DNA from: Luteolibacter sp. LG18
Lineage (GTDB): Bacteria > Verrucomicrobiota > Verrucomicrobiia > Verrucomicrobiales > Akkermansiaceae
Direction: 5' to 3'
Assembly: GCF_036322585.1 (NCBI RefSeq)
Contig: NZ_AP024600.1
Span: forward strand, 4,092,001 to 4,156,000
Length of the DNA stretch: 64,000 bases
In this document: positions 1 to 64,000 of the stretch, in pieces
Numbering within the stretch: the stretch's first letter is position 1
Layout of the letters: every line of letters starts with the position of its first letter
Made by a program: the position numbers and the translations under genes
The notes under the pieces: model-generated
Told to the model about the DNA's origin: nothing
Seen by the model: only the letters and a program-made list of their open reading frames with translations
The model's database searches: none

Positions 1-621
1 CCTCGTCACGATAGATGCACAGCAGCCAGCGGCGGTCCTTGCGAATGGCGCAGCGGGTTTCGGTCAGGAGGTTCCAGCGGTTGCAATCGAAGAATTCAAA
101 TCGGGAAGGCACGACGGCCCCCGGCTCACCCTCCAGCTTCAAGTCGCCCGTGGTCGCCGACTTCAAGTCGATGAGCGATCTCCCGATCGCTCCGCGCACG
201 GCGAAGGGGGACAGATTCACGATCCGGTAGGTGCCGAAGGGGAAGGAAGCTTCGGCATGGTCCATGAGCGTGCAGCGGTAGGGCTCCGGGCTGCCTGAGG
301 ACCCTGGAAGCAACAGTAGCAGCGCGCGGGACATCGGGGCGGTGACCTTGGCGGAGCCGATGACCGGCCAGGTGACCTTGCCATCCGGAGCCGTGAGTTG
401 GCGATGAAGCGTGATGCGTCCGTCCGTCACCAACGCCTGGACCGGTCCGGTGATGTTCGCGGTGGAGAGCTCCACGTCCTGGTAGGTGGTTTCCCCGGTG
501 CGGATGGCGAGTTGTTTGGTGTCCGGGGCGAACTGGAAGCAATACAGCGAGACATCGACATGCGGCGGAGTGTCCGCATGCGCGAGCAGGGTGGTGGCGA
601 GGAGAGCGAAGAGGAATTTCA
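1..621 (-). CDS. secreted protein of unknown function, 3' end beyond the window edge
   Basis: Reading the minus strand from an ATG at 621, the frame stays open for all 207 codons to the edge of the window, so the C-terminus is missing. The first 16 or so residues (MKFLFALLATTLLAHA) form a typical signal peptide with an A-H-A cleavage site, so the product is exported. The rest has no domain I recognise; it alternates short hydrophobic and polar stretches, as a beta-sandwich would. It starts 20 nt after the stop of the Verru_Chthon A gene on the same strand, so the two are probably co-transcribed and may act together at the cell surface. The function is unknown. Confidence 0.75.
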
Positions 622-641
622 TGAAGGATGGGTGGTGGAAG

Positions 642-3600
642 TTAGACATCCGAAGGGCGGAGCCAGCGGAACGAAACGATTTCGAAGCGGCGGCCGAAGG
701 CCACGTTCACCGCATTCATGGGAGTGGCAGTGGGGGCTTCCTCGGGATTGACGTAGGCGGGCACGCGCTGGACCACCGTCTCGCACCAGGCCTTCCGAAG
801 ATGGCCCTCGTCGTCCGAGGCTTCTCCATACGCGCGGATGCAGAACGTGTCGCCACGCGTCGTGAGGATTGGGCCGAGCGGTGTGAGAATGTCCGCCTGG
901 TTGATTACGCCGGGAGCTCCATCGGCGGTGTTGGCATTGGCCGCGGCGGGGTTGGTCACTCCCGGGAGGCTCAAGTTGTGCGAGGGATCGAGCACCCCGC
1001 CGTTCACGCCGGATCGGCTGATCGCCGCATCCACCGCGCCCTTCGCCGCGAGTTCGTCGGAGCCGGGTCGGCGGTTGACAAACTCCGCGAGGGATTGGAA
1101 CGGGCCGCGTTTGCGGATCTCGGCCACGATCTCCTTCGCGAGGACCTTGATCTGATCGCGGTTCAGGCGGCGGTAGCCGTTCCATTTCGCGAGGTCCGCC
1201 TCTGTTGGCGCGGTGGTGTCCTCGTATGCGTCGCCGGTGGGCGCCGAGTGGCGGAGCACGGGGACCCCGTTATTTTGGACTTCGGCGAGCTGACCGCTTT
1301 TGAGGGATGGCGAGGCCTCGCCGAAATTGCTGGCGAGCAGCGCTTCCCAGGCGGCGATGCTGGTGGAGTTGACATTGAAGGGGCCATCAACCCGGAGGTA
1401 GGCCGCGATCTGCTTGTAGGCCTCGCTGGAGGATGAAAGAGTCTGCGTCAGTGTGGCCGGATTTTCGCCGCCGGGGTTCGGCAGGAAGCGTGGGTTCGGG
1501 AGTGGCGTGTTGCTCGTGAAGAACTCGCCCAGCATCTGGCGGGCGCTCCTTGGATTCGAGAAACGCGGGAGCGTGCGGTCCGCGGCGGAGGAGAGAAAGT
1601 AGGAGTCGAAGAGCGCGTTGTTCGCCAGGTAGCAATGGTCGAGGTAGGTGCGTGATCCCGCGGTGCTGGTGACCGCGGATGTGTCCATCAGCGGACTGGG
1701 ATGGGAACCGCCGATGATCTGGCTGGTGAGGGGGAGCTGGCCACCTTGGTTCAGAGGCGCGTTCCGGAGCTGGAAGAGCGAACCTGCCGGCGCCATCGGC
1801 AGTGAGTTGAAAGTGGCGAGGGACGTGCCGCTCTGGGCGTAAATACCAGGTCCACCGTAGCCGCGGTTGCGGGTGTTGCTGATCTCGACAGTGGGGCTGC
1901 TCATCCAGTCCGTCATGGGCTCCCACTGGAATTCATACTGTTGGTGGTTCCAGCTTTCGGTTTGGTCGAGCCCCTCGGACGCATAGAGGTTCACCGGGCT
2001 GTTGGTCAGCCACGAGCGGGTGGGAAAGCGGGAGTTCCGCTCGGTCTTCTGCTGGAAGGTCGTGACGAGGAAGGGCTCCTTGAAGCAGATCGCGACGGGT
2101 GGATTTCCGTTCGGTTGGCGATCATCGGCCTTGAAGCTGCGAGGGATGGCTGGATCGACGATGAAGGTCGGGAGTTGTTGCTTGGAATAGCTGGCCAGGA
2201 TGCTGCTTTCCTGGCTGCCGTAATCCAATTCGATCCCGCCCACCAACACCGGATTGGTGACCCCCGGGGCGGCGGAGTTCACGTAGTATTTGAGGAAGCC
2301 CGTGATTTCCTTGCCGCCTGTCTCGGCAAAGCTGTCGACGTTCGCGTGCATGGGGGCGACTTCGACTTGGATCTTGTCATTGGCATTTGCCGTGACCGTG
2401 TAGGCACCTGCCGGGCCGGTGCCTGCGCCAGCCGAGTTGACACACAGGTTGAGCGTGGTGACGCCGCCGGCTTCCCTGTTGCTGGCCATCCCCGCGGGAG
2501 GAAAGAAACCAGGTCTCACATCCATGCCGGTGTTGGAATAGGCTTGGTTGAAATGTTTTGAGTCCGTGTGGGCGGTCATGACGACGTGTTCGCCCGGAGC
2601 CATGATCAATTCGCTTTTGCCGGCTTCAGGCAGCAGGTTCAGTAGGTAGCGCTTGTTTGCCCGACCGCCAAAATCGACGTTCAAAAAGGTATTGGCCAGC
2701 GAGGTGTATTGGGAATTTTGCAGGACACCATTTTTGTAGAGGCGGAATCCGAGCGGGACCCGGTATAGTTCGATCCTTCCACCAGTGAAGCGCAGGGGGA
2801 CGTTGTAGGGGTTCCACAACGTGATCACCGGATCGATGACCAGCCATGTCGTGTAGGCGCTGGCCCCGGCGGTCTGTGCTCCGAAGCTGAGGCTGAAAAC
2901 GAACTGTGCTTTGCTGATGACCGGGCAGATTTGCTGGCCGTTGAATGCGTTGGGATTCGTGCGCGGCAGAGCCGTGATGTCCAATGGCGTCGTGCCACCA
3001 GTGCCCAGGGTGTAGGAGCGGTAGTGTGCCTGGAGTAGGCTCCAGGAAGGATCCGGGCTGGGGAAGGAGGAAGGCAGGGTCGTGTTATTGAAGAGGCGGG
3101 TCGGCGGAGGAACGAGCGGACGGGTGAGATTCCCGGGATCCGCGGCATTTCCATAGAGATAACGGGAAGAGTAATCGGAAGGCAGTGTGGCGGTGTCGAA
3201 GAGGCGGGAAAGATCCTTCGAAAATCCGCCATTCGCGACGTCAACCACCAAGCCTTCGGTGTGGGAGGCGAGGTCGTGGAACGAGCGGTCTTGGGCGCTC
3301 AGGCCGGTGAGCGCACCCTGATCGAGTGACATTAGTTTTTGGCGCTCGGATTCGTGGTTGGCGAGGGAGGTCCAGTCCAGCGAGGAGACTGCTTGATAGC
3401 CCGGCTTCGGAGCGGAGGCCATCCGGTCGAGACGGGTATCGATCCCGCTGCCACGGCTAGCAGGCAGGGTCATCGAGATTTTTTCGGACTGGTCGAATAC
3501 TCCCCAGGCGAGCCCGCCGGTCAGATCTTTGCCGCGGTCCGGGAGGGCGACGATGTTGGCCTGGACCGGAATAGTCTCGTTGCCGACAGGGCTCACCAGT

Positions 3601-4061
3601 TTCGCCAGGTTTCCAGAGGCCGCGCTGGCGGCGAAATCACTCTGGAGGAGCTGTTGCGGCGTGGGGCCGGAGATCAACCAGCCCTTGAAGTCATCCTTTT
3701 TCTGCTGGGTCCAGTTCGGAATCGTGTTCCCCCCGTTCCACTTGTTGCCTTTCCAAACACCGGTGAGGTGGGGGCGGTTCCCCGCTGGGTCCACCAGAGC
3801 GGAGGTCCCGGAAACCCGTTGGTCGGGACCCATCGTGCGCTGGAGTTCACCGAGGGCGAGGAGCATGCCGAGGCGGGCGTTCTGCCGGGCCTGTTGCTCA
3901 AGTTCGCTGGAGCGGCTGGTCCGCAGGGTGACGGAGGCGAGTGACAACATCCCGAGGGCGACGATCGAAATGAGGATCATCAGGCACAGGACGACGATCA
4001 GGGCGAAGCCCCGCTCGGGTTTCTTGGCTGGGCGCGGGGAGTGGTTCGGGTTTTCGGTCAT
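642..4061 (-). CDS. Verru_Chthon cassette protein A
   Basis: 1,139 residues. After a short charged start (MTENPNHSPRPAKKPERG) comes one hydrophobic segment at about residues 18-45 (FALIVVLCLMILISIVALG), followed by an E-rich region, which is a prepilin-like N-terminus. The remainder is a large extracytoplasmic domain. Near the C-terminus the stretch around RDQIKVLAKEIVAEIRKRGPF and LAEFVNRR resembles the helix-hairpin-helix-like tail of type II secretion GspK-type minor pseudopilins, and is also typical of the protein A family found in Verrucomicrobium and Chthoniobacter. Family members sit in clusters with other prepilin-like proteins and are thought to form a surface or secretion assembly; that role is inferred. 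The next gene downstream, 20 nt away, encodes a secreted protein. Confidence 0.8.
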   Translation of the reverse strand: MTENPNHSPRPAKKPERGFALIVVLCLMILISIVALGMLSLASVTLRTSRSSELEQQARQNARLGMLLALGELQRTMGPDQRVSGTSALVDPAGNRPHLTGVWKGNKWNGGNTIPNWTQQKKDDFKGWLISGPTPQQLLQSDFAASAASGNLAKLVSPVGNETIPVQANIVALPDRGKDLTGGLAWGVFDQSEKISMTLPASRGSGIDTRLDRMASAPKPGYQAVSSLDWTSLANHESERQKLMSLDQGALTGLSAQDRSFHDLASHTEGLVVDVANGGFSKDLSRLFDTATLPSDYSSRYLYGNAADPGNLTRPLVPPPTRLFNNTTLPSSFPSPDPSWSLLQAHYRSYTLGTGGTTPLDITALPRTNPNAFNGQQICPVISKAQFVFSLSFGAQTAGASAYTTWLVIDPVITLWNPYNVPLRFTGGRIELYRVPLGFRLYKNGVLQNSQYTSLANTFLNVDFGGRANKRYLLNLLPEAGKSELIMAPGEHVVMTAHTDSKHFNQAYSNTGMDVRPGFFPPAGMASNREAGGVTTLNLCVNSAGAGTGPAGAYTVTANANDKIQVEVAPMHANVDSFAETGGKEITGFLKYYVNSAAPGVTNPVLVGGIELDYGSQESSILASYSKQQLPTFIVDPAIPRSFKADDRQPNGNPPVAICFKEPFLVTTFQQKTERNSRFPTRSWLTNSPVNLYASEGLDQTESWNHQQYEFQWEPMTDWMSSPTVEISNTRNRGYGGPGIYAQSGTSLATFNSLPMAPAGSLFQLRNAPLNQGGQLPLTSQIIGGSHPSPLMDTSAVTSTAGSRTYLDHCYLANNALFDSYFLSSAADRTLPRFSNPRSARQMLGEFFTSNTPLPNPRFLPNPGGENPATLTQTLSSSSEAYKQIAAYLRVDGPFNVNSTSIAAWEALLASNFGEASPSLKSGQLAEVQNNGVPVLRHSAPTGDAYEDTTAPTEADLAKWNGYRRLNRDQIKVLAKEIVAEIRKRGPFQSLAEFVNRRPGSDELAAKGAVDAAISRSGVNGGVLDPSHNLSLPGVTNPAAANANTADGAPGVINQADILTPLGPILTTRGDTFCIRAYGEASDDEGHLRKAWCETVVQRVPAYVNPEEAPTATPMNAVNVAFGRRFEIVSFRWLRPSDV

Positions 4062-4318
4062 GCGGGGTGGAAATCGCGGTGTGACTACATGGTGATTTCA
4101 CCAAGGCCCCGAAGTGTTCCTTCCCATCCCGTGCGAGCGGCTCATCCAAAAATTCCGTTCATGGAGAAGTAACACGAAGTTCAGTTGTCACATTTCTCAA
4201 GGTATTCCCGCTATGTTCATTCGTGGCAGTGGCCTGGGATGATCATGGAGGGGGTTCACGGCTTGTTCCCTTTCGGGGGAAATAGGCCGTTTTGACTGCT
4301 AACCCTTACCCACAACCC

Positions 4319-7300
4319 ATGAAAAAACCGACTTCCCGTTTCCGGGAAATCTCGTGCCTTGCCGCCGTTTGCTTCCCGCTTGCGTCCTTCGGACAGACCA
4401 ATGGGAATTTCACGACGGAACGTTGGAAAAACCTGCCCGAGGACGCTTCCGTGCTGACCTTGCAGCGCAAGGCGATCGCCGACAGGCCCGCGGATCAGAA
4501 AAGTCTCCAGGCGGGATCCGCCTTCACGGTCAGCCCGGAAGGTCATCAAGGTGCCCGCATGCGAGCCGTGGTGATCCCGAAAGTCACCGGCACCTACTCG
4601 TTTTATCTAACAGGAGGCGCGAACGCGGAGATCCGTGTGTCTGCGGATGTCTCGCGTTTTCGGAAGAAACTGGTGGCGAGCCACCGGGCCGACCGCGAGG
4701 AGGCCGCGCTGGTCAAGCTGGTGGCCGGGAAGCGCTATTTCATGGAGGTGCTGCTCGTGGAGCGCGGCACGCCGGGATCTCCGTTGACGCTGGAATGGTC
4801 GTGCACGGCGAATGGCCAGACCACCCGCGAGCGTATCCCGGGTGCGGTCTTCGCCTCGCTGGTGGGCGATCCGCTCGACAAGGATGACGACAATCTGCCG
4901 GACGTCTGGGAGAAGGTCCACGGACTGGATGCCACCAACGCCCTGGGGGCAAAGGGCGAATACGGTGATCCGGATGGGGACGGCATGCTCAACGGCGAGG
5001 AGTTCCGCCTGGGGACGAATCCCCAGGAGCAGGAGGAGCTGGCCGATGGGGTGACACGCGAGCGCTGGGAAGGAGTGGCGGGGGGCAGCCTTGCGGACTT
5101 CACCGGCAGCCAGCGTTCCCACATCCTGCCGGACGAGCGTTGCCACATTCCGAACATCGATGAAGTCCGCAAGGGTGGTCAAGTGGCCACCCGATACCGC
5201 GGCACCATCACGCCGGAAGCGAGCGGGCCCTACACCTTCTGGATCGATGGAGGGGGCGAGGCGGAGTTGTGGCTCGCCGATGGCAGCGTGCGGATGCCGG
5301 TCAATGGCAAGCTCACGGCGCTGACGATCCGCTATGGCAAGCAGCGCATCGCGAAGGTCGCGGCGGATGCCAATGTGGCTCCGGATTTCGATCGCCAGAC
5401 CGCCCAGCGCAGCCGGGTGGTCCAGCTTGAAGCGGGCCGGTCTTACTACCTTGAGGTCCTGCACAAGACCGGGGACAGCAACGACCGGGTGTCCGTGGCG
5501 TGGCAGCCGCCGGGGAAACAACGCGAGATCCTGCCTGCGAAGGTGCTCACCGGCGATGTGCCGGAGGCCGATGACCCGGACGATGACGGCCTGCCGTCCG
5601 CCTGGGAGATCGCGAATGGACTCGATCCGCACGACAATGGCTCGGTCAATCCAAAGGATGGCCAGTATGGCGATTTCGATGGCGATGGTCTGACAAACTT
5701 CGAGGAGTTCCAACTTGGGACGAATCCGCTGCAGAAGGACGCGCTCCAGGAAAACGATGCAATCGCTTCCGGCGATGTGTCCGGTGATGGGGAAACCGGC
5801 GAGGGTGCGGAAGCTCCGGCCCCGGCGATCACCACCACGGAGATGGCGGATGCTCCCGCGCTCGTCACCGGTGTCGCGAGCGCGAAGGCGGCCGTCGCGG
5901 CATACGTGCCCGTGGATTACTCAGGCCAGTATTCCTACATCCTCGGCCCGGTGTCCCGGGTCTATGAGCCGGTCGGTTCCAGCTACAACCTCAAAAACAA
6001 CTGGTTCCCGGACGCGCACTTCTCCCTCATTTCCGGCGGCGTTTCCGAACCCACCAAGACGCTCAGCTGGTGGATGGACCGGAAGGAAAGTGCTTCTACT
6101 CCGAGATTGGATCTGGCGAAGGACACGCCGGGCGCGCAGTGGCCCGCCAAGGGCCCGAAATACAGCGGCGACTCCCGCGGCAACTGGCTCATCACCATCT
6201 ACCGCCCGGTCGACTACGACGCGTCGCTCAATGGCACCACCGTCTCGCTCACGATTTTCACCGATGACAATTCCAGCTCGTCGGTCCAGACCCACACCAT
6301 CGACGAGGACTACCTCGTCGGCTACGACCACATCGAGGACTACGATCCGGTGACCGGCAAGGTGGTGAACGGTGCCCGCATCGTCTACTCCTACGACAAC
6401 GGCATGACCTGGCTGCACGGCCCGTCGGCGCAGGGCTTCGCCAATGTCATCGACAACCGCACCGATCCCGCGCATCCGCGGGCGATCAGCCTGGGCAAGG
6501 ACCGGCTCGCTTCGACCGCGGACATCGCGACCGGTGCGACGTGGGATCCGGCGCAGACCATCAACTTCCACCCGGGCGGCGACTACGCCTACGTGCAGTC
6601 GATGTTCTACAACCGCTACTTCGGCCGGTGGATGTCCTGGAACATGTGGTGGGGGCAGACCGATTTCACCATGGTGCAGCTCTCCGACAACTTCACCGAC
6701 TGGGACTCAGGCGGACGGCTGAACTACAGCACCGGTGCCCCCGCGAACATCCTGAATGGCAAGGGCAACTACCCGACCATGATGGGCTCGCTGAACGCCA
6801 CCTCGAACTACGATGCCGAGTGCGGCCAGATGGCGTGGCTCTACAACAACCACGGCGGACTTTCCGGCCAGGCGATCCACTTCATCAACAAGGCCCCCCA
6901 GGACATCACCTGGACACCCGCGGGCGGCAGCACTGCCTTGGGCACCACCGGCAACTGGGCGCCGACGAGCACTGGAACCTTCACCAGCTTCACCGATGAG
7001 AAGCAGAGCCTCACCTTCGCCAGCTCCTCCGGTGGCGCGCTGAGCAACACCGTCCCGACCACGAACCGGCTGCGTGGCATCACCTTCGCCAGCGGGGCCG
7101 GCAGTTACGTCATCAACGGCAACACGCTCCAGATGGAAGCCACCCGTTTCAGCGACAGCGGTGGCTGGATGCTCGGCATCACCAATCGGTCGCCGAACCT
7201 CCAGACCATCGGTGCGGACATCGACGTGCGCACCGCCGCCCTGTTCGTGAACGCTTACGCCGGGGACGTCTCTCTGGCCGGTGTGGACATGCGCGGCAGC

Positions 7301-10300
7301 GGCGGCATTGTGGCCTACGGCGACCATGACACGACGATCAACGGCGTGATCAGCGACACCGGCTACAAGGACTTCACCACGGGCACGGCAGAGACCCTCC
7401 CCTCCTCCAATCCCGGCCGCCTGGTCAAACAGGACAACGGCATGCTGGTGCTGGGCGGGGCGAACACCTTCCCGGGCCGCACCGATGTGAACGGTGGTCT
7501 GATCCGGCTCGACCACGCGCTGGCGCTGCAAAACAGCATCGTCAGCGTTAACGTCAGCGGCGGCCTCGCGCTCACCACCGATTCGACCGTGGGCGGCCTC
7601 AATGGCAGCGGCGGCTTTTCGCTGGGATCGCACAACCTGACGCTGGGCAACTGCAAGCCGGTGGACTGCTACTCGACGGTCCACACCGGCGTCATCAGCG
7701 GCAGCGGCGGCCTCGTGAAAACCGGCACCAATGTCCAGCGGCTGGGTGGATCGAACACCTACAGCGGCGGCACGACCCTCAATAACGGGGTGCTGGAAAT
7801 CGCGGGCGGTGCCAGTGCCATGGGCACGGGAGCCATCACCTTCGGTGGCGGCACGCTCCGTGCCACCGGCGCGGTCAGCCTTTCCAATGCGATCAATACC
7901 GGCAGCGGTGGCGTGATCGATACGAACGGCAACAGCGTCGCGCTCAATGGCACCATCACCGGCAGCGGCTCGCTGCGGACGCAAGGGACCGGCTCGCTCG
8001 CGCTGTCCGGAACGAACTCGTTCAGCGGCGGCACCGAGATCAACAACGTGGTGAAGATCTCCAGCAGCGGCGCGCTCGGCACCGGTGGCTTCACCTTGAA
8101 GGGCGGCACCTTGCAGCTCGGCGCGGACGTGGATCTGGGCTCGCAACCCATCATCGTTTCCGCGGCGAACAGCGCGATCGACACCGGCACCTACACGCTG
8201 GCCTCCAGCGGCGCGGTGACCGTGCCCTCGTCTTACAGCCTCACGAAGCGCGGCACGGGTCTCTTCACCTGGAGTGGCGATGGTTCCGCGCTGGACGGCG
8301 ACCTGGTCATCGAGGCCGGCAAGGTGGAATACACCCGTTCCGGCACGCCCCTGACCTTCACCGATGGCAACGTGGTGCTCAAGGGCTCCATGCTGTCCCT
8401 CAAGCCCCCCGGCAGCGGCGGCTACACGGTCGTGAACCTCGCCCAGACCACCGGCAAGAGCGTCCAGGTCCAAGGTGCGGGCAACCTCGCGCTCAACCGG
8501 GGATCGAACAACCTGCTGACCGTGAACATCGGCAGCGCGACGAACACGAACGCGCTGGTTCGCGGGACCAACACCACGTTCATCATGACTCCGGCGGGCT
8601 CGACGTCGAATCTCGGCGCGAACCCTGGTGTCCAGGTGATCGTTCCCGGCACCACGGCCACCGCTTCCGGCTCGATCTTCTCGCCGAGCGTGCTGGTGAC
8701 GGCCGGAGACACCGGCCAGGGCGACTTCGTGAAATACGGTGCCACCGGCTTCGCCGCATTCACCGGTTACACGGCCACCTCCGGCAGTTTCGTGGACGCC
8801 ACCACCGGCTCCGCGGCGGTGATGAACTTCACCGCGGCCACCACCTTGACCGGAAACAGTTGGTCGCAGGGCATCCGCCTGGCGGGCACCACCGGATTGA
8901 ATCTGGGAACCTATACCTACACGATGAATGGCACGGGTGGTGAAGCCGGGGTGATCCTCAACGGCGGCACCATCAGCAGCGGCACGCTCGCCTTCGGCAG
9001 CACCCGCGCGTTTGTCCAGACCGGCAGCACCACGGGCTCCATCACGTCGAAGCTCACCGGCACTGGCGGCGTGACGTTCTTCGGCACCCCGGGAACCCAG
9101 GTGACTCTGAACAACAGCAACAATACCTTCAGCGGAAATATTTCCGTGAACGGCACGGTGTTGGTGGCGGGCACCCAGGCAAGCCTCGGCGACGCGTCCA
9201 ATACCATCACCCTCGATGGCCAGGGCACCCTGCGAGTCAACCCGGCTGGCACCTACGCCCGCTCCATCACCGTCGGCTCCGGCGGTGGCGGCGTGGACGT
9301 GGCCAGCGGTTCCATCGCGAACATCAACAACGCGGTGAGCGGTCCGGGCACCTTCACGAAGACCGGTGCCGGTTCGATCCAGTTGAACGGTGCCAACACC
9401 ACCAGCGGCCGCATCCAGGTGAAGCAAGGCACGCTGATCTTCAACGGCACCGGCACGCTCAACAGCTCGTCGTCCTCGATCCAGGTCGATCCGGGAGCCA
9501 CCGTGCTCTTGTACACCTGGGCTTGGGGCCCGACGTCCTCGATCCCGAGCAACTTCATCATCAGCGGCACCGGCGTTTCCAACGCTGGCGCGCTGGCGAT
9601 CCAGGGCGGGAACAGCGCAAACGGCATGATCACGCTGGCGGGTAACTCGTCGATCAAGGTCTCGGCCTCGAATGGAGGCAAGATCGGCGGCGTGATCGCC
9701 GGACCCAGCTATGACCTGACGCTGGATTCCTCGGTCGGCTGGCTCCAGGTGAACGGTCAGCTCGCGCTCGGTGGGGGCAACCTCACGGTGTCCGGCAGCG
9801 CGGGAACCACGTTCAACGACGTCGCGGCCTTCACCGGAACCACGACGATCACCAGCGGCACCCGGGTTACGATGAACAGCCAGTTCCAAGGCACCTCCGC
9901 GGTGACGGTGAATGGCACCCTCAACGGCAAGGGCGGCGTCATCACGCCCGGCACCGTGACGGTGGCCAGCACCGGCACCCTGCAACCGGGTGTCACGGGC
10001 ACGCCGAACATGTTCACCGTGAACGGCGACTTCGCGCTGAACAGCGGCGGCAAGGTCCAATCGCAGGTGCTAAACGCCGGTGCCACCACCGCCACCAGCA
10101 CGATCACCGGCTACGGCCAACTGGTGGTGCTGGGCAGCGGCACGCTGGCCGGCTCCCTGCAATTGGATGTCGACGCGGGTTACACCCCGGCCACGGAAGA
10201 TGAACTGTACATCGTGCTGCGGAATGGCGGCAGCGGCCAGTTCAGCAGCGTGGTCGTGAACGGCACCACCTACAGTGGCGCGCCCGGCACCCTGATCTCG

Positions 10301-10390
10301 GTGAATGGCGTGGTGGGCACCCTGCAATACAACGCCAGCTCGTCCCAGGCGCTGACCAACGGCGGCTATGACGTGGTGATCCGGTTCTAA
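4319..10390 (+). CDS. giant secreted PA14 / TSP3 / autotransporter-associated beta-strand repeat protein
   Basis: 2,023 residues from the ATG at 4319 (an in-frame TTG lies 27 nt upstream, but the ATG directly precedes the basic MKKPTSRFR start of a signal peptide). Order of parts: signal peptide 1-26; PA14-like sugar-binding domain about 40-180; calcium-binding thrombospondin type-3 segment about 183-240 (DKDDDNLPD, DPDGDG); second PA14-like domain about 248-415; second TSP3 segment about 418-475; an unassigned region about 530-860, rich in W and Y; then about 1,150 residues of glycine/serine/threonine-rich repeats, with units such as VLGGANTFPGRTDVNGG and RLGGSNTYSGGTTLNNG, that match autotransporter-associated beta-strand repeats. 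No outer-membrane beta-barrel or PEP-CTERM tail is visible at the C-terminus. It is likely a surface adhesin or matrix protein. Confidence 0.85.
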   Translation: MKKPTSRFREISCLAAVCFPLASFGQTNGNFTTERWKNLPEDASVLTLQRKAIADRPADQKSLQAGSAFTVSPEGHQGARMRAVVIPKVTGTYSFYLTGGANAEIRVSADVSRFRKKLVASHRADREEAALVKLVAGKRYFMEVLLVERGTPGSPLTLEWSCTANGQTTRERIPGAVFASLVGDPLDKDDDNLPDVWEKVHGLDATNALGAKGEYGDPDGDGMLNGEEFRLGTNPQEQEELADGVTRERWEGVAGGSLADFTGSQRSHILPDERCHIPNIDEVRKGGQVATRYRGTITPEASGPYTFWIDGGGEAELWLADGSVRMPVNGKLTALTIRYGKQRIAKVAADANVAPDFDRQTAQRSRVVQLEAGRSYYLEVLHKTGDSNDRVSVAWQPPGKQREILPAKVLTGDVPEADDPDDDGLPSAWEIANGLDPHDNGSVNPKDGQYGDFDGDGLTNFEEFQLGTNPLQKDALQENDAIASGDVSGDGETGEGAEAPAPAITTTEMADAPALVTGVASAKAAVAAYVPVDYSGQYSYILGPVSRVYEPVGSSYNLKNNWFPDAHFSLISGGVSEPTKTLSWWMDRKESASTPRLDLAKDTPGAQWPAKGPKYSGDSRGNWLITIYRPVDYDASLNGTTVSLTIFTDDNSSSSVQTHTIDEDYLVGYDHIEDYDPVTGKVVNGARIVYSYDNGMTWLHGPSAQGFANVIDNRTDPAHPRAISLGKDRLASTADIATGATWDPAQTINFHPGGDYAYVQSMFYNRYFGRWMSWNMWWGQTDFTMVQLSDNFTDWDSGGRLNYSTGAPANILNGKGNYPTMMGSLNATSNYDAECGQMAWLYNNHGGLSGQAIHFINKAPQDITWTPAGGSTALGTTGNWAPTSTGTFTSFTDEKQSLTFASSSGGALSNTVPTTNRLRGITFASGAGSYVINGNTLQMEATRFSDSGGWMLGITNRSPNLQTIGADIDVRTAALFVNAYAGDVSLAGVDMRGSGGIVAYGDHDTTINGVISDTGYKDFTTGTAETLPSSNPGRLVKQDNGMLVLGGANTFPGRTDVNGGLIRLDHALALQNSIVSVNVSGGLALTTDSTVGGLNGSGGFSLGSHNLTLGNCKPVDCYSTVHTGVISGSGGLVKTGTNVQRLGGSNTYSGGTTLNNGVLEIAGGASAMGTGAITFGGGTLRATGAVSLSNAINTGSGGVIDTNGNSVALNGTITGSGSLRTQGTGSLALSGTNSFSGGTEINNVVKISSSGALGTGGFTLKGGTLQLGADVDLGSQPIIVSAANSAIDTGTYTLASSGAVTVPSSYSLTKRGTGLFTWSGDGSALDGDLVIEAGKVEYTRSGTPLTFTDGNVVLKGSMLSLKPPGSGGYTVVNLAQTTGKSVQVQGAGNLALNRGSNNLLTVNIGSATNTNALVRGTNTTFIMTPAGSTSNLGANPGVQVIVPGTTATASGSIFSPSVLVTAGDTGQGDFVKYGATGFAAFTGYTATSGSFVDATTGSAAVMNFTAATTLTGNSWSQGIRLAGTTGLNLGTYTYTMNGTGGEAGVILNGGTISSGTLAFGSTRAFVQTGSTTGSITSKLTGTGGVTFFGTPGTQVTLNNSNNTFSGNISVNGTVLVAGTQASLGDASNTITLDGQGTLRVNPAGTYARSITVGSGGGGVDVASGSIANINNAVSGPGTFTKTGAGSIQLNGANTTSGRIQVKQGTLIFNGTGTLNSSSSSIQVDPGATVLLYTWAWGPTSSIPSNFIISGTGVSNAGALAIQGGNSANGMITLAGNSSIKVSASNGGKIGGVIAGPSYDLTLDSSVGWLQVNGQLALGGGNLTVSGSAGTTFNDVAAFTGTTTITSGTRVTMNSQFQGTSAVTVNGTLNGKGGVITPGTVTVASTGTLQPGVTGTPNMFTVNGDFALNSGGKVQSQVLNAGATTATSTITGYGQLVVLGSGTLAGSLQLDVDAGYTPATEDELYIVLRNGGSGQFSSVVVNGTTYSGAPGTLISVNGVVGTLQYNASSSQALTNGGYDVVIRF

Positions 10391-10414
10391 CCGGCCTTCC
10401 TGGGTACGATAGCG

Positions 10415-10450
10415 AGGCGCGGTCGCGGGGTGATCCCGTGGCCGCGCCTT
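10415..10450. terminator. bidirectional hairpin terminator candidate
   Basis: A 15-bp stem (AGGCGCGG...CCGCGCCT, closed with G-U pairs around a GTGAT loop) sits between two convergent genes ending at 10390 and 10476. There is no long T run, so termination strength is uncertain, but the position fits a shared terminator. Confidence 0.55.
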
Positions 10451-10475
10451 CATGTTGGAGCGGAGCTTTCAGCGA

Positions 10476-11852
10476 CTATCCCTCCTTCACGATCACGCGG
10501 ATGTCATCGGTGGACAGGCCGGCGTTGAAGAGGATGTGCACCGTCCGGCTGTCTTCGGACAGACGCACGCGGTCCGGCTGGGTCCAGGGTTGGTCGAGAT
10601 CGATGCCGCGGAACCTGCTGCTGGCCTTTTCGCTATCCGCCCACTCCGGTTCGGCGAAGGTCGCGTCCGTGTCATCGAGGAAGCTCTTCTGGGCGCAAAT
10701 CGCGAGCACCGGCCGGTCGAAGGTGACGGAGCCTTGGAACATGCCGTTGAAGACCCCCGGTGCTCCCACCGGATTGAAGCGGATGAGGTAGCTGCGGAGT
10801 CTCGCACCGGGAATTGGCTGGAGGGTGTAGCCGGCATCCGGGTCGTCGTCCGGGAAAGTCCCCGGTGCGATCATCTCGGCGCGGAAGGGCTTGTCGAAGG
10901 GCACATAGCGTTTCTCGGGGATCACCATCACGGCTTCGTTGCTCTCCAGCACCGCCAATTGCGCGGAGGTCGAGGGTGGGGCGGGCAGCACCTTCCCCTC
11001 GGTGGCGAGAATCCCGTAGGAAAGCGGCCAGGTGCGGGTGAAGATGGCGGGGTTGAATTCGGTTTCGCTGAGACCCGCCTTGCCGCTGGAGGTGAGCGCG
11101 CCGCCTTCCGGCAGACGTCTCACGTCCTTTCCGGCGCTCACCTCGACGAGGCCGTCCATCACCATGTAATCCGCGCTGCCGTCCGGGCGGGCGGAAACCC
11201 CGAAAGCCGTGCCCAGATCGGTGACCTTGCCGCTGGCGGTCACCACTTCGAACCCGTGGGCGGGTTCCGGGCACCAGGCATTCAACTGGCCACCGTTCAA
11301 GCGCATGGCAGTGGGGGAGAGCACTTCGAAGTTCGCGGGGCCTTCGATCGCGACAATCGCACCGTTCTTGAAATCGAGCCGGTAAAGTCCCGCGCCGAGC
11401 GTGCCTTTGAATCCCTGCCCGACCTCGCTGGTGGTCACGATGTGCCCCCCGGCATCCAGCTCCATGAATTCCGCCACCATCGGTTGTTCACGGAGCCCGG
11501 CCATCCGCAGGGCGAAAATCCCCGCGGCGAAGAAGGTCACGGCGGCGGCGGCAGTGAGCAGCCGTTTCCGAAAGGAGACCCGCTGGATCACCTGGGACAC
11601 GAAGAGTTGGTCGCTGCCACCGGCCACATGGATCACGTGCTCGGTGATGGCCCGGACGATCGCCTCCGGATCGCGGCCGGGCGCGAGCCCGGAAAGCGCC
11701 TCGGAGAGGGCGAGGTGGTCGAGAGCCGCTCTGCGTAAATTCGAGTTTGCCTGCAATAATTCTGAAAGCGAAACAAGCTCTTTGGGGCTGAGGCTGCCAT
11801 CGATCAATCCTTCCAAGAGTGCTTGGAAGTCCGGGGCGGGGGCGGGTTTCAT
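10476..11852 (-). CDS. FecR-domain membrane protein (anti-sigma-factor type)
   Basis: 458 residues. Residues 1-90 are a helical cytoplasmic part (LLEGLIDGSLSPKELVSLSEL) of the kind that binds ECF sigma factors in this phylum. A membrane segment follows at about 98-112 (LLTAAAAVTFFAAGIFALRMAG), then a periplasmic FecR domain at about 150-280 with the typical NGAIVAIEGPANFEV and GKVTDLGTAFGVSA strands. The C-terminal 150 residues look like a beta-sandwich with no assigned family. FecR proteins relay an outer signal to a sigma factor. Unlike the FecR gene at 60246, no sigma gene lies next to this one, so its partner must be elsewhere. It diverges from the GH2 gene at 12058, with a 205-bp shared control region. 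Confidence 0.8.
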   Translation of the reverse strand: MKPAPAPDFQALLEGLIDGSLSPKELVSLSELLQANSNLRRAALDHLALSEALSGLAPGRDPEAIVRAITEHVIHVAGGSDQLFVSQVIQRVSFRKRLLTAAAAVTFFAAGIFALRMAGLREQPMVAEFMELDAGGHIVTTSEVGQGFKGTLGAGLYRLDFKNGAIVAIEGPANFEVLSPTAMRLNGGQLNAWCPEPAHGFEVVTASGKVTDLGTAFGVSARPDGSADYMVMDGLVEVSAGKDVRRLPEGGALTSSGKAGLSETEFNPAIFTRTWPLSYGILATEGKVLPAPPSTSAQLAVLESNEAVMVIPEKRYVPFDKPFRAEMIAPGTFPDDDPDAGYTLQPIPGARLRSYLIRFNPVGAPGVFNGMFQGSVTFDRPVLAICAQKSFLDDTDATFAEPEWADSEKASSRFRGIDLDQPWTQPDRVRLSEDSRTVHILFNAGLSTDDIRVIVKEG

Positions 11853-12002
11853 GACGACTGGGAGGAAGGGTGATCCGGTGGTCCGGTGGGTGGGGGGAAT
11901 CCAAGTGGATTCATCAGGGTGATTTCGCGAATGGAGTTTGGTGTTACAAATGTTCCCTCCGAAAACACTTTTAGTGGGTGCTATGCTCCCGGTTTCGGCG
12001 GC

Positions 12003-12030
12003 AAAATCGTCCGATTTTCGGGAACACCCG
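12003..12030. promoter_or_regulatory. operator-like palindrome upstream of the GH2 gene
   Basis: AAAATCG-TC-CGATTTT is a perfect 7-2-7 inverted repeat (12003-12018) followed directly by CGGGAACACCCG. It lies 28-55 nt before the GH2 start. A similar string, CGATTTTTTCCGGAACACCC, occurs at 16550-16569 between the sulfatase and beta-helix genes. A shared regulator is an inference from these two sites only. Confidence 0.35.
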
Positions 12031-12057
12031 TCCTGATCACGAAATTACCCCACTCAC

Positions 12058-14724
12058 ATGATCCGCCATTTCATCGCCTTATTGGGCTCCCTCGCCGTCC
12101 TGCATGCCGGGCCGGAACGGGAGCCGGACTTTTCCAGAGCCGGGTTCTACACCGTTCCGGACAGCGGTCGGTCCGCCGCTGACTTCAATGTCGGCTGGCG
12201 TTTCCATCGGGGAAACGTGGAGGAGGCTGAAGCCCGGGATTTCAATGACCGCGCGTGGCAGCAGGTGTGCACGCCGCACGGCGTGGACGGTGCCCTGCCG
12301 GAGGAAACCAGTGGCAGCTCGAATTACCAGGGCCCGGCGTGGTATCGGAAAACCTTCACGCCCCCGACCGATCTGACGGGCAAGCGGGTGTCGCTGCATT
12401 TCGAGGGCATCCTCGGGAAATCGAAAATCTGGGTGAACGGCAAGCTGATGCGCGAGCACTTCTCCGGCTTCCTGCCCGCCATCGTGGACATCACGGAGGT
12501 AGCCGAGCTGGGCAAGCCGAACGTCGTGGCCGTGCTGGCCGACAACAGCGACGATCCCAGCTATCCGCCGGGCAAGCCGCAGAAGCAGCTCGATTACAGC
12601 TATCTGGGCGGCATCTACCGCGACGTCTGGCTGGTTTCCACCAACCCGGTGCACATCACCGACCCGAACGCGGTCGACGTGGTGGCGGGGGGCGGGGTGT
12701 TTTTCCACACCGACGAGCTCGATGCGGCGCACGCCAAGTCCGGCGTGCAGGTGCACGTGGTGAATGAATCCGACCGCGAGGGCGCCTACACCGTGGAATG
12801 CGATCTGACGGATGCCACTGGCAAGGCGGTGGCCAGCGCGAAAGCTCCGCTGAAGCTGGCTGCCAAGGCTAGCGGCACCACCAGCTTCACGCTCGGGGTG
12901 AAGAATCCCGCCATGTGGACGCCGGATTCCCCGGTGCTCCACAACCTGGTCGTCCGTGTGAAGGATCGCGAAGGCAAGGTCATCGATGCCCGCCGCAACC
13001 GTGTGGGCCTGCGCACGATCGCGTTCACCCACGAGAAGGGCTTTATCCTGAACGGCCAGCCGTTTCCGGAAAAGCTCATCGGCGGCAACCGCCATCAGGA
13101 TCATGCCGTGATCGGCTTCGCCCTGAGCAACAACCTCCACTGGCGGGACGCGCTGAAGCTCCGCGAGGCGGGATTCCGCGTGGTCCGCAACGCGCACTAC
13201 CCGCAGGACCCGGCCTTCATGGATGCCTGCGATGAGCTCGGCCTCTTCGTCATCGTCAACACGCCCGGCTGGCAGTTCTGGAACAAGGATCCGATCTTCG
13301 GCGAGCGTGTGTATTCCGACATCCGCAACATGGTGCGCCGCGACCGCAACCACGCCTCGGTGCTGCTGTGGGAGCCGATCCTCAACGAGACCAGCTATCC
13401 GGCGGAGTTCGCGAAGAACGCCCACGACATCAACCACGCCGAGTATCCCTGGCCCGGTTGCTACACCGCCGCGGATTCCGAGGCGCTCGGCCACGAGCAC
13501 TTCGAGGTGCTCTATGCCCATCCCAGGTCCGGCGACGGTCTCGACATCGCGACGAACTACGACAAGAGCAAGGTTTACTTCACCCGCGAGTGGGGCGACA
13601 ACGTGGACGACTGGGGCGCGCAGAACTCTCCGAGCCGGGTTTCCCTCGGCTGGGGCGAGGTGCCGCAATTGGTGCAGGCCAAGCATTACGCGAAGCCCTC
13701 GTATCCCTACAGCTGCCTCGATTCGCTGTTCCGCGCCGGTCCGGAGCATTTCGGCGGCACGATGTGGCACAGCTTCGACCACCAGCGTGGCTATCACCTC
13801 GATCCCTTCCTCGGCGGCATCATGGATGCCTTCCGTCGTCCGAAGTTCTCCTACGAGCTGTTCAAGGCGCAGCGTCCAGTGAAGCCGACGGTGCCGGGCA
13901 TCGAGAGCGGCCCGACTGTGTTCGTTGCGAACGCGATGACGCCATTCTCCCAGGAGGATGTGACCGTTTACTCGAATTGCGACTCCGTCCGCCTGAGCGT
14001 GAACGGCAAGGTCTTCGGTGAGAAGAAGGTGCCGTTCGCCGAGGGCACCAAGTCGCACATCCCAATGGTCACCTTCGAGAACGCCTTCCACTTCATGGAG
14101 GCGAAGAAGCTGAGCCGCGCCTTCAAGCCGAACGACGTCCAGCTCGTCGCCGAGGGGATCGTGGACGGCAAGGTCGTCTGCACCCACGTTTCACGTCCCG
14201 CGCAGGTGGCGGTGCGGATCGATCTCTCCATCGACAACGCGGGCCAGAAGATCCTGGCGGACGGTTCGACGGTAGTGCCGGTGATGGCCACGTTGGTGGA
14301 CAAGAATGGCACGCCGAAGCGCCTGAACAACGGTTCGGTGGCCTTCGAAGTCACGGGCGCGGGTGAACTGATCGGGGATGTCTCGGTGGGCGCGAATCCG
14401 CGGGCGCTGAAGTGGGGCGATGCTCCGGCGCTGGTGCGCGTGGGCGCGAAGCCCGGCAAGGTCCGGATCGTGGCGCGGTTCGTGCCGGCGGGAGCCCAGA
14501 TGCCACAGACCGGCGTGCTGGAATTTGAAACCGCCCCGGCACCGGGAGCTTTCGTGCAGGACGAAATCCCCGAGCCCGGCCACGGCGTGGCGGTGGTGGC
14601 CCAAGGGGGGGAAGACACCGTGGATTCGCTCCGTTTGAAACTGGAGACCTCCGAGAAGGAGCTCAACCGCCTGCGCAACCGTGAGGTGGAGCGCCAGCAG
14701 ACGGAGTTTGAGAACACCAAGTAA
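12058..14724 (+). CDS. secreted glycoside hydrolase family 2 (beta-galactosidase/glucuronidase type)
   Basis: 888 residues with a signal peptide (MIRHFIALLGSLAVLHA). The order is: sugar-binding jelly roll about 40-200 (the GH2 signature runs from GPAWYRKTF to GGIYRDVWLV), immunoglobulin-like domain about 215-325, TIM barrel about 330-610, then two beta-sandwich domains (the first resembles DUF4982) and a short charged coiled coil at the end (SLRLKLETSEKELNRLRNRE). Candidate catalytic residues are E444 in ILNETSY (acid/base) and E511 in FTREWGDN (nucleophile). The barrel start HEKGFILNGQPF and GGNRHQDH are typical. It removes terminal beta-linked sugars; the substrate cannot be told from sequence. 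Neighbouring sulfatase and beta-helix genes suggest a sulfated polysaccharide. Confidence 0.88.
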   Translation: MIRHFIALLGSLAVLHAGPEREPDFSRAGFYTVPDSGRSAADFNVGWRFHRGNVEEAEARDFNDRAWQQVCTPHGVDGALPEETSGSSNYQGPAWYRKTFTPPTDLTGKRVSLHFEGILGKSKIWVNGKLMREHFSGFLPAIVDITEVAELGKPNVVAVLADNSDDPSYPPGKPQKQLDYSYLGGIYRDVWLVSTNPVHITDPNAVDVVAGGGVFFHTDELDAAHAKSGVQVHVVNESDREGAYTVECDLTDATGKAVASAKAPLKLAAKASGTTSFTLGVKNPAMWTPDSPVLHNLVVRVKDREGKVIDARRNRVGLRTIAFTHEKGFILNGQPFPEKLIGGNRHQDHAVIGFALSNNLHWRDALKLREAGFRVVRNAHYPQDPAFMDACDELGLFVIVNTPGWQFWNKDPIFGERVYSDIRNMVRRDRNHASVLLWEPILNETSYPAEFAKNAHDINHAEYPWPGCYTAADSEALGHEHFEVLYAHPRSGDGLDIATNYDKSKVYFTREWGDNVDDWGAQNSPSRVSLGWGEVPQLVQAKHYAKPSYPYSCLDSLFRAGPEHFGGTMWHSFDHQRGYHLDPFLGGIMDAFRRPKFSYELFKAQRPVKPTVPGIESGPTVFVANAMTPFSQEDVTVYSNCDSVRLSVNGKVFGEKKVPFAEGTKSHIPMVTFENAFHFMEAKKLSRAFKPNDVQLVAEGIVDGKVVCTHVSRPAQVAVRIDLSIDNAGQKILADGSTVVPVMATLVDKNGTPKRLNNGSVAFEVTGAGELIGDVSVGANPRALKWGDAPALVRVGAKPGKVRIVARFVPAGAQMPQTGVLEFETAPAPGAFVQDEIPEPGHGVAVVAQGGEDTVDSLRLKLETSEKELNRLRNREVERQQTEFENTK

Positions 14725-14743
14725 GCTTAGGTGGTAAAAGGAT

Positions 14744-14790
14744 AAGGCCGGGGAAGGTGGACGCGGCGTCCGCTTTTCCCGGCCTTTTTT
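14744..14790 (+). terminator. rho-independent terminator after the GH2 gene
   Basis: AAGGCCGGGGAA pairs with TTTTCCCGGCCTT across a loop that itself folds (GGACGCGGCGTCC), ending in six Ts. It begins 20 nt after the stop at 14724. Nothing coding is seen between here and the sulfatase stop at 15016. Confidence 0.8.
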
Positions 14791-15015
14791 AGGCCTTATG
14801 CAGGACCTCTGAGAACTTCTCTATCACCGGCGGGCACGCGGCCGGGGGTGGACACATTCGCGTGAACACACCGGATACATGCAATGAACGGGACGGCCGC
14901 GCGCCGCCGGAGAGGAGTCGAGCCCGGGGTTGGCGCCGGGCTGCTGGAAAGGGATCTAGCATCATCGATACCAGATCGGGACCGATGATGCATTTTCGCG
15001 ATTTGCAACGGAGGC

Positions 15016-16491
15016 TTACTCTTCCGAGACCGGTTGGGCGGGCTTCGGCTTGCCAGCGATCTTTTCCAGACGCTCGGCCATTTCCTTCAGCTTGGCCGGT
15101 TCGGATTGGGCCAGGTTGCTTTTTTCCTGGAGGTCCTTGGAGAGGTCGAAGAGCGCGCCGGGCTTCTTGTCGCTGGCGGGAGAGATGTATTTCCAATCGC
15201 CCACCCGCAGCGTGATGCGGTCGCCGAGCCCGACGATGTGGTCGCGGCCGGTCTTCGATTCGCCGAGCAGGGCGGGCACGACATCCTGGCTGTCCTGGAA
15301 GGCGTCGTCGGCCACCGGCTTGCCCGCGAGGTGGGCGAGGCTGCGCGGCAGGTCGACCTGGCTCACCATCGCCTCGGTGGTGCCGCCGGGTTTCACCTTG
15401 GCGGGCCAGCGGACGATGAAGGGCATGCGGATGCCTCCCTCGCTGCACGAATACTTGCCGCCGCTGAAGGGACCGGCGGGCTTGTGGCTGCCGAGCTTCA
15501 TGGCGGACATATCCTTGTAGCCGTCGTTCACCACCGGGCCGTTGTCGCTGGAGAGGATGACCAGCGTGTTGTCGGCGAGCTTGAGCTCATCGAGCGTGCG
15601 GAGAATTTCGCCGACCTGCCAGTCTGCCTCCACGATCGAGTCGCCGCGGGGCCCCATCGGGGTCTTGCCTGCGAACTTCGGGTTCGGCAGGCGCGGCACG
15701 TGGATGTTGTGCATCGCGTAGTAGAGGAAGAATGGCTTGCCGCCGGAAGAGCGGATGAACTGGGTGGCTTGGTGGCAGAAGGTGGAGGACATTTCCTGGT
15801 CGTTCCACAGCGCCTTGGCACCGCCGGTCATGTGGCCGATGCGGCCCACTCCGTTGAGGAAGCCCATGCTGTGCTGCGGATTAGATTCCATCGCCTGCTT
15901 TTCCTTCGGCAGCGGCGGGGCCTCGCCCTCCAGTCGGTGGACGTAGGAGACCTTGATGGGGTCCTTCGGATCGAGGTTCACCACCTTGCCGTTTTCCATG
16001 TAAACGCACGGCATCCGGTCGGCGGTGGCGGGCATGATGAAGGTGTAGTCGAAGCCGACCTGGTTCGGTCCGGGGGTGACGGTCTGGTTCCAATCGATGC
16101 CGCCCCTGCCGCCGAGGCCGAGGTGCCATTTCCCGATCGCCGCGGTGCGGTAGCCGGCCGCCTTCATGACCGAGGGCAGAGTGGGGGCGTCGGTGGGAAT
16201 GATCATCGCCGCGTCGCCGGGGAGAATGCCGGTGCCTTCCTGGCGGAACGGATACTTCCCGGTCATCAGCGAATAGCGGGACGGGGTGCAGGTGGAGGCG
16301 GTGCTGTAGGCGGAGTGGAAATTGAGGCCCTCCTTCGCCAGCCGGTCGATGTTCGGGGTCTGCACCGCGGTGGCGCCATTGCAGGAAATGTCGCCGTAGC
16401 CGAGGTCATCGGCGTAGAGGATCACGACGTTCGGCTGGGCGGCGGAAAGGAGGGGAGCCGCCAGGAGCGGGAGGAGGACTTGGAGTTTCAT
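15016..16491 (-). CDS. secreted S1-type sulfatase (arylsulfatase family)
   Basis: 491 residues from the ATG at 16491, which opens a clear signal peptide (MKLQVLLPLLAAPLLSAAQ); an upstream in-frame extension is basic and unlike any sulfatase, so it was not used. The metal-binding start NVVILYADDLGYGD is followed by the active-site signature C68-T-P-S-R, whose cysteine is converted to formylglycine by a sulfatase-maturating enzyme. Other hallmarks are GKWHLG, FFLYYAMHNIHVP, VILSSDNGP and GGIRMPFIVRWP. It hydrolyses sulfate esters, probably on a polysaccharide, outside the cytoplasm. It diverges from the LamG/beta-helix gene at 16626 and sits tail-to-tail with the GH2 gene. No maturase gene is seen in the window. 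Confidence 0.93.
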   Translation of the reverse strand: MKLQVLLPLLAAPLLSAAQPNVVILYADDLGYGDISCNGATAVQTPNIDRLAKEGLNFHSAYSTASTCTPSRYSLMTGKYPFRQEGTGILPGDAAMIIPTDAPTLPSVMKAAGYRTAAIGKWHLGLGGRGGIDWNQTVTPGPNQVGFDYTFIMPATADRMPCVYMENGKVVNLDPKDPIKVSYVHRLEGEAPPLPKEKQAMESNPQHSMGFLNGVGRIGHMTGGAKALWNDQEMSSTFCHQATQFIRSSGGKPFFLYYAMHNIHVPRLPNPKFAGKTPMGPRGDSIVEADWQVGEILRTLDELKLADNTLVILSSDNGPVVNDGYKDMSAMKLGSHKPAGPFSGGKYSCSEGGIRMPFIVRWPAKVKPGGTTEAMVSQVDLPRSLAHLAGKPVADDAFQDSQDVVPALLGESKTGRDHIVGLGDRITLRVGDWKYISPASDKKPGALFDLSKDLQEKSNLAQSEPAKLKEMAERLEKIAGKPKPAQPVSEE

Positions 16492-16548
16492 TCGAAAGAC
16501 GTACAAGTGGAAGTTTCGCGACCGCTTCCGGTGTGACCTTTGCATTTT

Positions 16549-16570
16549 GCGATTTTTTCCGGAACACCCT
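16549..16570. promoter_or_regulatory. AT-rich motif shared with the GH2 upstream region
   Basis: CGATTTTTTCCGGAACACCC lies between the divergent sulfatase (start 16491) and beta-helix gene (start 16626). It closely matches CGATTTTCGGGAACACCC at 12012. It could be a binding site common to the three genes; two occurrences are weak evidence. Confidence 0.3.
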
Positions 16571-16625
16571 CCGGGGCCATCAAATCTTATAGCACACAGA
16601 CGGTGCCGCCGCGGGTGATTCAGAC

Positions 16626-19181
16626 ATGATGAAGTGCATTTTTGATTCCGGTCTTTGTTCCCGCGTCGTGTCCGTCCTGTTCCTCGCGGCCGGCTCGCCG
16701 GTCCTCGCGGAGGACGCCATGACATTTTCAGGTTCCGACCTCGCGATCGCGGGTCGACCTTACGTTTTGGCCGTTCCTTCCGGCGGTTGTTTGGTGAATT
16801 GGGGGGATCTAATCACTGAGACCGTCACGGAAGGAACGGCCATCCATGTTTACAAGCAGAGCGAGCCGGTCTCGATCACGGTGACCAAGGATGGCAAGCC
16901 GGTGCCGCGGGATGCCACCGCGCTGTTCCGCGAGGCCAAGCCCGCGTGGGCGCGGAAGGCTCCGCTGGCGGAGGATGTGGACAACGTTTCCCGCCCGCTC
17001 GGCGCGTTGCTGAGGGCTCCGGCGGATTCGTTCTCGGTGGAGTTCCGCGTGAAATCCGAGGCGGTCTCCGGAAACCGGACGTTCTTTTCCTCGGGTGGGC
17101 CGGGGAGCGCCCAGGTGGGGCTGAAGGACGGCGCGCTGGTGTTCCAATTGAACGGCCGGCAGGTGATGTCCGGGGTGCTGGGGGATCGCTGGACGGACGG
17201 GGCGTGGCACCATGTCGCGGTCACCTACGACCGCGTGCCGTTGTTCCCGCACGGGAACCAGGTGCGGTTCTATCTCGACGGGCTGCCCGCGGGCGTGGCC
17301 GCGTTCGATGCACTGGATTCGGGGGCGGTGACCGGCACCGCGGCGACGCTGGGGGGCTCGGGATTCAAGGGGAACATGGAATGGCTGGCGGTCTACGACT
17401 CGCTGCTGTTTCCGCTGGCGATCTCCGATCATGCGGCCGTTCTGGCGGGAGACGCCCAGCTTCCGGTGACGGTGGCGAATGAAACGGTGAAGGCTTTCCA
17501 AGTGGACGAGCCGAAGATTTCCAAGGTCGTCAAACTCGCGCTGGACTCCAATCCGTCCGCGGACAACGGGCCCGCGCTCCGCAAGGCCTTGGTGGCCTTG
17601 GAAAACGGCAGCCGTCTCCAACTGACGGACGCGAACGGCCGCGGTGGCGTGAAGTTCTACATCCGGTCGTTGCAAGGCGCTCCGGCGTGGGCGGGTATGG
17701 TCATCCACGACAAGACCGATGTGGAGGTCGATGGCAACGGCTGCACGCTGGTGTTCTCCGACAACATGGCCCGCTACGTCTGGATGAAGGGCTGCACCCG
17801 CACGGCGATGCGGAACCTGGCTTTCGACATCGATCCGCTCTACGCGCGGGTCGGGATGTGGGCGAAGCTCCTCAAGGTCGATCCCGCCACCGGCGAGATG
17901 ATGGCCCAGGTGATCAATCCCCGCGATGGCAAGCCGGTGAAGGACCTGCCGAAGCGTGCGAGCTATTGGCGCTGGCGTCCGCACGATCCGGTGACCCTGC
18001 GCCAGACCGCGGACAACCAGTTTAAGTCCGACCTCTACGCGGTGAAACCCTATGCCGATCCCTCGGCGGGTCCGGGCGTGATCCGTTACAAGCTGAAGGT
18101 GCCGCCCACCGACAAGCTGTGGAAGGTGATCACCGCCTACCAGAAGGGCGCGAACTTCTACATGATCAACAACGCGGACTTCTCCTCGAACGCGGTGAGT
18201 CTCGACGACAGCAGCCACATCACCTTCGAGCGGGTGGACTACCACGCGGTGCTGGGCATGGTGTTTCTCTCCTCCGGCATCGATCACGTCCGCGTGGTGC
18301 GTTGCAAGATCGGCCTGCCCGAGGGCCTGACCGCCGCGGACCGTCCCCTGACCGCCGGGGCCGATGGCTACCATTTCCACCTGACCCGTGGATCGATCCT
18401 GTTCGAGGAAAACGAGATCGCCTTGACCGACGACGATCCGATCAGCCTGAAGGACGACTTGTGGACCGACGTGAAGACGGCGGGTCCGCGCAAGGTCAAT
18501 CTCGGTGGCAAGGGGCCGCGCGCGGGCAGCCCGATCGAAATTCTCGGCCCGGATTATGTCACCACCGGGTTCACCGCGAAGGTGGTGGCCTCCGAGGAAG
18601 GCGTGCTGACGCTGGACCGGGACCTGCCCGCGAATTTTCCTGCGAAAGCGGTGCTGGTGAACCGCAGCCACCACACCCGCGACTGGGTGATCCGGAACAA
18701 CTACTTCCATGACTACTATGGCCGCGTGATGATCTATACCGGTCACGGTCTGGTCACCGGCAACCGGGTTCACGACAGCCTGTATCACCTTGGCATCAGC
18801 GATGCCTACTACGAGCGCGCCGGGATCGCGTCCGACATCATCACCCACCGCAACCTGTTCGAGGGCACGGTGGCCGACACCGCCAAGTGGGGCGGCGACC
18901 AGAGCCTTGCCGGCTTCCACGGCATCACCTACTCGGCGAACAGCTTCCTCGATGGCAAGCTGAACATCAACTGTGCCGCGGACGCCCTGCTGACCCGGAA
19001 CTGGTTCTGGCGGAAGAGCGGGGAGAGCGCATACCCGGTGGAAGTGAAGAACAGCAAGGGTACGAAGCTGTTCGGAAACTTCGACGCCGTATCACCCGCG
19101 ACCGGCTTCCGCGCGAAGCAGGAGAAGTGCACCGGCACCCAGGAGAAGGACAACCTCCCGGCGGTTTTGACGGGAGGTTGA
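16626..19181 (+). CDS. secreted LamG plus right-handed beta-helix protein, GH110-like
   Basis: 851 residues with a signal peptide ending near VLAEDA. Residues about 115-285 form a LamG/concanavalin-like domain (WTDGAWHHVAVTYDR, VRFYLDGLPAG). From about 310 to 830 the protein has the short-rung pattern of a parallel beta-helix (VDGNGCTLVFSDN, HITFERVDYHAVLGMVF, DHVRVVRCKI, WVIRNNYFHDYYGRVMIYTG, LVTGNRVHDSLYHLGISD). The stretch ADGYHFHLTRG followed by ENEIALTDDDPISLKDD resembles the region of GH110 alpha-galactosidases where an H-F is followed by D-D and a helix rung. GH110 is my best guess; a polysaccharide lyase or epimerase fold is possible. It is divergently transcribed from the sulfatase. 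Confidence 0.7.
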   Translation: MMKCIFDSGLCSRVVSVLFLAAGSPVLAEDAMTFSGSDLAIAGRPYVLAVPSGGCLVNWGDLITETVTEGTAIHVYKQSEPVSITVTKDGKPVPRDATALFREAKPAWARKAPLAEDVDNVSRPLGALLRAPADSFSVEFRVKSEAVSGNRTFFSSGGPGSAQVGLKDGALVFQLNGRQVMSGVLGDRWTDGAWHHVAVTYDRVPLFPHGNQVRFYLDGLPAGVAAFDALDSGAVTGTAATLGGSGFKGNMEWLAVYDSLLFPLAISDHAAVLAGDAQLPVTVANETVKAFQVDEPKISKVVKLALDSNPSADNGPALRKALVALENGSRLQLTDANGRGGVKFYIRSLQGAPAWAGMVIHDKTDVEVDGNGCTLVFSDNMARYVWMKGCTRTAMRNLAFDIDPLYARVGMWAKLLKVDPATGEMMAQVINPRDGKPVKDLPKRASYWRWRPHDPVTLRQTADNQFKSDLYAVKPYADPSAGPGVIRYKLKVPPTDKLWKVITAYQKGANFYMINNADFSSNAVSLDDSSHITFERVDYHAVLGMVFLSSGIDHVRVVRCKIGLPEGLTAADRPLTAGADGYHFHLTRGSILFEENEIALTDDDPISLKDDLWTDVKTAGPRKVNLGGKGPRAGSPIEILGPDYVTTGFTAKVVASEEGVLTLDRDLPANFPAKAVLVNRSHHTRDWVIRNNYFHDYYGRVMIYTGHGLVTGNRVHDSLYHLGISDAYYERAGIASDIITHRNLFEGTVADTAKWGGDQSLAGFHGITYSANSFLDGKLNINCAADALLTRNWFWRKSGESAYPVEVKNSKGTKLFGNFDAVSPATGFRAKQEKCTGTQEKDNLPAVLTGG
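19151..19180. terminator. hairpin across the end of the beta-helix gene
   Basis: CAACCTCCCG and CGGGAGGTTG form a perfect 10-bp stem with a 10-nt loop. The hairpin overlaps the last codons of the plus-strand gene and ends 9 nt before the stop of the convergent HupE gene. There is no T tract; it is probably a shared terminator. Confidence 0.5.
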
Positions 19182-19188
19182 GGACGGG

Positions 19189-20466
19189 TCAGCCGGGTTT
19201 CCCTGCGGAGGGGAGGCCCCGCCGTTGCCAGATGGTGGCGGCAAAGGAGGCGACACCGAGGGCGGCGAGCCACCATCCGGCGTGGGCCACGAAGCCCTCG
19301 ATAACCCCATTCAGCGGATTCGGCCACGAGAGCGCGCGTTCTCCCATCCAGGCGAGCGCGGCGAGTCCGGCGAAGACGGAACCGACCAAGCGGAAGGGCG
19401 TGTATACGCGGGTGCGGCTGAGCAGGATCAACCACGGGACGACCATCAACACCACGGCGAGCTGCATCAATTCGATACCGATGTTGAAGCCCAGCACGCT
19501 CAGGGCGAGATGCCATGGCGAGAAGCCGTATTCCGCGATCGTGCCCGCGAAGGCGAGCCCGTGGATCAGTCCGAAGCCGGATGCAATCCAGGTTTCCCGC
19601 CCCGGAAACCAGGGCCGGATCGCATGGATGGCGGAGACGAGTATGGAGAAGGCGATGAGGACCTCGACAGGCTGCGAGGGCAACCTCAACCAGCCGATCG
19701 CGCCCGCGAGCAAGGTCAGGGAATGGCCGATGGTGAAGGCGGTCACGATTTTGAGCAACTTGGTGGCACCGCGTTTCAAGCCGCCGAATCCGCCCCAGCG
19801 TTTTCCCGCGGGAATCAGCGGGGCTGGCAGCAACAACACCAGCAGGAACAGCAGGTGGTCCGTGCCCTCCGCGATGTGATGGATGCCGAGCATCAGCACG
19901 GAGTGGAAGCCCTGCCACCAACTGCCACGTGTGCGATCGACCTGCACCGAGGTGATGGTGAACTGGATCGTGCCGATCATCTCGGGGCTGCTGGAGAACA
20001 CCGCGCTGTTCCAGTCATTGCGGACCGAAACCACCGTCGAGTGGTTCATGACCTCGTGGTGGATCACGGAGAAATCGAAGGTGAACTCGCGCAGGGGAGC
20101 GCCTTCGGGTGGAGTCATCCAAAGATGCACGACGAGATCGGGTTGGACCTGACCCATGACGACGGCTTGATCCCTGAACTCGATCTTCCATTCCCGGCCA
20201 TCCGGAGCCTTTGGATGGGTGTGTTCGAGCACGTAGGTCTGCAAGGCGGCACCGTGGCGGGCGAGCACCTGATCCGGCTCCGCCATCAGCGGTTGCTTGA
20301 ATGCCAGCTCCAGCTCGTTGAGGGGGAGCACCAGTTCGGTGAGCACCCCGTCGCGATGGAAATCCAGGAACACCGCGCTGTTCGGCATGTTGTGGGCCGG
20401 GGCGGGTTGCAGCGACAGCGCCACGAACAGGGAGATCGCGCGCAGGAGAAGGCGGAGCCGGTTCAT
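19189..20466 (-). CDS. HupE/UreJ family membrane protein
   Basis: 425 residues from the ATG at 20466. A signal peptide (ending QPAPAH) leads into an extracytoplasmic beta-rich domain of about 180 residues, then six or seven membrane segments at about 195-420. The family hallmark is the histidine-rich GIHHIAEGTDHLLFLL; other membrane motifs are FTIGHSLTLL and GFGLIHGLAFAG. HupE/UreJ proteins are linked to nickel or cobalt entry in some bacteria; the role of this long-leader subfamily is not established. It starts 5 nt after the DUF3500 stop, so the two form an operon, and it is the downstream gene. The frame continues open upstream in the antisense of the DUF3500 gene, but the ATG with a signal peptide is clearly the start. 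Confidence 0.85.
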   Translation of the reverse strand: MNRLRLLLRAISLFVALSLQPAPAHNMPNSAVFLDFHRDGVLTELVLPLNELELAFKQPLMAEPDQVLARHGAALQTYVLEHTHPKAPDGREWKIEFRDQAVVMGQVQPDLVVHLWMTPPEGAPLREFTFDFSVIHHEVMNHSTVVSVRNDWNSAVFSSSPEMIGTIQFTITSVQVDRTRGSWWQGFHSVLMLGIHHIAEGTDHLLFLLVLLLPAPLIPAGKRWGGFGGLKRGATKLLKIVTAFTIGHSLTLLAGAIGWLRLPSQPVEVLIAFSILVSAIHAIRPWFPGRETWIASGFGLIHGLAFAGTIAEYGFSPWHLALSVLGFNIGIELMQLAVVLMVVPWLILLSRTRVYTPFRLVGSVFAGLAALAWMGERALSWPNPLNGVIEGFVAHAGWWLAALGVASFAATIWQRRGLPSAGKPG

Positions 20467-20471
20467 GGGGA

Positions 20472-22523
20472 TCAGGGATTGTAGGTGGCCTTCAACCGCG
20501 CGAACCGTTTTGAAGGCGTGGCCGGGAGGACCGCTTTCACGTGGTTCACGGTGCTGGTCGTGGCGGTGGTGGTGATCGTCACGCCGTCGGTACCGGACAC
20601 CGCCGTGGTCCAGGTGGTGAGATCGGCGGAGTATTGGACGTAGCAGTTGACCGACCCGAGCGGGTTGACGGTGTTGAAATCGAGCACCATCGATTTGACG
20701 CCGCTGACCGTGGCATAGCTCACCACTGGCAGGATGGAGGTGTTGTAGGTGGTGGGGACTCCACCCAGGACGAACTCCAGCAGTGTGGGCGCGCCGTCCT
20801 GGTCGGCATCGAGGTTGGCGCTGGCCGAGGTGAGGCTGTAGGTGGCGAGGAAGGTATTGAACGGTTCGACGATGGTGACCGAGATGCTCTTGGTGGCGGC
20901 GCCGCTCGCGGCGTCCGTGACCTTGGCGGTGAACGTGAAGGTGCCCGCGGCGGTGGGGGTGCCGCTGAGTGTTCCGGCCGAACTTAGTGTAGTGCCGGTG
21001 GGGACGCTTCCCGAGGCGAGGCTCCAGGTGTAGGGGCTGGTGCCGCTGCTGGCCGCCAGAGTCTGGGAATAGGCCGCGCCCACCGTGCCATCGGCCAGCG
21101 GGGAGGTGGTGGTGATGGTCGGATTCGAGACGATGGTCACCACGGCCGCGGCACTGGTGACGAGGCCGCCGGTGCTGATCACCTGCACGGTGTAGGAACC
21201 GGCATTCGCCGCGGCGGCGGAGGTGATGGCGAAGGAGGACGCGGTGGCCCCGGAGATGGCGGTGCCGTCCTTGAACCATTGATAGGTCAGGGTGGAGGTT
21301 CCCGTGCCAGCGGAAGCGGCGACCACGCTGAGGGTGGTCGAGCCACCGGTGGCGATCGATTGGCTGGTGGGCTGGGTGGTGATCGTGGGTGGGCGGACCG
21401 TGGTGCCGATGGTGGTCGATCCGTAGGCCGCACCATAGTCGGCCAGTTTGTCCCGCACCACTCCGTGGTCGTGGTAGCCGCTGGAATCGTAGACACCGCC
21501 TTGCACGCTGAACTCGATCCATAGGCGCGGGCCGTCCACGCGGAAATAGTTCGAGCTGGCCCGCATCAGCGTGTTGCTCCCCGCGTAGCCGACATAGGTC
21601 TCCGCGAGGGCGGCATCGCTTTCATAGACCGGCAGGAGTTCGGCGGCGATCGATGGGGCCATGAAATTGACCCACGATTCGATGTAGCTTTTCACCAGGG
21701 CCTGCTGGCTGCTGGTGAGCGACGAGTAAAGCTGGCCGCGGCCGGTGGTGGGATAGGCCTTCGGTTGGACGGTGTCGTGGTTGCTGGTAGTGCTGGGGCC
21801 GGAGCCGTTCGGGCCGAAGACCACGTCGCTGTATGTGCCGGAAAGAAGGGCGGAGGTGGTGAGGGTGGGGCGGAGGCTTTCCAGGATGGTGCGCTGGCTG
21901 CCGAGCGGGGCGTAGCTGCCGGTGGAGTCCGTCCACGAGTTCGGCTCGGTGCCCACGAACAGCGGGGTGCAACTGGTGTAGGTGCCGTTGTAGGTGAGAT
22001 TGTAGGCCAGATGGTGGCCGCCGAACTGGAAGGTCCACGGCGAGGAGGTGGAAGGCGTGCCGACGAAGGCGATGAAGTACTTGTTGTAGCCCCACATGCT
22101 GCTGGTGGTGCCCTTCGCGTTGGTGACCTCGCCGCTGATGTAGCGGTCCCCGGCGCGGACATCGTCGATCAACTTCCGGCCGCTGGTGCTCAGGGCGGCG
22201 GTCGCCACGGCGAGCGCGTTGGTCTTGTTGGTGTCCGAGAGCGACGAGAAAATCAGGCCGTTGCGGGTCGCGCCGCTCAACGTGGTGGAGATGGGAACGT
22301 TCGACCAGACCTCGACGTTGGTGAGGGAGGCGTTGTAGATCGCCGAGGTATTGAGGGCGGACGATGAGCTGGAATCGATCGCGGTCTTTTGGGCGGTGGT
22401 CAGCGGGGCGAGGAAGGTGTTGGCGGCGGTGACCACCGCCTGGGTGTTCGCGGTGTCGGCCGCGGCGATGCCGGTGGCAGCGGCGGCGAGGAGGGTGAAT
22501 CGGAGAGGGTGGATGGGGTTCAT
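20472..22523 (-). CDS. secreted DUF3500 protein with Ig-like repeats
   Basis: 683 residues from the ATG at 22523 (an earlier in-frame start adds 11 charged residues before the signal peptide MNPIHPLRFTLLAAAATGIAAA). Residues about 25-380 match DUF3500: LTTAQKTAI near the start, GYNKYFIAFVG then FGGHHLAYNLTY in the middle, YVGYAGSN and RVDGPRLWIEFSVQGG at the end. The histidines of GGHH and YHDHG look like metal ligands. Two immunoglobulin-like domains follow (about 388-475 and 480-565), then a C-terminal module common in secreted Verrucomicrobia proteins (LDADQDGAPTLLEFVLGG). The DUF3500 function is not known. Its operon partner is a HupE/UreJ transporter, and the diverging genes are a two-component system. 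Confidence 0.82.
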   Translation of the reverse strand: MNPIHPLRFTLLAAAATGIAAADTANTQAVVTAANTFLAPLTTAQKTAIDSSSSSALNTSAIYNASLTNVEVWSNVPISTTLSGATRNGLIFSSLSDTNKTNALAVATAALSTSGRKLIDDVRAGDRYISGEVTNAKGTTSSMWGYNKYFIAFVGTPSTSSPWTFQFGGHHLAYNLTYNGTYTSCTPLFVGTEPNSWTDSTGSYAPLGSQRTILESLRPTLTTSALLSGTYSDVVFGPNGSGPSTTSNHDTVQPKAYPTTGRGQLYSSLTSSQQALVKSYIESWVNFMAPSIAAELLPVYESDAALAETYVGYAGSNTLMRASSNYFRVDGPRLWIEFSVQGGVYDSSGYHDHGVVRDKLADYGAAYGSTTIGTTVRPPTITTQPTSQSIATGGSTTLSVVAASAGTGTSTLTYQWFKDGTAISGATASSFAITSAAAANAGSYTVQVISTGGLVTSAAAVVTIVSNPTITTTSPLADGTVGAAYSQTLAASSGTSPYTWSLASGSVPTGTTLSSAGTLSGTPTAAGTFTFTAKVTDAASGAATKSISVTIVEPFNTFLATYSLTSASANLDADQDGAPTLLEFVLGGVPTTYNTSILPVVSYATVSGVKSMVLDFNTVNPLGSVNCYVQYSADLTTWTTAVSGTDGVTITTTATTSTVNHVKAVLPATPSKRFARLKATYNP

Positions 22524-22574
22524 GGCAACGAGCTTTTCTCTGTTGCTATGAAGCATCCGGGGCGGCCCAATGTC

Positions 22575-22592
22575 GTGTTAAGGAGTGTTAAG
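22575..22592. promoter_or_regulatory. direct repeat GTGTTAAG x2, candidate OmpR-type binding site
   Basis: GTGTTAAGGAGTGTTAAG holds two identical octamers whose starts are 10 bp apart, the head-to-tail layout used by OmpR/PhoB-family dimers. It lies in the 120-bp gap between the DUF3500 start (22523) and the kinase start (22644). The adjacent response regulator belongs to the OmpR family, so auto- and cross-regulation is plausible, but it is not shown. Confidence 0.4.
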
Positions 22593-22643
22593 AACAGGGG
22601 CTTCCGTTTGCATTGTGTGATGCAATTCGGCTACGCTCCGTGC

Positions 22644-24326
22644 ATGACCAGCCCCCTGCGACCCTCGACCCGCGAATGGGGATTCGTGGTCGTGATGGTG
22701 GTGGTCTGCTCGGTGCTGGCGGTGTTGCAATTCCGCTGGACCGGTGAAATCGCGGCGGCGGAGCGTGCCAGGTTGGGGGCCGGACTCGAGGAGCAGGCGA
22801 CGCGGTTGAGCCAGGCGTTCGACGCGGAGCTGGCGACCGGGTGCGCGCGGCTGCTGCCCAAGGGAGCCGAGATTTCGAATGGCCGGCTGGAAGAGGCCTT
22901 CATCCGCCATCTCAAGGCCTGGAAGTCATCCGGCGCGGCTCCGATCTTCAGTCGGATCGCGGTGGCGGTGCCGGGGACGAAAGAGGTCGCGCTGTCCGAG
23001 CTCAACCAGCAACCTGAGGCGCTCGTGCCGATGGCCTGGCCCGCGGCATGGGAGGGCTTGCGGGGCAATCTCGCGAGGAAGTCGGCGGGCGGATCTCCTC
23101 CCTATCAGGATAGCACCGGACTGATCATCGAGTTTCCGATCCGTGGTGCGGGGATCGGTCCGGGTCCGCGGGGAGGGCCGCCGCCCGACGATGATTTCGG
23201 CATCGGGCTGGACCCGGAGCCGGGACCGCCGGTGGAGCTCGCGTGGATGATCTTCGAGATCGACCAGGACTACTTGAAGAACACCTGGCTGCCAGAGCTG
23301 GTCCGGACCTACCTGAATCCCGGGGAACAAGTCCTTCGGAACGCGAGGGTGGAGAATGGCGACCTCACGCTTTTCAGCAATGGTGGATCTTCCGGGAAAA
23401 CGCATGGCGAGATCAGGGTGCCCATGAATCTCCAAGGGCGTGCCGCCGGGGTGCGGGCGGATCATCCGGTGAGCGGGGCTTGGTCGCTGGTGGTGGCCGA
23501 GCGCCCAGGCGAACTGGACCGGGTGGTGAGCGCCTCGCGGGCGCGGAATCTCGCGCTCGCCGTGGTGCTGAACCTCCTGATCCTGGTGGCGGGTGGATTG
23601 TTGGTCAGACAGACCCAGCGCTCGAGGCTGTTGGCGGAGGAACGGATGCGGTTCGTCGCGACGGTGTCCCACGAACTGCGCACGCCGCTGACGGTGATCC
23701 GCGGTGCCGCCCACAACTTGAAACGGGGCGTGGTGACGGAGCCGGAGAAGGTGAAGCAGTACTCCACGCTGATCGCGAAGCATGCCGATGACCTAGGCGA
23801 GATGATCGGGCAGGTGCTGGATTTCTCGTCCGCGGGCAAGGCGGGTTCGATTTCACGGAAGCCGGTGAGCATGGCCGAAGTGCTGCGCGACGCGCGCCTA
23901 GCCACCGAGGCAGATACCCGCGATTGTGTCGTGGAAGTGGATGGCCTCGAAACGCTGCCTCCGGTGAGCGGTGATCCGTCCGCGCTGCGGCGGGTGTTCC
24001 AGAACCTCCTCTCCAATGCGGCGAAGCATGGGGGTAGCGGAGGATGGATCGGTGTTTCGGCACGGGAGGTTGTTGGAAAAAGGGAGATCGAGGTGCGGGT
24101 CGCGGATCGCGGACCGGGCATTCATCCATCCGAATTGGCCGGGCTCTTCACGCCCTTTTTCCGCGGCGAGCGGGCACGTGCCACCCAGACGCGCGGCAGC
24201 GGTCTCGGGCTGAGCCTCGCGAAGGAAATCGTGGAAGCGCATGGCGGCCGGGTGGCCGCGGAGGCTTCGCCCGGGGGCGGGGCTTGTTTCATCGTGTGGC
24301 TTCCCGTCGACACCCGCTCCTCATGA
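22644..24326 (+). CDS. membrane sensor histidine kinase
   Basis: 560 residues if started at the ATG at 22644; another in-frame ATG at 22620 would add 8 residues, and neither has a clear ribosome site. Membrane segments lie at about 11-31 (WGFVVVMVVVCSVLAVLQF) and 303-321 (LALAVVLNLLILVAGGLLV) and enclose a periplasmic sensor of about 270 residues that has a glycine/proline-rich linker (PRGGPPPDDDFG) and no known fold. The cytoplasmic part has HisKA with H343 in VSHELRTPLT, and HATPase_c with QNLLSNAAKHGG (N box), VADRGPGI (G1), TPFFRG (F) and GSGLGLSLAKEI (G2). It phosphorylates the response regulator, whose ATG overlaps this stop. The signal is unknown; neighbours suggest a metal or substrate handled by the DUF3500-HupE pair. 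Confidence 0.93.
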   Translation: MTSPLRPSTREWGFVVVMVVVCSVLAVLQFRWTGEIAAAERARLGAGLEEQATRLSQAFDAELATGCARLLPKGAEISNGRLEEAFIRHLKAWKSSGAAPIFSRIAVAVPGTKEVALSELNQQPEALVPMAWPAAWEGLRGNLARKSAGGSPPYQDSTGLIIEFPIRGAGIGPGPRGGPPPDDDFGIGLDPEPGPPVELAWMIFEIDQDYLKNTWLPELVRTYLNPGEQVLRNARVENGDLTLFSNGGSSGKTHGEIRVPMNLQGRAAGVRADHPVSGAWSLVVAERPGELDRVVSASRARNLALAVVLNLLILVAGGLLVRQTQRSRLLAEERMRFVATVSHELRTPLTVIRGAAHNLKRGVVTEPEKVKQYSTLIAKHADDLGEMIGQVLDFSSAGKAGSISRKPVSMAEVLRDARLATEADTRDCVVEVDGLETLPPVSGDPSALRRVFQNLLSNAAKHGGSGGWIGVSAREVVGKREIEVRVADRGPGIHPSELAGLFTPFFRGERARATQTRGSGLGLSLAKEIVEAHGGRVAAEASPGGGACFIVWLPVDTRSS

Positions 24327-25006
24327 ACGCGCGCATCCTGCTGGTGGAGGACGAGCCCGGCATCGCCGAGGTGGTCTCGGATCTGTTGCAATCGGAGGGC
24401 CATGCCGTCGAGGTCGCGGCGGATGGCCGCGAGGGCCTGCGGATGGCGGGAGAGCGGGCGTATGATCTCCTGCTGTTGGACGTGATGTTGCCGGGGATCT
24501 CTGGATTCGAACTCTGTGATGCGGTGCGGGACCGGGGATTCGGTGGCGGCATCCTGATGCTCACCGCGCGCGGCGAGGTAGCGGATCGGGTGCAGGGCTT
24601 GAAGACCGGGGCGGATGACTACCTGGTGAAGCCGTTTGATCCCGATGAGCTGCTCGCGCGCATCGAGGCCCTGATGCGCCGTGTCGCGAAACCCGCCGCT
24701 GCCGGACCGGTAATGCGGTTTGGCTCTGTCACCGCGGACTTCGTCACCGGTGCGCTGTCGAAGAACGGCACGGTGGTCAATCTGGCGGCGAAGGAGCTGG
24801 AGCTGCTGCGCGTCCTCGCGAGCCACCCCGGGCGGGTGTTCTCGCGGGACGAGATCCTGCAGCGCGTTTGGCCGGAGCAGCCCTTCATCACCTCACGGAC
24901 GGTGGATGTTCACATCGTGTGGCTGAGGCAGAAGATCGAGGAGGTTCCCCAGATGCCCCGCCACATCGTGACGGTGCGGGGCACGGGATACCGGTTCGAC
25001 GGATAG
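24323..25006 (+). CDS. OmpR/PhoB-family response regulator
   Basis: 227 residues. The start ATG overlaps the kinase stop (ATGA, 24323-24326), so translation is coupled. The receiver domain is at 1-115 with the acidic pair E9-D10, phospho-acceptor D53 (LLLLDVMLPG), T at LMLTAR, and K in YLVKPF. A winged-helix DNA-binding domain lies at about 130-225 (LAAKELELLRVLASHPGRVFSRDEIL, ending VRGTGYRF). It controls transcription once phosphorylated; the direct repeat at 22575 is a candidate target. The frame stays open upstream inside the kinase gene, but only this ATG gives a normal receiver domain. Confidence 0.95.
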   Translation: MNARILLVEDEPGIAEVVSDLLQSEGHAVEVAADGREGLRMAGERAYDLLLLDVMLPGISGFELCDAVRDRGFGGGILMLTARGEVADRVQGLKTGADDYLVKPFDPDELLARIEALMRRVAKPAAAGPVMRFGSVTADFVTGALSKNGTVVNLAAKELELLRVLASHPGRVFSRDEILQRVWPEQPFITSRTVDVHIVWLRQKIEEVPQMPRHIVTVRGTGYRFDG

Positions 25007-25007
25007 A

Positions 25008-26279
25008 TCAGGGCAACTGCCTCACCCGGTAGAATGCCTTGGGGTTCGATGCCGCGGAGGCTGTGGCATCGGTTACCGTGCGGGTGGTGGACAGCGGCCC
25101 GGTGAAGGTGGCTCCGAGAGACGTCCAAGTGCTTTCCAGCGAGGTGTTCTGGTACTCGGCCTGGTAGGTCTTGCCGGGCACCAGGTTGATCGCGGTGAAG
25201 CTGAAACCGGTTCCGGAGAGTTTCGGTGCGGTGGCTTGCAGCGCGCCGAGGGTGGTGACGGGCAGCGAGGCGGTCTCCGTGGCGGTGGGAGTGGTCACCG
25301 TTAAAGTGTAGGTGGTGGTGCCAGGGTCGACCGGCGTGGTGGTCACGCTGGTTTGACCGGTGACGATTCCGATCCCGTGGTCGATGGACAGTTCCGTGGC
25401 CCCGATCGTTTGCCAGCTCAGGGAGGAGGTCATGCCCGGTCCGATGATCTCGGGATCGGCATCGAAGGCGGCGATGGCCGAGGCGTTGGTGACGCCGCTG
25501 TTGTAAAGGTCGAGGGTTTCCTGGGCGGTGAGGCCGATGTCGTAGATCCGCAGGTCATCGAGGTAGCCGGTGAAATTCCGGGTGGCGTCCCAGTAGCTGT
25601 CTCCGATGCGTAGGTTGCTCGTGGCGGTGTTGATGGCGGCGTCGGAGCCCTGGTTGGAATGCGGCACGGGCACGCCGTCGATGTAGAAGACCGTGTTGCG
25701 GACAGTGGTGGCGAGGTTCGGCACCACCACGGCGACATGGTGCCACTTGTCGTCCCGCAGGGTGGTGAAGGACAATCCGGCGGTGGTGAAATCCGCGGCC
25801 GTGGTGGCGACGTAGCCGCCTTGGATCTCCAGGCGCAGGTTGCCATCGGCACCAGTTCCCAGGTCCAGGCGAATATCGAATCGCGCACCGGTTCCGGTTC
25901 CCGAGCCCATGCTGATCATGGTGGGAAAGGCGTGGGACTGGACCGGTTTCGCGCGCATCCAGAAGGCCACCGTGCGGATGTCGCTGGAGGTCCAGTTGTA
26001 GGTGTTGGAGGTCAGCGCGGAGTCATTGGTGCCCGCGGTGGTCCCGGCCTTGTCGGCGCGCAGTCTGAGGGAGGCGGAACCGAGTCGGCGGCTGTTGGAG
26101 GCGATCGATCCGCCGGAGCCGAGGGTGGCGAAGTTCGTGCCGTCACTCACGCTTTCCGGCGTGGTGGTGGAGCCAAGGGCCGACTCGAATCCGTAAAGCG
26201 TGGTCGGATCGAGCGCGGAGGCGGAGGAACAACAGAGGGCCAGGGCAGCAAGGCCGCCTGACAGGATGCGGGTTTTCAT
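25008..26279 (-). CDS. secreted LamG-domain protein
   Basis: 423 residues with a signal peptide (MKTRILSGGLAALALCCSSASA). A LamG/concanavalin-like jelly roll at about 55-250 shows the usual landmarks: TVAFWMRAK, DDKWHHVAVVVPN, TVFYIDGVPV, and FTGYLDDLRIYDIGLTAQE, followed by LYNSG. Two small beta domains follow; the last ends in AFYRVRQLP, a typical end of secreted Verrucomicrobia proteins. It probably binds carbohydrate outside the cell. It converges on the response regulator gene with a single nucleotide between their stops, so the two must share a terminator region or read into each other. Confidence 0.85.
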   Translation of the reverse strand: MKTRILSGGLAALALCCSSASALDPTTLYGFESALGSTTTPESVSDGTNFATLGSGGSIASNSRRLGSASLRLRADKAGTTAGTNDSALTSNTYNWTSSDIRTVAFWMRAKPVQSHAFPTMISMGSGTGTGARFDIRLDLGTGADGNLRLEIQGGYVATTAADFTTAGLSFTTLRDDKWHHVAVVVPNLATTVRNTVFYIDGVPVPHSNQGSDAAINTATSNLRIGDSYWDATRNFTGYLDDLRIYDIGLTAQETLDLYNSGVTNASAIAAFDADPEIIGPGMTSSLSWQTIGATELSIDHGIGIVTGQTSVTTTPVDPGTTTYTLTVTTPTATETASLPVTTLGALQATAPKLSGTGFSFTAINLVPGKTYQAEYQNTSLESTWTSLGATFTGPLSTTRTVTDATASAASNPKAFYRVRQLP

Positions 26280-26365
26280 GGGTCGTTGGGTATTTTTGCA
26301 AGCGACGACCGGTGAGGCGCGACGGAACTGCCGCGCCGGGTCGCCGATATACCCATGACCGGGGA

Positions 26366-26397
26366 GGCGGACGTATTACGGAACGTTCGCCGTTTTT
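26366..26397 (+). terminator. hairpin with T run, weak terminator candidate
   Basis: GGCGGACG pairs with CGTTCGCC (one G-U) over a 10-nt loop and is followed by GTTTTT on the plus strand. It lies just downstream of the NIPSNAP stop on the other strand and upstream of the LamG start. The T run points the wrong way for the NIPSNAP gene, so its role is unclear. Confidence 0.25.
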
Positions 26398-26407
26398 CCC
26401 AGGAGCC

Positions 26408-27199
26408 TTACTTGACCGGGGAATAATCGGTCGGGATCAACAGCACCGACTTCACACCATCCGGCACCACGGTGAGTGATCCTCCACCGGCCTTCTCCGA
26501 TTCCGCCTTCACTTGCACCCACTCCGGATCGGCGCGGAAGGCGGTGAAGGATTTCTCCTGCGCCTCGGCGGATGCGTGCTGGAGGAGATAGACGAGGGTG
26601 TTGTCCGCGCCGGGTTCACCAGCCGCCGGGGTGGTGTAGAGGAAATTCGTCATGCCATGGCGCACGAAGAGATCCCGGGTATGGTCACGAAAGCGCTTCA
26701 GGAGCAGCGGCAGGTTGCCCGGGGTGGCGGTGTAGGTGCGGAGTTCGAAGACATGCGGTGTGCCCTTGGTCGTGCCCTTCGGCTCCGGCGAGAAATCGGT
26801 GGGCGTGAGGAAGCGGCTCTCGATCTTGCCCACCAGCTTGCCATTCACCTCGGAGGCTTCCTGGGCTGCCTTCCACTCCGGATCGGCCCCGAATTCCTTC
26901 CACGCCTTGTCGCGGGCGGTACGGTCGGGGAAGGAGAGGAGGTAGATGAGCAGGTTGTCCGGATTGTCCTTCGGCACCCAGTAGCCGACGTTGGTCATGC
27001 CGTGCTTGGTGAAAAGGGCCACGGTGTGCTCGCGGAAACGGGCGTTGAGGGCGTCGAGCTTGCCGGGTTCCGCGTGGTAGGTGCGGAGCTCGTAGAGGGG
27101 CGGGGCGGTCTTGGCGGGTTCCTCGGCGGAAGCGAGGCTGTTGGTGAGGACTCCGATCGCGAGGGCGGCCATGGATTTGAGGAGCGAAGGGCGGGGCAT
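26408..27199 (-). CDS. secreted tandem NIPSNAP-domain protein
   Basis: 263 residues with a signal peptide (MPRPSLLKSMAALAIGVLTNSLASA). It holds two NIPSNAP ferredoxin-like domains: about 36-135 (LYELRTYHAEPGKLDALNARF, NVGYWVPK, LLIYLLSFPD) and about 148-258 (VFELRTYTATPGNLPLLLKRF, TLVYLLQHAS). Each has the family's H-G-M-T pattern (TKHGMTNVGYW and VRHGMTNFLY). Bacterial secreted NIPSNAP proteins are common in Planctomycetes and Verrucomicrobia, and no reaction has been assigned to them. It is a single gene; the I78-like lipoprotein gene diverges from it 102 bp away. Confidence 0.9.
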   Translation of the reverse strand: MPRPSLLKSMAALAIGVLTNSLASAEEPAKTAPPLYELRTYHAEPGKLDALNARFREHTVALFTKHGMTNVGYWVPKDNPDNLLIYLLSFPDRTARDKAWKEFGADPEWKAAQEASEVNGKLVGKIESRFLTPTDFSPEPKGTTKGTPHVFELRTYTATPGNLPLLLKRFRDHTRDLFVRHGMTNFLYTTPAAGEPGADNTLVYLLQHASAEAQEKSFTAFRADPEWVQVKAESEKAGGGSLTVVPDGVKSVLLIPTDYSPVK

Positions 27200-27301
27200 G
27201 GTGAGGGTTTACGGGCGTAAATGGGATCATCTCGCATGCCATGGTGACGAGCTTGTTCGCCCGGCCACCTTGACTTTCCCGACACCCGCCCCGACGGTGC
27301 C

Positions 27302-27604
27302 ATGATGAAGCGATTCGTGGTCATGCTCGTGCCCCTGCTCCTGCTGGCGTCCTGCCAGCGCGAGTCGACGAAGGGGACGCCGGAGCCCGCTCCATCCTCG
27401 AAGCCCCTTCCGGACATCGGGGTGCCTGCGACCCTGATCGGCCTGACGCTCAAAGAAGCCGAAGAGCTGGCGGACAAGGCCAAGGTGCCCCACCGGGTGG
27501 TCTCGATCGACGGCCAGTCGCGGCCGGTGACGATGGATTACCGGCAGGACCGGCTGAACTTCACGGTGGTGAAGGGCATCGTGACCGGGGTGAAGAAGGG
27601 ATGA
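27302..27604 (+). CDS. lipoprotein, peptidase inhibitor I78-like
   Basis: 100 residues. The lipobox LLLLASC places the lipidated cysteine at position 18, so the mature protein is tethered to a membrane. The C-terminal 60 residues fit the I78 inhibitor fold: LIGLTLKEAEELADKA, then VVSIDGQSRPVTMDYRQDRLN, then VVKGIVTGVKKG. Family members such as the Aspergillus elastase inhibitor block serine proteases, so a periplasmic protective role is likely. The family assignment is from the D-G-Q-x-R-P-V-T-M-D-Y-R-x-D-R-L-N signature, which is strong. The stop abuts the stop of the convergent gene with no gap (27604/27605). Confidence 0.8.
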   Translation: MMKRFVVMLVPLLLLASCQRESTKGTPEPAPSSKPLPDIGVPATLIGLTLKEAEELADKAKVPHRVVSIDGQSRPVTMDYRQDRLNFTVVKGIVTGVKKG

Positions 27605-28465
27605 TCAGGCCTGCCCTTGTGCCATCGCCGTGCGGGATCCCGGCGGCGGGGGCGTGGGTTCATCGTCCGGGAGCAGGGAAACGATCTCCTCGCTCAGGCC
27701 GATGGTCTCCAACAGCAGGGAGCGGCGGCTTTCCGGCGTGGTCGGGACACGGGTGACCGAGCCATCCGCGTGGAGGGTGATGAGTTGACCGAAGGCGATG
27801 CCCACCACTTCGTCTCCGATGTTGAGACGCAGGGTGAGCTCGTGGTTGAAGGGGCTCCACGGACGGGTGCGCTCGTGGAGTTCTTGAAAATCGGCGTCGG
27901 TGGCGTCGAAGCGTTCGAGCCGGCATTCGAAGCCGTCCGTCTTGTGAAGGGGACGCCAGGCGATGTGATAGCGTCCGTCCCTCATGGCCACCTTGAGTCC
28001 CCAGGCGGGATGGACCACGGCGGTTTCCCGGTCCGGGACCAGCAGCAGGGGCTCGCCATACAGCATCGCGGAATCCACCAGATAGCGGTCGTTTCCGAAG
28101 ACCACGGTCACGGTGCCATGGTTCGGCGGGATGTCCGGCGCGGCCATCATCGTGCCGATGCCGCGGACGGCGTCGAAGCCCAGGGCGGCGAGAAAGGTCT
28201 GGAGCGGTCCCGCACCCGCCCAGCAGGTGCCGCCGGTGCCGTGGGCCAGCCAGGCCAGGAAGTAGTCGACCGGATCACTGCCGGGAAGCGGCGCGGGATT
28301 GGCGGCCCGCATGTGGATCATTTTCCGCACGTTGTCGAAAGGCACGTGGCGGCCCCAAGCATCGTAGAGAGCGGTCAATCCGGCAAGGGTTAGGTCCGGC
28401 CGGGTTGTGAAGCCGAGTTGCTCCAACACGCGCTCGACGAGGGATTCGGGAAGGGGACCGGACAT
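27605..28465 (-). CDS. arylamine N-acetyltransferase-like enzyme
   Basis: 286 residues from the ATG at 28465 (MSGPLPESLVERVL); a longer in-frame upstream stretch is unlike the family. The fold has a catalytic Cys-His-Asp triad: C81 in GTGGTCWAGAG, H116 in PPNHGTVTV and D131 in YLVDSAML, with the same 15-residue His-Asp spacing as known N-acetyltransferases. The cysteine motif differs from the usual R-G-G-x-C in having T-G-G-T-C. These enzymes transfer acetyl from acetyl-CoA to arylamines or hydrazines, but in natural-product clusters some close rings instead. No such cluster is seen here. It is cytoplasmic, since no signal peptide is present. Confidence 0.75.
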   Translation of the reverse strand: MSGPLPESLVERVLEQLGFTTRPDLTLAGLTALYDAWGRHVPFDNVRKMIHMRAANPAPLPGSDPVDYFLAWLAHGTGGTCWAGAGPLQTFLAALGFDAVRGIGTMMAAPDIPPNHGTVTVVFGNDRYLVDSAMLYGEPLLLVPDRETAVVHPAWGLKVAMRDGRYHIAWRPLHKTDGFECRLERFDATDADFQELHERTRPWSPFNHELTLRLNIGDEVVGIAFGQLITLHADGSVTRVPTTPESRRSLLLETIGLSEEIVSLLPDDEPTPPPPGSRTAMAQGQA

Positions 28466-28643
28466 GGTGGCATTCCCGGAGATTCCGCCGGATCGTGCAA
28501 TCTTGATTTTTTGGGAAACTGGTTTGTTAGGGGCTGAAAACGGCTTCGATCCTCCTCTGGGCGTTAAGTCTTTCCCGGATGTGTCATCCCAGCCTGTTGA
28601 TTCTTCCTTGTTGGGGATAGTGTGATTCTGAAATGTTCGGAGG

Positions 28644-29702
28644 GTGAACTCTCCTTTCGCGGATTCAGCGGTCAATCTCGCGCTGACCCGTGAGGAGAAG
28701 GTCGATATCTACCGGTTGATGGTGCGGACCCGTCGGCTCGAACAAGCCGCGATCCTGGAATACTCCGCCGGCCAGATGGGCGGGTGGCTCAGTGTGCAGA
28801 TCGGCCAGGAATCGATCGCAGCGGGCGTGCGCTCGCTGTTGGGGCCGGGGGATCATGTGATTGCCGGATATCGCGCCATCGGGCATGCGGTGGCGTCCGG
28901 GATGAGTATGGAGGCCTGTCTGGCGGAGCTTTTTGGAAAAGCCAGCGGTTGCGCGAAAGGAAAAGGGGGAATGATGGGCATGTTCCATCCGGCCGGACGA
29001 TTCTGGGGCGGATATAGCGTGGCGGCGGCCCAGACCCCCTTGGCCGCCGGGCTGGCGTTCGCCCTGAAACTCCGGGACGAGAAAGGAGCCGTTTGTTGCT
29101 TCCTTGGAGATGGCGCGGTCAACCAAGGCTGTTTTCATGAAGCCTTGAACCTCGCCGGTCTTTTCGACCTGCCAGTGATCTACATCATCGAGAACAACGG
29201 GTTTGGCATGTGGACTTCGGTGAAACGGGCCTCCGCCTACCGCGATTGCCTGGCCAAGCGGGCGGAGGGTTATGCCATCGATTGGGATCTCATTCATGGC
29301 GACGATCTATATGAGATCCGCGCGAAGACCCATGTCGCGTTGCAGAGGGTCTATCGGGACGGGCGTCCGACCGTTCTGGAAATCGCCACCTACCGGTTCT
29401 ATGGGCAATCGATTGCCGATGCGAACCAGCGGCTTTACCGCACTGTGGAGGAGATTGAGGAGAGGAAACTCCATCATGACCCCGTGGTGATCTGGCGCGA
29501 CCAGTTGATCTCAGAAGGCGTTTTGGACGAAGAGTTGGCTCAGCGGATTTCAGACGAGGCCAAGGCTGAGTCGGTCGCCGCGCGAGCGTTTGCAAGGGAG
29601 GCGGACGCACCGCGGCTGGAGGACATCACCCGGGACGTCTACTGGGAGTCCGACCACGATACTCCCGCCAGCCGCGTGGGCTGGCATTTCTTCGACGCCT
29701 GA
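28644..29702 (+). CDS. pdhA: thiamine-diphosphate dehydrogenase E1 alpha subunit (pyruvate dehydrogenase type)
   Basis: 352 residues from a GTG at 28644; GGAGG abuts the GTG, too close to be a normal ribosome site, so the start is uncertain, but no in-frame ATG precedes residue 26. The family core is present: YRLMVRTRRLEQ, GQESIAAGVRSLL, AGYRAIGHAVASG (substrate loop), GKGGMMGMFH, the thiamine diphosphate motif GDGAVNQGCFHEALNLAGLF ending in ENN, and YRFYGQSIAD for the phosphorylation-loop region. It decarboxylates a 2-oxoacid, most likely pyruvate, in a complex with E1 beta, E2 and E3. None of these lies next to it; the flanking genes are on the opposite strand and unrelated, so its partners are encoded elsewhere. 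The substrate is not certain. Confidence 0.88.
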   Translation: MNSPFADSAVNLALTREEKVDIYRLMVRTRRLEQAAILEYSAGQMGGWLSVQIGQESIAAGVRSLLGPGDHVIAGYRAIGHAVASGMSMEACLAELFGKASGCAKGKGGMMGMFHPAGRFWGGYSVAAAQTPLAAGLAFALKLRDEKGAVCCFLGDGAVNQGCFHEALNLAGLFDLPVIYIIENNGFGMWTSVKRASAYRDCLAKRAEGYAIDWDLIHGDDLYEIRAKTHVALQRVYRDGRPTVLEIATYRFYGQSIADANQRLYRTVEEIEERKLHHDPVVIWRDQLISEGVLDEELAQRISDEAKAESVAARAFAREADAPRLEDITRDVYWESDHDTPASRVGWHFFDA

Positions 29703-29709
29703 CTGGAAG

Positions 29710-30984
29710 TCACACCACCGTGTGGGCCCAGAAGGTGACCGCTTCGCCCACGCTGGCGATCATGCGGACGTGGCTGTCCTGGGAAATGACGAATCCGATC
29801 ACGGAAGGTTCCACCGAACACAGGCGGTAGACCGCGCGGTGGCGGGTGCCGTCGTTCTGGACGTTCCAGTTGCTGACATGGGTGCCATCGAGGTCGTGGG
29901 CCTGGCCGACCTGGAAGACGTTCCGGTCGACGCGGATTTCGCCGCCGAATCCGATCACGCACAGGCGCTGGTCGAGCACGAGAGCGCCATCCACCTGCAT
30001 CATGTCCGAGAAGAAACGGGCCAGTTCGAAGAAGGCCTCCTCCAGCCGGTCGAGCTCCGGATCGCGGCTGTTCCGGAAGACCTGCCAGGCGTCCTCCACG
30101 GAGGCGTTTTCGGGGCAGAGCTGGCCCACGCGGCGGATGATCGCCTGGAGCAGCCGCCGGAAGCGCATGCCCGCCACATCCGGGGTGGCGGAGTATTTGC
30201 AATCGATCCAGCGGGTGGAGGCTTCGAGCCCCTCCTCGCCTGCGGGCAGGAACACCAAACTGCCACCGTGACCGCTGGTGCGGACGAGGTTGATGATCCG
30301 CTTCACGAACTGGAGCGAGATCAGGTGGGCGAGCTCGGCGTAGGATTCGCTGTCCAGCGTGGGGACCAGGCAGCCGGGATCGAACTCGGAGACGAGGCCG
30401 CGCCGCAGGTGGGCGAAGCGGTCGCTGAGCAGTCGGGACTGGAACACGTCCATCCGCGGGCCGTGGAACTCCCGGCCACGCCACTCGGCCAGCAGGTTGT
30501 AGCCCTCATAAAAAAGCAGCCAGCCGGGATCGCGGACGTGGATCACGGGGTAGGGGACGTCATTTCCCATGGGCTTCCGCCCGCCCGCGACGAGGTTCAT
30601 CCAGCGCGGTCCGGTATTGAGGATGCCCCAGATTCTCAATCCCTTGTCGCGATCCGGCCACACCGCGACCACCGAGTGGAAGAAGCTGGCGGCGGGGCTC
30701 AGGCGTTTCACCTCGTTGGCGGTGAGCTTCGCGGGAACGGTGAAGCGGACGGCGTGGATGCCATCCGGGGGGCCATCGGCATCGGCGAAGGCATCGGGCG
30801 GGGCCAGCATCACCCGCGCGCGGACGGATCTGCCCTCCTCTTTCAGCAGGCTGGCGGCGTAGAGGGTGTCGCAGATGTCGTGGATTTCCCGCTCGGTGGG
30901 GCATTCCGGGTGGCTTTCCAACAGGCCGTGGAGCTGGAGAATCAAGCCCTGGAGGGTTGGTTCGGGAAGCGGCGCGGCGGGCAT
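29710..30984 (-). CDS. DAC-domain protein (DisA-like nucleotide-binding sensor, DACNV type)
   Basis: 424 residues, no signal peptide. The C-terminal third carries both diadenylate-cyclase signatures: D332-G-A in VDGALVLDQR and R381-H-R in DGTRHRAVYRL, ending in GFVISQDSHVRMI. The gap between them is about 17 residues longer than in DisA or CdaA, which fits the divergent DACNV group. Residues about 60-320 are a large N-terminal region of unknown fold (FHSVVAVWPDRDKGLRIWG, RLLSDRFAHLRRGLVSEFD, GSLVFLPAGEEGLEASTRW). Standard enzymes make cyclic di-AMP from two ATP. DACNV proteins have been proposed to be nucleotide sensors rather than cyclases; both key motifs are intact here, so activity cannot be excluded. 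It is a single gene. Confidence 0.75.
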   Translation of the reverse strand: MPAAPLPEPTLQGLILQLHGLLESHPECPTEREIHDICDTLYAASLLKEEGRSVRARVMLAPPDAFADADGPPDGIHAVRFTVPAKLTANEVKRLSPAASFFHSVVAVWPDRDKGLRIWGILNTGPRWMNLVAGGRKPMGNDVPYPVIHVRDPGWLLFYEGYNLLAEWRGREFHGPRMDVFQSRLLSDRFAHLRRGLVSEFDPGCLVPTLDSESYAELAHLISLQFVKRIINLVRTSGHGGSLVFLPAGEEGLEASTRWIDCKYSATPDVAGMRFRRLLQAIIRRVGQLCPENASVEDAWQVFRNSRDPELDRLEEAFFELARFFSDMMQVDGALVLDQRLCVIGFGGEIRVDRNVFQVGQAHDLDGTHVSNWNVQNDGTRHRAVYRLCSVEPSVIGFVISQDSHVRMIASVGEAVTFWAHTVV

Positions 30985-31084
30985 GGGACCACGCTGCTGC
31001 GTCCCGGCCGGAAATCAAGGCGGCTTCACGGGAGTTGGCGAATTGGATTGGACACCGGCGGGCGGGTGATGAGGATGATGGCCC

Positions 31085-32542
31085 GTGAAGCACCCCTCGG
31101 ACGAGACCTTGGACAGCACTGAAGAACAGAAGGGGAAACCGCGCCGCGGTTGCCTGGCCCGGCTGGGTCGTGTGGCGCTGTATGGAATCGGCCTGCTGGC
31201 CCTCATCGTGGCGGTGAGCGTGAAGCCCGTGGACCGCGAACCCTATTTCACGACCGGCTATTACAATGGCACGAAGAAGGGCTTCGATGACACGTCGAAA
31301 GCCTATCAGCCGGTCTCCGGCGCGCTGAAGGCGGGCTTTGGGAAGGCCAAGCTCTCGCCGGAGCTGGGAGCGGCCCAGGACGATCCGGTGCATGGCAAGT
31401 TCAAGTGGCTGCCGATGGCGGGCTACAACCCGCGCGGCGGGAAACCGGCGGAAGGCGTGCACGACGACCTGTGGGCAAAGGCCATCGCCTTCGAGGTGAA
31501 CGGGCACAGGCTAGTCATGCTGCGCCTGGATGCCCTGATCATCCCGCGGGAAGTGTCCGAGGAGGTGGTGAAGGCGCTGGGGGAGAAGCACGGGCTGAAG
31601 CGCGAGGAGATCTATTTTTCCGCCACCCACACCCACAGCGGCATCGGCGGCTGGGGCCCGGATCCGATTTCGAAAGCCTTCGGCGGCGGCTTCAACGCGG
31701 GCATTCCCAAGTGGTTCGCCACCCAACTGGTGGCCGCGGCCGGGGATGCGCTGGGCAACCTGCAACCGGCGTCGCTGGGAAGCGGCCGCTTCCACGAGCC
31801 GGACTACGTCCGCAACCGCTTGGCGAAGGATCGCGGCCGCATCGATGACGAGTTCAGCTACCTGATGGTGAAGCAACAGGGTGGCACCACCGGCGTGATC
31901 GGGGTCTACAACGCCCATGCCACCTGCCTGCCGGGGGAAAACATGCAGCTCAGCGCGGATTATCCCGGCTACTGGGAGCGCCGTATCGAGGAAAAGACCG
32001 GCGGTTTCGCGATGTATCTGGCGGGTGCCGTGGGCAGCCACGGTCCCGAATACGGGTTCCGCGGCTTCGAGGGCGCGCAGAAGATGGGCGAGGCCCTGGC
32101 GGAGGATGTCTTGAAGCGATTGCCAGAGACGAAGCTTTCGCCGGAAACGACGCTGGGCACCTTCGGCCTCGACCTGGAACTCCCGGAATCCCAGGTCCGC
32201 GTGACCGATACCTGGCGGCTGCGGCCGATGGTCACCCGCAGGCTCATCCCGGTGGAGCAGAAGACCTACCTGCAGGTGGCGCGCCTCGGCGATGGCCTGT
32301 GGTTCTCCACGCCCTGCGATTTCAGCGGCGAACTCGCGCTCGACCTGAAGGCCCCGCTGGAACTGCGCGGCTATCATGCCACGGTGACCAGCTTCAACGG
32401 CGACTACATCGGCTACGTGGTGCCGCAGCACTACTTCGACTACACGAAGTACGAGTCCCGTGCGATGTCCTTCTACGGCCCCTATGTCTCGCCCCACTTC
32501 ATGGACTGGATGCGCCGGATGTCCGACGTGGTGGCGAAGTAA
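31085..32542 (+). CDS. neutral/alkaline ceramidase-like hydrolase, membrane-anchored
   Basis: 485 residues from a GTG at 31085. A basic start is followed by one membrane segment at about 30-45 (RVALYGIGLLALIVAVSV), so the catalytic domain lies outside the cytoplasm. Family features are KAGFGKAKLSP at the start of the domain, GVHDDLWAKAIAFEVNGHRLVMLRLD, the zinc-site motif FSATHTHSGIGG, and VYNAHATCLPG. Neutral ceramidases cleave the amide bond of ceramide; many bacterial relatives act on unknown amides, and this one lacks the C-terminal domain of true ceramidases. It is a single gene, the last chromosomal-type gene before the accessory region. Confidence 0.82.
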   Translation: MKHPSDETLDSTEEQKGKPRRGCLARLGRVALYGIGLLALIVAVSVKPVDREPYFTTGYYNGTKKGFDDTSKAYQPVSGALKAGFGKAKLSPELGAAQDDPVHGKFKWLPMAGYNPRGGKPAEGVHDDLWAKAIAFEVNGHRLVMLRLDALIIPREVSEEVVKALGEKHGLKREEIYFSATHTHSGIGGWGPDPISKAFGGGFNAGIPKWFATQLVAAAGDALGNLQPASLGSGRFHEPDYVRNRLAKDRGRIDDEFSYLMVKQQGGTTGVIGVYNAHATCLPGENMQLSADYPGYWERRIEEKTGGFAMYLAGAVGSHGPEYGFRGFEGAQKMGEALAEDVLKRLPETKLSPETTLGTFGLDLELPESQVRVTDTWRLRPMVTRRLIPVEQKTYLQVARLGDGLWFSTPCDFSGELALDLKAPLELRGYHATVTSFNGDYIGYVVPQHYFDYTKYESRAMSFYGPYVSPHFMDWMRRMSDVVAK

Positions 32543-32721
32543 AGGAGTTGAGCCTTCAGGCGAGGAGGGTCTTTAGAGGGAGGCGGAGGCTCTGGAGTTC
32601 CCGTGGCCGCCGGCAACGGCCCTCACCCGATCGGCGACAGCCCATGGAGTGGGTGGACCTTGGGTTGGAGCGTTCGGCATGGTAAGACCGCAAGCCGTCA
32701 CAAGCCGCTGCGTAAGTCTTT

Positions 32722-32931
32722 TCAATGGGCCCGCCGGACATGGCGGTCAAAGTTGTCGGTGCTCACGGGCTGTTTGCAGAGGGGACAGAGGACTTGCTTC
32801 CCGAGCCTGCCGTCAGCGCGCCAGAGGCGGAATTGTGCGAGCAGCCGCTCCTTTTTCATCACGACCGACGGTCCCGGACCGCCGCCATCGGCCATTCTTG
32901 CACTGCCTGCGCTGATATCCCTGTGATCCAT
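32722..32931 (-). pseudogene. truncated copy of the small zinc-finger-like gene (copy A)
   Basis: The last 63 residues match copy B at 33551, from SAGSARMADGGGPGPSVV to the zinc-finger-like end (CPLCKQPVSTDNFDRHVRRAH: C-x2-C, 11 residues, H-x4-H). The first 35 residues of copy B are missing; the homology stops at about 32921, where sequence downstream of the immunity gene begins. An ATG at 32931 could still start a 69-residue product. The DNA is about 90% identical to 33545-33752. Probably a recombination remnant. Confidence 0.55.
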
Positions 32932-32952
32932 TGGTTGGCGCGTGGGTTCATT

Positions 32953-33390
32953 TTAAGTTGTATGTTCGAAGGAAATATTTGCCACCATTTTGTCGCATTC
33001 TTCCGGTTCCTCCCCCTGATCACCCCAGTTCGAGAGGTATGTAATCAGATAAATGCTTGATCCATTGCTGTAATACCAAATTCTGATGTAGTCGCTGCCG
33101 ACGTGATAGCTTTTTTCTGATATCATTATTTTTCCGATTTGTGAAAAATTATTAAATCCTTCAACGGAAAATTTTTGGCAAGCGAATGATTCTCTCATTT
33201 CTATCAGGTCGACTAAAGTGATTTCTGGTTTTTTGCCGGATTTGTAATCTGCTCCGGAGAACTGAAACGCTCCCATGCCTGATTCTTTTGCTAAGGTGAA
33301 AGGCATTTGTGTGTTGGAGTAATCGGTAATGTCTGACCATCCGTTCGATGCTGCTACGCGCAGATTGCCAATTTAGTGTATATTGTTCAT
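32953..33390 (-). pseudogene. decayed orphan immunity gene, allele 2 (nonsense codon 6)
   Basis: This frame has exactly the same length (146 codons with stop) as the immunity gene at 40383 and aligns to it without gaps at roughly 60% identity (DITDYSN, MPFTLAK, GAFQFSGA.YKSG, ITL.DLIEM.ESFA, IRIWY, LITYLS.WG.QG.EP.EC). Codon 6 is TAA where the intact gene has AAA. A downstream ATG at 33306 could make a 117-residue product lacking 28 residues. It is AT-rich compared with its surroundings. Its ATG overlaps the stop of an Rhs tip fragment (ATGA, 33387-33390), just as in the intact pair. Confidence 0.75.
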
Positions 33391-33537
33391 TTCAATTTTC
33401 CGGTTCGCGGATCATACGGCAGCATTTGAGTCGGCTCTTCCCACTTTCTTGCCTGATCGCTCTTGAATGTCTTTCGCCCTCCGGCCGTATCGGGTTTGAA
33501 ATCGCCATGGTTGGCTTCCGGACTCCAGTTGGAACCC
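33387..33537 (-). pseudogene. Rhs C-terminal tip fragment, orphan
   Basis: About 50 codons matching the end of the Rhs protein at 40817, at about 70% identity: GSNWSPE, GDFKPDTAGGRKTFKSDQAR, KWEEPTQMLPYDPRTGKLK. The homology begins abruptly at about 33537, next to sequence belonging to the downstream side of the zinc-finger copy B. It has no start and no Rhs core. With the overlapping immunity allele it is an orphan tip-immunity cassette, a layout known for Rhs and CdiA loci. Confidence 0.75.
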
Positions 33538-33550
33538 GTAAATCGTTTTT

Positions 33551-33847
33551 TCAATGCGTCCGCCGGACATGGCGGTCGAAGTTGTCGGTGCTCACGGGGT
33601 GTTTGCAGATGGGACAGCGAACTTGCTTGCCGAGCTTGCCGTCAGCACGCCAGAGGCGGAATTGTGCGAGCGGCCGCTCCTTTTTCATCACGACCGACGG
33701 TCCCGGGCCGCCGCCATCGGCCATCCTTGCACTGCCCGCGCTGACATCGCTGCGATTCGGTTTCGAGGTGGAACCTTTCCGCGCGCTACCGCCCGGGCGA
33801 CAGGTCCAGCCGCTGGATTGCTCGAAGCGATTGGCTTTTTTTGACAT
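33551..33847 (-). CDS. small C2H2 zinc-finger-like protein (copy B)
   Basis: 98 residues from the ATG at 33847 (MSKKANRFEQSSGWTCRPGG); an in-frame ATG at 33880 would add 11 residues that are also conserved in the second copy of the upstream repeat. The middle is basic and glycine-rich, and the end reads RCPICKHPVSTDNFDRHVRRTH: C-x2-C, 11 residues, H-x4-H, the spacing of a C2H2 zinc finger. I do not recognise the family. Such single fingers are rare in bacteria (Ros/MucR are the known type, with different surroundings). A partial second copy lies at 32722, and the first 23 residues recur at 39952-40047. A DNA- or RNA-binding role is possible, but nothing in the sequence proves it. Confidence 0.55.
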   Translation of the reverse strand: MSKKANRFEQSSGWTCRPGGSARKGSTSKPNRSDVSAGSARMADGGGPGPSVVMKKERPLAQFRLWRADGKLGKQVRCPICKHPVSTDNFDRHVRRTH

Positions 33848-34000
33848 GGGGTGAATGGCGTGCTGGAAATTCGGCGACATCGTTCGAGCGGGCGCATCCA
33901 TACCGGATTCTTTACTTCAAATGGGTTTTACAGGGACAAGCGCCGTGAGGCGGGCAAGGCGTTTGGGTATTGCGTCAGAGTAGGTGGGTTGATCCGGTCC
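33776..34000. repeat. 225-bp direct repeat, copy R1
   Basis: About 93% identical to 39976-40201, same orientation, with one single-base indel. It covers the 5' part of the zinc-finger gene (encoding DA.ARTMS.NFQHAI.PMSKKANRFEQSSGW) and about 150 bp upstream of it. The sequence beyond each copy differs, so it marks recombination boundaries in the toxin-immunity array. Confidence 0.85.
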
Positions 34001-34020
34001 ATGAAGACCGGGTGGCACGT

Positions 34021-34512
34021 TCACTGCGGTTGGTTGCCACTATTTTCAAGCCACGCGCGTGCCTCCTTCCGAATTAGACCACTGCTTAATGCTCCTTCTC
34101 TATATTTTTGGCGAAAGCATTCCACAGAATCGGACAAATTTACAAGCGCAGGGATACATTCCTTTTCGATGATGGCACCCAACAGCCTTGCAGGGGTCGG
34201 TTGTTCGGGTAGCGACAACGTGCCGCCATCAATTACTACCTCTCGCCACTGAGGGAATAATCTCTCCAGCCTGTAATACATATGGGTTCTCTCCACTCTC
34301 TGAGGCGCATCGCCAGCAATCTCTTTTAGCCAAAATCCGACATTTATGAAATATTGATCACTGTGTTCCAGTTTCTGAGTCTCGACTAAAATGATGGCTG
34401 CGCATCCATCGAATCGCAGCTTCTTGGTCGCTTTCTTGAAGCCGTTCGAAACAAATGCGTTTTCAACAATGGATTTGAATTCATGATTGTTCAGCTTTTC
34501 TTTGACTGGTAG
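34021..34512 (-). pseudogene. DUF4304-like immunity gene, 5' end lost
   Basis: 163 open codons (HEFKSIVENAFVSNGFKKATKKL, IILVETQKLEHSDQYFINVGFWL, MYYRLERLFPQWREVV, ending WLENSGNQPQ). The pattern of a G-F-K-K motif followed by a short F-Y/F-I-N strand resembles DUF4304, a family often found as immunity proteins beside Rhs and contact-dependent toxins. There is no start codon: a stop at 34513-34515 closes the frame and the IS5 element begins 15 bp further on. A GTG at 34296 could give only the last 91 residues. The codons are AT-richer than the flanking genes. Confidence 0.6.
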
Positions 34513-34607
34513 TTATCTACCTTGCTAGAGGTGGTTTCAAAAGTCTGAATCGGGGCTTGTACGGCCCGGCCTTGTGTCTATGAACAGAGAGCGTGCTCTA
34601 CGAGTTC

Positions 34608-34726
34608 ATGATCGATGGGGTGTGGGGACGCGTCTCTCCGCTTCTGCCAGACACCAACTCTTTCGGCCGCCCACGTTGCGCCGACCGCGATGTTCTCGAA
34701 GGAATCCTCTGGGTGCTCAAAACAGG
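34608..34726 (+). pseudogene. IS5-type transposase, N-terminal piece
   Basis: MIDGVWGRVSPLLPDTNSFG, then RPRCADRDVLEGILWVLKTG, the characteristic start of IS5/IS427 transposases. The frame is cut at AAAACAGG by IS66 copy 1 and continues as GARWRDLPKHLP at 37239. A GTG at 34593 could be the real start. Confidence 0.8.
34719..34726. repeat. 8-bp target duplication of IS66 copy 1, left
   Basis: AAAACAGG here and again at 37239-37246, directly flanking the element. Eight bases is the normal IS66 target duplication. Confidence 0.9.
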
Positions 34727-34776
34727 GTAAGCGCTCCATGCGGCCTCTCTTGACCGAGGATGCATGAAGCCGCTTT

Positions 34777-36378
34777 TCAGGACGCAGCTTGGATCGGCAC
34801 GAGCACCTCGTTCGTAGGCTGCCAGTTCTTCGGGAGCAAGGCGTCGATTTCCGAGGCCTTCATCCCGGGCAGGCGTTCGAGAACGTCCCGCAGGTAGGCA
34901 TACGGTTCGTGGCCGTGTCGCTTCGCGCTCTCGATGAGCGTGTAGAGGATGGCGCTGCGGTCCCCGGTGTCCTCGCCTCCGACGAACATCCAGTTCTTCT
35001 TGCCCACCGCCGTCGGACGGATCGCGTTCTCGGTGAGGTTGGTGTCGATTTCCGCTTTTCCGTGGCGGACGAAGGTTTCGAGCTTCTGCCACAGCGCGAG
35101 GGTGTAATCGATGGCTCGTCCCAGCGGACTCTTCGGCAACACGGACACGTTGGCACGCAGCCGCTGCAGGTCGAGGCGGAAGCCTTCGAGGATCGGGATG
35201 CTTTGCTCCCGACGTATGGCAGCCCGTTCCTCTGGCCCTGCCCGGGTTTGGCGTAGTTCCTTTTCGATGGCGTAGAGGCCGCCGATGGCTTTGAGCGGTC
35301 CGGCCGCGAGGGTCTGCCCGCTTTGATACGCTTCGTGGAACTTGCGCCGGGCGTGGGCCCAACAGGCGGCCTGCGTGATCTCCGGATGCCGGGCGGCGTA
35401 GGTGTCGTAGGCGCGATACCCGTCGCTCTGGAGGATGCCGCTGAACCCGACGAGCAGATCATTCAGGCAAGCGCTGCCGCGGCTGGTGCGCCACTGGTAG
35501 AGGACATCGCCGCCAGGGCGGTGCAGGGTCCAAAGATAGCCGAGACCGGTTTTGCCGGTGCCGGGGGCGAGGTATTTGACCGGTGTCTCGTCGGCCTGGA
35601 GGTAATCGCCCGCGAGCAGGTCTTCATGGATGTGCCGGTAGAGCGGCTTGAGCCAGAAGGCGGCGAGTTCCGCCCAGCGACACAGCGTGTTGCGCCCGAT
35701 GGCGACGCCATGTCGACGGGCGAGGATCTGTTCCTGACGGTAGAACGGCAAGTGGTCGCAGTATTTCGAGACGAGGGCGTGGGCGATGAGCGCCGGCGTG
35801 GCCGTGAGGCCGTCCTGAAGCCGCGGCGGGAGTTTGGCGGTGACGGGGGCCGCATCGCGGTCGGCGACACGGACGTAGGTGGGCCGGATCAGGCGGCGGA
35901 TGAAGATCCGGCCGGGCTGGTAGTCGAGTTGGTCGCTGCGTTCCTCTCCAATCCTGCGCCAAGCTTCCGGGCAGGCTTTGACCGGCTCGGGCAGCAGCAC
36001 TTCCTCGACAACGGGCAGATGGTCGGGGATGCGCTCGCGGCGCGGCTTGCGATCAGGACGGGCGACGCTTGCTGCGCTGGCCTCCACCACCGGTGCGTCG
36101 CCGAAGGTCGGGGAGGCCGGGGCTTTTCCCGGCGGTTCACCCAGCAGGAGTTCGAGCTGGGCCGGGTCGAGCGCCTCGCTGCTCTTGCCGAAGAGTTTGC
36201 GCAACACCAGGTCAAGCTTCTGGCGCAAAAGGCCGATGAGTTCCTCCTGGTTGCGGAGCTGCTCGCGCTGGCTGTCGATCAGCTCGGCCTGGAGCTGATT
36301 CTGCTCGCGCAACAGCCCGAGGGTCTCCCGCAGGGAGGAGTTTTCCTCAAGTGGCTGTTGTTCGCGCTCGGGTGTCAT
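34777..36378 (-). CDS. tnpC: IS66 transposase TnpC, copy 1
   Basis: 533 residues from the ATG at 36378 (a TTG further upstream in frame is less likely). A coiled-coil leucine-zipper-like N-terminus (about 10-60: LREQNQLQAELIDSQREQLR) is followed by the IS66 zinc-binding and central region, and the DDE catalytic core: D in DYLQADETPVKYL, D in ILQSDGYRAYD, E in TNLTENAIRP, with KNWMFVGGEDTG after it. It is the enzyme that cuts and joins the element ends. It appears intact and could be active. Confidence 0.95.
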   Translation of the reverse strand: MTPEREQQPLEENSSLRETLGLLREQNQLQAELIDSQREQLRNQEELIGLLRQKLDLVLRKLFGKSSEALDPAQLELLLGEPPGKAPASPTFGDAPVVEASAASVARPDRKPRRERIPDHLPVVEEVLLPEPVKACPEAWRRIGEERSDQLDYQPGRIFIRRLIRPTYVRVADRDAAPVTAKLPPRLQDGLTATPALIAHALVSKYCDHLPFYRQEQILARRHGVAIGRNTLCRWAELAAFWLKPLYRHIHEDLLAGDYLQADETPVKYLAPGTGKTGLGYLWTLHRPGGDVLYQWRTSRGSACLNDLLVGFSGILQSDGYRAYDTYAARHPEITQAACWAHARRKFHEAYQSGQTLAAGPLKAIGGLYAIEKELRQTRAGPEERAAIRREQSIPILEGFRLDLQRLRANVSVLPKSPLGRAIDYTLALWQKLETFVRHGKAEIDTNLTENAIRPTAVGKKNWMFVGGEDTGDRSAILYTLIESAKRHGHEPYAYLRDVLERLPGMKASEIDALLPKNWQPTNEVLVPIQAAS

Positions 36379-36429
36379 CGGACGCGCACATGCTACGATG
36401 GATGGAGTAGTCCCCGGCAAGCCGGATGT

Positions 36430-36783
36430 TCACTCCCGCTCATACCACGGACGCATCCGCGCTCCCTTCAGGTCGATACCGTCGGTGAGCATGGCAAGGG
36501 CCTCCGGGGCGAGCTTGAGCTTGCCTCCGCGGCCATCCGACGGCTTCGGCCACGAGAAGGTACCCTTTTCAAGCCGTTTGGCGTGAACCCACAGGCCGGT
36601 GCCATCCCAATGGAGGAGCTTGATGCGATTGCGCGAGCGGTTCGAGAAGACGAAGACCGCTCCGCTGCGCGGGTCCTCGCCGAGCTGGCCTGTGACCAGC
36701 GCGTGGAGGCTGTCGAAGGACTTCCTCATGTCGCACGGCTCCAGCGCCAGGAAGACGCGCAGGCTGCCGGAGAGAGTCAGCAC
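36430..36783 (-). CDS. tnpB: IS66 accessory protein TnpB, copy 1
   Basis: 117 residues from a GTG at 36783, overlapping the tnpA stop by 7 nt. Family motifs are VFLALEPCDMRKSFDSLHALV, GAVFVFSNRSRNRIKLLHWDG and GLWVHAKRLEKGTF. It is needed for transposition of IS66 elements, but its exact role is not settled. The open frame continues upstream through tnpA in another reading, which is not coding. Confidence 0.92.
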   Translation of the reverse strand: MLTLSGSLRVFLALEPCDMRKSFDSLHALVTGQLGEDPRSGAVFVFSNRSRNRIKLLHWDGTGLWVHAKRLEKGTFSWPKPSDGRGGKLKLAPEALAMLTDGIDLKGARMRPWYERE

Positions 36784-37178
36784 GGGCGGGTGGAGGTAAG
36801 ATGGCGGAGCAGCTCCGCCACCCAGGCGAGGTGCTTGCGGTTGGCCACCTCGATGCGGGTGCCGTCGGCAAGCGTGACGCGCAGGGGCTCGGCGACGGCT
36901 GCCTGGACCGAAGGCTCCATGGGCGCGTCCACCACAACTTCGGCAAAGGAGTGTTGAACGGGTTCCGGTTCCTGCTGATCCCGGCGACGCTTCTGCACCC
37001 AGGTGGCGAAGGTCGGATACTTCAAGCCGTGTTGGCGGCAGAAGGCCATCGCCGACTGTCCGCCGCGCTCGAAGGCATCGAGCAGGGCCTCGCGTTGGGA
37101 GGGCTCGATCAGCACGCGGCCGCGGGAATCCGATCGGATCAAACCCGGCCCGCCACCGGGATCTACGATAGAGGTCAT
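36777..37178 (-). CDS. tnpA: IS66 accessory protein TnpA, copy 1
   Basis: 133 residues. A helix-turn-helix of the transposase-8 type at about 25-70 (REALLDAFERGGQSAMAFCRQHGLKYPTFATW), then a basic, variable linker and the end LADGTRIEV...VAELLRHL typical of IS66 TnpA. First gene of the element's operon; its stop overlaps the tnpB start. Residue P54 is S in copy 2. Confidence 0.92.
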   Translation of the reverse strand: MTSIVDPGGGPGLIRSDSRGRVLIEPSQREALLDAFERGGQSAMAFCRQHGLKYPTFATWVQKRRRDQQEPEPVQHSFAEVVVDAPMEPSVQAAVAEPLRVTLADGTRIEVANRKHLAWVAELLRHLTSTRPC

Positions 37179-37238
37179 TCATGCCTATGTATCACCTCTA
37201 TCGTAGGTCCGGGAACGGGGGGCGTGTGGAGCGCTTAC

Positions 37239-37296
37239 AAAACAGGTGCCCGTTGGCGAGATCTTCCCAAGCACCTGCCCAGTGCCTCCACCTGCT
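37239..37296 (+). pseudogene. IS5-type transposase, middle piece (58 bp)
   Basis: Starts with the second AAAACAGG duplicate and reads on in frame as KTGARWRDLPKHLPSASTC, the conserved IS5 sequence following the N-terminal piece. It is cut by IS66 copy 2 after 58 bp. The 8 bases before copy 2 (CACCTGCT) do not recur on its far side. Confidence 0.85.
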
Positions 37297-37346
37297 GTAA
37301 GCGCTCCATGCGGCCTCTCTTGACCGAGGATGCATGAAGCCGCTTT

Positions 37347-38948
37347 TCAGGACGCAGGTTGGATCGGCACGAGCACCTCGTTCGTAGGCTGCCAGTTCTT
37401 CGGGAGCAAGGCGTCGATTTCCGAGGCCTTCATCCCGGGCAGGCGTTCGAGAACGTCCCGCAGGTAGGCATACGGTTCGTGGCCGTGTCGCTTCGCGCTC
37501 TCGATGAGCGTGTAGAGGATGGCGCTGCGGTCCCCGGTGTCCTCGCCTCCGACGAACATCCAGTTCTTCTTGCCCACCGCCGTCGGACGGATCGCGTTCT
37601 CGGTGAGGTTGGTGTCGATTTCCGCTTTTCCGTGGCGGACGAAGGTTTCGAGCTTCTGCCACAGCGCGAGGGTGTAATCGATGGCTCGTCCCAGCGGACT
37701 CTTCGGCAACACGGACACGTTGGCACGCAGCCGCTGCAGGTCGAGGCGGAAGCCTTCGAGGATCGGGATGCTTTGCTCCCGACGTATGGCAGCCCGTTCC
37801 TCTGGCCCTGCCCGGGTTTGGCGTAGTTCCTTTTCGATGGCGTAGAGGCCGCCGATGGCTTTGAGCGGTCCGGCCGCGAGGGTCTGCCCGCTTTGATACG
37901 CTTCGTGGAACTTGCGCCGGGCGTGGGCCCAACAGGCGGCCTGCGTGATCTCCGGATGCCGGGCGGCGTAGGTGTCGTAGGCGCGATACCCGTCGCTCTG
38001 GAGGATGCCGCTGAACCCGACGAGCAGATCATTCAGGCAAGCGCTGCCGCGGCTGGTGCGCCACTGGTAGAGGACATCGCCGCCAGGGCGGTGCAGGGTC
38101 CAAAGATAGCCGAGACCGGTTTTGCCGGTGCCGGGGGCGAGGTATTTGACCGGTGTCTCGTCGGCCTGGAGGTAATCGCCCGCGAGCAGGTCTTCATGGA
38201 TGTGCCGGTAGAGCGGCTTGAGCCAGAAGGCGGCGAGTTCCGCCCAGCGACACAGCGTGTTGCGCCCGATGGCGACGCCATGTCGACGGGCGAGGATCTG
38301 TTCCTGACGGTAGAACGGCAAGTGGTCGCAGTATTTCGAGACGAGGGCGTGGGCGATGAGCGCCGGCGTGGCCGTGAGGCCGTCCTGAAGCCGCGGCGGG
38401 AGTTTGGCGGTGACGGGGGCCGCATCGCGGTCGGCGACACGGACGTAGGTGGGCCGGATCAGGCGGCGGATGAAGATCCGGCCGGGCTGGTAGTCGAGTT
38501 GGTCGCTGCGTTCCTCTCCAATCCTGCGCCAAGCTTCCGGGCAGGCTTTGACCGGCTCGGGCAGCAGCACTTCCTCGACAACGGGCAGATGGTCGGGGAT
38601 GCGCTCGCGGCGCGGCTTGCGATCAGGACGGGCGACGCTTGCTGCGCTGGCCTCCACCACCGGTGCGTCGCCGAAGGTCGGGGAGGCCGGGGCTTTTCCC
38701 GGCGGTTCACCCAGCAGGAGTTCGAGCTGGGCCGGGTCGAGCGCCTCGCTGCTCTTGCCGAAGAGTTTGCGCAACACCAGGTCAAGCTTCTGGCGCAAAA
38801 GGCCGATGAGTTCCTCCTGGTTGCGGAGCTGCTCGCGCTGGCTGTCGATCAGCTCGGCCTGGAGCTGATTCTGCTCGCGCAACAGCCCGAGGGTCTCCCG
38901 CAGGGAGGAGTTTTCCTCAAGTGGCTGTTGTTCGCGCTCGGGTGTCAT
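37347..38948 (-). CDS. tnpC: IS66 transposase TnpC, copy 2
   Basis: Identical to copy 1 over 533 residues except for one change three residues from the end (QPAS here, QAAS in copy 1). The catalytic D-D-E residues are all present. The near-perfect identity points to recent transposition or recombination. Confidence 0.95.
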   Translation of the reverse strand: MTPEREQQPLEENSSLRETLGLLREQNQLQAELIDSQREQLRNQEELIGLLRQKLDLVLRKLFGKSSEALDPAQLELLLGEPPGKAPASPTFGDAPVVEASAASVARPDRKPRRERIPDHLPVVEEVLLPEPVKACPEAWRRIGEERSDQLDYQPGRIFIRRLIRPTYVRVADRDAAPVTAKLPPRLQDGLTATPALIAHALVSKYCDHLPFYRQEQILARRHGVAIGRNTLCRWAELAAFWLKPLYRHIHEDLLAGDYLQADETPVKYLAPGTGKTGLGYLWTLHRPGGDVLYQWRTSRGSACLNDLLVGFSGILQSDGYRAYDTYAARHPEITQAACWAHARRKFHEAYQSGQTLAAGPLKAIGGLYAIEKELRQTRAGPEERAAIRREQSIPILEGFRLDLQRLRANVSVLPKSPLGRAIDYTLALWQKLETFVRHGKAEIDTNLTENAIRPTAVGKKNWMFVGGEDTGDRSAILYTLIESAKRHGHEPYAYLRDVLERLPGMKASEIDALLPKNWQPTNEVLVPIQPAS

Positions 38949-38999
38949 CGGACGCGCACATGCTACGATGGATGGAGTAGTCCCCGGCAAGCCGGATGT

Positions 39000-39353
39000 T
39001 CACTCCCGCTCATACCACGGACGCATCCGCGCTCCCTTCAGGTCGATACCGTCGGTGAGCATGGCAAGGGCCTCCGGGGCGAGCTTGAGCTTGCCTCCGC
39101 GGCCATCCGACGGCTTCGGCCACGAGAAGGTACCCTTTTCAAGCCGTTTGGCGTGAACCCACAGGCCGGTGCCATCCCAATGGAGGAGCTTGATGCGATT
39201 GCGCGAGCGGTTCGAGAAGACGAAGACCGCTCCGCTGCGCGGGTCCTCGCCGAGCTGGCCTGTGACCAGCGCGTGGAGGCTGTCGAAGGACTTCCTCATG
39301 TCGCACGGCTCCAGCGCCAGGAAGACGCGCAGGCTGCCGGAGAGAGTCAGCAC
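39000..39353 (-). CDS. tnpB: IS66 accessory protein TnpB, copy 2
   Basis: 117 residues from a GTG at 39353, identical in sequence to copy 1, with the same 7-nt overlap with tnpA. See copy 1 for motifs. Confidence 0.92.
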   Translation of the reverse strand: MLTLSGSLRVFLALEPCDMRKSFDSLHALVTGQLGEDPRSGAVFVFSNRSRNRIKLLHWDGTGLWVHAKRLEKGTFSWPKPSDGRGGKLKLAPEALAMLTDGIDLKGARMRPWYERE

Positions 39354-39748
39354 GGGCGGGTGGAGGTAAGATGGCGGAGCAGCTCCGCCACCCAGGCGAG
39401 GTGCTTGCGGTTGGCCACCTCGATGCGGGTGCCGTCGGCAAGCGTGACGCGCAGGGGCTCGGCGACGGCTGCCTGGACCGAAGGCTCCATGGGCGCGTCC
39501 ACCACAACTTCGGCAAAGGAGTGTTGAACGGGTTCCGGTTCCTGCTGATCCCGGCGACGCTTCTGCACCCAGGTGGCGAAGGTCGAATACTTCAAGCCGT
39601 GTTGGCGGCAGAAGGCCATCGCCGACTGTCCGCCGCGCTCGAAGGCATCGAGCAGGGCCTCGCGTTGGGAGGGCTCGATCAGCACGCGGCCGCGGGAATC
39701 CGATCGGATCAAACCCGGCCCGCCACCGGGATCTACGATAGAGGTCAT
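39347..39748 (-). CDS. tnpA: IS66 accessory protein TnpA, copy 2
   Basis: 133 residues, one residue different from copy 1 (S for P at position 54, in the helix-turn-helix region LKYSTFATW). Otherwise intact, with its stop overlapping tnpB. Confidence 0.92.
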   Translation of the reverse strand: MTSIVDPGGGPGLIRSDSRGRVLIEPSQREALLDAFERGGQSAMAFCRQHGLKYSTFATWVQKRRRDQQEPEPVQHSFAEVVVDAPMEPSVQAAVAEPLRVTLADGTRIEVANRKHLAWVAELLRHLTSTRPC

Positions 39749-39808
39749 TCATGCCTATGTATCACCTATATCGTAGGTCCGGGAACGGGGGGCGTGTGGA
39801 GCGCTTAC

Positions 39809-39944
39809 CCGCAACCGCATCGAACGCTTTTTCAACAAGCTCAAGCAGTTCAGGCGCATTGCCACACGCTACGACAAGCTTCACTCGACCTTCTGCGCGG
39901 CGGTGATGCTGGTTGCCGCCTATCTCATCGCCAAGAATTCGTAG
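39809..39944 (+). pseudogene. IS5-type transposase, C-terminal piece
   Basis: RNRIERFFNKLKQFRRIATR, then YDKLHSTFCAAVMLVAAYLI and AKNS with a TAG stop: the end of IS5/IS427 transposases, including the catalytic E in the RIERFFN motif. Separated from the middle piece by IS66 copy 2 and missing roughly 130 residues in between. The IS right end lies at its stop codon. Confidence 0.85.
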
Positions 39945-39951
39945 ACACTAC

Positions 39952-40047
39952 CTAGTCCATTTCTGTTGGGTCATGTTTCCGCGCGCCACCGCCCGGGCGA
40001 CAGTTCCAGCCGCTGGATTGCTCGAAGCGATTTGCTTTCTTCGACAT
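39952..40047 (-). pseudogene. 5' remnant of the zinc-finger-like gene in repeat R2
   Basis: ATG at 40047 opens 31 codons, MSKKANRFEQSSGWNCRPGG then GARKHDPTEMD, matching the first 23 residues of copy B at 33847. After R-K the sequences differ. The stop TAG lies at the CTAG target of the IS5 element. A shorter overlapping ATG (39974) starts in another frame and runs into the IS; it may have been the start of the gene whose remainder is at 34512, but the frames do not join cleanly. Confidence 0.4.
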
Positions 40048-40201
40048 GGGGCGGATGGCGTGCTGGAAATTCAGCGACATCGTTCGAGCGGTCGCATCGA
40101 TACCGGATTCTTTACTTCAAATGGGTTCCACAGGGACAAGCGCCACGAGGCGGGCAAGGCGTTTGGGTGTTGCGTCAGAGTAGGTGGGGTTGATCCGGTC
40201 C
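39976..40201. repeat. 226-bp direct repeat, copy R2
   Basis: About 93% identical to R1 (33776-34000). Lies between the immunity gene's downstream region and the IS5 element. R1 and R2 flank the interval that holds the DUF4304 remnant and all insertion sequences. Confidence 0.85.
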
Positions 40202-40382
40202 AACGGCGAAATCAGAAAGCGGGAGACGGGGGCCGGAACGGCGAAATCGGAAGTAGCCGGGCCACCAGAACTTGACAGAAGAGATTTGCCGAAATTCCCG
40301 GGGGTGCGACACCGAGAAGCCGCTTGAATTTCATTTTCCGAAATGGGTTGGCATGGCCAATGCCATTGGTTGGCGCGTGGGG

Positions 40383-40820
40383 TCATTTTCCATAGTCGAA
40401 AGAGACTCCTAGCACCATTCGATTGCATTCATCTGGCTCGTCGCCCTGAGCCCCCCAGTCCGAAAGGTAAGTGATCAAAAAGACGCTAAGGCCATCACTG
40501 CAATACCAAATTCTTACGTAGTCATTTCCGTGATGATAACTTTTTGCGAATATTATTATATTTTCTTCTAATGAAAATTCATCAAATCCGTCATCGAAGG
40601 ATCTCTTGGATGCAAATGATTCATGCATCTCAATTAGATCGAACAATGTGATATTTGGGTTGTTTCCTGATTTATAATTAGCTCCAGAAAACTGAAAAGC
40701 TCCCGTGCCGGATTTTTTTGCCAAAGTAAATGGCATTTCGTTGTTGGAGTAATCCGTGATGTCCATCCATTCATCTAATGCCGATACGTGTAAATTTCCA
40801 AATTTATATATTTTATTCAT
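40383..40820 (-). CDS. probable immunity protein for the Rhs toxin
   Basis: 145 residues from the ATG at 40820, which overlaps the Rhs stop (ATGA, 40817-40820), so the two are translationally coupled. There is no signal peptide; the protein is small, acidic and rich in aromatic residues (DITDYSNNEMPFTLAKK, GAFQFSGANYKSG, DYVRIWYCSD, FLITYLSDWG). I do not recognise the family by name. The position after an Rhs gene, the size, the low GC compared with the Rhs core, and a second allele after a second Rhs tip at 33387 all fit an immunity protein that neutralises the toxin in the producing cell. Confidence 0.75.
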   Translation of the reverse strand: MNKIYKFGNLHVSALDEWMDITDYSNNEMPFTLAKKSGTGAFQFSGANYKSGNNPNITLFDLIEMHESFASKRSFDDGFDEFSLEENIIIFAKSYHHGNDYVRIWYCSDGLSVFLITYLSDWGAQGDEPDECNRMVLGVSFDYGK

Positions 40821-43800
40821 TTTAATTGTCCTGTTTTTGGGTCGTAAGGTAGCATGTGGGTGGGATCCTCCCACTTTTTAGCTTGATCGCTCTTAAATGT
40901 TTTTCGACCTCCGGGTGTATCGGGTTTAAAGTCGCCATACTTTACCTTTGGGCTCCATTGGGAACCGTCATATTCAGAAGGATGGACCCCACCTTTAACC
41001 TCTACATCTTGCCCTGCCTGTCCAGGTTTTTTGAAATCAAATTCAGTGTCAGGATATTTGTCTCGAAGCTGGTCTGGGAGATTGCCAGGCTTGTCCGAAT
41101 GCAAGGACGATCCCCTTGTAGCGGCTTCTCGCGTGTTCTCGTTCTGAGATCCTTTCGCGGCCTTGCCCGATTCCTCTGTGGTGGTCTTAGCTGAAGTTCC
41201 TTCCGGATTTCCCGAGGAACTCGAACCAGTAGGCGGAGGCGACGGATCTCCAGTCTCAAAACCTAATTTAATAAAATTCGATATGGACCATGTACCATGA
41301 GCAGCTTCAAGCACTCCGACTACGGCCACTGGGATAGCAACAGGACTGGCCACCCCAACCGTATAAACCTCTCCAGCGCCAGCCCCCAATACCATGCCTC
41401 CTCCTTGAATTACTTCGTAAGCTCCAAGAGCAGCACCGGCCAAACGTCCCGTATTTCTTCCGAGAGTCCCGGCATCCGTGTGGGTAGAACCACGCATTTC
41501 CTTGCCGGTTAGAGTGACTTCTCCCAGTCCGATCAAACCTTCGAGGCCGAAATTACCAGCAGGAGCCAACACATGATTCCAAACGCCATCGACAACCGGG
41601 CCATTGCTTTCACCTCGCCCCCACAGCCCCTCCGGATCAAACTTCGTCCACGGATTCTGCCTGACGTAGGTGTAGACATTCGGACCGTCCACGAACCCTG
41701 CCGGGTCCCGCGTCAGGAAGATTCCGAACTCCAGGTCGCGGTAGCGGAAGCCTTCGTTCAGGAGGCCGGTCGGGTCTTCGTCCTTGGTGTTGGTTTTCTG
41801 GCGGTCTTGCGTCGTGCCTTGTTCCTGGGTGCGGGTGCCGAAGGCTTCGTAGCTGGATTGCCAAGTGATGGTGCCCGAGGTGTCCGTCTGGCTGACGACG
41901 TCGCCGCGCGAGTTGTAGGCGTTGTAGCTGCGCACGCCGCCATCGCGGATGGTGTAGAGCACGCCGCCGATGCCGCCGCCCCAGTCGCTGCCGCGGATGA
42001 GTTCCACCACCGGCGTGCCGGTGCCGCTGGTGTATTCCTGCACCGACAGGCCGCCGGAGAAGGAGAGCTCGGTGCTGGCTCCGCCGGCCGAGCTTTCATC
42101 GCGGCCGACGCGGCGGCTACGGTGGTCGTAGGCATAGGCGAATCCGCCCTTGGCGCTGTCCGTCAGTGAAACGAGGCGGTTGTCGTAATCGTAACCGTAG
42201 CTCTGGACGGTGGAGGTCCCGACCTTTTTCTCCGAGCGGTTGCCGTTGGCGTCGTAGAGGAAGGTGGTGACCGCCGAGCCCTTGGTGACGCTCTTGAGCT
42301 GGTTGCTGTTGTAGCCGTCCGACGTGGTGCCGTAGACGGAGGTCCAGGTGCCGGGATCGGTGCCACCGGTGACGACCTTTTGCGTGCGGTTGTTCGCGGC
42401 ATCGTAGGCGTAACCGGTGGTGACGGTGCCACCGCCGGTGGTGGCCGCGACCTCGCTGGTGAGGCGGTAGGCGCGGTCGTAGCTGTTGGTGACGGTGCGA
42501 CCGCTGATCGAGCCGTAGAACTCGACGATCTTGAGCACGTTGCCGACCCCGTCATGGCTGGTCGTCCAACCGCCCGCGGGCTGCGAGTAATCGAAGCGTG
42601 AGACCAACCCACCGGCGGCGGTGCGGGTGTCCTCGCCAAGCTTGCGGTTGAGCGCGTCGTAGGTGGACCGGTTCTCGGTGCCGTTGGGCAGGACCTTGCG
42701 GGTGACGTTCCCGGCGAGGTCGTAGAAATAGCCGGTGACGCTGCCGGAGGTGGCGGCGGCGTTCGCCTTCTCGGTGCAGGTCAGCAGGCGGTTGAGCTTG
42801 TCATAGGTGCTGGCGAGGAAGCGTCCGCTGGAGGCGTAGGTGGTGGTGCGGCGGTTGCCGGACTTGTCGTAGGTGTGGACGTGGGTCGCACCGGCGGAGG
42901 TTTCCTCGGTCAGGCGGTTGAGCTTGTCGAACTCCTGCGAAACGCCCCGCAGGGCCTTGCGGGCGGTGGTCTCATTCGGATAGGACACCTCCAAGAGATT
43001 CCCCGCCAGGTCATAGCCGAGGTGGCGGTTGTCCGTGGAGGCCCCGCTGTAGAGCACGTTCTCCAGGCGGTGGAGCGCGTCGTATTGGAAGGTGACGGTC
43101 TGATTCTTCGGATCGGTGCGGGTGAGCTGCACCAAGCCATCGAAGGTGGCCTGCTCGATCTTCTGCACGCCGGTGCCCTCGTCCCACAGGGTGCGGGTCT
43201 TCCGGCCCAGGCCATCGAAGCGGAAGCCGGTGGAATGGCCCACACCGTCCGTGACCTTCACCAGATGGCCGGCGTCGTCATAGGCATTGCGGATGGTGAT
43301 GTCGCCGGTGGCGGGGTTCGCGGGATCGGCGGAAGGAGCGCCGGTGTCCGGATTGGTGGCGGTGGTGGCGAGACGGTTGAGCGTGTCGTAGGTGTTCCGC
43401 GTGTGGTTGCCATTGCCATCGGTCACGTCCAGCGCGTTGCCCGCGGCATCATAGGTGGTGCGGGTGGCGATGTCGTTCGTACCGGGGCTGGCGGGATTGG
43501 TGGAGGGATTGCCGCTGACCGGATTGACGAGCACGGTGGTGACGCGGTTCGCGCGGTCACGGAAAGTGCGGGTGACGTGGCTCCGCGCATCCGTGGAGGC
43601 GGTGACATTGCCGACGCCGTCGTAGGCCGTCTTGATCTCGGGCGTCTGGAACGGAGTGGCGACCGGTTGTCCGCCGACAATCTCGGTGGCGGTGACGGAG
43701 GGCAGGCGCTCCAGCGTCTTGCGGTTGCGGGCGTCGTACTCGAACTCGTGGCGATAGCCGAGCGGATCGAGCGACACCGTCACGTTGCCGCTCTTGTCAT

Positions 43801-46800
43801 ATGCGGTCTGACTTCGCGGCGAGCCCACGAGCGGATCGGTGGGGTTCGAGCGGTTCACCACCCCGGTGACGGGATCCGGCTGCCAGGCGGCGACAGCGCG
43901 ACCGGCTCCATCGTAATCGGTTTCCGATTCCCGGTTCAGCGGATCGATGGTCTTCCACGTCAGGCCGGTGCTGGAATAGACCGTTTGTTTGGTCGTGGCG
44001 AGAGCGGTGCCATAGGCATCCGTGACACTGGTGACGCGTTGGAGCCCGTCCTTCACGGTGAGGGTCACCTTGCCACGGTCATCGGTGGTGGTAGAATTGA
44101 GCGCTTCCTTGCCTCCGCTGAGCGCCCCATAGGCGGTGACGCCGACGGCCACCGAGCCCGTTTCATAGACGGTTTCCGTGCGCAGCGGGCGGTAGAGGGC
44201 GTCGTAGCTGGCGTAGGTCCACAGGTCCACGGTGCCTGCCGCGGTGAGTACCGCGCCGTGCTGGATGGCCACGGTGGGCTTGAAGCCGGAGGAATTGAAG
44301 GCGCTGCCGCCGGGGTTTCCCTTCACGGTGCCGCCTTCCGGCATTGCGAGGCCGGTGTCCGTGTAGCGGAATTCGGTGTGGGTCTTGCTGGTCGAGGCGG
44401 CGGCCTGCGAGGTGTAGGTGGCCAGTGGATTGCCGGCTGAGTCCGCCGCATCGGCCTCCGCGGTGGTGAAACCGGCGAAGACATGCACCGGCCGCTGGAT
44501 GGCATCGTAGAACGTGCGGGTCACGATCCCGCGCGGATCGGTCTTCCGGATGGGATTGCCCACGGCATCGTAGGCGACCCGCGAGACAAGATCGCTGCCG
44601 GTGGCGCTGCCCTTCGTTTCCTCAGTGACCAGACCCCGGTAATCCAAAGTGGGCAGGCCCGCGCCATCCATGTCCCGGATGGTGGTGATGCGGCGGTTGA
44701 GCGCATCGTAGTGGTGGATGAGATGGCGTCCCTCCTCGTCGATCTCCGCGGCCTTGCTGCCGTTTTCGTTGTACCAGATTCGCTTGATCGCGGCGGCCGT
44801 GCCGGTGCTGGTGCCCGCCTCCGGATAGGTGACGTCGGTGAGGCGGTTGAGCTTGTCGTAGGTGAAGCGGGTGCGCTTGCCGCGGGGGTCGAGCGACCAG
44901 GTCTTGTTGTTGTTGAAATCGTAGCCGTTTTCCGTGACGAGGGAGAGTCCGCGCGGATCGGTGATTTCCTTCCAGATGCGGCCGTTCGCATCCGGGAGCG
45001 TGGCGGTTTCCAAGGCCGTCTCCCAGGCCTGTCCGGTCACATTGGAAAATGCCAACCGCGACGAACCGGTCTGGAATCCCTGGAAGCGCGCGTTGCCGTA
45101 GTCGTAACGCTCCTGCTGGAGCAACTGGCTGCCGTTCTGCTGGACCGCCTTCGTGCGCCTGCGGCCGAGACCGTCCACGGTGAACGCGCTCGTCGTGTGA
45201 TACGGATCATCGGTGCCGTCCATGATCCGGTGGGAATTGCTATACGTGTAGGTCTCGCGGCGGCCGAGGGCATCGACCTTCGCGGTCGGATCGGCCCATT
45301 TCGTCATCGTGGCCGAGGTAGCGGCGAGACCCACGGGCATTCCGCCGTAGCCGTTGTCGAACTCCCAGGTGGTGACATTGCCGGAGAAGTCCGTTGCCTT
45401 CTTCAGGGCTAGGCCCGCGGCGGGTTCGTATTCATAGGTCTCCGTGCCGAGGAAACCGCTGGAACCCGGCGCGCCGCCGTGGTGGATCTTCGAGGTGAGG
45501 TAGTAGATCATCCACTGGGCGCTCACGGATTTCTCCGAGGCATCCACGTTCACCACCTCCGCGAGCAGGTTGGTGAATTCGTAAACGGTCTTGTTGCCGA
45601 GAGCATCGGTCACAGTGGTGACCGGAAGCTGCGGGAAGGTCACCGTGGAGCCGAAACGGGTCTGCCCTTGTGACGCGAAGGTCGTGGTGCCTGCACCTCC
45701 CGGCCGCACCACGGAGGTGATGCGGCGTGGCTGGCCGTACATGGTTTTCCACTCCCCAAGGTCCGGGTCGTTCCCCTTGCCAAGCTCCCCGAGCACGTAA
45801 TTTTTGACATTGGTCGGCAGACGGTCCAGATCGACCGCCGCACGGGTGCCGTTCAGGCTGGAATCCCAGTATTGCTTCGATTGATCGACGGCGTAGTTGA
45901 AGGTGTGGGTGTTGCTCCGCTTGTCGGTGACCGACTTGAGATTGGTGTGGAAGTGCCGGGTCAACCGCGGATTCGCGGGGTCGCTGTTGTCCTCCTCCAG
46001 TTCGTAGACTGTGTCGTAGGTGTAGTGGACGTCCGTCCCGTCCGCGTACCACACGCTCGTCAGTTTCGAGGCGGGGGCGATGCTGCTTCCGCTCAAGACA
46101 TACTCGCTGATGTTGGTCGTGTAGCCGAATTCGGTTTTGTTGCCGCGGCTGTCGGTGATCGAGGTGACGCGACGGGAGTCGGAACTGCGGCCGATGACCA
46201 GGAATTGTCCCTCGCGGTCCGGCGAACTGATCTGGCGCGGGATGAGCGCAACTTCATTCGGCACGCCGGGCCCGTTGTCGTAATCGTAGCGGAGGCGCAC
46301 ACCGAAGCGGTCCCGCGCTTCGGAAAGCCGCCAGTAGGTGTGGCGGCGAATCGTGGTCGATCCGTCCCGGCGATCGGAGGAATACATGAACCACGCCTTG
46401 CTCGGCGTGAACGTCAGGGTGCTGCCGAACTTTTTCTGAAGCGTGAAGTTGTTCCCGGCCCGGGTCAGGGTGTTCAGATAGGTCTTCTTGTCCACGCGGG
46501 CGGAGGGCCACGGGAAGAAGCTGCCGAAATCGATGGTCCCGAAGCGCTGGGAGCGGCCCGATTCATCCACCACGTTCACGGTGACCGGTTCATGTGAATC
46601 CTCACCGATGGTCTCCACCACCTCGACGTAGGAGCAGAGGTTTGAAGACCAACCAACCCCAAACGGCAGATCAAGGCGCTCGTGTGGCCTCAGGCCGGAA
46701 CGGCTGGAAAAGCCGGTCTCTTCCGTGCTGGCCGTGACCTGGAGGGCCAGATCTGAAGCCCCGAGGGGCGTGTAGTGGTAGCTGGTGTCGTGATGCAGCC

Positions 46801-48928
46801 CGAGGTTGAACGCATCCACGTAGGTTTCCTCCTCGGGCTGGTCGCTCTCCTCCTCCTGTTGGGGTTTTTCGTCAGGAATCGGGCGGCCGTTCAAGGCCAC
46901 CTTGCGATACTTCGGTCCAACCGCGTCTCCGCCGCCGTAGCTGGTGGCATAGGAATAGCTTTCAATGGGGACCAACCAGGCCGAATTGGAGGCGAGCTCG
47001 TCGGGGTCCACGTCGTTCACGAAATTCCCCACCGGATTGTCCCCGCTTTGGAGGATGTGCTCGAGATCGCACAGCAGGAAGGAGGAGTTCTTTTCAGGAA
47101 TGACAGACGCCCAGTAGTCGTAGTCGGGGGCTTCGCCCGCTCCCGTCCACGCGGGATCGGTCCCGAGATGTTGGACTTTGATTTCGTAGAGCTTGCCAGG
47201 ATTGAGCGTCAGTTGTTCACGGTTCGACACCGTCCCGAACGATGGGGCCACCACGCCCTTATCCCCGATCTTGAGCTTCCATCGCTCGGAATGGCTGTCG
47301 GAAGGATCGCCCACCCGCGCCGAGACCGTGGAAGAGTTGGTGCTCGTTGCCTTCACCGTCACTCCGAGATCCCCGATGGGACCATAGAAGCCCAGCGTGG
47401 AATCCCCATAAAAGTCGGCTGGATTCAAGGGGCGGTCAGAGGCATCGCCCGGGTCCGATCCGTGGGAAACCTCCGCGTTGTCGTTGATTCCATCCCCGTC
47501 CGTGTCCGAGCTGTTCGGATTGGTGCCATGGAGCATTTCCTGGTAGTTGGAAAGCCCGTCGCCGTCCGGATCCGCACTTTGCGCGCCCGGCTTGGAGGCG
47601 TTGTTGGGATCGGTGAACGGGAAATATTTAGCCTCCCACCAGTCGTCGTAGATGTCGCCGTCGGAATCGAAGTTGTAGCGGTTCGTCGCACCGAAGGTCT
47701 TCGTGACGCCGTTGATTACGGCCTGGCCTGCCACCTCCTCGGCATCAGTCAACCCGTCGTTGTCTTGGTCGACATCGTAGTGGAGGGGATTGGAGCCGGC
47801 CGCCACTTCGTAACGGTCCGGGATTCCGTCGCCGTCGGTGTCGCGGTTGGTCACGGCGATAAAATCTGCTGCGGTGAACGCCACTCCGTTGGCGATAAAA
47901 AATCGGTCGACCGAGAAGTTATGGGTCGACGGGGTGATCGTTCCGCCGGTGCGGACAGCACCGATCCGTCCGCCAAAGGCCGTCATGGAGCCGCTAGCTG
48001 GATTCGGAAGAGCTGTGTAAGGGCCACTGGAGAGCGTCAGCGCCAGACCATTGACGTAGCAGGTGCGAATGCCCGATGAAGGGGAAGTGTCCGTGACCCG
48101 CACGGCAAATTCATTCCAGGACTGAAGGTTGACGGTGGATGGAATCGGCCAAACGGCGCACACGTGGTCAGCACTATCCCGGATCCGAAGCTGATTTTGG
48201 GTTTGCGCGGGGCTGCCAACGGAAACGGCCAGTAACTCGATCCGGAATTGGTCGGAGGGCTGGGCTGCTGTATTCGCATAGCCACTGAATACAGGTAAAG
48301 CCGATTCGCTCGTCGTCAGAGGACTATCGAGCTTGAGTGTGAACCCTACGATCCAGGTGGAGTTGAAGATGGAAAGAAAGGACTGTGTGCCGGGGTATTG
48401 CAGTTCGACCTGCTTGTGCGGCCCGAGATCGATAGCCTTGTTCAAACAGCCTCCCGAAGCTTTCCAGATGCCGGTAGAAGAATCCGACCATGCGCCCGTG
48501 GTGGGATTTTGAACCTGCGGCATCAGTTTCCAATTCCACAGACGACAGGGAAATCCCGCGCTGTAGTTCTCAAAATCCCAATAGCCGCCATAACGGCCAG
48601 GCGTTATGGCTGTTGTATAGATCTTCGCCCGCAACGCGGAATTCAATCCCACCAAGTCAGGGTCAGCCTTGAGCTGGTTGACGAGTGGATTCGTTCCGGC
48701 CGCGATCTCAACGCTATCGGGGATACCATCGCCGTCCGAATCCGCCTTGTGGGGATTGGTGCCGTAGATGGCCTCGTCCGCGTCGGACAAGCCGTCGCGA
48801 TCCGAATCGATGACGACCGTCACGGTGCTGCTGGCCGCGGCCGTGCCCGCGTGCCCTTGGATGGTGGCGGTTTCCGCGAACAGCGGTTGGACGAGGGCGA
48901 GGAGGAGAAGGAAATGATGTTTCGACAT
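40817..48928 (-). CDS. Rhs-repeat polymorphic toxin with REase-like C-terminal tip
   Basis: 2,703 residues. A signal peptide (MSKHHFLLLLALVQPLFA) is followed by TSP3 repeats (DSDRDGLSDADE, DSDGDGIPDSVE), a LamG-like domain about 150-360, more TSP3 repeats about 370-500, a linker rich in E/Q near 700, then the Rhs/YD shell with dozens of units such as YDALNRLTDVTY and YDAAGNALDVTDGNG. The core ends at about residue 2435 with RYRDLEFGIFLTRDPAGFVD and FDPEGLWG. The tip of about 270 residues starts with a hydrophobic glycine/alanine stretch, then a charged linker, then TEFDFKKPGQAGQDVEVKGG: D2641-x-E2643-x-K2645 fits the D-(D/E)-x-K core of restriction-endonuclease-fold nucleases. Likely a nuclease toxin released from the Rhs cage. 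Last but one gene of a four-gene operon. Confidence 0.88.
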   Translation of the reverse strand: MSKHHFLLLLALVQPLFAETATIQGHAGTAAASSTVTVVIDSDRDGLSDADEAIYGTNPHKADSDGDGIPDSVEIAAGTNPLVNQLKADPDLVGLNSALRAKIYTTAITPGRYGGYWDFENYSAGFPCRLWNWKLMPQVQNPTTGAWSDSSTGIWKASGGCLNKAIDLGPHKQVELQYPGTQSFLSIFNSTWIVGFTLKLDSPLTTSESALPVFSGYANTAAQPSDQFRIELLAVSVGSPAQTQNQLRIRDSADHVCAVWPIPSTVNLQSWNEFAVRVTDTSPSSGIRTCYVNGLALTLSSGPYTALPNPASGSMTAFGGRIGAVRTGGTITPSTHNFSVDRFFIANGVAFTAADFIAVTNRDTDGDGIPDRYEVAAGSNPLHYDVDQDNDGLTDAEEVAGQAVINGVTKTFGATNRYNFDSDGDIYDDWWEAKYFPFTDPNNASKPGAQSADPDGDGLSNYQEMLHGTNPNSSDTDGDGINDNAEVSHGSDPGDASDRPLNPADFYGDSTLGFYGPIGDLGVTVKATSTNSSTVSARVGDPSDSHSERWKLKIGDKGVVAPSFGTVSNREQLTLNPGKLYEIKVQHLGTDPAWTGAGEAPDYDYWASVIPEKNSSFLLCDLEHILQSGDNPVGNFVNDVDPDELASNSAWLVPIESYSYATSYGGGDAVGPKYRKVALNGRPIPDEKPQQEEESDQPEEETYVDAFNLGLHHDTSYHYTPLGASDLALQVTASTEETGFSSRSGLRPHERLDLPFGVGWSSNLCSYVEVVETIGEDSHEPVTVNVVDESGRSQRFGTIDFGSFFPWPSARVDKKTYLNTLTRAGNNFTLQKKFGSTLTFTPSKAWFMYSSDRRDGSTTIRRHTYWRLSEARDRFGVRLRYDYDNGPGVPNEVALIPRQISSPDREGQFLVIGRSSDSRRVTSITDSRGNKTEFGYTTNISEYVLSGSSIAPASKLTSVWYADGTDVHYTYDTVYELEEDNSDPANPRLTRHFHTNLKSVTDKRSNTHTFNYAVDQSKQYWDSSLNGTRAAVDLDRLPTNVKNYVLGELGKGNDPDLGEWKTMYGQPRRITSVVRPGGAGTTTFASQGQTRFGSTVTFPQLPVTTVTDALGNKTVYEFTNLLAEVVNVDASEKSVSAQWMIYYLTSKIHHGGAPGSSGFLGTETYEYEPAAGLALKKATDFSGNVTTWEFDNGYGGMPVGLAATSATMTKWADPTAKVDALGRRETYTYSNSHRIMDGTDDPYHTTSAFTVDGLGRRRTKAVQQNGSQLLQQERYDYGNARFQGFQTGSSRLAFSNVTGQAWETALETATLPDANGRIWKEITDPRGLSLVTENGYDFNNNKTWSLDPRGKRTRFTYDKLNRLTDVTYPEAGTSTGTAAAIKRIWYNENGSKAAEIDEEGRHLIHHYDALNRRITTIRDMDGAGLPTLDYRGLVTEETKGSATGSDLVSRVAYDAVGNPIRKTDPRGIVTRTFYDAIQRPVHVFAGFTTAEADAADSAGNPLATYTSQAAASTSKTHTEFRYTDTGLAMPEGGTVKGNPGGSAFNSSGFKPTVAIQHGAVLTAAGTVDLWTYASYDALYRPLRTETVYETGSVAVGVTAYGALSGGKEALNSTTTDDRGKVTLTVKDGLQRVTSVTDAYGTALATTKQTVYSSTGLTWKTIDPLNRESETDYDGAGRAVAAWQPDPVTGVVNRSNPTDPLVGSPRSQTAYDKSGNVTVSLDPLGYRHEFEYDARNRKTLERLPSVTATEIVGGQPVATPFQTPEIKTAYDGVGNVTASTDARSHVTRTFRDRANRVTTVLVNPVSGNPSTNPASPGTNDIATRTTYDAAGNALDVTDGNGNHTRNTYDTLNRLATTATNPDTGAPSADPANPATGDITIRNAYDDAGHLVKVTDGVGHSTGFRFDGLGRKTRTLWDEGTGVQKIEQATFDGLVQLTRTDPKNQTVTFQYDALHRLENVLYSGASTDNRHLGYDLAGNLLEVSYPNETTARKALRGVSQEFDKLNRLTEETSAGATHVHTYDKSGNRRTTTYASSGRFLASTYDKLNRLLTCTEKANAAATSGSVTGYFYDLAGNVTRKVLPNGTENRSTYDALNRKLGEDTRTAAGGLVSRFDYSQPAGGWTTSHDGVGNVLKIVEFYGSISGRTVTNSYDRAYRLTSEVAATTGGGTVTTGYAYDAANNRTQKVVTGGTDPGTWTSVYGTTSDGYNSNQLKSVTKGSAVTTFLYDANGNRSEKKVGTSTVQSYGYDYDNRLVSLTDSAKGGFAYAYDHRSRRVGRDESSAGGASTELSFSGGLSVQEYTSGTGTPVVELIRGSDWGGGIGGVLYTIRDGGVRSYNAYNSRGDVVSQTDTSGTITWQSSYEAFGTRTQEQGTTQDRQKTNTKDEDPTGLLNEGFRYRDLEFGIFLTRDPAGFVDGPNVYTYVRQNPWTKFDPEGLWGRGESNGPVVDGVWNHVLAPAGNFGLEGLIGLGEVTLTGKEMRGSTHTDAGTLGRNTGRLAGAALGAYEVIQGGGMVLGAGAGEVYTVGVASPVAIPVAVVGVLEAAHGTWSISNFIKLGFETGDPSPPPTGSSSSGNPEGTSAKTTTEESGKAAKGSQNENTREAATRGSSLHSDKPGNLPDQLRDKYPDTEFDFKKPGQAGQDVEVKGGVHPSEYDGSQWSPKVKYGDFKPDTPGGRKTFKSDQAKKWEDPTHMLPYDPKTGQLK

Positions 48929-48939
48929 CGGGGGAGAAA

Positions 48940-50601
48940 TCAGTCGGCTTTGAAATGGACGGAGACCTTGCCTTGGGCATCGGTCTTGAGCGTGAGCGAG
49001 GTGGCGGAGACGTTCCCATCGGGAGACTCAATCCCGCCGATCAATTCGAGATGGCTGAGATTGACCGGCGCGTTCGCCAGCGGGGTGCCGCCACGGGTGA
49101 TGACGAAGACGAGCGGATTGCGCGTCCTTTCCCCGTTGTAGATGGTCTGGCCGCCACCGGACACGAGGGTAATGACCGGAGGCTGGCCGTTGTACCAATC
49201 GTTCGGATTGGTGGCATTTTCGAACTCCTGGCGATTGCTAAGCCCGTCGCCGTCGAGGTCGTCGGCTCCGCCCGCCAGCGTGGTGAGATTGCCGAACAGG
49301 GCCTGCTCGTAGCTGTCGGGCAGGCCGTCGCGATCGAGATCGCCGGGGCCGAAAAGCTCCGTGAGGGATGGAGAGGGGAGAACCACCGAATACACCCGCA
49401 CCTCGTCGAGTGAACCGCTGAAAGCCTGGGTCGCATCGTAGGTCGAGATCGACTGGTGGCGCTGGCCGAGAACCAGGGACTCGACTGTGAGGGTCCCCAA
49501 AGACGCCGTCTTTGGCGAACCCAAAGGCGCTCCATCGAGGAGCAACCCCACCTGCCCGGCCGCCACGTTCCGGGTGAGCACCAGATGGTGCCACAAGCCG
49601 TTGGCCAGATTGCGGCCGACCGGCCAGTTCACGGAACTTCCTCCTCCGGAATAAAAGCGGATGGTCGAACCGTTCTCAAGGGTGGCAGCCAGCTCCGAAG
49701 CCTGTGAGGTCCGGGCGGCGCTCAACAATGCCTGGCTGGCAGGAGCTGCACTTGTTTTGAACCAGAGACTGATGGTTAGGTCGCCCGTCCCATTCAAAAC
49801 GGACGACGGCAGCACCACGGCATCGCTTCCGCCGTGCAGTTGGACCGCTCCGCTCGCTATTCCTCCGGCCGCCTGCCATGCGGCTGAGGCGGCAAGGGTG
49901 GCGTGCTTGTTCTCGCCGCTGCTGTCCTTCGCCTGTGTTCCAGAGGTCTCGTCGAATTTCAACCACACCTTCTGATCCAGCGACAACCGGTCGCCGTAAC
50001 CGTCGCCATCGGTATCCGTCTGCCAGCCGTTCAAACCGTGCTGGTATTCCACGAGATTGGACACCCCGTCTCCATCGTAATCATCGCCGGGAAGGATAGC
50101 CTCCAAGGTGAGGGCACCGGAGTCGGAGCTTTGCTCGATGAGCATTCGCTCCCACTGGTCGGAGATTCCATCACCGTCGGTATCCTCGTAGCCATCCGGA
50201 TGACCGCCACCCGAGGAGCTGAATTTGAGCGGGTCGGTTCCATACAAGGTGAGCTCGTCCCAGTTGCTGATGCCATCGTTGTCGAAATCGGCATTCCGCG
50301 GGTCGATGGTCGGATGCTCCCGGATCTTGAGCCTCACGAAGTATTTCGACAGTGGCAGGTTACTGCCATCCAGCGGAGTCATGTCCAGTGGATCGTGGAT
50401 CATTCCCTGATCCACTTCGGGGAAGTAAAACCAATCGATGAGGTTGGTGGAATACTGGGCAAAATAGGTTTTGCCTTCCTCTCCCTCCCAATCGAAACGG
50501 TAGCTGCTCTGGCCGAGTGGAGTGAAGGTTGTCTTTGGGGGCTCCGCCCCATGCAACGGGGTGAACGGTAGCACCGCGAAGATCATCCAGCGGGACTTCA
50601 T
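48940..50601 (-). CDS. secreted LamG/TSP3 protein of the Rhs operon
   Basis: 553 residues with a signal peptide (MKSRWMIFAVLPFTPLHG). TSP3-type calcium motifs (DFDNDGISNWDE, DTDGDGISDQWE, DYDGDGVSN, DTDGDGYGD) occupy about 95-210; a LamG domain lies at about 210-385 (NGLWHHLVLTRN, GSLDEVRVYS); more TSP3 motifs follow (DLDRDGLPDSYE, DLDGDGLSN), then a C-terminal beta domain resembling a bacterial Ig fold (PLVFVITRGGTPLANAPVNL, DAQGKVSVHFKAD). Its ATG overlaps the stop of the gene before it, and the Rhs start lies 11 nt after its own stop. The shared TSP3 and LamG parts with the Rhs N-terminus suggest the two act together at the surface. Confidence 0.85.
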   Translation of the reverse strand: MKSRWMIFAVLPFTPLHGAEPPKTTFTPLGQSSYRFDWEGEEGKTYFAQYSTNLIDWFYFPEVDQGMIHDPLDMTPLDGSNLPLSKYFVRLKIREHPTIDPRNADFDNDGISNWDELTLYGTDPLKFSSSGGGHPDGYEDTDGDGISDQWERMLIEQSSDSGALTLEAILPGDDYDGDGVSNLVEYQHGLNGWQTDTDGDGYGDRLSLDQKVWLKFDETSGTQAKDSSGENKHATLAASAAWQAAGGIASGAVQLHGGSDAVVLPSSVLNGTGDLTISLWFKTSAAPASQALLSAARTSQASELAATLENGSTIRFYSGGGSSVNWPVGRNLANGLWHHLVLTRNVAAGQVGLLLDGAPLGSPKTASLGTLTVESLVLGQRHQSISTYDATQAFSGSLDEVRVYSVVLPSPSLTELFGPGDLDRDGLPDSYEQALFGNLTTLAGGADDLDGDGLSNRQEFENATNPNDWYNGQPPVITLVSGGGQTIYNGERTRNPLVFVITRGGTPLANAPVNLSHLELIGGIESPDGNVSATSLTLKTDAQGKVSVHFKAD

Positions 50602-51494
50602 TGCTCACCTCCCTCGACGGAATGGGTGTCCGGGCGCTGGCCGCGCCAGTAGTGAATCATCACGTCCTTTGGTTTAGGTGGATGTGCCCGCAGATAGGCC
50701 TCCCTGTCCTTGTTCGCCTGTTCTCGAGCGACATAGGCTTCTTCCATGCGGGGGCCTTCTGTCGCCGCGAGAGAGTGGAGGTCACGGAGCAACTGCATTT
50801 TTTGCACATCACTGGCATTGCCCTTGGTGACGATGAAATCCTCGCCTTCGGGGATCGCAGGCAGGTCGGGAGGTACGAACGCCCGTCCTTTCGACTGGGC
50901 AAGTTGCGCCAGCCTGTTGGTATCTTCCGATCCCAGCCCCATCACTAGGGCATACCGGCGTTCGCCGACCTTGAACTCTCCGAATCCTCCAAAATGCAGC
51001 ATGTTGAGACGGCTCATGCAGGACATCTGCTCCCCATCCACCCACCAGCTGATTCGGCTGACTTTCTCCCTCACATACCAGGTTGCCGAGATCAGCGCGA
51101 TCACGGGCTTTTCCTGTCCTTGGAACCGCTCACGAAGTTCGGCCATCCGTGCCTGCACGGCAGGATCATTCACATCAACCGGCGGTAAAGGCGGCGGCAA
51201 GTCCGGCAGCCGGGGATTCTCGACCTTCCGGGTGGTGACCGAAATCCTCCCCTCCACCGGTGGCAAGCCTGGCATGGGTGGAGCTTCCACCACATCAACC
51301 TGGCGGCTGACCGTGCTCTTCACCACGAAGTCCAGTGTTTCGGGCGGTGGAGCGGGTGGCGGCGGAGTTCCGTCCGCAATCGGCGTGATGATCTCCGCGG
51401 GTTGCTCCGCCGGGGCGGCGGTCTCTTCGGCGAACAGGAATTGAGCGGAGGAGATCAGAGCCGCTGCGGGGAGGATGAGATGTCTTGCGGACAT
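50598..51494 (-). CDS. secreted proline-rich protein, first gene of the Rhs operon
   Basis: 298 residues from the ATG at 51494, which opens a signal peptide (MSARHLILPAAALISSAQFLFA); the frame could start 23 residues earlier but without reason. Residues about 25-60 are proline-rich (PPPPAPPPE), then a beta-like domain (PVIALISATWYVREKVSRISWWVDGEQ) and a helical, charged tail ending near HYWRGQRPDTHSVEGGEQ. I recognise no family. Its stop overlaps the start of the LamG/TSP3 gene (ATGA, 50598-50601). Being the first of four coupled genes, it is a candidate structural or export partner of the Rhs protein. Confidence 0.75.
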   Translation of the reverse strand: MSARHLILPAAALISSAQFLFAEETAAPAEQPAEIITPIADGTPPPPAPPPETLDFVVKSTVSRQVDVVEAPPMPGLPPVEGRISVTTRKVENPRLPDLPPPLPPVDVNDPAVQARMAELRERFQGQEKPVIALISATWYVREKVSRISWWVDGEQMSCMSRLNMLHFGGFGEFKVGERRYALVMGLGSEDTNRLAQLAQSKGRAFVPPDLPAIPEGEDFIVTKGNASDVQKMQLLRDLHSLAATEGPRMEEAYVAREQANKDREAYLRAHPPKPKDVMIHYWRGQRPDTHSVEGGEQ

Positions 51495-51839
51495 GGGAGG
51501 AGAAAAACTGGCGACTAGCAATCCGTTTGGATTGGGCGGCACAAGTCGAATCCCATGATTCACAAGAAATTCACCGACTAGTTACAAATTCATCACCGTT
51601 GGTTAGATTGGGGAATACGGATCGATCTCAATGGGGGACGACGGGTTGTGATATAATCCACCGGGCAGATGAAGGCTTGGAGCGTGGGCCGCAAGACTTC
51701 CCGGAGCGGTATGGCAACAAGGTATTGGGGGCCGGGAAAGGCCGGCTCAGGGCGAACGCGGGGAAGCTTGTGAAGGTCGAAATCAATCCGTGAACCTATG
51801 TTTCTCCGGGCCGCTGTCCTTGGCCGTGGACAATCGGAT
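51495..51839. other. intergenic region upstream of the Rhs operon
   Basis: No protein gene I can support. It must hold the promoter of the Rhs operon (minus strand). A TATAAT hexamer is at 51652-51657 on the plus strand without a convincing -35 box, followed by a 34-codon frame from the ATG at 51667 that matches nothing I know. Confidence 0.3.
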
Positions 51840-52085
51840 TCATTCGTCGTGGTGGAACCACAGCAGGGTGCAGAGGCCGATGCCGATGGCCCAGACGGCG
51901 TAGACGTTGTAAACGAAATAGGGGTAACCCATCAGCAGCAGGCCGATGATCTTGGGTTTCCACAGTTCCAGCTTCTTGCCGTAACCGAAGGCGCCGAGGC
52001 CGATCATGCTGAAAACGACGCCTCCCAGAATCACCCAGAACCAGCGGTGGGCATCTCCGGAATCAAATGCGAGGATGGGTGACAC
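51840..52085 (-). CDS. small inner-membrane protein
   Basis: 81 residues from a GTG at 52085; no ATG is available before the middle of the first membrane segment. Two or three hydrophobic segments: WFWVILGGVVFSMIGLGAFG and a long IIGLLLMGYPYFVYNVYAVW with WAIGIGLCTLLWFHHDE. The conserved look (G-Y-G-K, Y-P-Y-F-V) resembles small uncharacterised membrane proteins of this phylum. It lies 31 nt after the gluQ stop on the same strand and probably belongs to that operon. Confidence 0.6.
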   Translation of the reverse strand: MSPILAFDSGDAHRWFWVILGGVVFSMIGLGAFGYGKKLELWKPKIIGLLLMGYPYFVYNVYAVWAIGIGLCTLLWFHHDE

Positions 52086-52116
52086 GACGGCACGATGGGG
52101 AGGTCCCCCTTTATAA

Positions 52117-52950
52117 TCAATCCGCGAGTCGCAGCATGACGCCTTCAGCGGAAATCCCGTCTCCCCGCAGCGAGCGGATCGACAACGAATCGTGGCGCTT
52201 GGCGAGGCGCTTGCCGTGTTCGTCCACCAGCACGCGGTGGTGGAGATAGACGGGTTCGGGGAAACCGAGCAGCGTTTGCAGCAGGCGGTGGACATGGGTG
52301 GAGGCCAGCAGGTCCTCGCCGCGGGTCACGTGGGTGATGGACTGGAAGGCGTCGTCCACGGTAACGGCGAGGTGGTAGCTGGTGCCGATGTCCTTGCGGG
52401 CCAGGATGACATCACCGAGCAAATCCGGATCGACCGTGAGGGTGCCGTGGCGGAGATCGGTGAAGGTGAGGGGGCCGGTGGTGGTTGCTGCCGCCGTGGC
52501 GTCGAGCCGCCAACTGAACGGCAGGCCGCCCGCGAGCTTCGCCGTACGTTCCGCCGCCGGGAGTCGCTTGCAGGTGCCGGGATAGAGCGGGCCTTCCGGG
52601 CCGTGCGGCGCGCCGGCCATGCGGGCGATTTCGCCCTCGATCTCCTTGCGGGTGCAGAAGCAGGGGTAGATCACACCTTGGACTTCGAGGGCACGGAGCG
52701 TGCCTTCATAGGCAACCAGCCGCTGGGTCTGGCGCAGCGGGACGCCGTCCCAATCGAGTCCGAGCCAGCGCAGGTCTTCCTCGATACCCTGATAGAATTC
52801 CTCGCGGACGCGGGTGGTGTCGATGTCCTCGAACCGCAGCAAAAATTCGCCGCCCTCCGCTTTGGCGACATCGCGGGCGACTTTCGCCGCGTAGGCGTGG
52901 CCGAGATGGAGCCGCCCGGTCGGGCTGGGGGCGAAGCGGGTGCGGATCAT
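52117..52950 (-). CDS. gluQ: glutamyl-Q tRNA(Asp) synthetase
   Basis: 277 residues, the size of GluQRS: a glutamyl-tRNA synthetase catalytic domain without the anticodon-binding part. Motifs: RFAPSPTGRLHLGHAYAA (HIGH), FEDIDTTR, zinc ligands in YPCFCTRKE and later YPGTCKR (C-x-C...Y...C), VTRGEDLLASTHVH and GKRLAKRHD in place of KMSKS. It attaches glutamate to the queuosine base at position 34 of tRNA(Asp). The start ATG overlaps the stop of the M16 peptidase gene (ATGA, 52947-52950). Confidence 0.93.
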   Translation of the reverse strand: MIRTRFAPSPTGRLHLGHAYAAKVARDVAKAEGGEFLLRFEDIDTTRVREEFYQGIEEDLRWLGLDWDGVPLRQTQRLVAYEGTLRALEVQGVIYPCFCTRKEIEGEIARMAGAPHGPEGPLYPGTCKRLPAAERTAKLAGGLPFSWRLDATAAATTTGPLTFTDLRHGTLTVDPDLLGDVILARKDIGTSYHLAVTVDDAFQSITHVTRGEDLLASTHVHRLLQTLLGFPEPVYLHHRVLVDEHGKRLAKRHDSLSIRSLRGDGISAEGVMLRLAD

Positions 52951-54185
52951 TCCTCCGGCCGGATCTCCGCGATGCAGGGTTCGACTCCCTCGAAGAGCGC
53001 TTTCGCCGCCGCGTGGATGTCTTGTTCGGTGACTGCGGAAACGTCGGCCCGCCAATCGGCTGGGGTGGGGATGCGGTTGAAATCGAGCAGGCATTCACCG
53101 GCCCAGGATGCCTGCGCGCCGGTACTTTCGAACGCCATCTTGCTCTGGCCGATGGCGAGGCGCTTGGCGCGATCGAGTTCGCCCGCGCGCGGACCACGTG
53201 CGACAAGGTCGGCGATTTCGGCTCGGATGCAATCGAGGGCCTCGTCCTTCGATTCCGGATCGAGCCCGGCCACGATCTCGAAGGCTCCGGTGTCATCGAA
53301 CAGGGTGACGTCCGAGCCGATCTGATAGCACAGGCCTCGCTCCTCGCGCAGCCCAAGGAACAGCCGCGAACTGGCGGTTTCGCCGAGCATCAGGCTGAGT
53401 AGGCGCATCGCGTGGCGCGAGGCATCGTGGCGGCCCGCCGAGTGCCAGGCCAGCGCGAGCTGGAGTTGCTCGGTGTCGCGGGTCTCGACGAGCTGCCGTG
53501 GCTGCGCCAACGCGCGATCGAATTTCAAGGCGGGCATTGGCGCGCCGAACGCCGTCGGTAAATGCGGAACAATGGCGTCGAGTGCCTCTTGGCTGGAAAA
53601 CGGTCCCGCCACCGAGATGACGATGTCGTTCCGGAAATAGTGGCGGTCACGGAATTTCGCCAGCGTCTTGCGGTCGATCCCGGCGATGGATTCCAGGCTG
53701 CCGGAAATCGGATGGCCCAGCGGATGCGGCGACCACAGTGCCTGCGAGAGCAGGTCGCCGATGTGGTCGGACGGGCTCTCGCGGTACATCGTGATTTCCT
53801 CACCGATCACGTCCCGCTCCAGATCGATCTCGCCCGCGGGAAAGGTCGGGTGCCAGACCATGTCGGCCAACACGTCGGCGAGCACCGGCAGCAGCGAGGC
53901 CTCGCCGCGGCCTTCGTAAACCGTGTTGTCCTCGCTGGTGCAGGCGTTGATTTGTCCGCCCGCGCTTTCGATCTCCAGGCTCAGCTCGCGTGCGGTCCGG
54001 CGGTGGGTGCCCTTGAACACCATGTGCTCCACGAAGTGGGCCAGACCGGCGGGCAGGTCGCTTTCATCGCGGCTGCCTGCGGGCACGTAGATGGAAACGG
54101 CGGCGCATTCGGATTGGGGTAGCGTGGCCACCGCCAGGCGCGGGCCGCCGGGAAGCGTTTGCCAAGAGTAACGGGCGTCGGTCAT
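52947..54185 (-). CDS. M16 family zinc peptidase (processing-peptidase type)
   Basis: 412 residues, the one-lobe length of the M16B group. The inverted zinc motif is H50-F-V-E53-H54 in GLAHFVEHMVFKGT, with the third ligand likely the E of the LERDVIGEEI helix about 75 residues later. The C-terminal half has the R-Y pair region (GLREERGLCYQIGS). There is no signal peptide, so it is cytoplasmic, as for YmxG-type enzymes. It is flanked by ATGA overlaps with ispD before it and gluQ after it, showing one transcript. The substrate is unknown. Confidence 0.9.
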   Translation of the reverse strand: MTDARYSWQTLPGGPRLAVATLPQSECAAVSIYVPAGSRDESDLPAGLAHFVEHMVFKGTHRRTARELSLEIESAGGQINACTSEDNTVYEGRGEASLLPVLADVLADMVWHPTFPAGEIDLERDVIGEEITMYRESPSDHIGDLLSQALWSPHPLGHPISGSLESIAGIDRKTLAKFRDRHYFRNDIVISVAGPFSSQEALDAIVPHLPTAFGAPMPALKFDRALAQPRQLVETRDTEQLQLALAWHSAGRHDASRHAMRLLSLMLGETASSRLFLGLREERGLCYQIGSDVTLFDDTGAFEIVAGLDPESKDEALDCIRAEIADLVARGPRAGELDRAKRLAIGQSKMAFESTGAQASWAGECLLDFNRIPTPADWRADVSAVTEQDIHAAAKALFEGVEPCIAEIRPEE

Positions 54186-54844
54186 GCGTTGAGGAGGGCC
54201 GCCGCGAGGGCGAGGTCGGAGGGGTGGGTGATCTTCAGGTTCGGAGCCCTGGCGTCGACCAGCAGGGTGGGGATGCCGATGGCTTCCATGGCGGAAACCT
54301 CATCGGTCACCGTGAGTTGGCACAGGTTCACCTCGGCGTAGGCGCGCTGGATCAGCGGTAGTTGGAAGCACTGTGGTGTTTCCATGAACCACAGCAGCTC
54401 GCGGTCCACGGACTCGCGGGCGAGCCCGTCTGCATCGGCGCGCTTGAGCGTTTCGGTCACCGGGCGGGCGAGCGCGGCGGCCCCGTGCTCAGCGGCGGCG
54501 GCCAGACAGCGGTCGATCGCCTCCGGTGTGACCAGCGGGCGGGCTCCATCGTGGATGGCCACCAGGGTGGTGCCCTCGGGCACGGCGGCGAGGCCGTTCT
54601 GGACCGAGTCCTGACGGTTCGCGCCGCCATCGACCCGGGTCACCGGCTTGGAGAAATCCCCGCCCAGCAGTTCATCGAAACGATCCTGAGGGGCCACCAC
54701 CACCACCGAGGAAACGGAGGAGGCGGCGATGAACTTTTCGACGCTGCGGCGTAGCACCGGCACCCCCGCCAGCGGAGCGGCCAGTTTGTCGAATCCCATC
54801 CGCCGGCTGGAACCGGCGGCGACCACGATCGCGCAACTGGACAT
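54182..54844 (-). CDS. ispD: 2-C-methyl-D-erythritol 4-phosphate cytidylyltransferase
   Basis: 220 residues, normal for IspD. The nucleotide-binding start is AIVVAAGSSRRMGFDKLAAPL, with DGGANRQDSVQNGL, the conserved VAIHDGARPLVTP and the end TDEVSAMEAIG followed by NLKITHPSDLALA. It transfers CMP from CTP to methylerythritol phosphate in the non-mevalonate isoprenoid pathway in the cytoplasm. Its stop overlaps the M16 start (54182-54185). The next gene upstream, yqeY, ends 3 nt before it. Confidence 0.95.
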   Translation of the reverse strand: MSSCAIVVAAGSSRRMGFDKLAAPLAGVPVLRRSVEKFIAASSVSSVVVVAPQDRFDELLGGDFSKPVTRVDGGANRQDSVQNGLAAVPEGTTLVAIHDGARPLVTPEAIDRCLAAAAEHGAAALARPVTETLKRADADGLARESVDRELLWFMETPQCFQLPLIQRAYAEVNLCQLTVTDEVSAMEAIGIPTLLVDARAPNLKITHPSDLALAAALLNA

Positions 54845-54847
54845 GGC

Positions 54848-55303
54848 TCAGGAGAGGCGTTTCATCACGGCACCGGACAGGACCTTGCCGTCGGCGCGGC
54901 CATCGGCCAGTTCCTGGGCCCGTTTCATCACCTTGCCCATGTCGGCCTTGCCGGTGGCACCGGTATGGGCCACCGCCTGCTCGACGATTTCGAGGATCTG
55001 CTCCTCGGTCAGGGCGGCGGGAAGATACTTGGAAAGCACGGCGATCTCGGCCTTTTCGATCTCGGCCAACTCCGGGCGACCGTGCTGTTCGAACTGGGCG
55101 ATCGAGTCCTGGCGCTGCTTGAGCTGCTTGCGGATCACGGCCAGCACTTCCGGTTCGTCGAGCTGGGTGCCGAGGCCGCCCTTTTCGATCGCGGCATTGG
55201 TCAGAGCGGTTTTGAGGGCACGCAGGGCGTTGAGGGCCACGGTGTCCTTGGCCTTCATGGCGGTTTTCAGGTCTTCAGGGATGCGTGCGGCGGTGTCGCT
55301 CAT
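54848..55303 (-). CDS. yqeY: GatB/YqeY domain protein
   Basis: 151 residues, the full length of the YqeY family: EDLKTAMKAKDTVALNALRALKTAL at the start, then VLAVIRKQLKQRQDSIAQFEQHGR, AEIAVLSKYLPAALTEEQI and a C-terminal KADMGKVMKRAQELADGRADG. The domain is homologous to the tRNA-binding tail of the GatB amidotransferase subunit; the free-standing protein has no proven function. First gene of the yqeY-ispD-M16-gluQ run. Confidence 0.93.
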   Translation of the reverse strand: MSDTAARIPEDLKTAMKAKDTVALNALRALKTALTNAAIEKGGLGTQLDEPEVLAVIRKQLKQRQDSIAQFEQHGRPELAEIEKAEIAVLSKYLPAALTEEQILEIVEQAVAHTGATGKADMGKVMKRAQELADGRADGKVLSGAVMKRLS

Positions 55304-55368
55304 GGCTCCTTGGTATCAGGGCGAGCCCGGCGGCCAAGCAAAACCCCGGGGAGGAACAGGGATAACCG

Positions 55369-55884
55369 TCAACTTCCACACAGCATCAGTTCCGGGTATC
55401 GCTTGGATTTTTGCTCCAAACTCATGCCGGTAGCCCTTCCGTCCTTCAGGGTGATCCGGGCCCTCCACAGGTAACCATCCGGTCCCACGGTATCCATCTC
55501 CACTCGATCCCGGCCCAGACGGAAACGGTTTCCATCCGGACAGGCGTTGTTGATGCCTCCGAAGGCGAGATCCATCACCGCCCGCGTCATGGCCTCGGTG
55601 GGCCGATAGTTGCTGTCCGCCAATAGACGGGACATCATCGGGTTTTCCGCGGGAAACGGACCGATCTGGAGAGGCGCGTCGTCCCTGCGATAGGTGAGAT
55701 AACGTTCGCGGTTCGGGAACGGCGCCTTCGTCAAGCGTTGCTCCACCTTGCCGTGGTAGCGGAAAGGAACGGGGGCCGATTCTGAAACTGGTGGGGCGGA
55801 AGATGTGCAACTGACGAGGATGGCCGCGCAGGCCGCACGGAGCGTCCGGAAGGAGATTGAGAGAATGAACGGATGGCGTTTCAT
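55369..55884 (-). CDS. putative lipoprotein of unknown function
   Basis: 171 residues. A signal sequence ends in ILVSCTSSAPP, a lipobox-like site with the cysteine at position 26, so it is probably lipidated. The rest (VEQRLTKAPFPNRERYLTYRR, NYRPTEAMTRAVMDLAFGG, VGPDGYLWRARITLKDGR) resembles no family that I know. It lies 65 bp upstream of yqeY on the same strand and may share its transcript. It diverges from the DUF3592-like gene. Confidence 0.65.
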   Translation of the reverse strand: MKRHPFILSISFRTLRAACAAILVSCTSSAPPVSESAPVPFRYHGKVEQRLTKAPFPNRERYLTYRRDDAPLQIGPFPAENPMMSRLLADSNYRPTEAMTRAVMDLAFGGINNACPDGNRFRLGRDRVEMDTVGPDGYLWRARITLKDGRATGMSLEQKSKRYPELMLCGS

Positions 55885-55977
55885 CGGGGTGCCGGGACCG
55901 AGGGTGGCACCTCATTTGAACGCTGGCCATCGGTAACTCGGGTTGCAGCCGTGGCGCGACCGGTCTATGCACCCGGC

Positions 55978-56475
55978 ATGGCAAGCGGTTCTGTGGCCGG
56001 TCGGCTCTACCTCGCGATGATCGGCATGGCGCTCGCGCTCGCGGGCTCGTTCTTCTGTTGGTTGATGTGGCGGTCCTACGACCGGGCGCACCACATGCGG
56101 GCGTGGCCGGAGGTGCCGTGCACGATCCTTTCCTCGGGCATTGAGGAGCGCCGGATCGATCCCAACTCCGCGCCCGAGTTCCGGTTCGCGGTGCTCTATG
56201 GCTACGAGTGGCAGGGGACGCGTTACACTTCGACGCACTGGACCTGGCGGGAAAGCCCGTGGTCCTCGCGCCGGGGGGCAGCCGAGGAGGATGTGAAGGC
56301 CTATCCGGTGGAAGGGCAGTTCGTCTGCCGGGTCAATCCGGACGAGCCGGGGTTCGCGATCCTGAAGACCGATTCACAGGCCCCCTTGTATTCGATCTGG
56401 TTCCCGGCCCTGTTCGTGGTGGGCGGCCTCGGCATCGCGGCGAGCGCGCTGTTCCGGAAACGGCGGCCCGCATGA
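55978..56475 (+). CDS. DUF3592-like membrane protein
   Basis: 165 residues from the ATG at 55978 (the frame is open upstream without a better start). Membrane segments at about 11-31 (YLAMIGMALALAGSFFCWLM) and 135-157 (IWFPALFVVGGLGIAASALF) flank a soluble domain with AWPEVPCTILSSGIE, YEWQGTRYTSTHW, and YPVEGQFVCRVNPDEPGFAIL, the usual order in DUF3592: an A-x-x-x-P-C/G-x-I start, a Y-x-G-x-x-Y middle and a V-x-x-x-P-x-x-P end. Function unknown. Single gene ending in a strong terminator. Confidence 0.8.
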   Translation: MASGSVAGRLYLAMIGMALALAGSFFCWLMWRSYDRAHHMRAWPEVPCTILSSGIEERRIDPNSAPEFRFAVLYGYEWQGTRYTSTHWTWRESPWSSRRGAAEEDVKAYPVEGQFVCRVNPDEPGFAILKTDSQAPLYSIWFPALFVVGGLGIAASALFRKRRPA

Positions 56476-56480
56476 TATGA

Positions 56481-56514
56481 AAAACGCCGCGATCCATGGG
56501 GACCGCGGCGTTTT
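56481..56514. terminator. bidirectional rho-independent terminator
   Basis: AAAACGCCGCG and CGCGGCGTTTT form a perfect 11-bp stem around a 12-nt loop. It has a U tract on either strand and sits between convergent genes ending at 56475 and 56539. Confidence 0.9.
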
Positions 56515-56538
56515 GCAAGAATGGCCGGAAGCGGTGAA

Positions 56539-59412
56539 CTATTCCGCCGGCTTGATGCCGACGCTCAACGCCTTGTCCGCGCCGAGGTATTTCTTCGCCA
56601 GAGCGTTGACCTCCTCGAGCGTGATCGAGCGGTAGTCGTTGTCGCGCTCGCGGGCGGCTTCGAGTTTCGCCGGGTCCTCCTGGGCCTGGGACAGCACGGT
56701 GCCGAGCCAGTAGCCGTTGGTGCGGTTGGTCTTGTCCAGCGAGGCCAGCACCGGCTTTTTGGCGCGATCCAGCTCATCGGCGGTAGCGCCTTCCTTGGCC
56801 AGTTTGTCGGCCAGATCGCGCATGACGCCGTTGAGGCGATCCACGTCCTCGGGCTTGGCGGTGGCGTTTCCGGAGAGGAAGCCGAAGCCGATCAGGGCAT
56901 CGGAACCATCGACCTTGCCACGCGGGCTGTAGGACGCGCCGAGCTTCTCGCGGATCTCCTCACGGAGGCGGTCGCCGTAGATGTCGGCCAGGATATTGAG
57001 ACGGCGCATCTCCTTGGTGTTTCCGCGCGCGCCATCGGTCGGCCACAGCGAGATCGAGATCGCGGTTGGAATCTTGCTGTCGAAGGTGAAGGTCTTGGTG
57101 ATCGGGGCGTCCGGCACGTCCACCTTGCGGAGGTCGTCGAGCGGGGCCTTGGTGGCGGCATGTTCCGGCAGCGCGCCGAAGGTCTTCAGCAGCAACGGCA
57201 CGATGGTGGCCTCGTCGAAGTCACCCACCACGCTGAGTTCCAGATAGCCCTTCGCGAGGTCCGGGGTGATCCACGCTTTCACGTCGTCGATCGAGTAACC
57301 CGCGAGCTTGTCGATGGAGGGCATGGTGAAGCGGGAGTCGCCACCGTGCAGCCACGACTGCATCTCGGTCTGCGGACCCGCGGTGGAGTGCTTGAGCTGC
57401 TGGTCGATGGTCGGCAGCGCCTTGCGGAACTGCCACAGGGCTTCCTCGCGATAACCTGGATCGGTGAGCGTGGCGCAGGCGAGCTGGAGCTCCAGCTCCA
57501 GGTCCTCCGGGGTGGCTCCGCCGGAGAGGATGAAGGCGTCTTCGCCGACCCCGATGGTCGCGCCCACGTTCTTTCCGGCGAGGATCTGCTCGAGGTCATC
57601 CGCCGAGTGCTTGCCGAGGCCGCCGCCGCCGAGCAGGGCCTTGGCCAGCATGCCGAGGCCGGGTTTGTCCTTCGGCTGGGTGAGCTGGCCGGACCCGATG
57701 CGGGCGACGAGCTGGATCTGGTCCTTGTCGAAGGCGGTCTTCTTCAGGTTTACCCGCACATTGTTGGAAAGCACGAGCTGGGTGATGCCGAGGTCCTCGA
57801 CCTTTTTCTCGGTCACGACCTTTCCGGCCGGACCGAAATCAGTGTAGCCGAAGGGCACGGCCTTGGTCGCCTCCGAGGCGGTCACCGGTTTGGCGTGGGA
57901 TTCCTTGTAAATCGCGGCGAGGTCGTCCTTCGCGCTCTCCGGAGCTTCCTTGGCGGTGAGGATGAGGTGCAGACCGGCATCCTTCCAGTAGTCCTTCAAG
58001 GCCGCGTGGCAGGCGGTGATGTTCAGGGCATCGAGCCCCTTCTGCGCGATCGCAAGGTCGGTCTCCGGATCGGAGAACACGCCTTCCTCCGGAATGGAGC
58101 GCGCGATGGCGGAGGCCAGCGTGTCGGACTTGCGGGTGGCCTTGGTCTTCACCGCCTGCTGGTAGGCGTTGAGGAGGTTGGCCTTCGCTTCGGCCAGTTC
58201 GGATTCGTTGAACCCGAATTCCATCGCGCGGCGGAATTCCTGCTCCAGCACCGGCAGGGCTTCCTTCCAGCGGGTATCGGTCACGGTGACTTCCACGCTG
58301 CCGAGTTCGGCGTGGTTGAAGAGATCGTCCTTGTCCGCACCACCGCCGAGGATCGGGGAGTTTTCCTTTTTCGCGAGGCGGTCGAAGCGGCGGCCGATCA
58401 TCGCGTGGGCCATCGCCAGCGGCATGTCCTGGATGCGGTTCGCGGTGGTGTCCGGCTTCTTCTCAAACGGGCGCACCGAGACCAGCGAGAGCTCGGTGGA
58501 GGCGACTTCCTTGTCGGTGAACACCGCGGCCACCAGGCCCTCCGGCGATTTCACCGGACCGAGGTCCGGATTCTTGCCGGGGTTCTCCGGGTTCTTCATC
58601 GAGCCGAACGACTGCACGATGCGCTCCTTCATCACCGCCGGGTCCACGTCACCCACCACGACGAAGGTCATGCGGGAGGGGGTGTAGTAGCGGTTGTAGT
58701 AATCGGTGAAGCGCTCGCGGGGGGCTTTCGAAATCACGTCCTCCTTCCCGATCGGGAAGCGGTTGGCGATCAGCGAGCCGGGCAGCAGTTCCGCGAATTG
58801 TTTCTCCTGCAGGCGCATCCGCACGCTGTCACGGCTGACCTTTTCGGAAAGGATCACGCCGCGCTCGTTGTCGATCTCTTTGTCGAGAAGCAGGGCACCA
58901 TCGCCGAAGTCCCGCATCACGTTGAAGCCGAGATCAAGCACGCCTTCGGAAAGCTCCGGCAGGTCGAGCATGTAGACAGTCTGGTCGAAGGAGGTGAAGG
59001 CATTGACATGCGCGCCAAAGCCGACGCCCAGGCGCTGCATCACCGGCACCAGTTCGTCCGGCTTGTAGTGCTTCGAGCCGTTGAAGACCATGTGCTCCAG
59101 GAAATGGGCGACGCCTTGCTGGTCATCCGCCTCCATCAGCGAACCGGTGGCGATGTGCATGCGCAGCGACACCCGTTTCGGCGGCTCGCTGTTCGGGTAG
59201 ATCAGGTAGCGGAAGCCGTTCGGCAGGGTGCCGAAGACCGCCTTGGAATCGGCCGGGATGTCCGATCCATCCTGCGGCCACGGCCGCGGCTTCACCGCCG
59301 GGGCGGCTTCCGGCTTGGCGGGCGTTTGGGTGTCGGCGTGGACGTTCGGGACGAAATAGGCGGCGGAAGCGCCGAGGATCGCGGCCATGGCGATCGGGTG
59401 GATGCGTTGCAT
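56539..59412 (-). CDS. secreted two-lobe M16 zinc peptidase (insulinase/PqqL type)
   Basis: 957 residues with a signal peptide (MQRIHPIAMAAILGASAAYF ending VHA). The first lobe has H103-F-L-E106-H107 in GVAHFLEHMVFNGSKH and the downstream acidic helix DKEIDNERGVILSEK, which supplies the third zinc ligand. There are four M16 domains in all; the C-terminal ones lack the zinc motif, and the R-Y pair lies near IREKLGASYSPRGKVD. Length and order match periplasmic PqqL-like peptidases. It degrades peptides in the periplasm; the substrate is unknown. Single gene, 127 bp from no other minus-strand gene; terminated by the hairpin at 56481. Confidence 0.92.
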   Translation of the reverse strand: MQRIHPIAMAAILGASAAYFVPNVHADTQTPAKPEAAPAVKPRPWPQDGSDIPADSKAVFGTLPNGFRYLIYPNSEPPKRVSLRMHIATGSLMEADDQQGVAHFLEHMVFNGSKHYKPDELVPVMQRLGVGFGAHVNAFTSFDQTVYMLDLPELSEGVLDLGFNVMRDFGDGALLLDKEIDNERGVILSEKVSRDSVRMRLQEKQFAELLPGSLIANRFPIGKEDVISKAPRERFTDYYNRYYTPSRMTFVVVGDVDPAVMKERIVQSFGSMKNPENPGKNPDLGPVKSPEGLVAAVFTDKEVASTELSLVSVRPFEKKPDTTANRIQDMPLAMAHAMIGRRFDRLAKKENSPILGGGADKDDLFNHAELGSVEVTVTDTRWKEALPVLEQEFRRAMEFGFNESELAEAKANLLNAYQQAVKTKATRKSDTLASAIARSIPEEGVFSDPETDLAIAQKGLDALNITACHAALKDYWKDAGLHLILTAKEAPESAKDDLAAIYKESHAKPVTASEATKAVPFGYTDFGPAGKVVTEKKVEDLGITQLVLSNNVRVNLKKTAFDKDQIQLVARIGSGQLTQPKDKPGLGMLAKALLGGGGLGKHSADDLEQILAGKNVGATIGVGEDAFILSGGATPEDLELELQLACATLTDPGYREEALWQFRKALPTIDQQLKHSTAGPQTEMQSWLHGGDSRFTMPSIDKLAGYSIDDVKAWITPDLAKGYLELSVVGDFDEATIVPLLLKTFGALPEHAATKAPLDDLRKVDVPDAPITKTFTFDSKIPTAISISLWPTDGARGNTKEMRRLNILADIYGDRLREEIREKLGASYSPRGKVDGSDALIGFGFLSGNATAKPEDVDRLNGVMRDLADKLAKEGATADELDRAKKPVLASLDKTNRTNGYWLGTVLSQAQEDPAKLEAARERDNDYRSITLEEVNALAKKYLGADKALSVGIKPAE

Positions 59413-59715
59413 GTCTAGGTCTTTTGGGATCGGAGGATTACAGCCCCCTCAGCGAAGCTGTGCAGAGCTTCTGTCTAACGTCCGCAATTCCTTGAAGTCC
59501 ATGCCTTAATCAAGGCGAAGGCGGCCATTTGAACCCGTAGTGAACAAGGCGGGATGGTCATCAAAACGACACCCCGGTTGGCAGGAAATCAGAAGGCCAA
59601 CCACCTCGGCAATAATCCAAACGGGTTAATTCACAAAAACGCTCTAAAAACAACAAAATGCCACATATTGCCTGCTAACCATTGAAGCGGTTCCGGACTT
59701 TATCCCGTAAACCCA
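59413..59715. other. 303-bp divergent control region between the M16 peptidase and the sigma factor gene
   Basis: No gene seen. It holds the start regions of both flanking genes. GGTTGGC (59576-59582) and GCCAACC (59596-59602) form a perfect 7-bp stem with a 13-nt loop, 114 nt before the sigma gene. The stretch after it is AT-rich, unlike the surroundings, and likely contains the sigma gene promoter. Confidence 0.4.
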
Positions 59716-60249
59716 ATGTCCGACGCCGACGAACAACGCAAAGCGCTCGTCCAGCAGCACTTCGTGAAGCACATCGTGCCTTTGCGCGGGTATCTGCTTG
59801 GGCTGACGGCGGACTTCCACCGCGTCGATGACCTGGTGCAGGAAACGTTCCTGGCGGTGGTGGAAAAGGCGAATGGGTTCCAGGAGGGAACGAACTTCCG
59901 CGCCTGGGTGTTCGCGATCGCGCGCTTCAAGCTGCTGTCGTCGATCCGGGATGCGGGCCGGGAGCCGCTGACGTTCCAGTCGGACGTGGTCGAGCTGCTG
60001 GCGGAGGAGGCTCCCGATTTCATGGCAAACGAACCGCGGGCGCGGTTCATCCAGCCGTGCATGAAGAAGCTCGGGCCGCAGGCCCGGCGGTGCCTGGAGC
60101 TGTTTTATCAACACGGGCATCCGCCGCGTGAGATCGCCCCGCTGATGGGATGGTCGGTCAATGCGGTGAAGGTCGCGCTTTCCCGTGCCCGCGCCGCGGT
60201 GCGCGAGTGCATCGAGCGGAATCTCGCCCGGGAGGAGGTGGCACCATGA
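59716..60249 (+). CDS. ECF sigma factor (Planctomycete/Verrucomicrobia FecR-linked type)
   Basis: 177 residues. Region 2 at about 20-85 (YLLGLTADFHRVDDLVQETFLAV, NFRAWVFAIARFKLLSSIRD) and region 4 at about 115-170 (LGPQARRCLELFYQHGHPP, IAPLMGWSVNAVKVALSRAR). It directs RNA polymerase to a regulon, probably including nearby polysaccharide genes. Its stop overlaps the FecR-LamG start (ATGA, 60246-60249), the usual sigma/anti-sigma arrangement in this phylum. There is a 303-bp upstream gap and no obvious ribosome site. Confidence 0.92.
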   Translation: MSDADEQRKALVQQHFVKHIVPLRGYLLGLTADFHRVDDLVQETFLAVVEKANGFQEGTNFRAWVFAIARFKLLSSIRDAGREPLTFQSDVVELLAEEAPDFMANEPRARFIQPCMKKLGPQARRCLELFYQHGHPPREIAPLMGWSVNAVKVALSRARAAVRECIERNLAREEVAP

Positions 60250-61865
60250 GCGAGCCCCGTTTGAGCACCTTGGTGCAACGCTACCTGGCGGGTGAAGGAT
60301 CGCCTGAGGAAATCGCGGAGCTGGAAGGATGGCTGCGTGTCGATGCCGAGGCACGGAAAGCGTTTTGGCAAGAGGTGGAGTGGCACTCGCTGTTCCGCCA
60401 ATGGGGCGAGGAAGAGTGGGGGAAGGAAGCGGCCAGGGCCCATGCCCGCGTGACTCCCATCGCGATGCCGCAGCCGCGTCGTCCCGTCGCGCGCCGGGTT
60501 TATCAGATTCCGCGGAAGACGAAATCCGCGTGCGCCCCCCTCGTTCAAGCGGCGGCGGTGCTGGCGATCATGGCGACGCTCGCGTTCGGGTATTGGAAGA
60601 CTCGCCCGAGAGTGGCCATCGCGGTGGCAGACGTGGAGGAAATCGCGACCCTTGAGCTGGCCGTCGACGTGGCCTGGCAGTCGCCGGGGTTTACGCCCGG
60701 CACGCGCCTGAAACCCGGACGTCTTCAGATCGAGCGAGGGGCGATCGTGGTGGCGCTGGACCGCGGGGCCCGCGTGGTGGTGGAAGGGCCCGCGGATTTT
60801 GAAGTGACGGGTGACAATGCCGGGGTGCTGCGTCTCGGTCGCGCCCGTGCCCATGTCCCTGAACCGGCCCATGGCTTCAAGCTGGAGACGCCGCAGTTTT
60901 CCGCCGTGGACGTTGGCACCGAGTTTGGCTGCGAGGTGGCGGGCAACGGCACCGGCGAGCTGCATGTGATCGAAGGCCGGGTGGAATTGGAAGCTGCCGC
61001 GCATCGTGGAGAAATCGAATCCCTCGTGCAGAACCAGGCGCGGAGGATCGAGCGGGGTGTGGCGACCGCGGTCCCGGCGCAGCCGCTCGCGTTTCTCAGC
61101 GAGGATGAACTGGCGTGCCGCGAACTGCGCGCGAAGGGGGACTTGCTCGGCGCGTGGCGGAGGCAGGCGAAGTGGATCGATCAACATCCGGCCACCGTGT
61201 TGCATTTGGATTTCGAAGGGGCGACGGGCTCGGTGATGCCGAACCGCGCGCGTCCGGCGCTGGAAGGATCGGATGTCCGGATGTTCGGCGGCCAGGCGGC
61301 CACGGGGCGTTGGCCGGGGAAGGGCGCGCTCGGGTTTCCGAACGACGAGGCGCGGTTGGAGTTCGGGCTGCCCGGGCAGTTCGAGTCGATGACCTTCTTT
61401 GCCTGGGTGAAGGTGGAGAAGATCCACGAGGGCATCAACCCGCTGGTCATCGGTCGCAGCCGCCGTGCCGGAGAGGTGCATTGGTACCTTTATGGAAACG
61501 GCGCGCTCGGGTTCTGCGTGCAATCCACGGACAACCCGGAGGGGGATTGGGCCATCTCCCGGTCCGAGCGGGTGGTGCGGCGCGAGAACCTCGGCAAGTG
61601 GATGTTCGTGGCGACCGTGTTCGATGGCGTGAGCGGCACCGTGATGCATTACGTGAACGGCGAACCGGTGGCCACCAGCGCGCGAACGTCTCGGGTTCCG
61701 CTCCAACTTGGCGTGGCTGACATCGGTGGCCGCTATGCGAAGAACGCGGAAGTTCCCCCGCCGGGGCTCGATGGTTGTCTTGATGAACTCGCGATCCTCT
61801 CGACCGCGCTCGGGGCCGACGACATCGCGCGTCTTTACGAGCAGGGAAAACCCGAAGCCCGCTGA
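60246..61865 (+). CDS. FecR-LamG membrane anti-sigma protein
   Basis: 539 residues from the ATG at 60246, overlapping the sigma stop. The cytoplasmic helical part is 1-90 (LVQRYLAGEGSPEEIAELEGWL), a membrane segment about 100-117 (APLVQAAAVLAIMATLAFGYW), a FecR domain about 140-270 (RGAIVVALDRGARVVVEGPADFEV, FSAVDVGTEFGCEV), and a C-terminal LamG domain about 320-530 (SMTFFAWVKVEKI, KWMFVATVFDGVSGTVMHYVNG, LDGCLDELAILSTALGADD). The cytoplasmic part should hold the sigma factor; the LamG domain outside probably binds a polysaccharide and triggers release. The next two plus-strand genes follow closely. Confidence 0.9.
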   Translation: MSEPRLSTLVQRYLAGEGSPEEIAELEGWLRVDAEARKAFWQEVEWHSLFRQWGEEEWGKEAARAHARVTPIAMPQPRRPVARRVYQIPRKTKSACAPLVQAAAVLAIMATLAFGYWKTRPRVAIAVADVEEIATLELAVDVAWQSPGFTPGTRLKPGRLQIERGAIVVALDRGARVVVEGPADFEVTGDNAGVLRLGRARAHVPEPAHGFKLETPQFSAVDVGTEFGCEVAGNGTGELHVIEGRVELEAAAHRGEIESLVQNQARRIERGVATAVPAQPLAFLSEDELACRELRAKGDLLGAWRRQAKWIDQHPATVLHLDFEGATGSVMPNRARPALEGSDVRMFGGQAATGRWPGKGALGFPNDEARLEFGLPGQFESMTFFAWVKVEKIHEGINPLVIGRSRRAGEVHWYLYGNGALGFCVQSTDNPEGDWAISRSERVVRRENLGKWMFVATVFDGVSGTVMHYVNGEPVATSARTSRVPLQLGVADIGGRYAKNAEVPPPGLDGCLDELAILSTALGADDIARLYEQGKPEAR

Positions 61866-61877
61866 TCCTTTCCGACG

Positions 61878-62564
61878 ATGCCTGCCACGATCTCCATCCC
61901 GAAACGATTCCACGGTATCCTTGCCACCTTCATGATGGCGGGAATCGCGCAGGCGCACCAGCCGTATGAAAGCAGCGCCCACGCCCGGTTCGATGGCGAA
62001 ACGTTGGAGCTGACGGTTGTAGCGTCGCTGGAGATCGCCGGGCGGATGGTCGGGGATCCATCGGGCAGCATCGCCGCACTGGAAGAGCTCCGTCCGCAAC
62101 TGGTGACGGAGGGAGCTGGCCTTTACGAAGTGACGGCCGATGGCAAGCGGCTGGAAGCGGAGCGGGTCTTCTTTTCCATCCGGGAAGGGGAGGCGGTATT
62201 CTCGATGATCTTCCCGGTGGGGAACGCCGCGAAGCTGGGCTTCCGCGCGGCCTATCTGGACAAGCTGCCGATCGGCTACGGTGGCTCGATCGAGGTGATC
62301 GATGAATCGGGCAAAGTCCTCGGTTTGAACCCGCTTCTGAAGAAGGGCGCGGACAAGGACACCTTCGGTCTGCCTTTGACGGCTCTCATCTCCACGTCTG
62401 TTCCATCCGCGACCCCGGTCACTCCCGCCTCTCCGTCCGCGGTGGTTCTCCCGGTCGCCGTTGAACCGCAGGTCGATGTGCGCTGGTCGCTGCTGGTCGC
62501 CATTCTCGCTGTCTATTTCCTCGCCGTGTGGATCGCGCGGCGGGTCCAAAAATCCCGAAACTGA
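61878..62564 (+). CDS. secreted membrane-anchored protein with a HupE-leader-like domain
   Basis: 228 residues. Signal peptide (ILATFMMAGIAQA) then a mature start AHQPYESSAHARF, a beta-rich domain of about 125 residues, a proline/alanine/threonine-rich linker (SVPSATPVTPASPS), one membrane segment at about 206-222 (WSLLVAILAVYFLAVWIA) and a basic tail. The domain resembles the extracytoplasmic leader in front of HupE/UreJ-type transporters, such as the one at 19189, but the transporter part is absent. It lies 12 nt after the FecR stop, so is probably in the same operon. No function is known. Confidence 0.7.
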   Translation: MPATISIPKRFHGILATFMMAGIAQAHQPYESSAHARFDGETLELTVVASLEIAGRMVGDPSGSIAALEELRPQLVTEGAGLYEVTADGKRLEAERVFFSIREGEAVFSMIFPVGNAAKLGFRAAYLDKLPIGYGGSIEVIDESGKVLGLNPLLKKGADKDTFGLPLTALISTSVPSATPVTPASPSAVVLPVAVEPQVDVRWSLLVAILAVYFLAVWIARRVQKSRN

Positions 62565-62578
62565 AAAACCCAACTCTC

Positions 62579-64000
62579 ATGTTTCACCGACGTTCCCTTG
62601 CATGCCTCCTATGTAGTTTTCTCCTCTCCCTGATTCCCGCCCACGGCCAGCGCCAGATGGAGCGGCTGGGCCGCGGCGTGGTGGCCATCCGCACCAGCAG
62701 CACGCAGGTATACGTGGGCTGGCGGTTGCTGGGAAATGACCCCGAGGACATCTCCTTCAACCTCTACCGCTCTGCCAACGGCGCGACCGCGGTGAAGGTG
62801 AATGCCTCGCCGATCACCACCACCACGAACTACGTCGACACTCCCGGCAGCCTCAGCACCACCGCCTACACCTATTCGGTGAAAACCGTGCTCAATGGCG
62901 TGGAGGTGGCGGATGCCTGGGCAAACCTCGCCAGCGGTCCCTACACCCTGGCATTGAACGCGCCCACCCGGCAATATCTCTCGGTGCCGATGCAGCCGAC
63001 GCCGGATGACGCGGCGGCCGGGGTTTCCTTCGACGTGAAGTTCTGCTGGGTCGGCGATGTCGATGGCGATGGTGAATACGATTTCGTGGTCGATCGCAGC
63101 AATCCCAGCGTCGAGGCCCGCCAGTGGCTCCAGGCCTACAAGCGCGATGGCACGCTGCTGTGGCAGATGAACATGGGGCCGAACAGCGTGGACCATTACA
63201 ACATCACGCCGGGTTCGTCCTCGATCGGCATCGGCCACGGCGACAACGTGACAGTCTACGACCTCGATGGCGACGGCAAGGCGGAGGTGATCGTGCGCAC
63301 CGCTAATGGCGTTGTGTTTCCGAATGGCACCACGCTCACCGCGCCGGATGACGAGGTGCAGTATATCTCGATCCTCGATGGCCAGACCGGCGCGGAAAAG
63401 GCGCGCGCGGTAGTCCCGGTACCGTCCACCTGGGTCGCGAAAACCCACATGAACGGCCACATGGGCATCGTCTATGCAGACGGGATGCGCCCATCGCTGT
63501 TCTTCCACACCTCGAACCGCAACCCGGACCAAAGCTTCAACAATGTCGCCACCACGTGGGACTATCGCAACGGCGTGCTTTCGCAGCGCTGGACCTGGCC
63601 CTTCAGCGGCCATTATGCCACCGCCCACCAGATCCGCCTCGCGGACGTGGACAACGACGGCAAGGACGAATATTGCGACATCGGCCACGTGCTGAAGTCC
63701 GATGGCTCCGGCCAGATGAACGGCAGCGTCCTCAACGAGGTGGTGCACGGCGACCGTTTCCACGTCACCGACATCGACCCGGATCGCCCGGGACTGGAAA
63801 CCTTCCTGATCCAGCAGAACAACGGCACCGGACTGGCGACCGTGTATCAGGCGGCGGACAAGAGCGCGGTCCTCAAGAAGTGGTATGCGAGCGGCGTGGT
63901 CGACGTCGGCCGCGGGACGGTGGGCGATTTCATCCCGACCACCAAGGGCTGCGAGTTCTTCTCCACCCAGACGGGGATGTTCGATAGCAAGGGGAACATG
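62579..64000 (+). CDS. rhamnogalacturonan lyase, polysaccharide lyase family 11 (3' end beyond window)
   Basis: 474 codons, open to the window edge. Signal peptide MFHRRSLACLLCSFLLSLIP then RQMERLGRGVVAI, the family's start. A fibronectin-like domain (VYVGWRLLGNDPEDISFNLY) precedes the eight-bladed propeller, whose calcium sites read VGDVDGDGEYDFVVDRSN, VYDLDGDGKAEVIVRTANG and LADVDNDGKDEY, with GHYATAHQIRLADVD and HGDRFHVTDIDPDRPGLE between them, matching YesW/YesX-type lyases. It cleaves the rhamnogalacturonan I backbone of pectin by elimination. It starts 15 nt after the previous gene; the sigma/FecR pair upstream may control it. Confidence 0.92.
   Translation, partial: MFHRRSLACLLCSFLLSLIPAHGQRQMERLGRGVVAIRTSSTQVYVGWRLLGNDPEDISFNLYRSANGATAVKVNASPITTTTNYVDTPGSLSTTAYTYSVKTVLNGVEVADAWANLASGPYTLALNAPTRQYLSVPMQPTPDDAAAGVSFDVKFCWVGDVDGDGEYDFVVDRSNPSVEARQWLQAYKRDGTLLWQMNMGPNSVDHYNITPGSSSIGIGHGDNVTVYDLDGDGKAEVIVRTANGVVFPNGTTLTAPDDEVQYISILDGQTGAEKARAVVPVPSTWVAKTHMNGHMGIVYADGMRPSLFFHTSNRNPDQSFNNVATTWDYRNGVLSQRWTWPFSGHYATAHQIRLADVDNDGKDEYCDIGHVLKSDGSGQMNGSVLNEVVHGDRFHVTDIDPDRPGLETFLIQQNNGTGLATVYQAADKSAVLKKWYASGVVDVGRGTVGDFIPTTKGCEFFSTQTGMFDSKGNM

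Follow-up and report, generated by a model that had tools for sequence, protein, structure and literature searches.

The minus-strand cassette at 32953-33542 of the window (the whole stretch of DNA that was analysed, 64,000 nucleotides) is very likely a degenerate orphan Rhs toxin-tip/immunity cassette derived from the turnover of Rhs cassettes. It is the last of three modules behind the core of a single Rhs gene, namely the active tip and immunity A, the DUF4304 remnant C and the pair of tip B and immunity B. The cassette looks like a wreck of warhead swapping rather than a working spare, and with the first half of tip B missing and a stop codon in immunity B, the pair is very probably non-functional. 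Taken alone, the feature adds a further decayed orphan Rhs cassette to a known type, and part of its interest lies in tip and immunity A, which are without a Pfam or NCBIfam family. All or part of one 257-nt element, termed U here, comes after each of the three modules, and the occurrence of U behind unlike immunity genes that follow Rhs cores, in 7 of the 21 U-bearing genomes, makes a mechanism of cassette exchange testable by breakpoints in sister strains.

Read 5' to 3' on the minus strand, the Rhs gene with tip A and immunity A is followed by a U element and spacer D3, then by an IS5-like element broken by two IS66 copies, remnant C and the 3' part of a U element, and finally by a complete zinc-finger-like gene, tip B with immunity B, ~24 nt of U and spacer D4:

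40817..48928, minus strand: main Rhs gene, 2703 aa, with TSP3 and RHS repeats, the Rhs-associated core and a variable tip formed by the last ~95 codons
40817..41104, minus strand: tip A, presumed toxin domain, ~95 aa, relatives of which end other Rhs proteins
40383..40820, minus strand: immunity gene A, 145 aa, with an ATGA overlap with tip A and a predicted Mog1/PsbP-like fold
40129..40385, minus strand: U element, full copy directly after immunity A (model R1, E 2.5e-50; one of the copies used to build R1)
39976..40188, minus strand: spacer D3, the U element end plus the N-terminal half of the zinc-finger-like gene (93% to 33776-33988)
34570..39955, no strand assigned: IS5-like element (ends by eye), broken by IS66 copies at 34727-37238 and 37297-39808
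34021..34503, minus strand: orphan immunity-like remnant C, DUF4304 family (Pfam E 8.3e-8, 32.7 bits, cut-off 23.2)
33929..34006, minus strand: U element, 3' part, after remnant C (R1 positions 176-254, E 1.8e-11)
33551..33901, minus strand: small zinc-finger-like gene, complete copy (spacers D3' and D4'), with relatives in other genomes of the genus
33387..33542, minus strand: orphan tip B, the last 52 codons of a tip including the stop, without core (73% amino acid identity, E 9.6e-24)
32953..33390, minus strand: orphan immunity B, 145 codons with TAA at codon 6 (62% identity to immunity A, E 9.8e-58)
32928..32952, minus strand: U element, first ~24 nt, after immunity B (R1 positions 3-24 at 32928-32949, E 0.015)
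32716..32927, minus strand: spacer D4, the C-terminal half of the zinc-finger-like gene (92% to 33545-33756)
G000:C1 5340410-5340658, 5337637-5337881, 3886390-3886627 and 3384200-3384310: further U copies in the own genome

An Rhs shell bears a variable C-terminal toxin tip, and an overlapping immunity gene neutralises this tip in the producer. The main Rhs gene has the RHS repeats and the Rhs-associated core of Rhs polymorphic toxins (Pfam RHS_repeat E 5.7e-36 and TSP3_bac E 5.1e-35; NCBIfam Rhs_assc_core E 4.8e-13), and its tip is of the variable kind, since related tips end other Rhs or Rhs-like proteins. The GC content is 0.38 in immunity A and 0.40 in immunity B, and 0.63 in the window and the Rhs core.

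Genomes with the tip numbered 2 of 387 in the phylum and 3 of 386 in the order, with the own genome counted in both. A Verrucomicrobiaceae MAG (L010 and L013, which are one contig) encodes an Rhs protein ending in a related tip, and a distant homologue of immunity A lies behind this tip (26% over 117 residues, E 2e-6 in a single comparison), suggesting that the tip-immunity pairing is old. In L016, a PT-HINT domain (E 3.4e-6; 27.8 bits, cut-off 27.7) precedes the tip, and the gene that follows the tip shows, by eye, no evident relation to immunity A, which suggests that the pairing is not fixed. L010/L013 and L016 are Rhs carriers of the tip in another family of the same order, and the Verrucomicrobiaceae MAG among them suggests that the source organism belongs to the Verrucomicrobiota. 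In the Planctomycetota, matches were obtained in 2 of 392 genomes, one being a MAG (L012) in which the tip (65% identity) ends an Rhs-like protein whose core match is weak, and the other being weak in itself, interrupted by two stops (E 0.009) and not counted. A more ordinary orphan was seen as well: a second, partial Rhs core with a different C-terminal end lies further down the Verrucomicrobiaceae contig (L013 5699-6802). Another orphan Rhs end, at L042 6682-7716, begins by eye like a signal peptide and carries an Ntox50 tip (E 4.2e-18); it comes after an Rhs gene that has an ankyrin-repeat gene behind it.

Immunity A had no match in the 72 other genomes of the genus, and two short peptide patterns of it, searched in one genome per species for 84,980 species, returned 73 stretches of which none was confirmed. 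The tip had no match in phages or plasmids, and its 65 pattern stretches in viral contigs were likewise not confirmed. The sequence-only reading had proposed to look for a full-length allele of B in related genomes; no intact pair of tip B and immunity B was found there. By sequence, the tip matched nothing in Pfam, NCBIfam or the PDB, while immunity A had no Pfam or NCBIfam match and only two chance-like rows in the PDB (best E 0.097).

Structure prediction gave a model of the tip that was too poor for use (pLDDT 51, pTM 0.34) and a fair one of immunity A (pLDDT 70, pTM 0.70, from 3 sequences), the latter with a predicted Mog1/PsbP-like fold. In structural alignment, the top row for the immunity A model was BT_1490 (Z 13.8), and the rows for PsbP, Mog1, Tsi3 and TplEi were mostly at Z 10.0-11.3, including TplEi (Z 11.2, rmsd 4.4, 133 aligned residues) and Tsi3 (Z 10.7, rmsd 3.1, 108 aligned residues). 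Foldseek returned three matches at E <= 1e-3 with BT_1490 first; a fold missing from these structural matches is not excluded thereby.

The homology of pair B to pair A is evident in both genes. Searching the own genome with immunity A (tblastn) returned immunity A itself and immunity B, the latter with 62% identity over residues 1-143 (E 9.8e-58) and one TAA inside, and the two frames align without gaps over 145 codons, as the sequence-only reading had described at about 60%. The ATGA overlap it had pointed out is present in both pairs, at 33390-33387 in pair B. It had also recognised 33387-33537 as resembling the last 50 Rhs codons at about 70%; this holds, with the extent now 33387-33542, 52 codons and 73-75% amino acid identity (E 9.6e-24). 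At the DNA level, tips A and B are 75% identical (117/156), and the immunity genes differ at 129 of 438 bases with the stop codon or 128 of 435 without it (70.5% identity). Third codon positions hold 68 of these 128 differences (p 3e-6 against one third) and 27 of 38 in the tips (50 codons compared). Such a preponderance indicates that both lineages were protein-coding for much of their separate history.

Silent-site divergence bears on how the two cassettes came to share a locus. Between immunity A and B, dN is 0.24 and dS 1.6 (NG86) or 2.6 (YN00), with dN/dS at 0.09-0.15, and by these estimates the silent sites are near or at saturation; for the tips, dN is 0.14-0.19 and dS is unstable (3.4 or 0.69). 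In DNA, the cassettes differ by 25-29%, and the spacers flanking them within the locus are 92-93% identical, i.e. 7-8.5% different. Cassettes A and B therefore probably diverged elsewhere and met here afterwards, and the proposals that pair B is too divergent for a recent duplication and that it represents, downstream of the main Rhs gene, a second allele in one toxin-immunity family both gain support. A chance resemblance is virtually inconceivable at the E-values given above, with nothing found in its favour. The origin of pair B by local duplication of pair A with fast divergence afterwards would account for the shared family, the shared overlap and the start of U (~24 nt) behind both pairs, and is nevertheless very unlikely, since silent sites so diverged contrast with young spacers and a different immunity-like family (DUF4304) sits in the same array.

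Pair B is a cassette in which both genes look damaged. It lies downstream of a full-length rhs gene on the same strand, as orphan modules do, and matches tip A only at residues 44-95 of 95, so that the second half of a tip is present in place of a complete tip starting from the core boundary. Within the absent first 43 residues falls DVEVKGGVHPSEY of tip A, a segment whose DV, one G, HPS and Y recur in L012 and L013. The DNA upstream from 33540 had no match anywhere in the Rhs gene, either by homology search or by ungapped comparison. The tip B frame has neither ATG nor GTG as a start; read from a TTG at 33554, it would run for 55 aa. As the N-terminal half and the core junction are both gone, reloading of tip B as a complete tip is impossible. 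Immunity B, for its part, is not intact: the assembly has TAA at codon 6, with the remaining 139 codons open, as had been noted from the sequence; the TAA might reflect a mistake in the assembly. A frame drifting neutrally would escape any additional stop with a probability of 0.62, 0.31 and 0.05 at 0.02, 0.05 and 0.15 substitutions per site, respectively. Of the earlier suggestion of a recent break or a restart at 33306, the recent break fits these odds, and the restart is possible on paper as the next ATG, GTG or TTG is an ATG at this position, opening a product of 117 aa. Direct inspection of the bases ahead of 33306 revealed no purine-rich, ribosome-binding-like run. In the immunity A model, strands lie at residues 3-7, 10-14 and 18-20, in the part lost by restart, and strands 1-3 would be missing from the 117-aa product should immunity B adopt the fold of this model.

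The two points just given count against a still-working orphan immunity B, translated from the restart or through a stop that is an assembly error and guarding against kin with the old tip B, which is unlikely overall. The other 139 codons being open agrees with such a role, and so does the low dN/dS over codons 29-145 (0.24/1.52); as the low immunity dN/dS sums both lineages, continued selection on immunity B is possible. There are parallels too, since E. coli EC93 makes an orphan CdiI protein (PMC3150448) and Vibrio arrays keep old immunity genes (PMC5361080). The setting speaks against it: tip B is truncated, two IS66 copies and the IS5-like element separate immunity B from cassette A, and a sigma-70-like promoter was matched 0 times in 32700-34100 (mean of 0.9 in shuffles), in a consensus scan that is weak and says little.

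Remnant C lies between modules A and B; neither it nor the repeated spacers were mentioned in the earlier account of this DNA. The remnant C frame has its first ATG, GTG or TTG only at 34296; no tip was seen before the remnant, and it had no NCBIfam match. DUF4304 is presumably a family of immunity proteins. The element at 34570..39955 we take, by eye, to be IS5-like from the features of such transposases. The two IS66 copies inside it differ at 3 of 2512 bases, and the first (34727-37238; DDE_Tnp_IS66 Pfam E 8.8e-84) has the 8-bp repeat AAAACAGG on both sides.

The zinc-finger-like gene of the spacers shows CPxC and later HxxxH by eye, and all its zinc-finger Pfam matches were below the cut-off, with no Pfam family above it. 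In the genus, 7 of 73 genomes, with the own one counted, have matches to it, of which four are weak, and one relative lies at L030 9496-9861; DNA searches of the own genome (E 1e-3) found no dispersed copies of the spacers elsewhere. D3 and D4 are complementary, with D3 ending at the equivalent of 33776 and D4 beginning at that of 33756, so that 19 bp are missing (ungapped boundaries). This complementarity suggests that one copy of the zinc-finger-like gene may have been split by a C-B block inserting behind cassette A; the spacer halves favour such an insertion into the spacer gene, which may thus have occurred rather than a displacement of B by A. Neighbouring plus-strand genes in the window encode a ceramidase-like protein (31085-32542, PF04734, E 3.9e-18) and a dehydrogenase E1 component (28644-29702, PF00676, E 8.6e-64).

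The U element was followed through the genus with R1, a model of 257 positions built from the sequences of six U copies. Inside the locus, 32928-32954 matches the sequence at the end of immunity A over 27 nt (96%, E 3.5e-5 in the own genome), and a 30-mer from the end junction of immunity A and B occurs in 6 of the 73 genomes of the genus, own included, compared with 0 of 73 for the reversed pattern. In total, 48 U matches in 21 of the 73 genomes were retrieved by R1 under stricter filters that lose weak matches, and three with less than 1.5 kb of upstream flank were dropped before counting, leaving 45. With a home-made Rhs core profile of five segments, a same-strand Rhs core was found within 2.5 kb upstream of 18 of the 45 (17 distinct cores) and an opposite-strand core upstream of none, while 27 had no core; the single opposite-strand core stood at 2.9 kb, past the limit. 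Core and U lie 1.07-1.48 kb apart in 16 of these 18 cases (0.35 and 2.16 kb in the other two), roughly what a tip and an immunity gene take up together. Among matches of at least 60 bits, 12 of 20 have a core upstream, always on the same strand and at 1.14-1.48 kb, as against 6 of 25 lower-scoring matches. Downstream of U, same-strand Rhs cores were seen in 6 of 38 cases.

Both null expectations were drawn from loci chosen for holding U. Random placements in these loci had a core upstream in 1389 of 16424 cases (p 9e-9 for 18/45), and gene ends in 37 of 234, with the window left out (p 8e-5); the latter comparison is conservative, as the gene ends include those of the immunity genes themselves. 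Without the six model-building copies, the count is 13 of 39, in 7 of the 21 U-bearing genomes (p 1e-5 against random placement, 0.005 against gene ends), and its excess over gene ends is modest. The genes just ahead of U are unlike one another: SUKH-3 in G040, where U follows each of two modules, the DUF4304 and Mog1/PsbP-like families in the present locus, and different genes elsewhere, two of them without a Pfam family. In a second locus of the own genome (L076, G000:C1:5332000-5350000), an Rhs fragment and the next gene lie between two U copies, adjoined by a phage-type integrase (Pfam E 2.8e-7). Outside the genus, U had a best E of 0.047 (L010, L012, L013 and L016).

Several other natures were tried for U and its cassettes. 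A structured RNA was rejected, as the covariation term was unfavourable (+2.25) in a consensus energy of -21.15. An Rfam search of 32500-41200 gave nothing over the gathering score and one match below it (24.6 against 37.5 bits), inside immunity A on the other strand. The integrase of the second own locus had no other relative in the 44 sequences searched, and tRNAs occur in 3 of 43 loci, two of them more than 3.5 kb from U and none in the window; being so rare, neither link is general for the cassettes.

With regard to its role, U might be a genus-wide 3' boundary of Rhs cassettes that, together with the core as 5' arm, delimits two-armed exchangeable modules, a proposal we advance tentatively and consider somewhat improbable. 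We give about even chances to U being a general mobile or regulatory intergenic repeat with no part in exchange, gathered by Rhs loci as repeat-rich islands; this concerns the mechanism only. The 27 of 45 matches without an Rhs core upstream, some after housekeeping-looking genes (by eye), point to such a repeat, and so does a full copy in L031 that follows a tRNA-Ser and precedes a relative of the zinc-finger-like gene; U is thus enriched behind Rhs cassettes and not confined there. The weaker association of low-scoring matches and the cores downstream of U are of the same tenor, whereas the narrow spacing of 12 of the 20 strongest matches behind same-strand cores and the Rhs fragment bracketed by two U copies are more in keeping with a cassette boundary. 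Were U such a boundary, swaps by ordinary double crossover would leave U-punctuated arrays of old cassettes.

Turnover of Rhs cassettes would proceed as follows. The feature is, or once was, a working part of a polymorphic toxin; new tip-immunity cassettes would come in by horizontal transfer, and older ones would end up downstream and decay there, tip B presumably losing its first half and immunity B gaining its stop codon on the way. The U element would be a possible second (3') homology arm beside the Rhs core, as a recurrent 3' element would permit normal double crossover. Among the titles and abstract openings listed in literature searches, none named a recurrent 3' element of this kind behind Rhs cassettes.

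Known polymorphic toxins offer several parallels. As in the toxins with Rhs or PT-HINT carriers treated in the accessible part of Zhang et al. 2012 (PMC3482391), the same tip is found on several carriers, and different from those toxins, the tip here is without a Pfam or NCBIfam match; the name DUF4304 is absent from that part of the article. The predicted fold of immunity A resembles the solved immunity proteins Tsi3 and TplEi (Z 10.7 and 11.2), the sequence identity in the structural alignment being 7-9%.

Downstream orphan Rhs and CdiA cassettes have already been described by Poole et al. 2011 (PMC3150448), where exchange with orphan modules is one model. The sequence-only reading had regarded the present pair as stored downstream like such cassettes; the position agrees, whereas storage does not, with half of the tip lost and the immunity gene interrupted. 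Like the orphan rhs-CT/rhsI and cdiA-CT/cdiI modules of that study, the locus has a tip fragment with an immunity gene downstream of a full-length gene, and transposable elements in the array. In contrast to the rhs-CT/rhsI modules as given there, the cut in the tip falls inside the toxin domain instead of at the core boundary motif, a stop interrupts the immunity frame and the modules have a 3' element in common.

The orphan immunity arrays of Vibrio cholerae are similar in that the active pair comes first and is followed by older, unlike immunity genes, as described by Kirchberger et al. 2017 (PMC5361080), where the arrays form through sequential displacement. The model set out there for the V. 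cholerae T6SS clusters combines a conserved homologous anchor at the 5' end with an illegitimate, non-homologous 3' end. Different from these arrays, the present one has a recurrent 3' element as a candidate second anchor, and if U does serve in this way, two-armed exchange would replace the one-anchor model with its illegitimate 3' end in this group.
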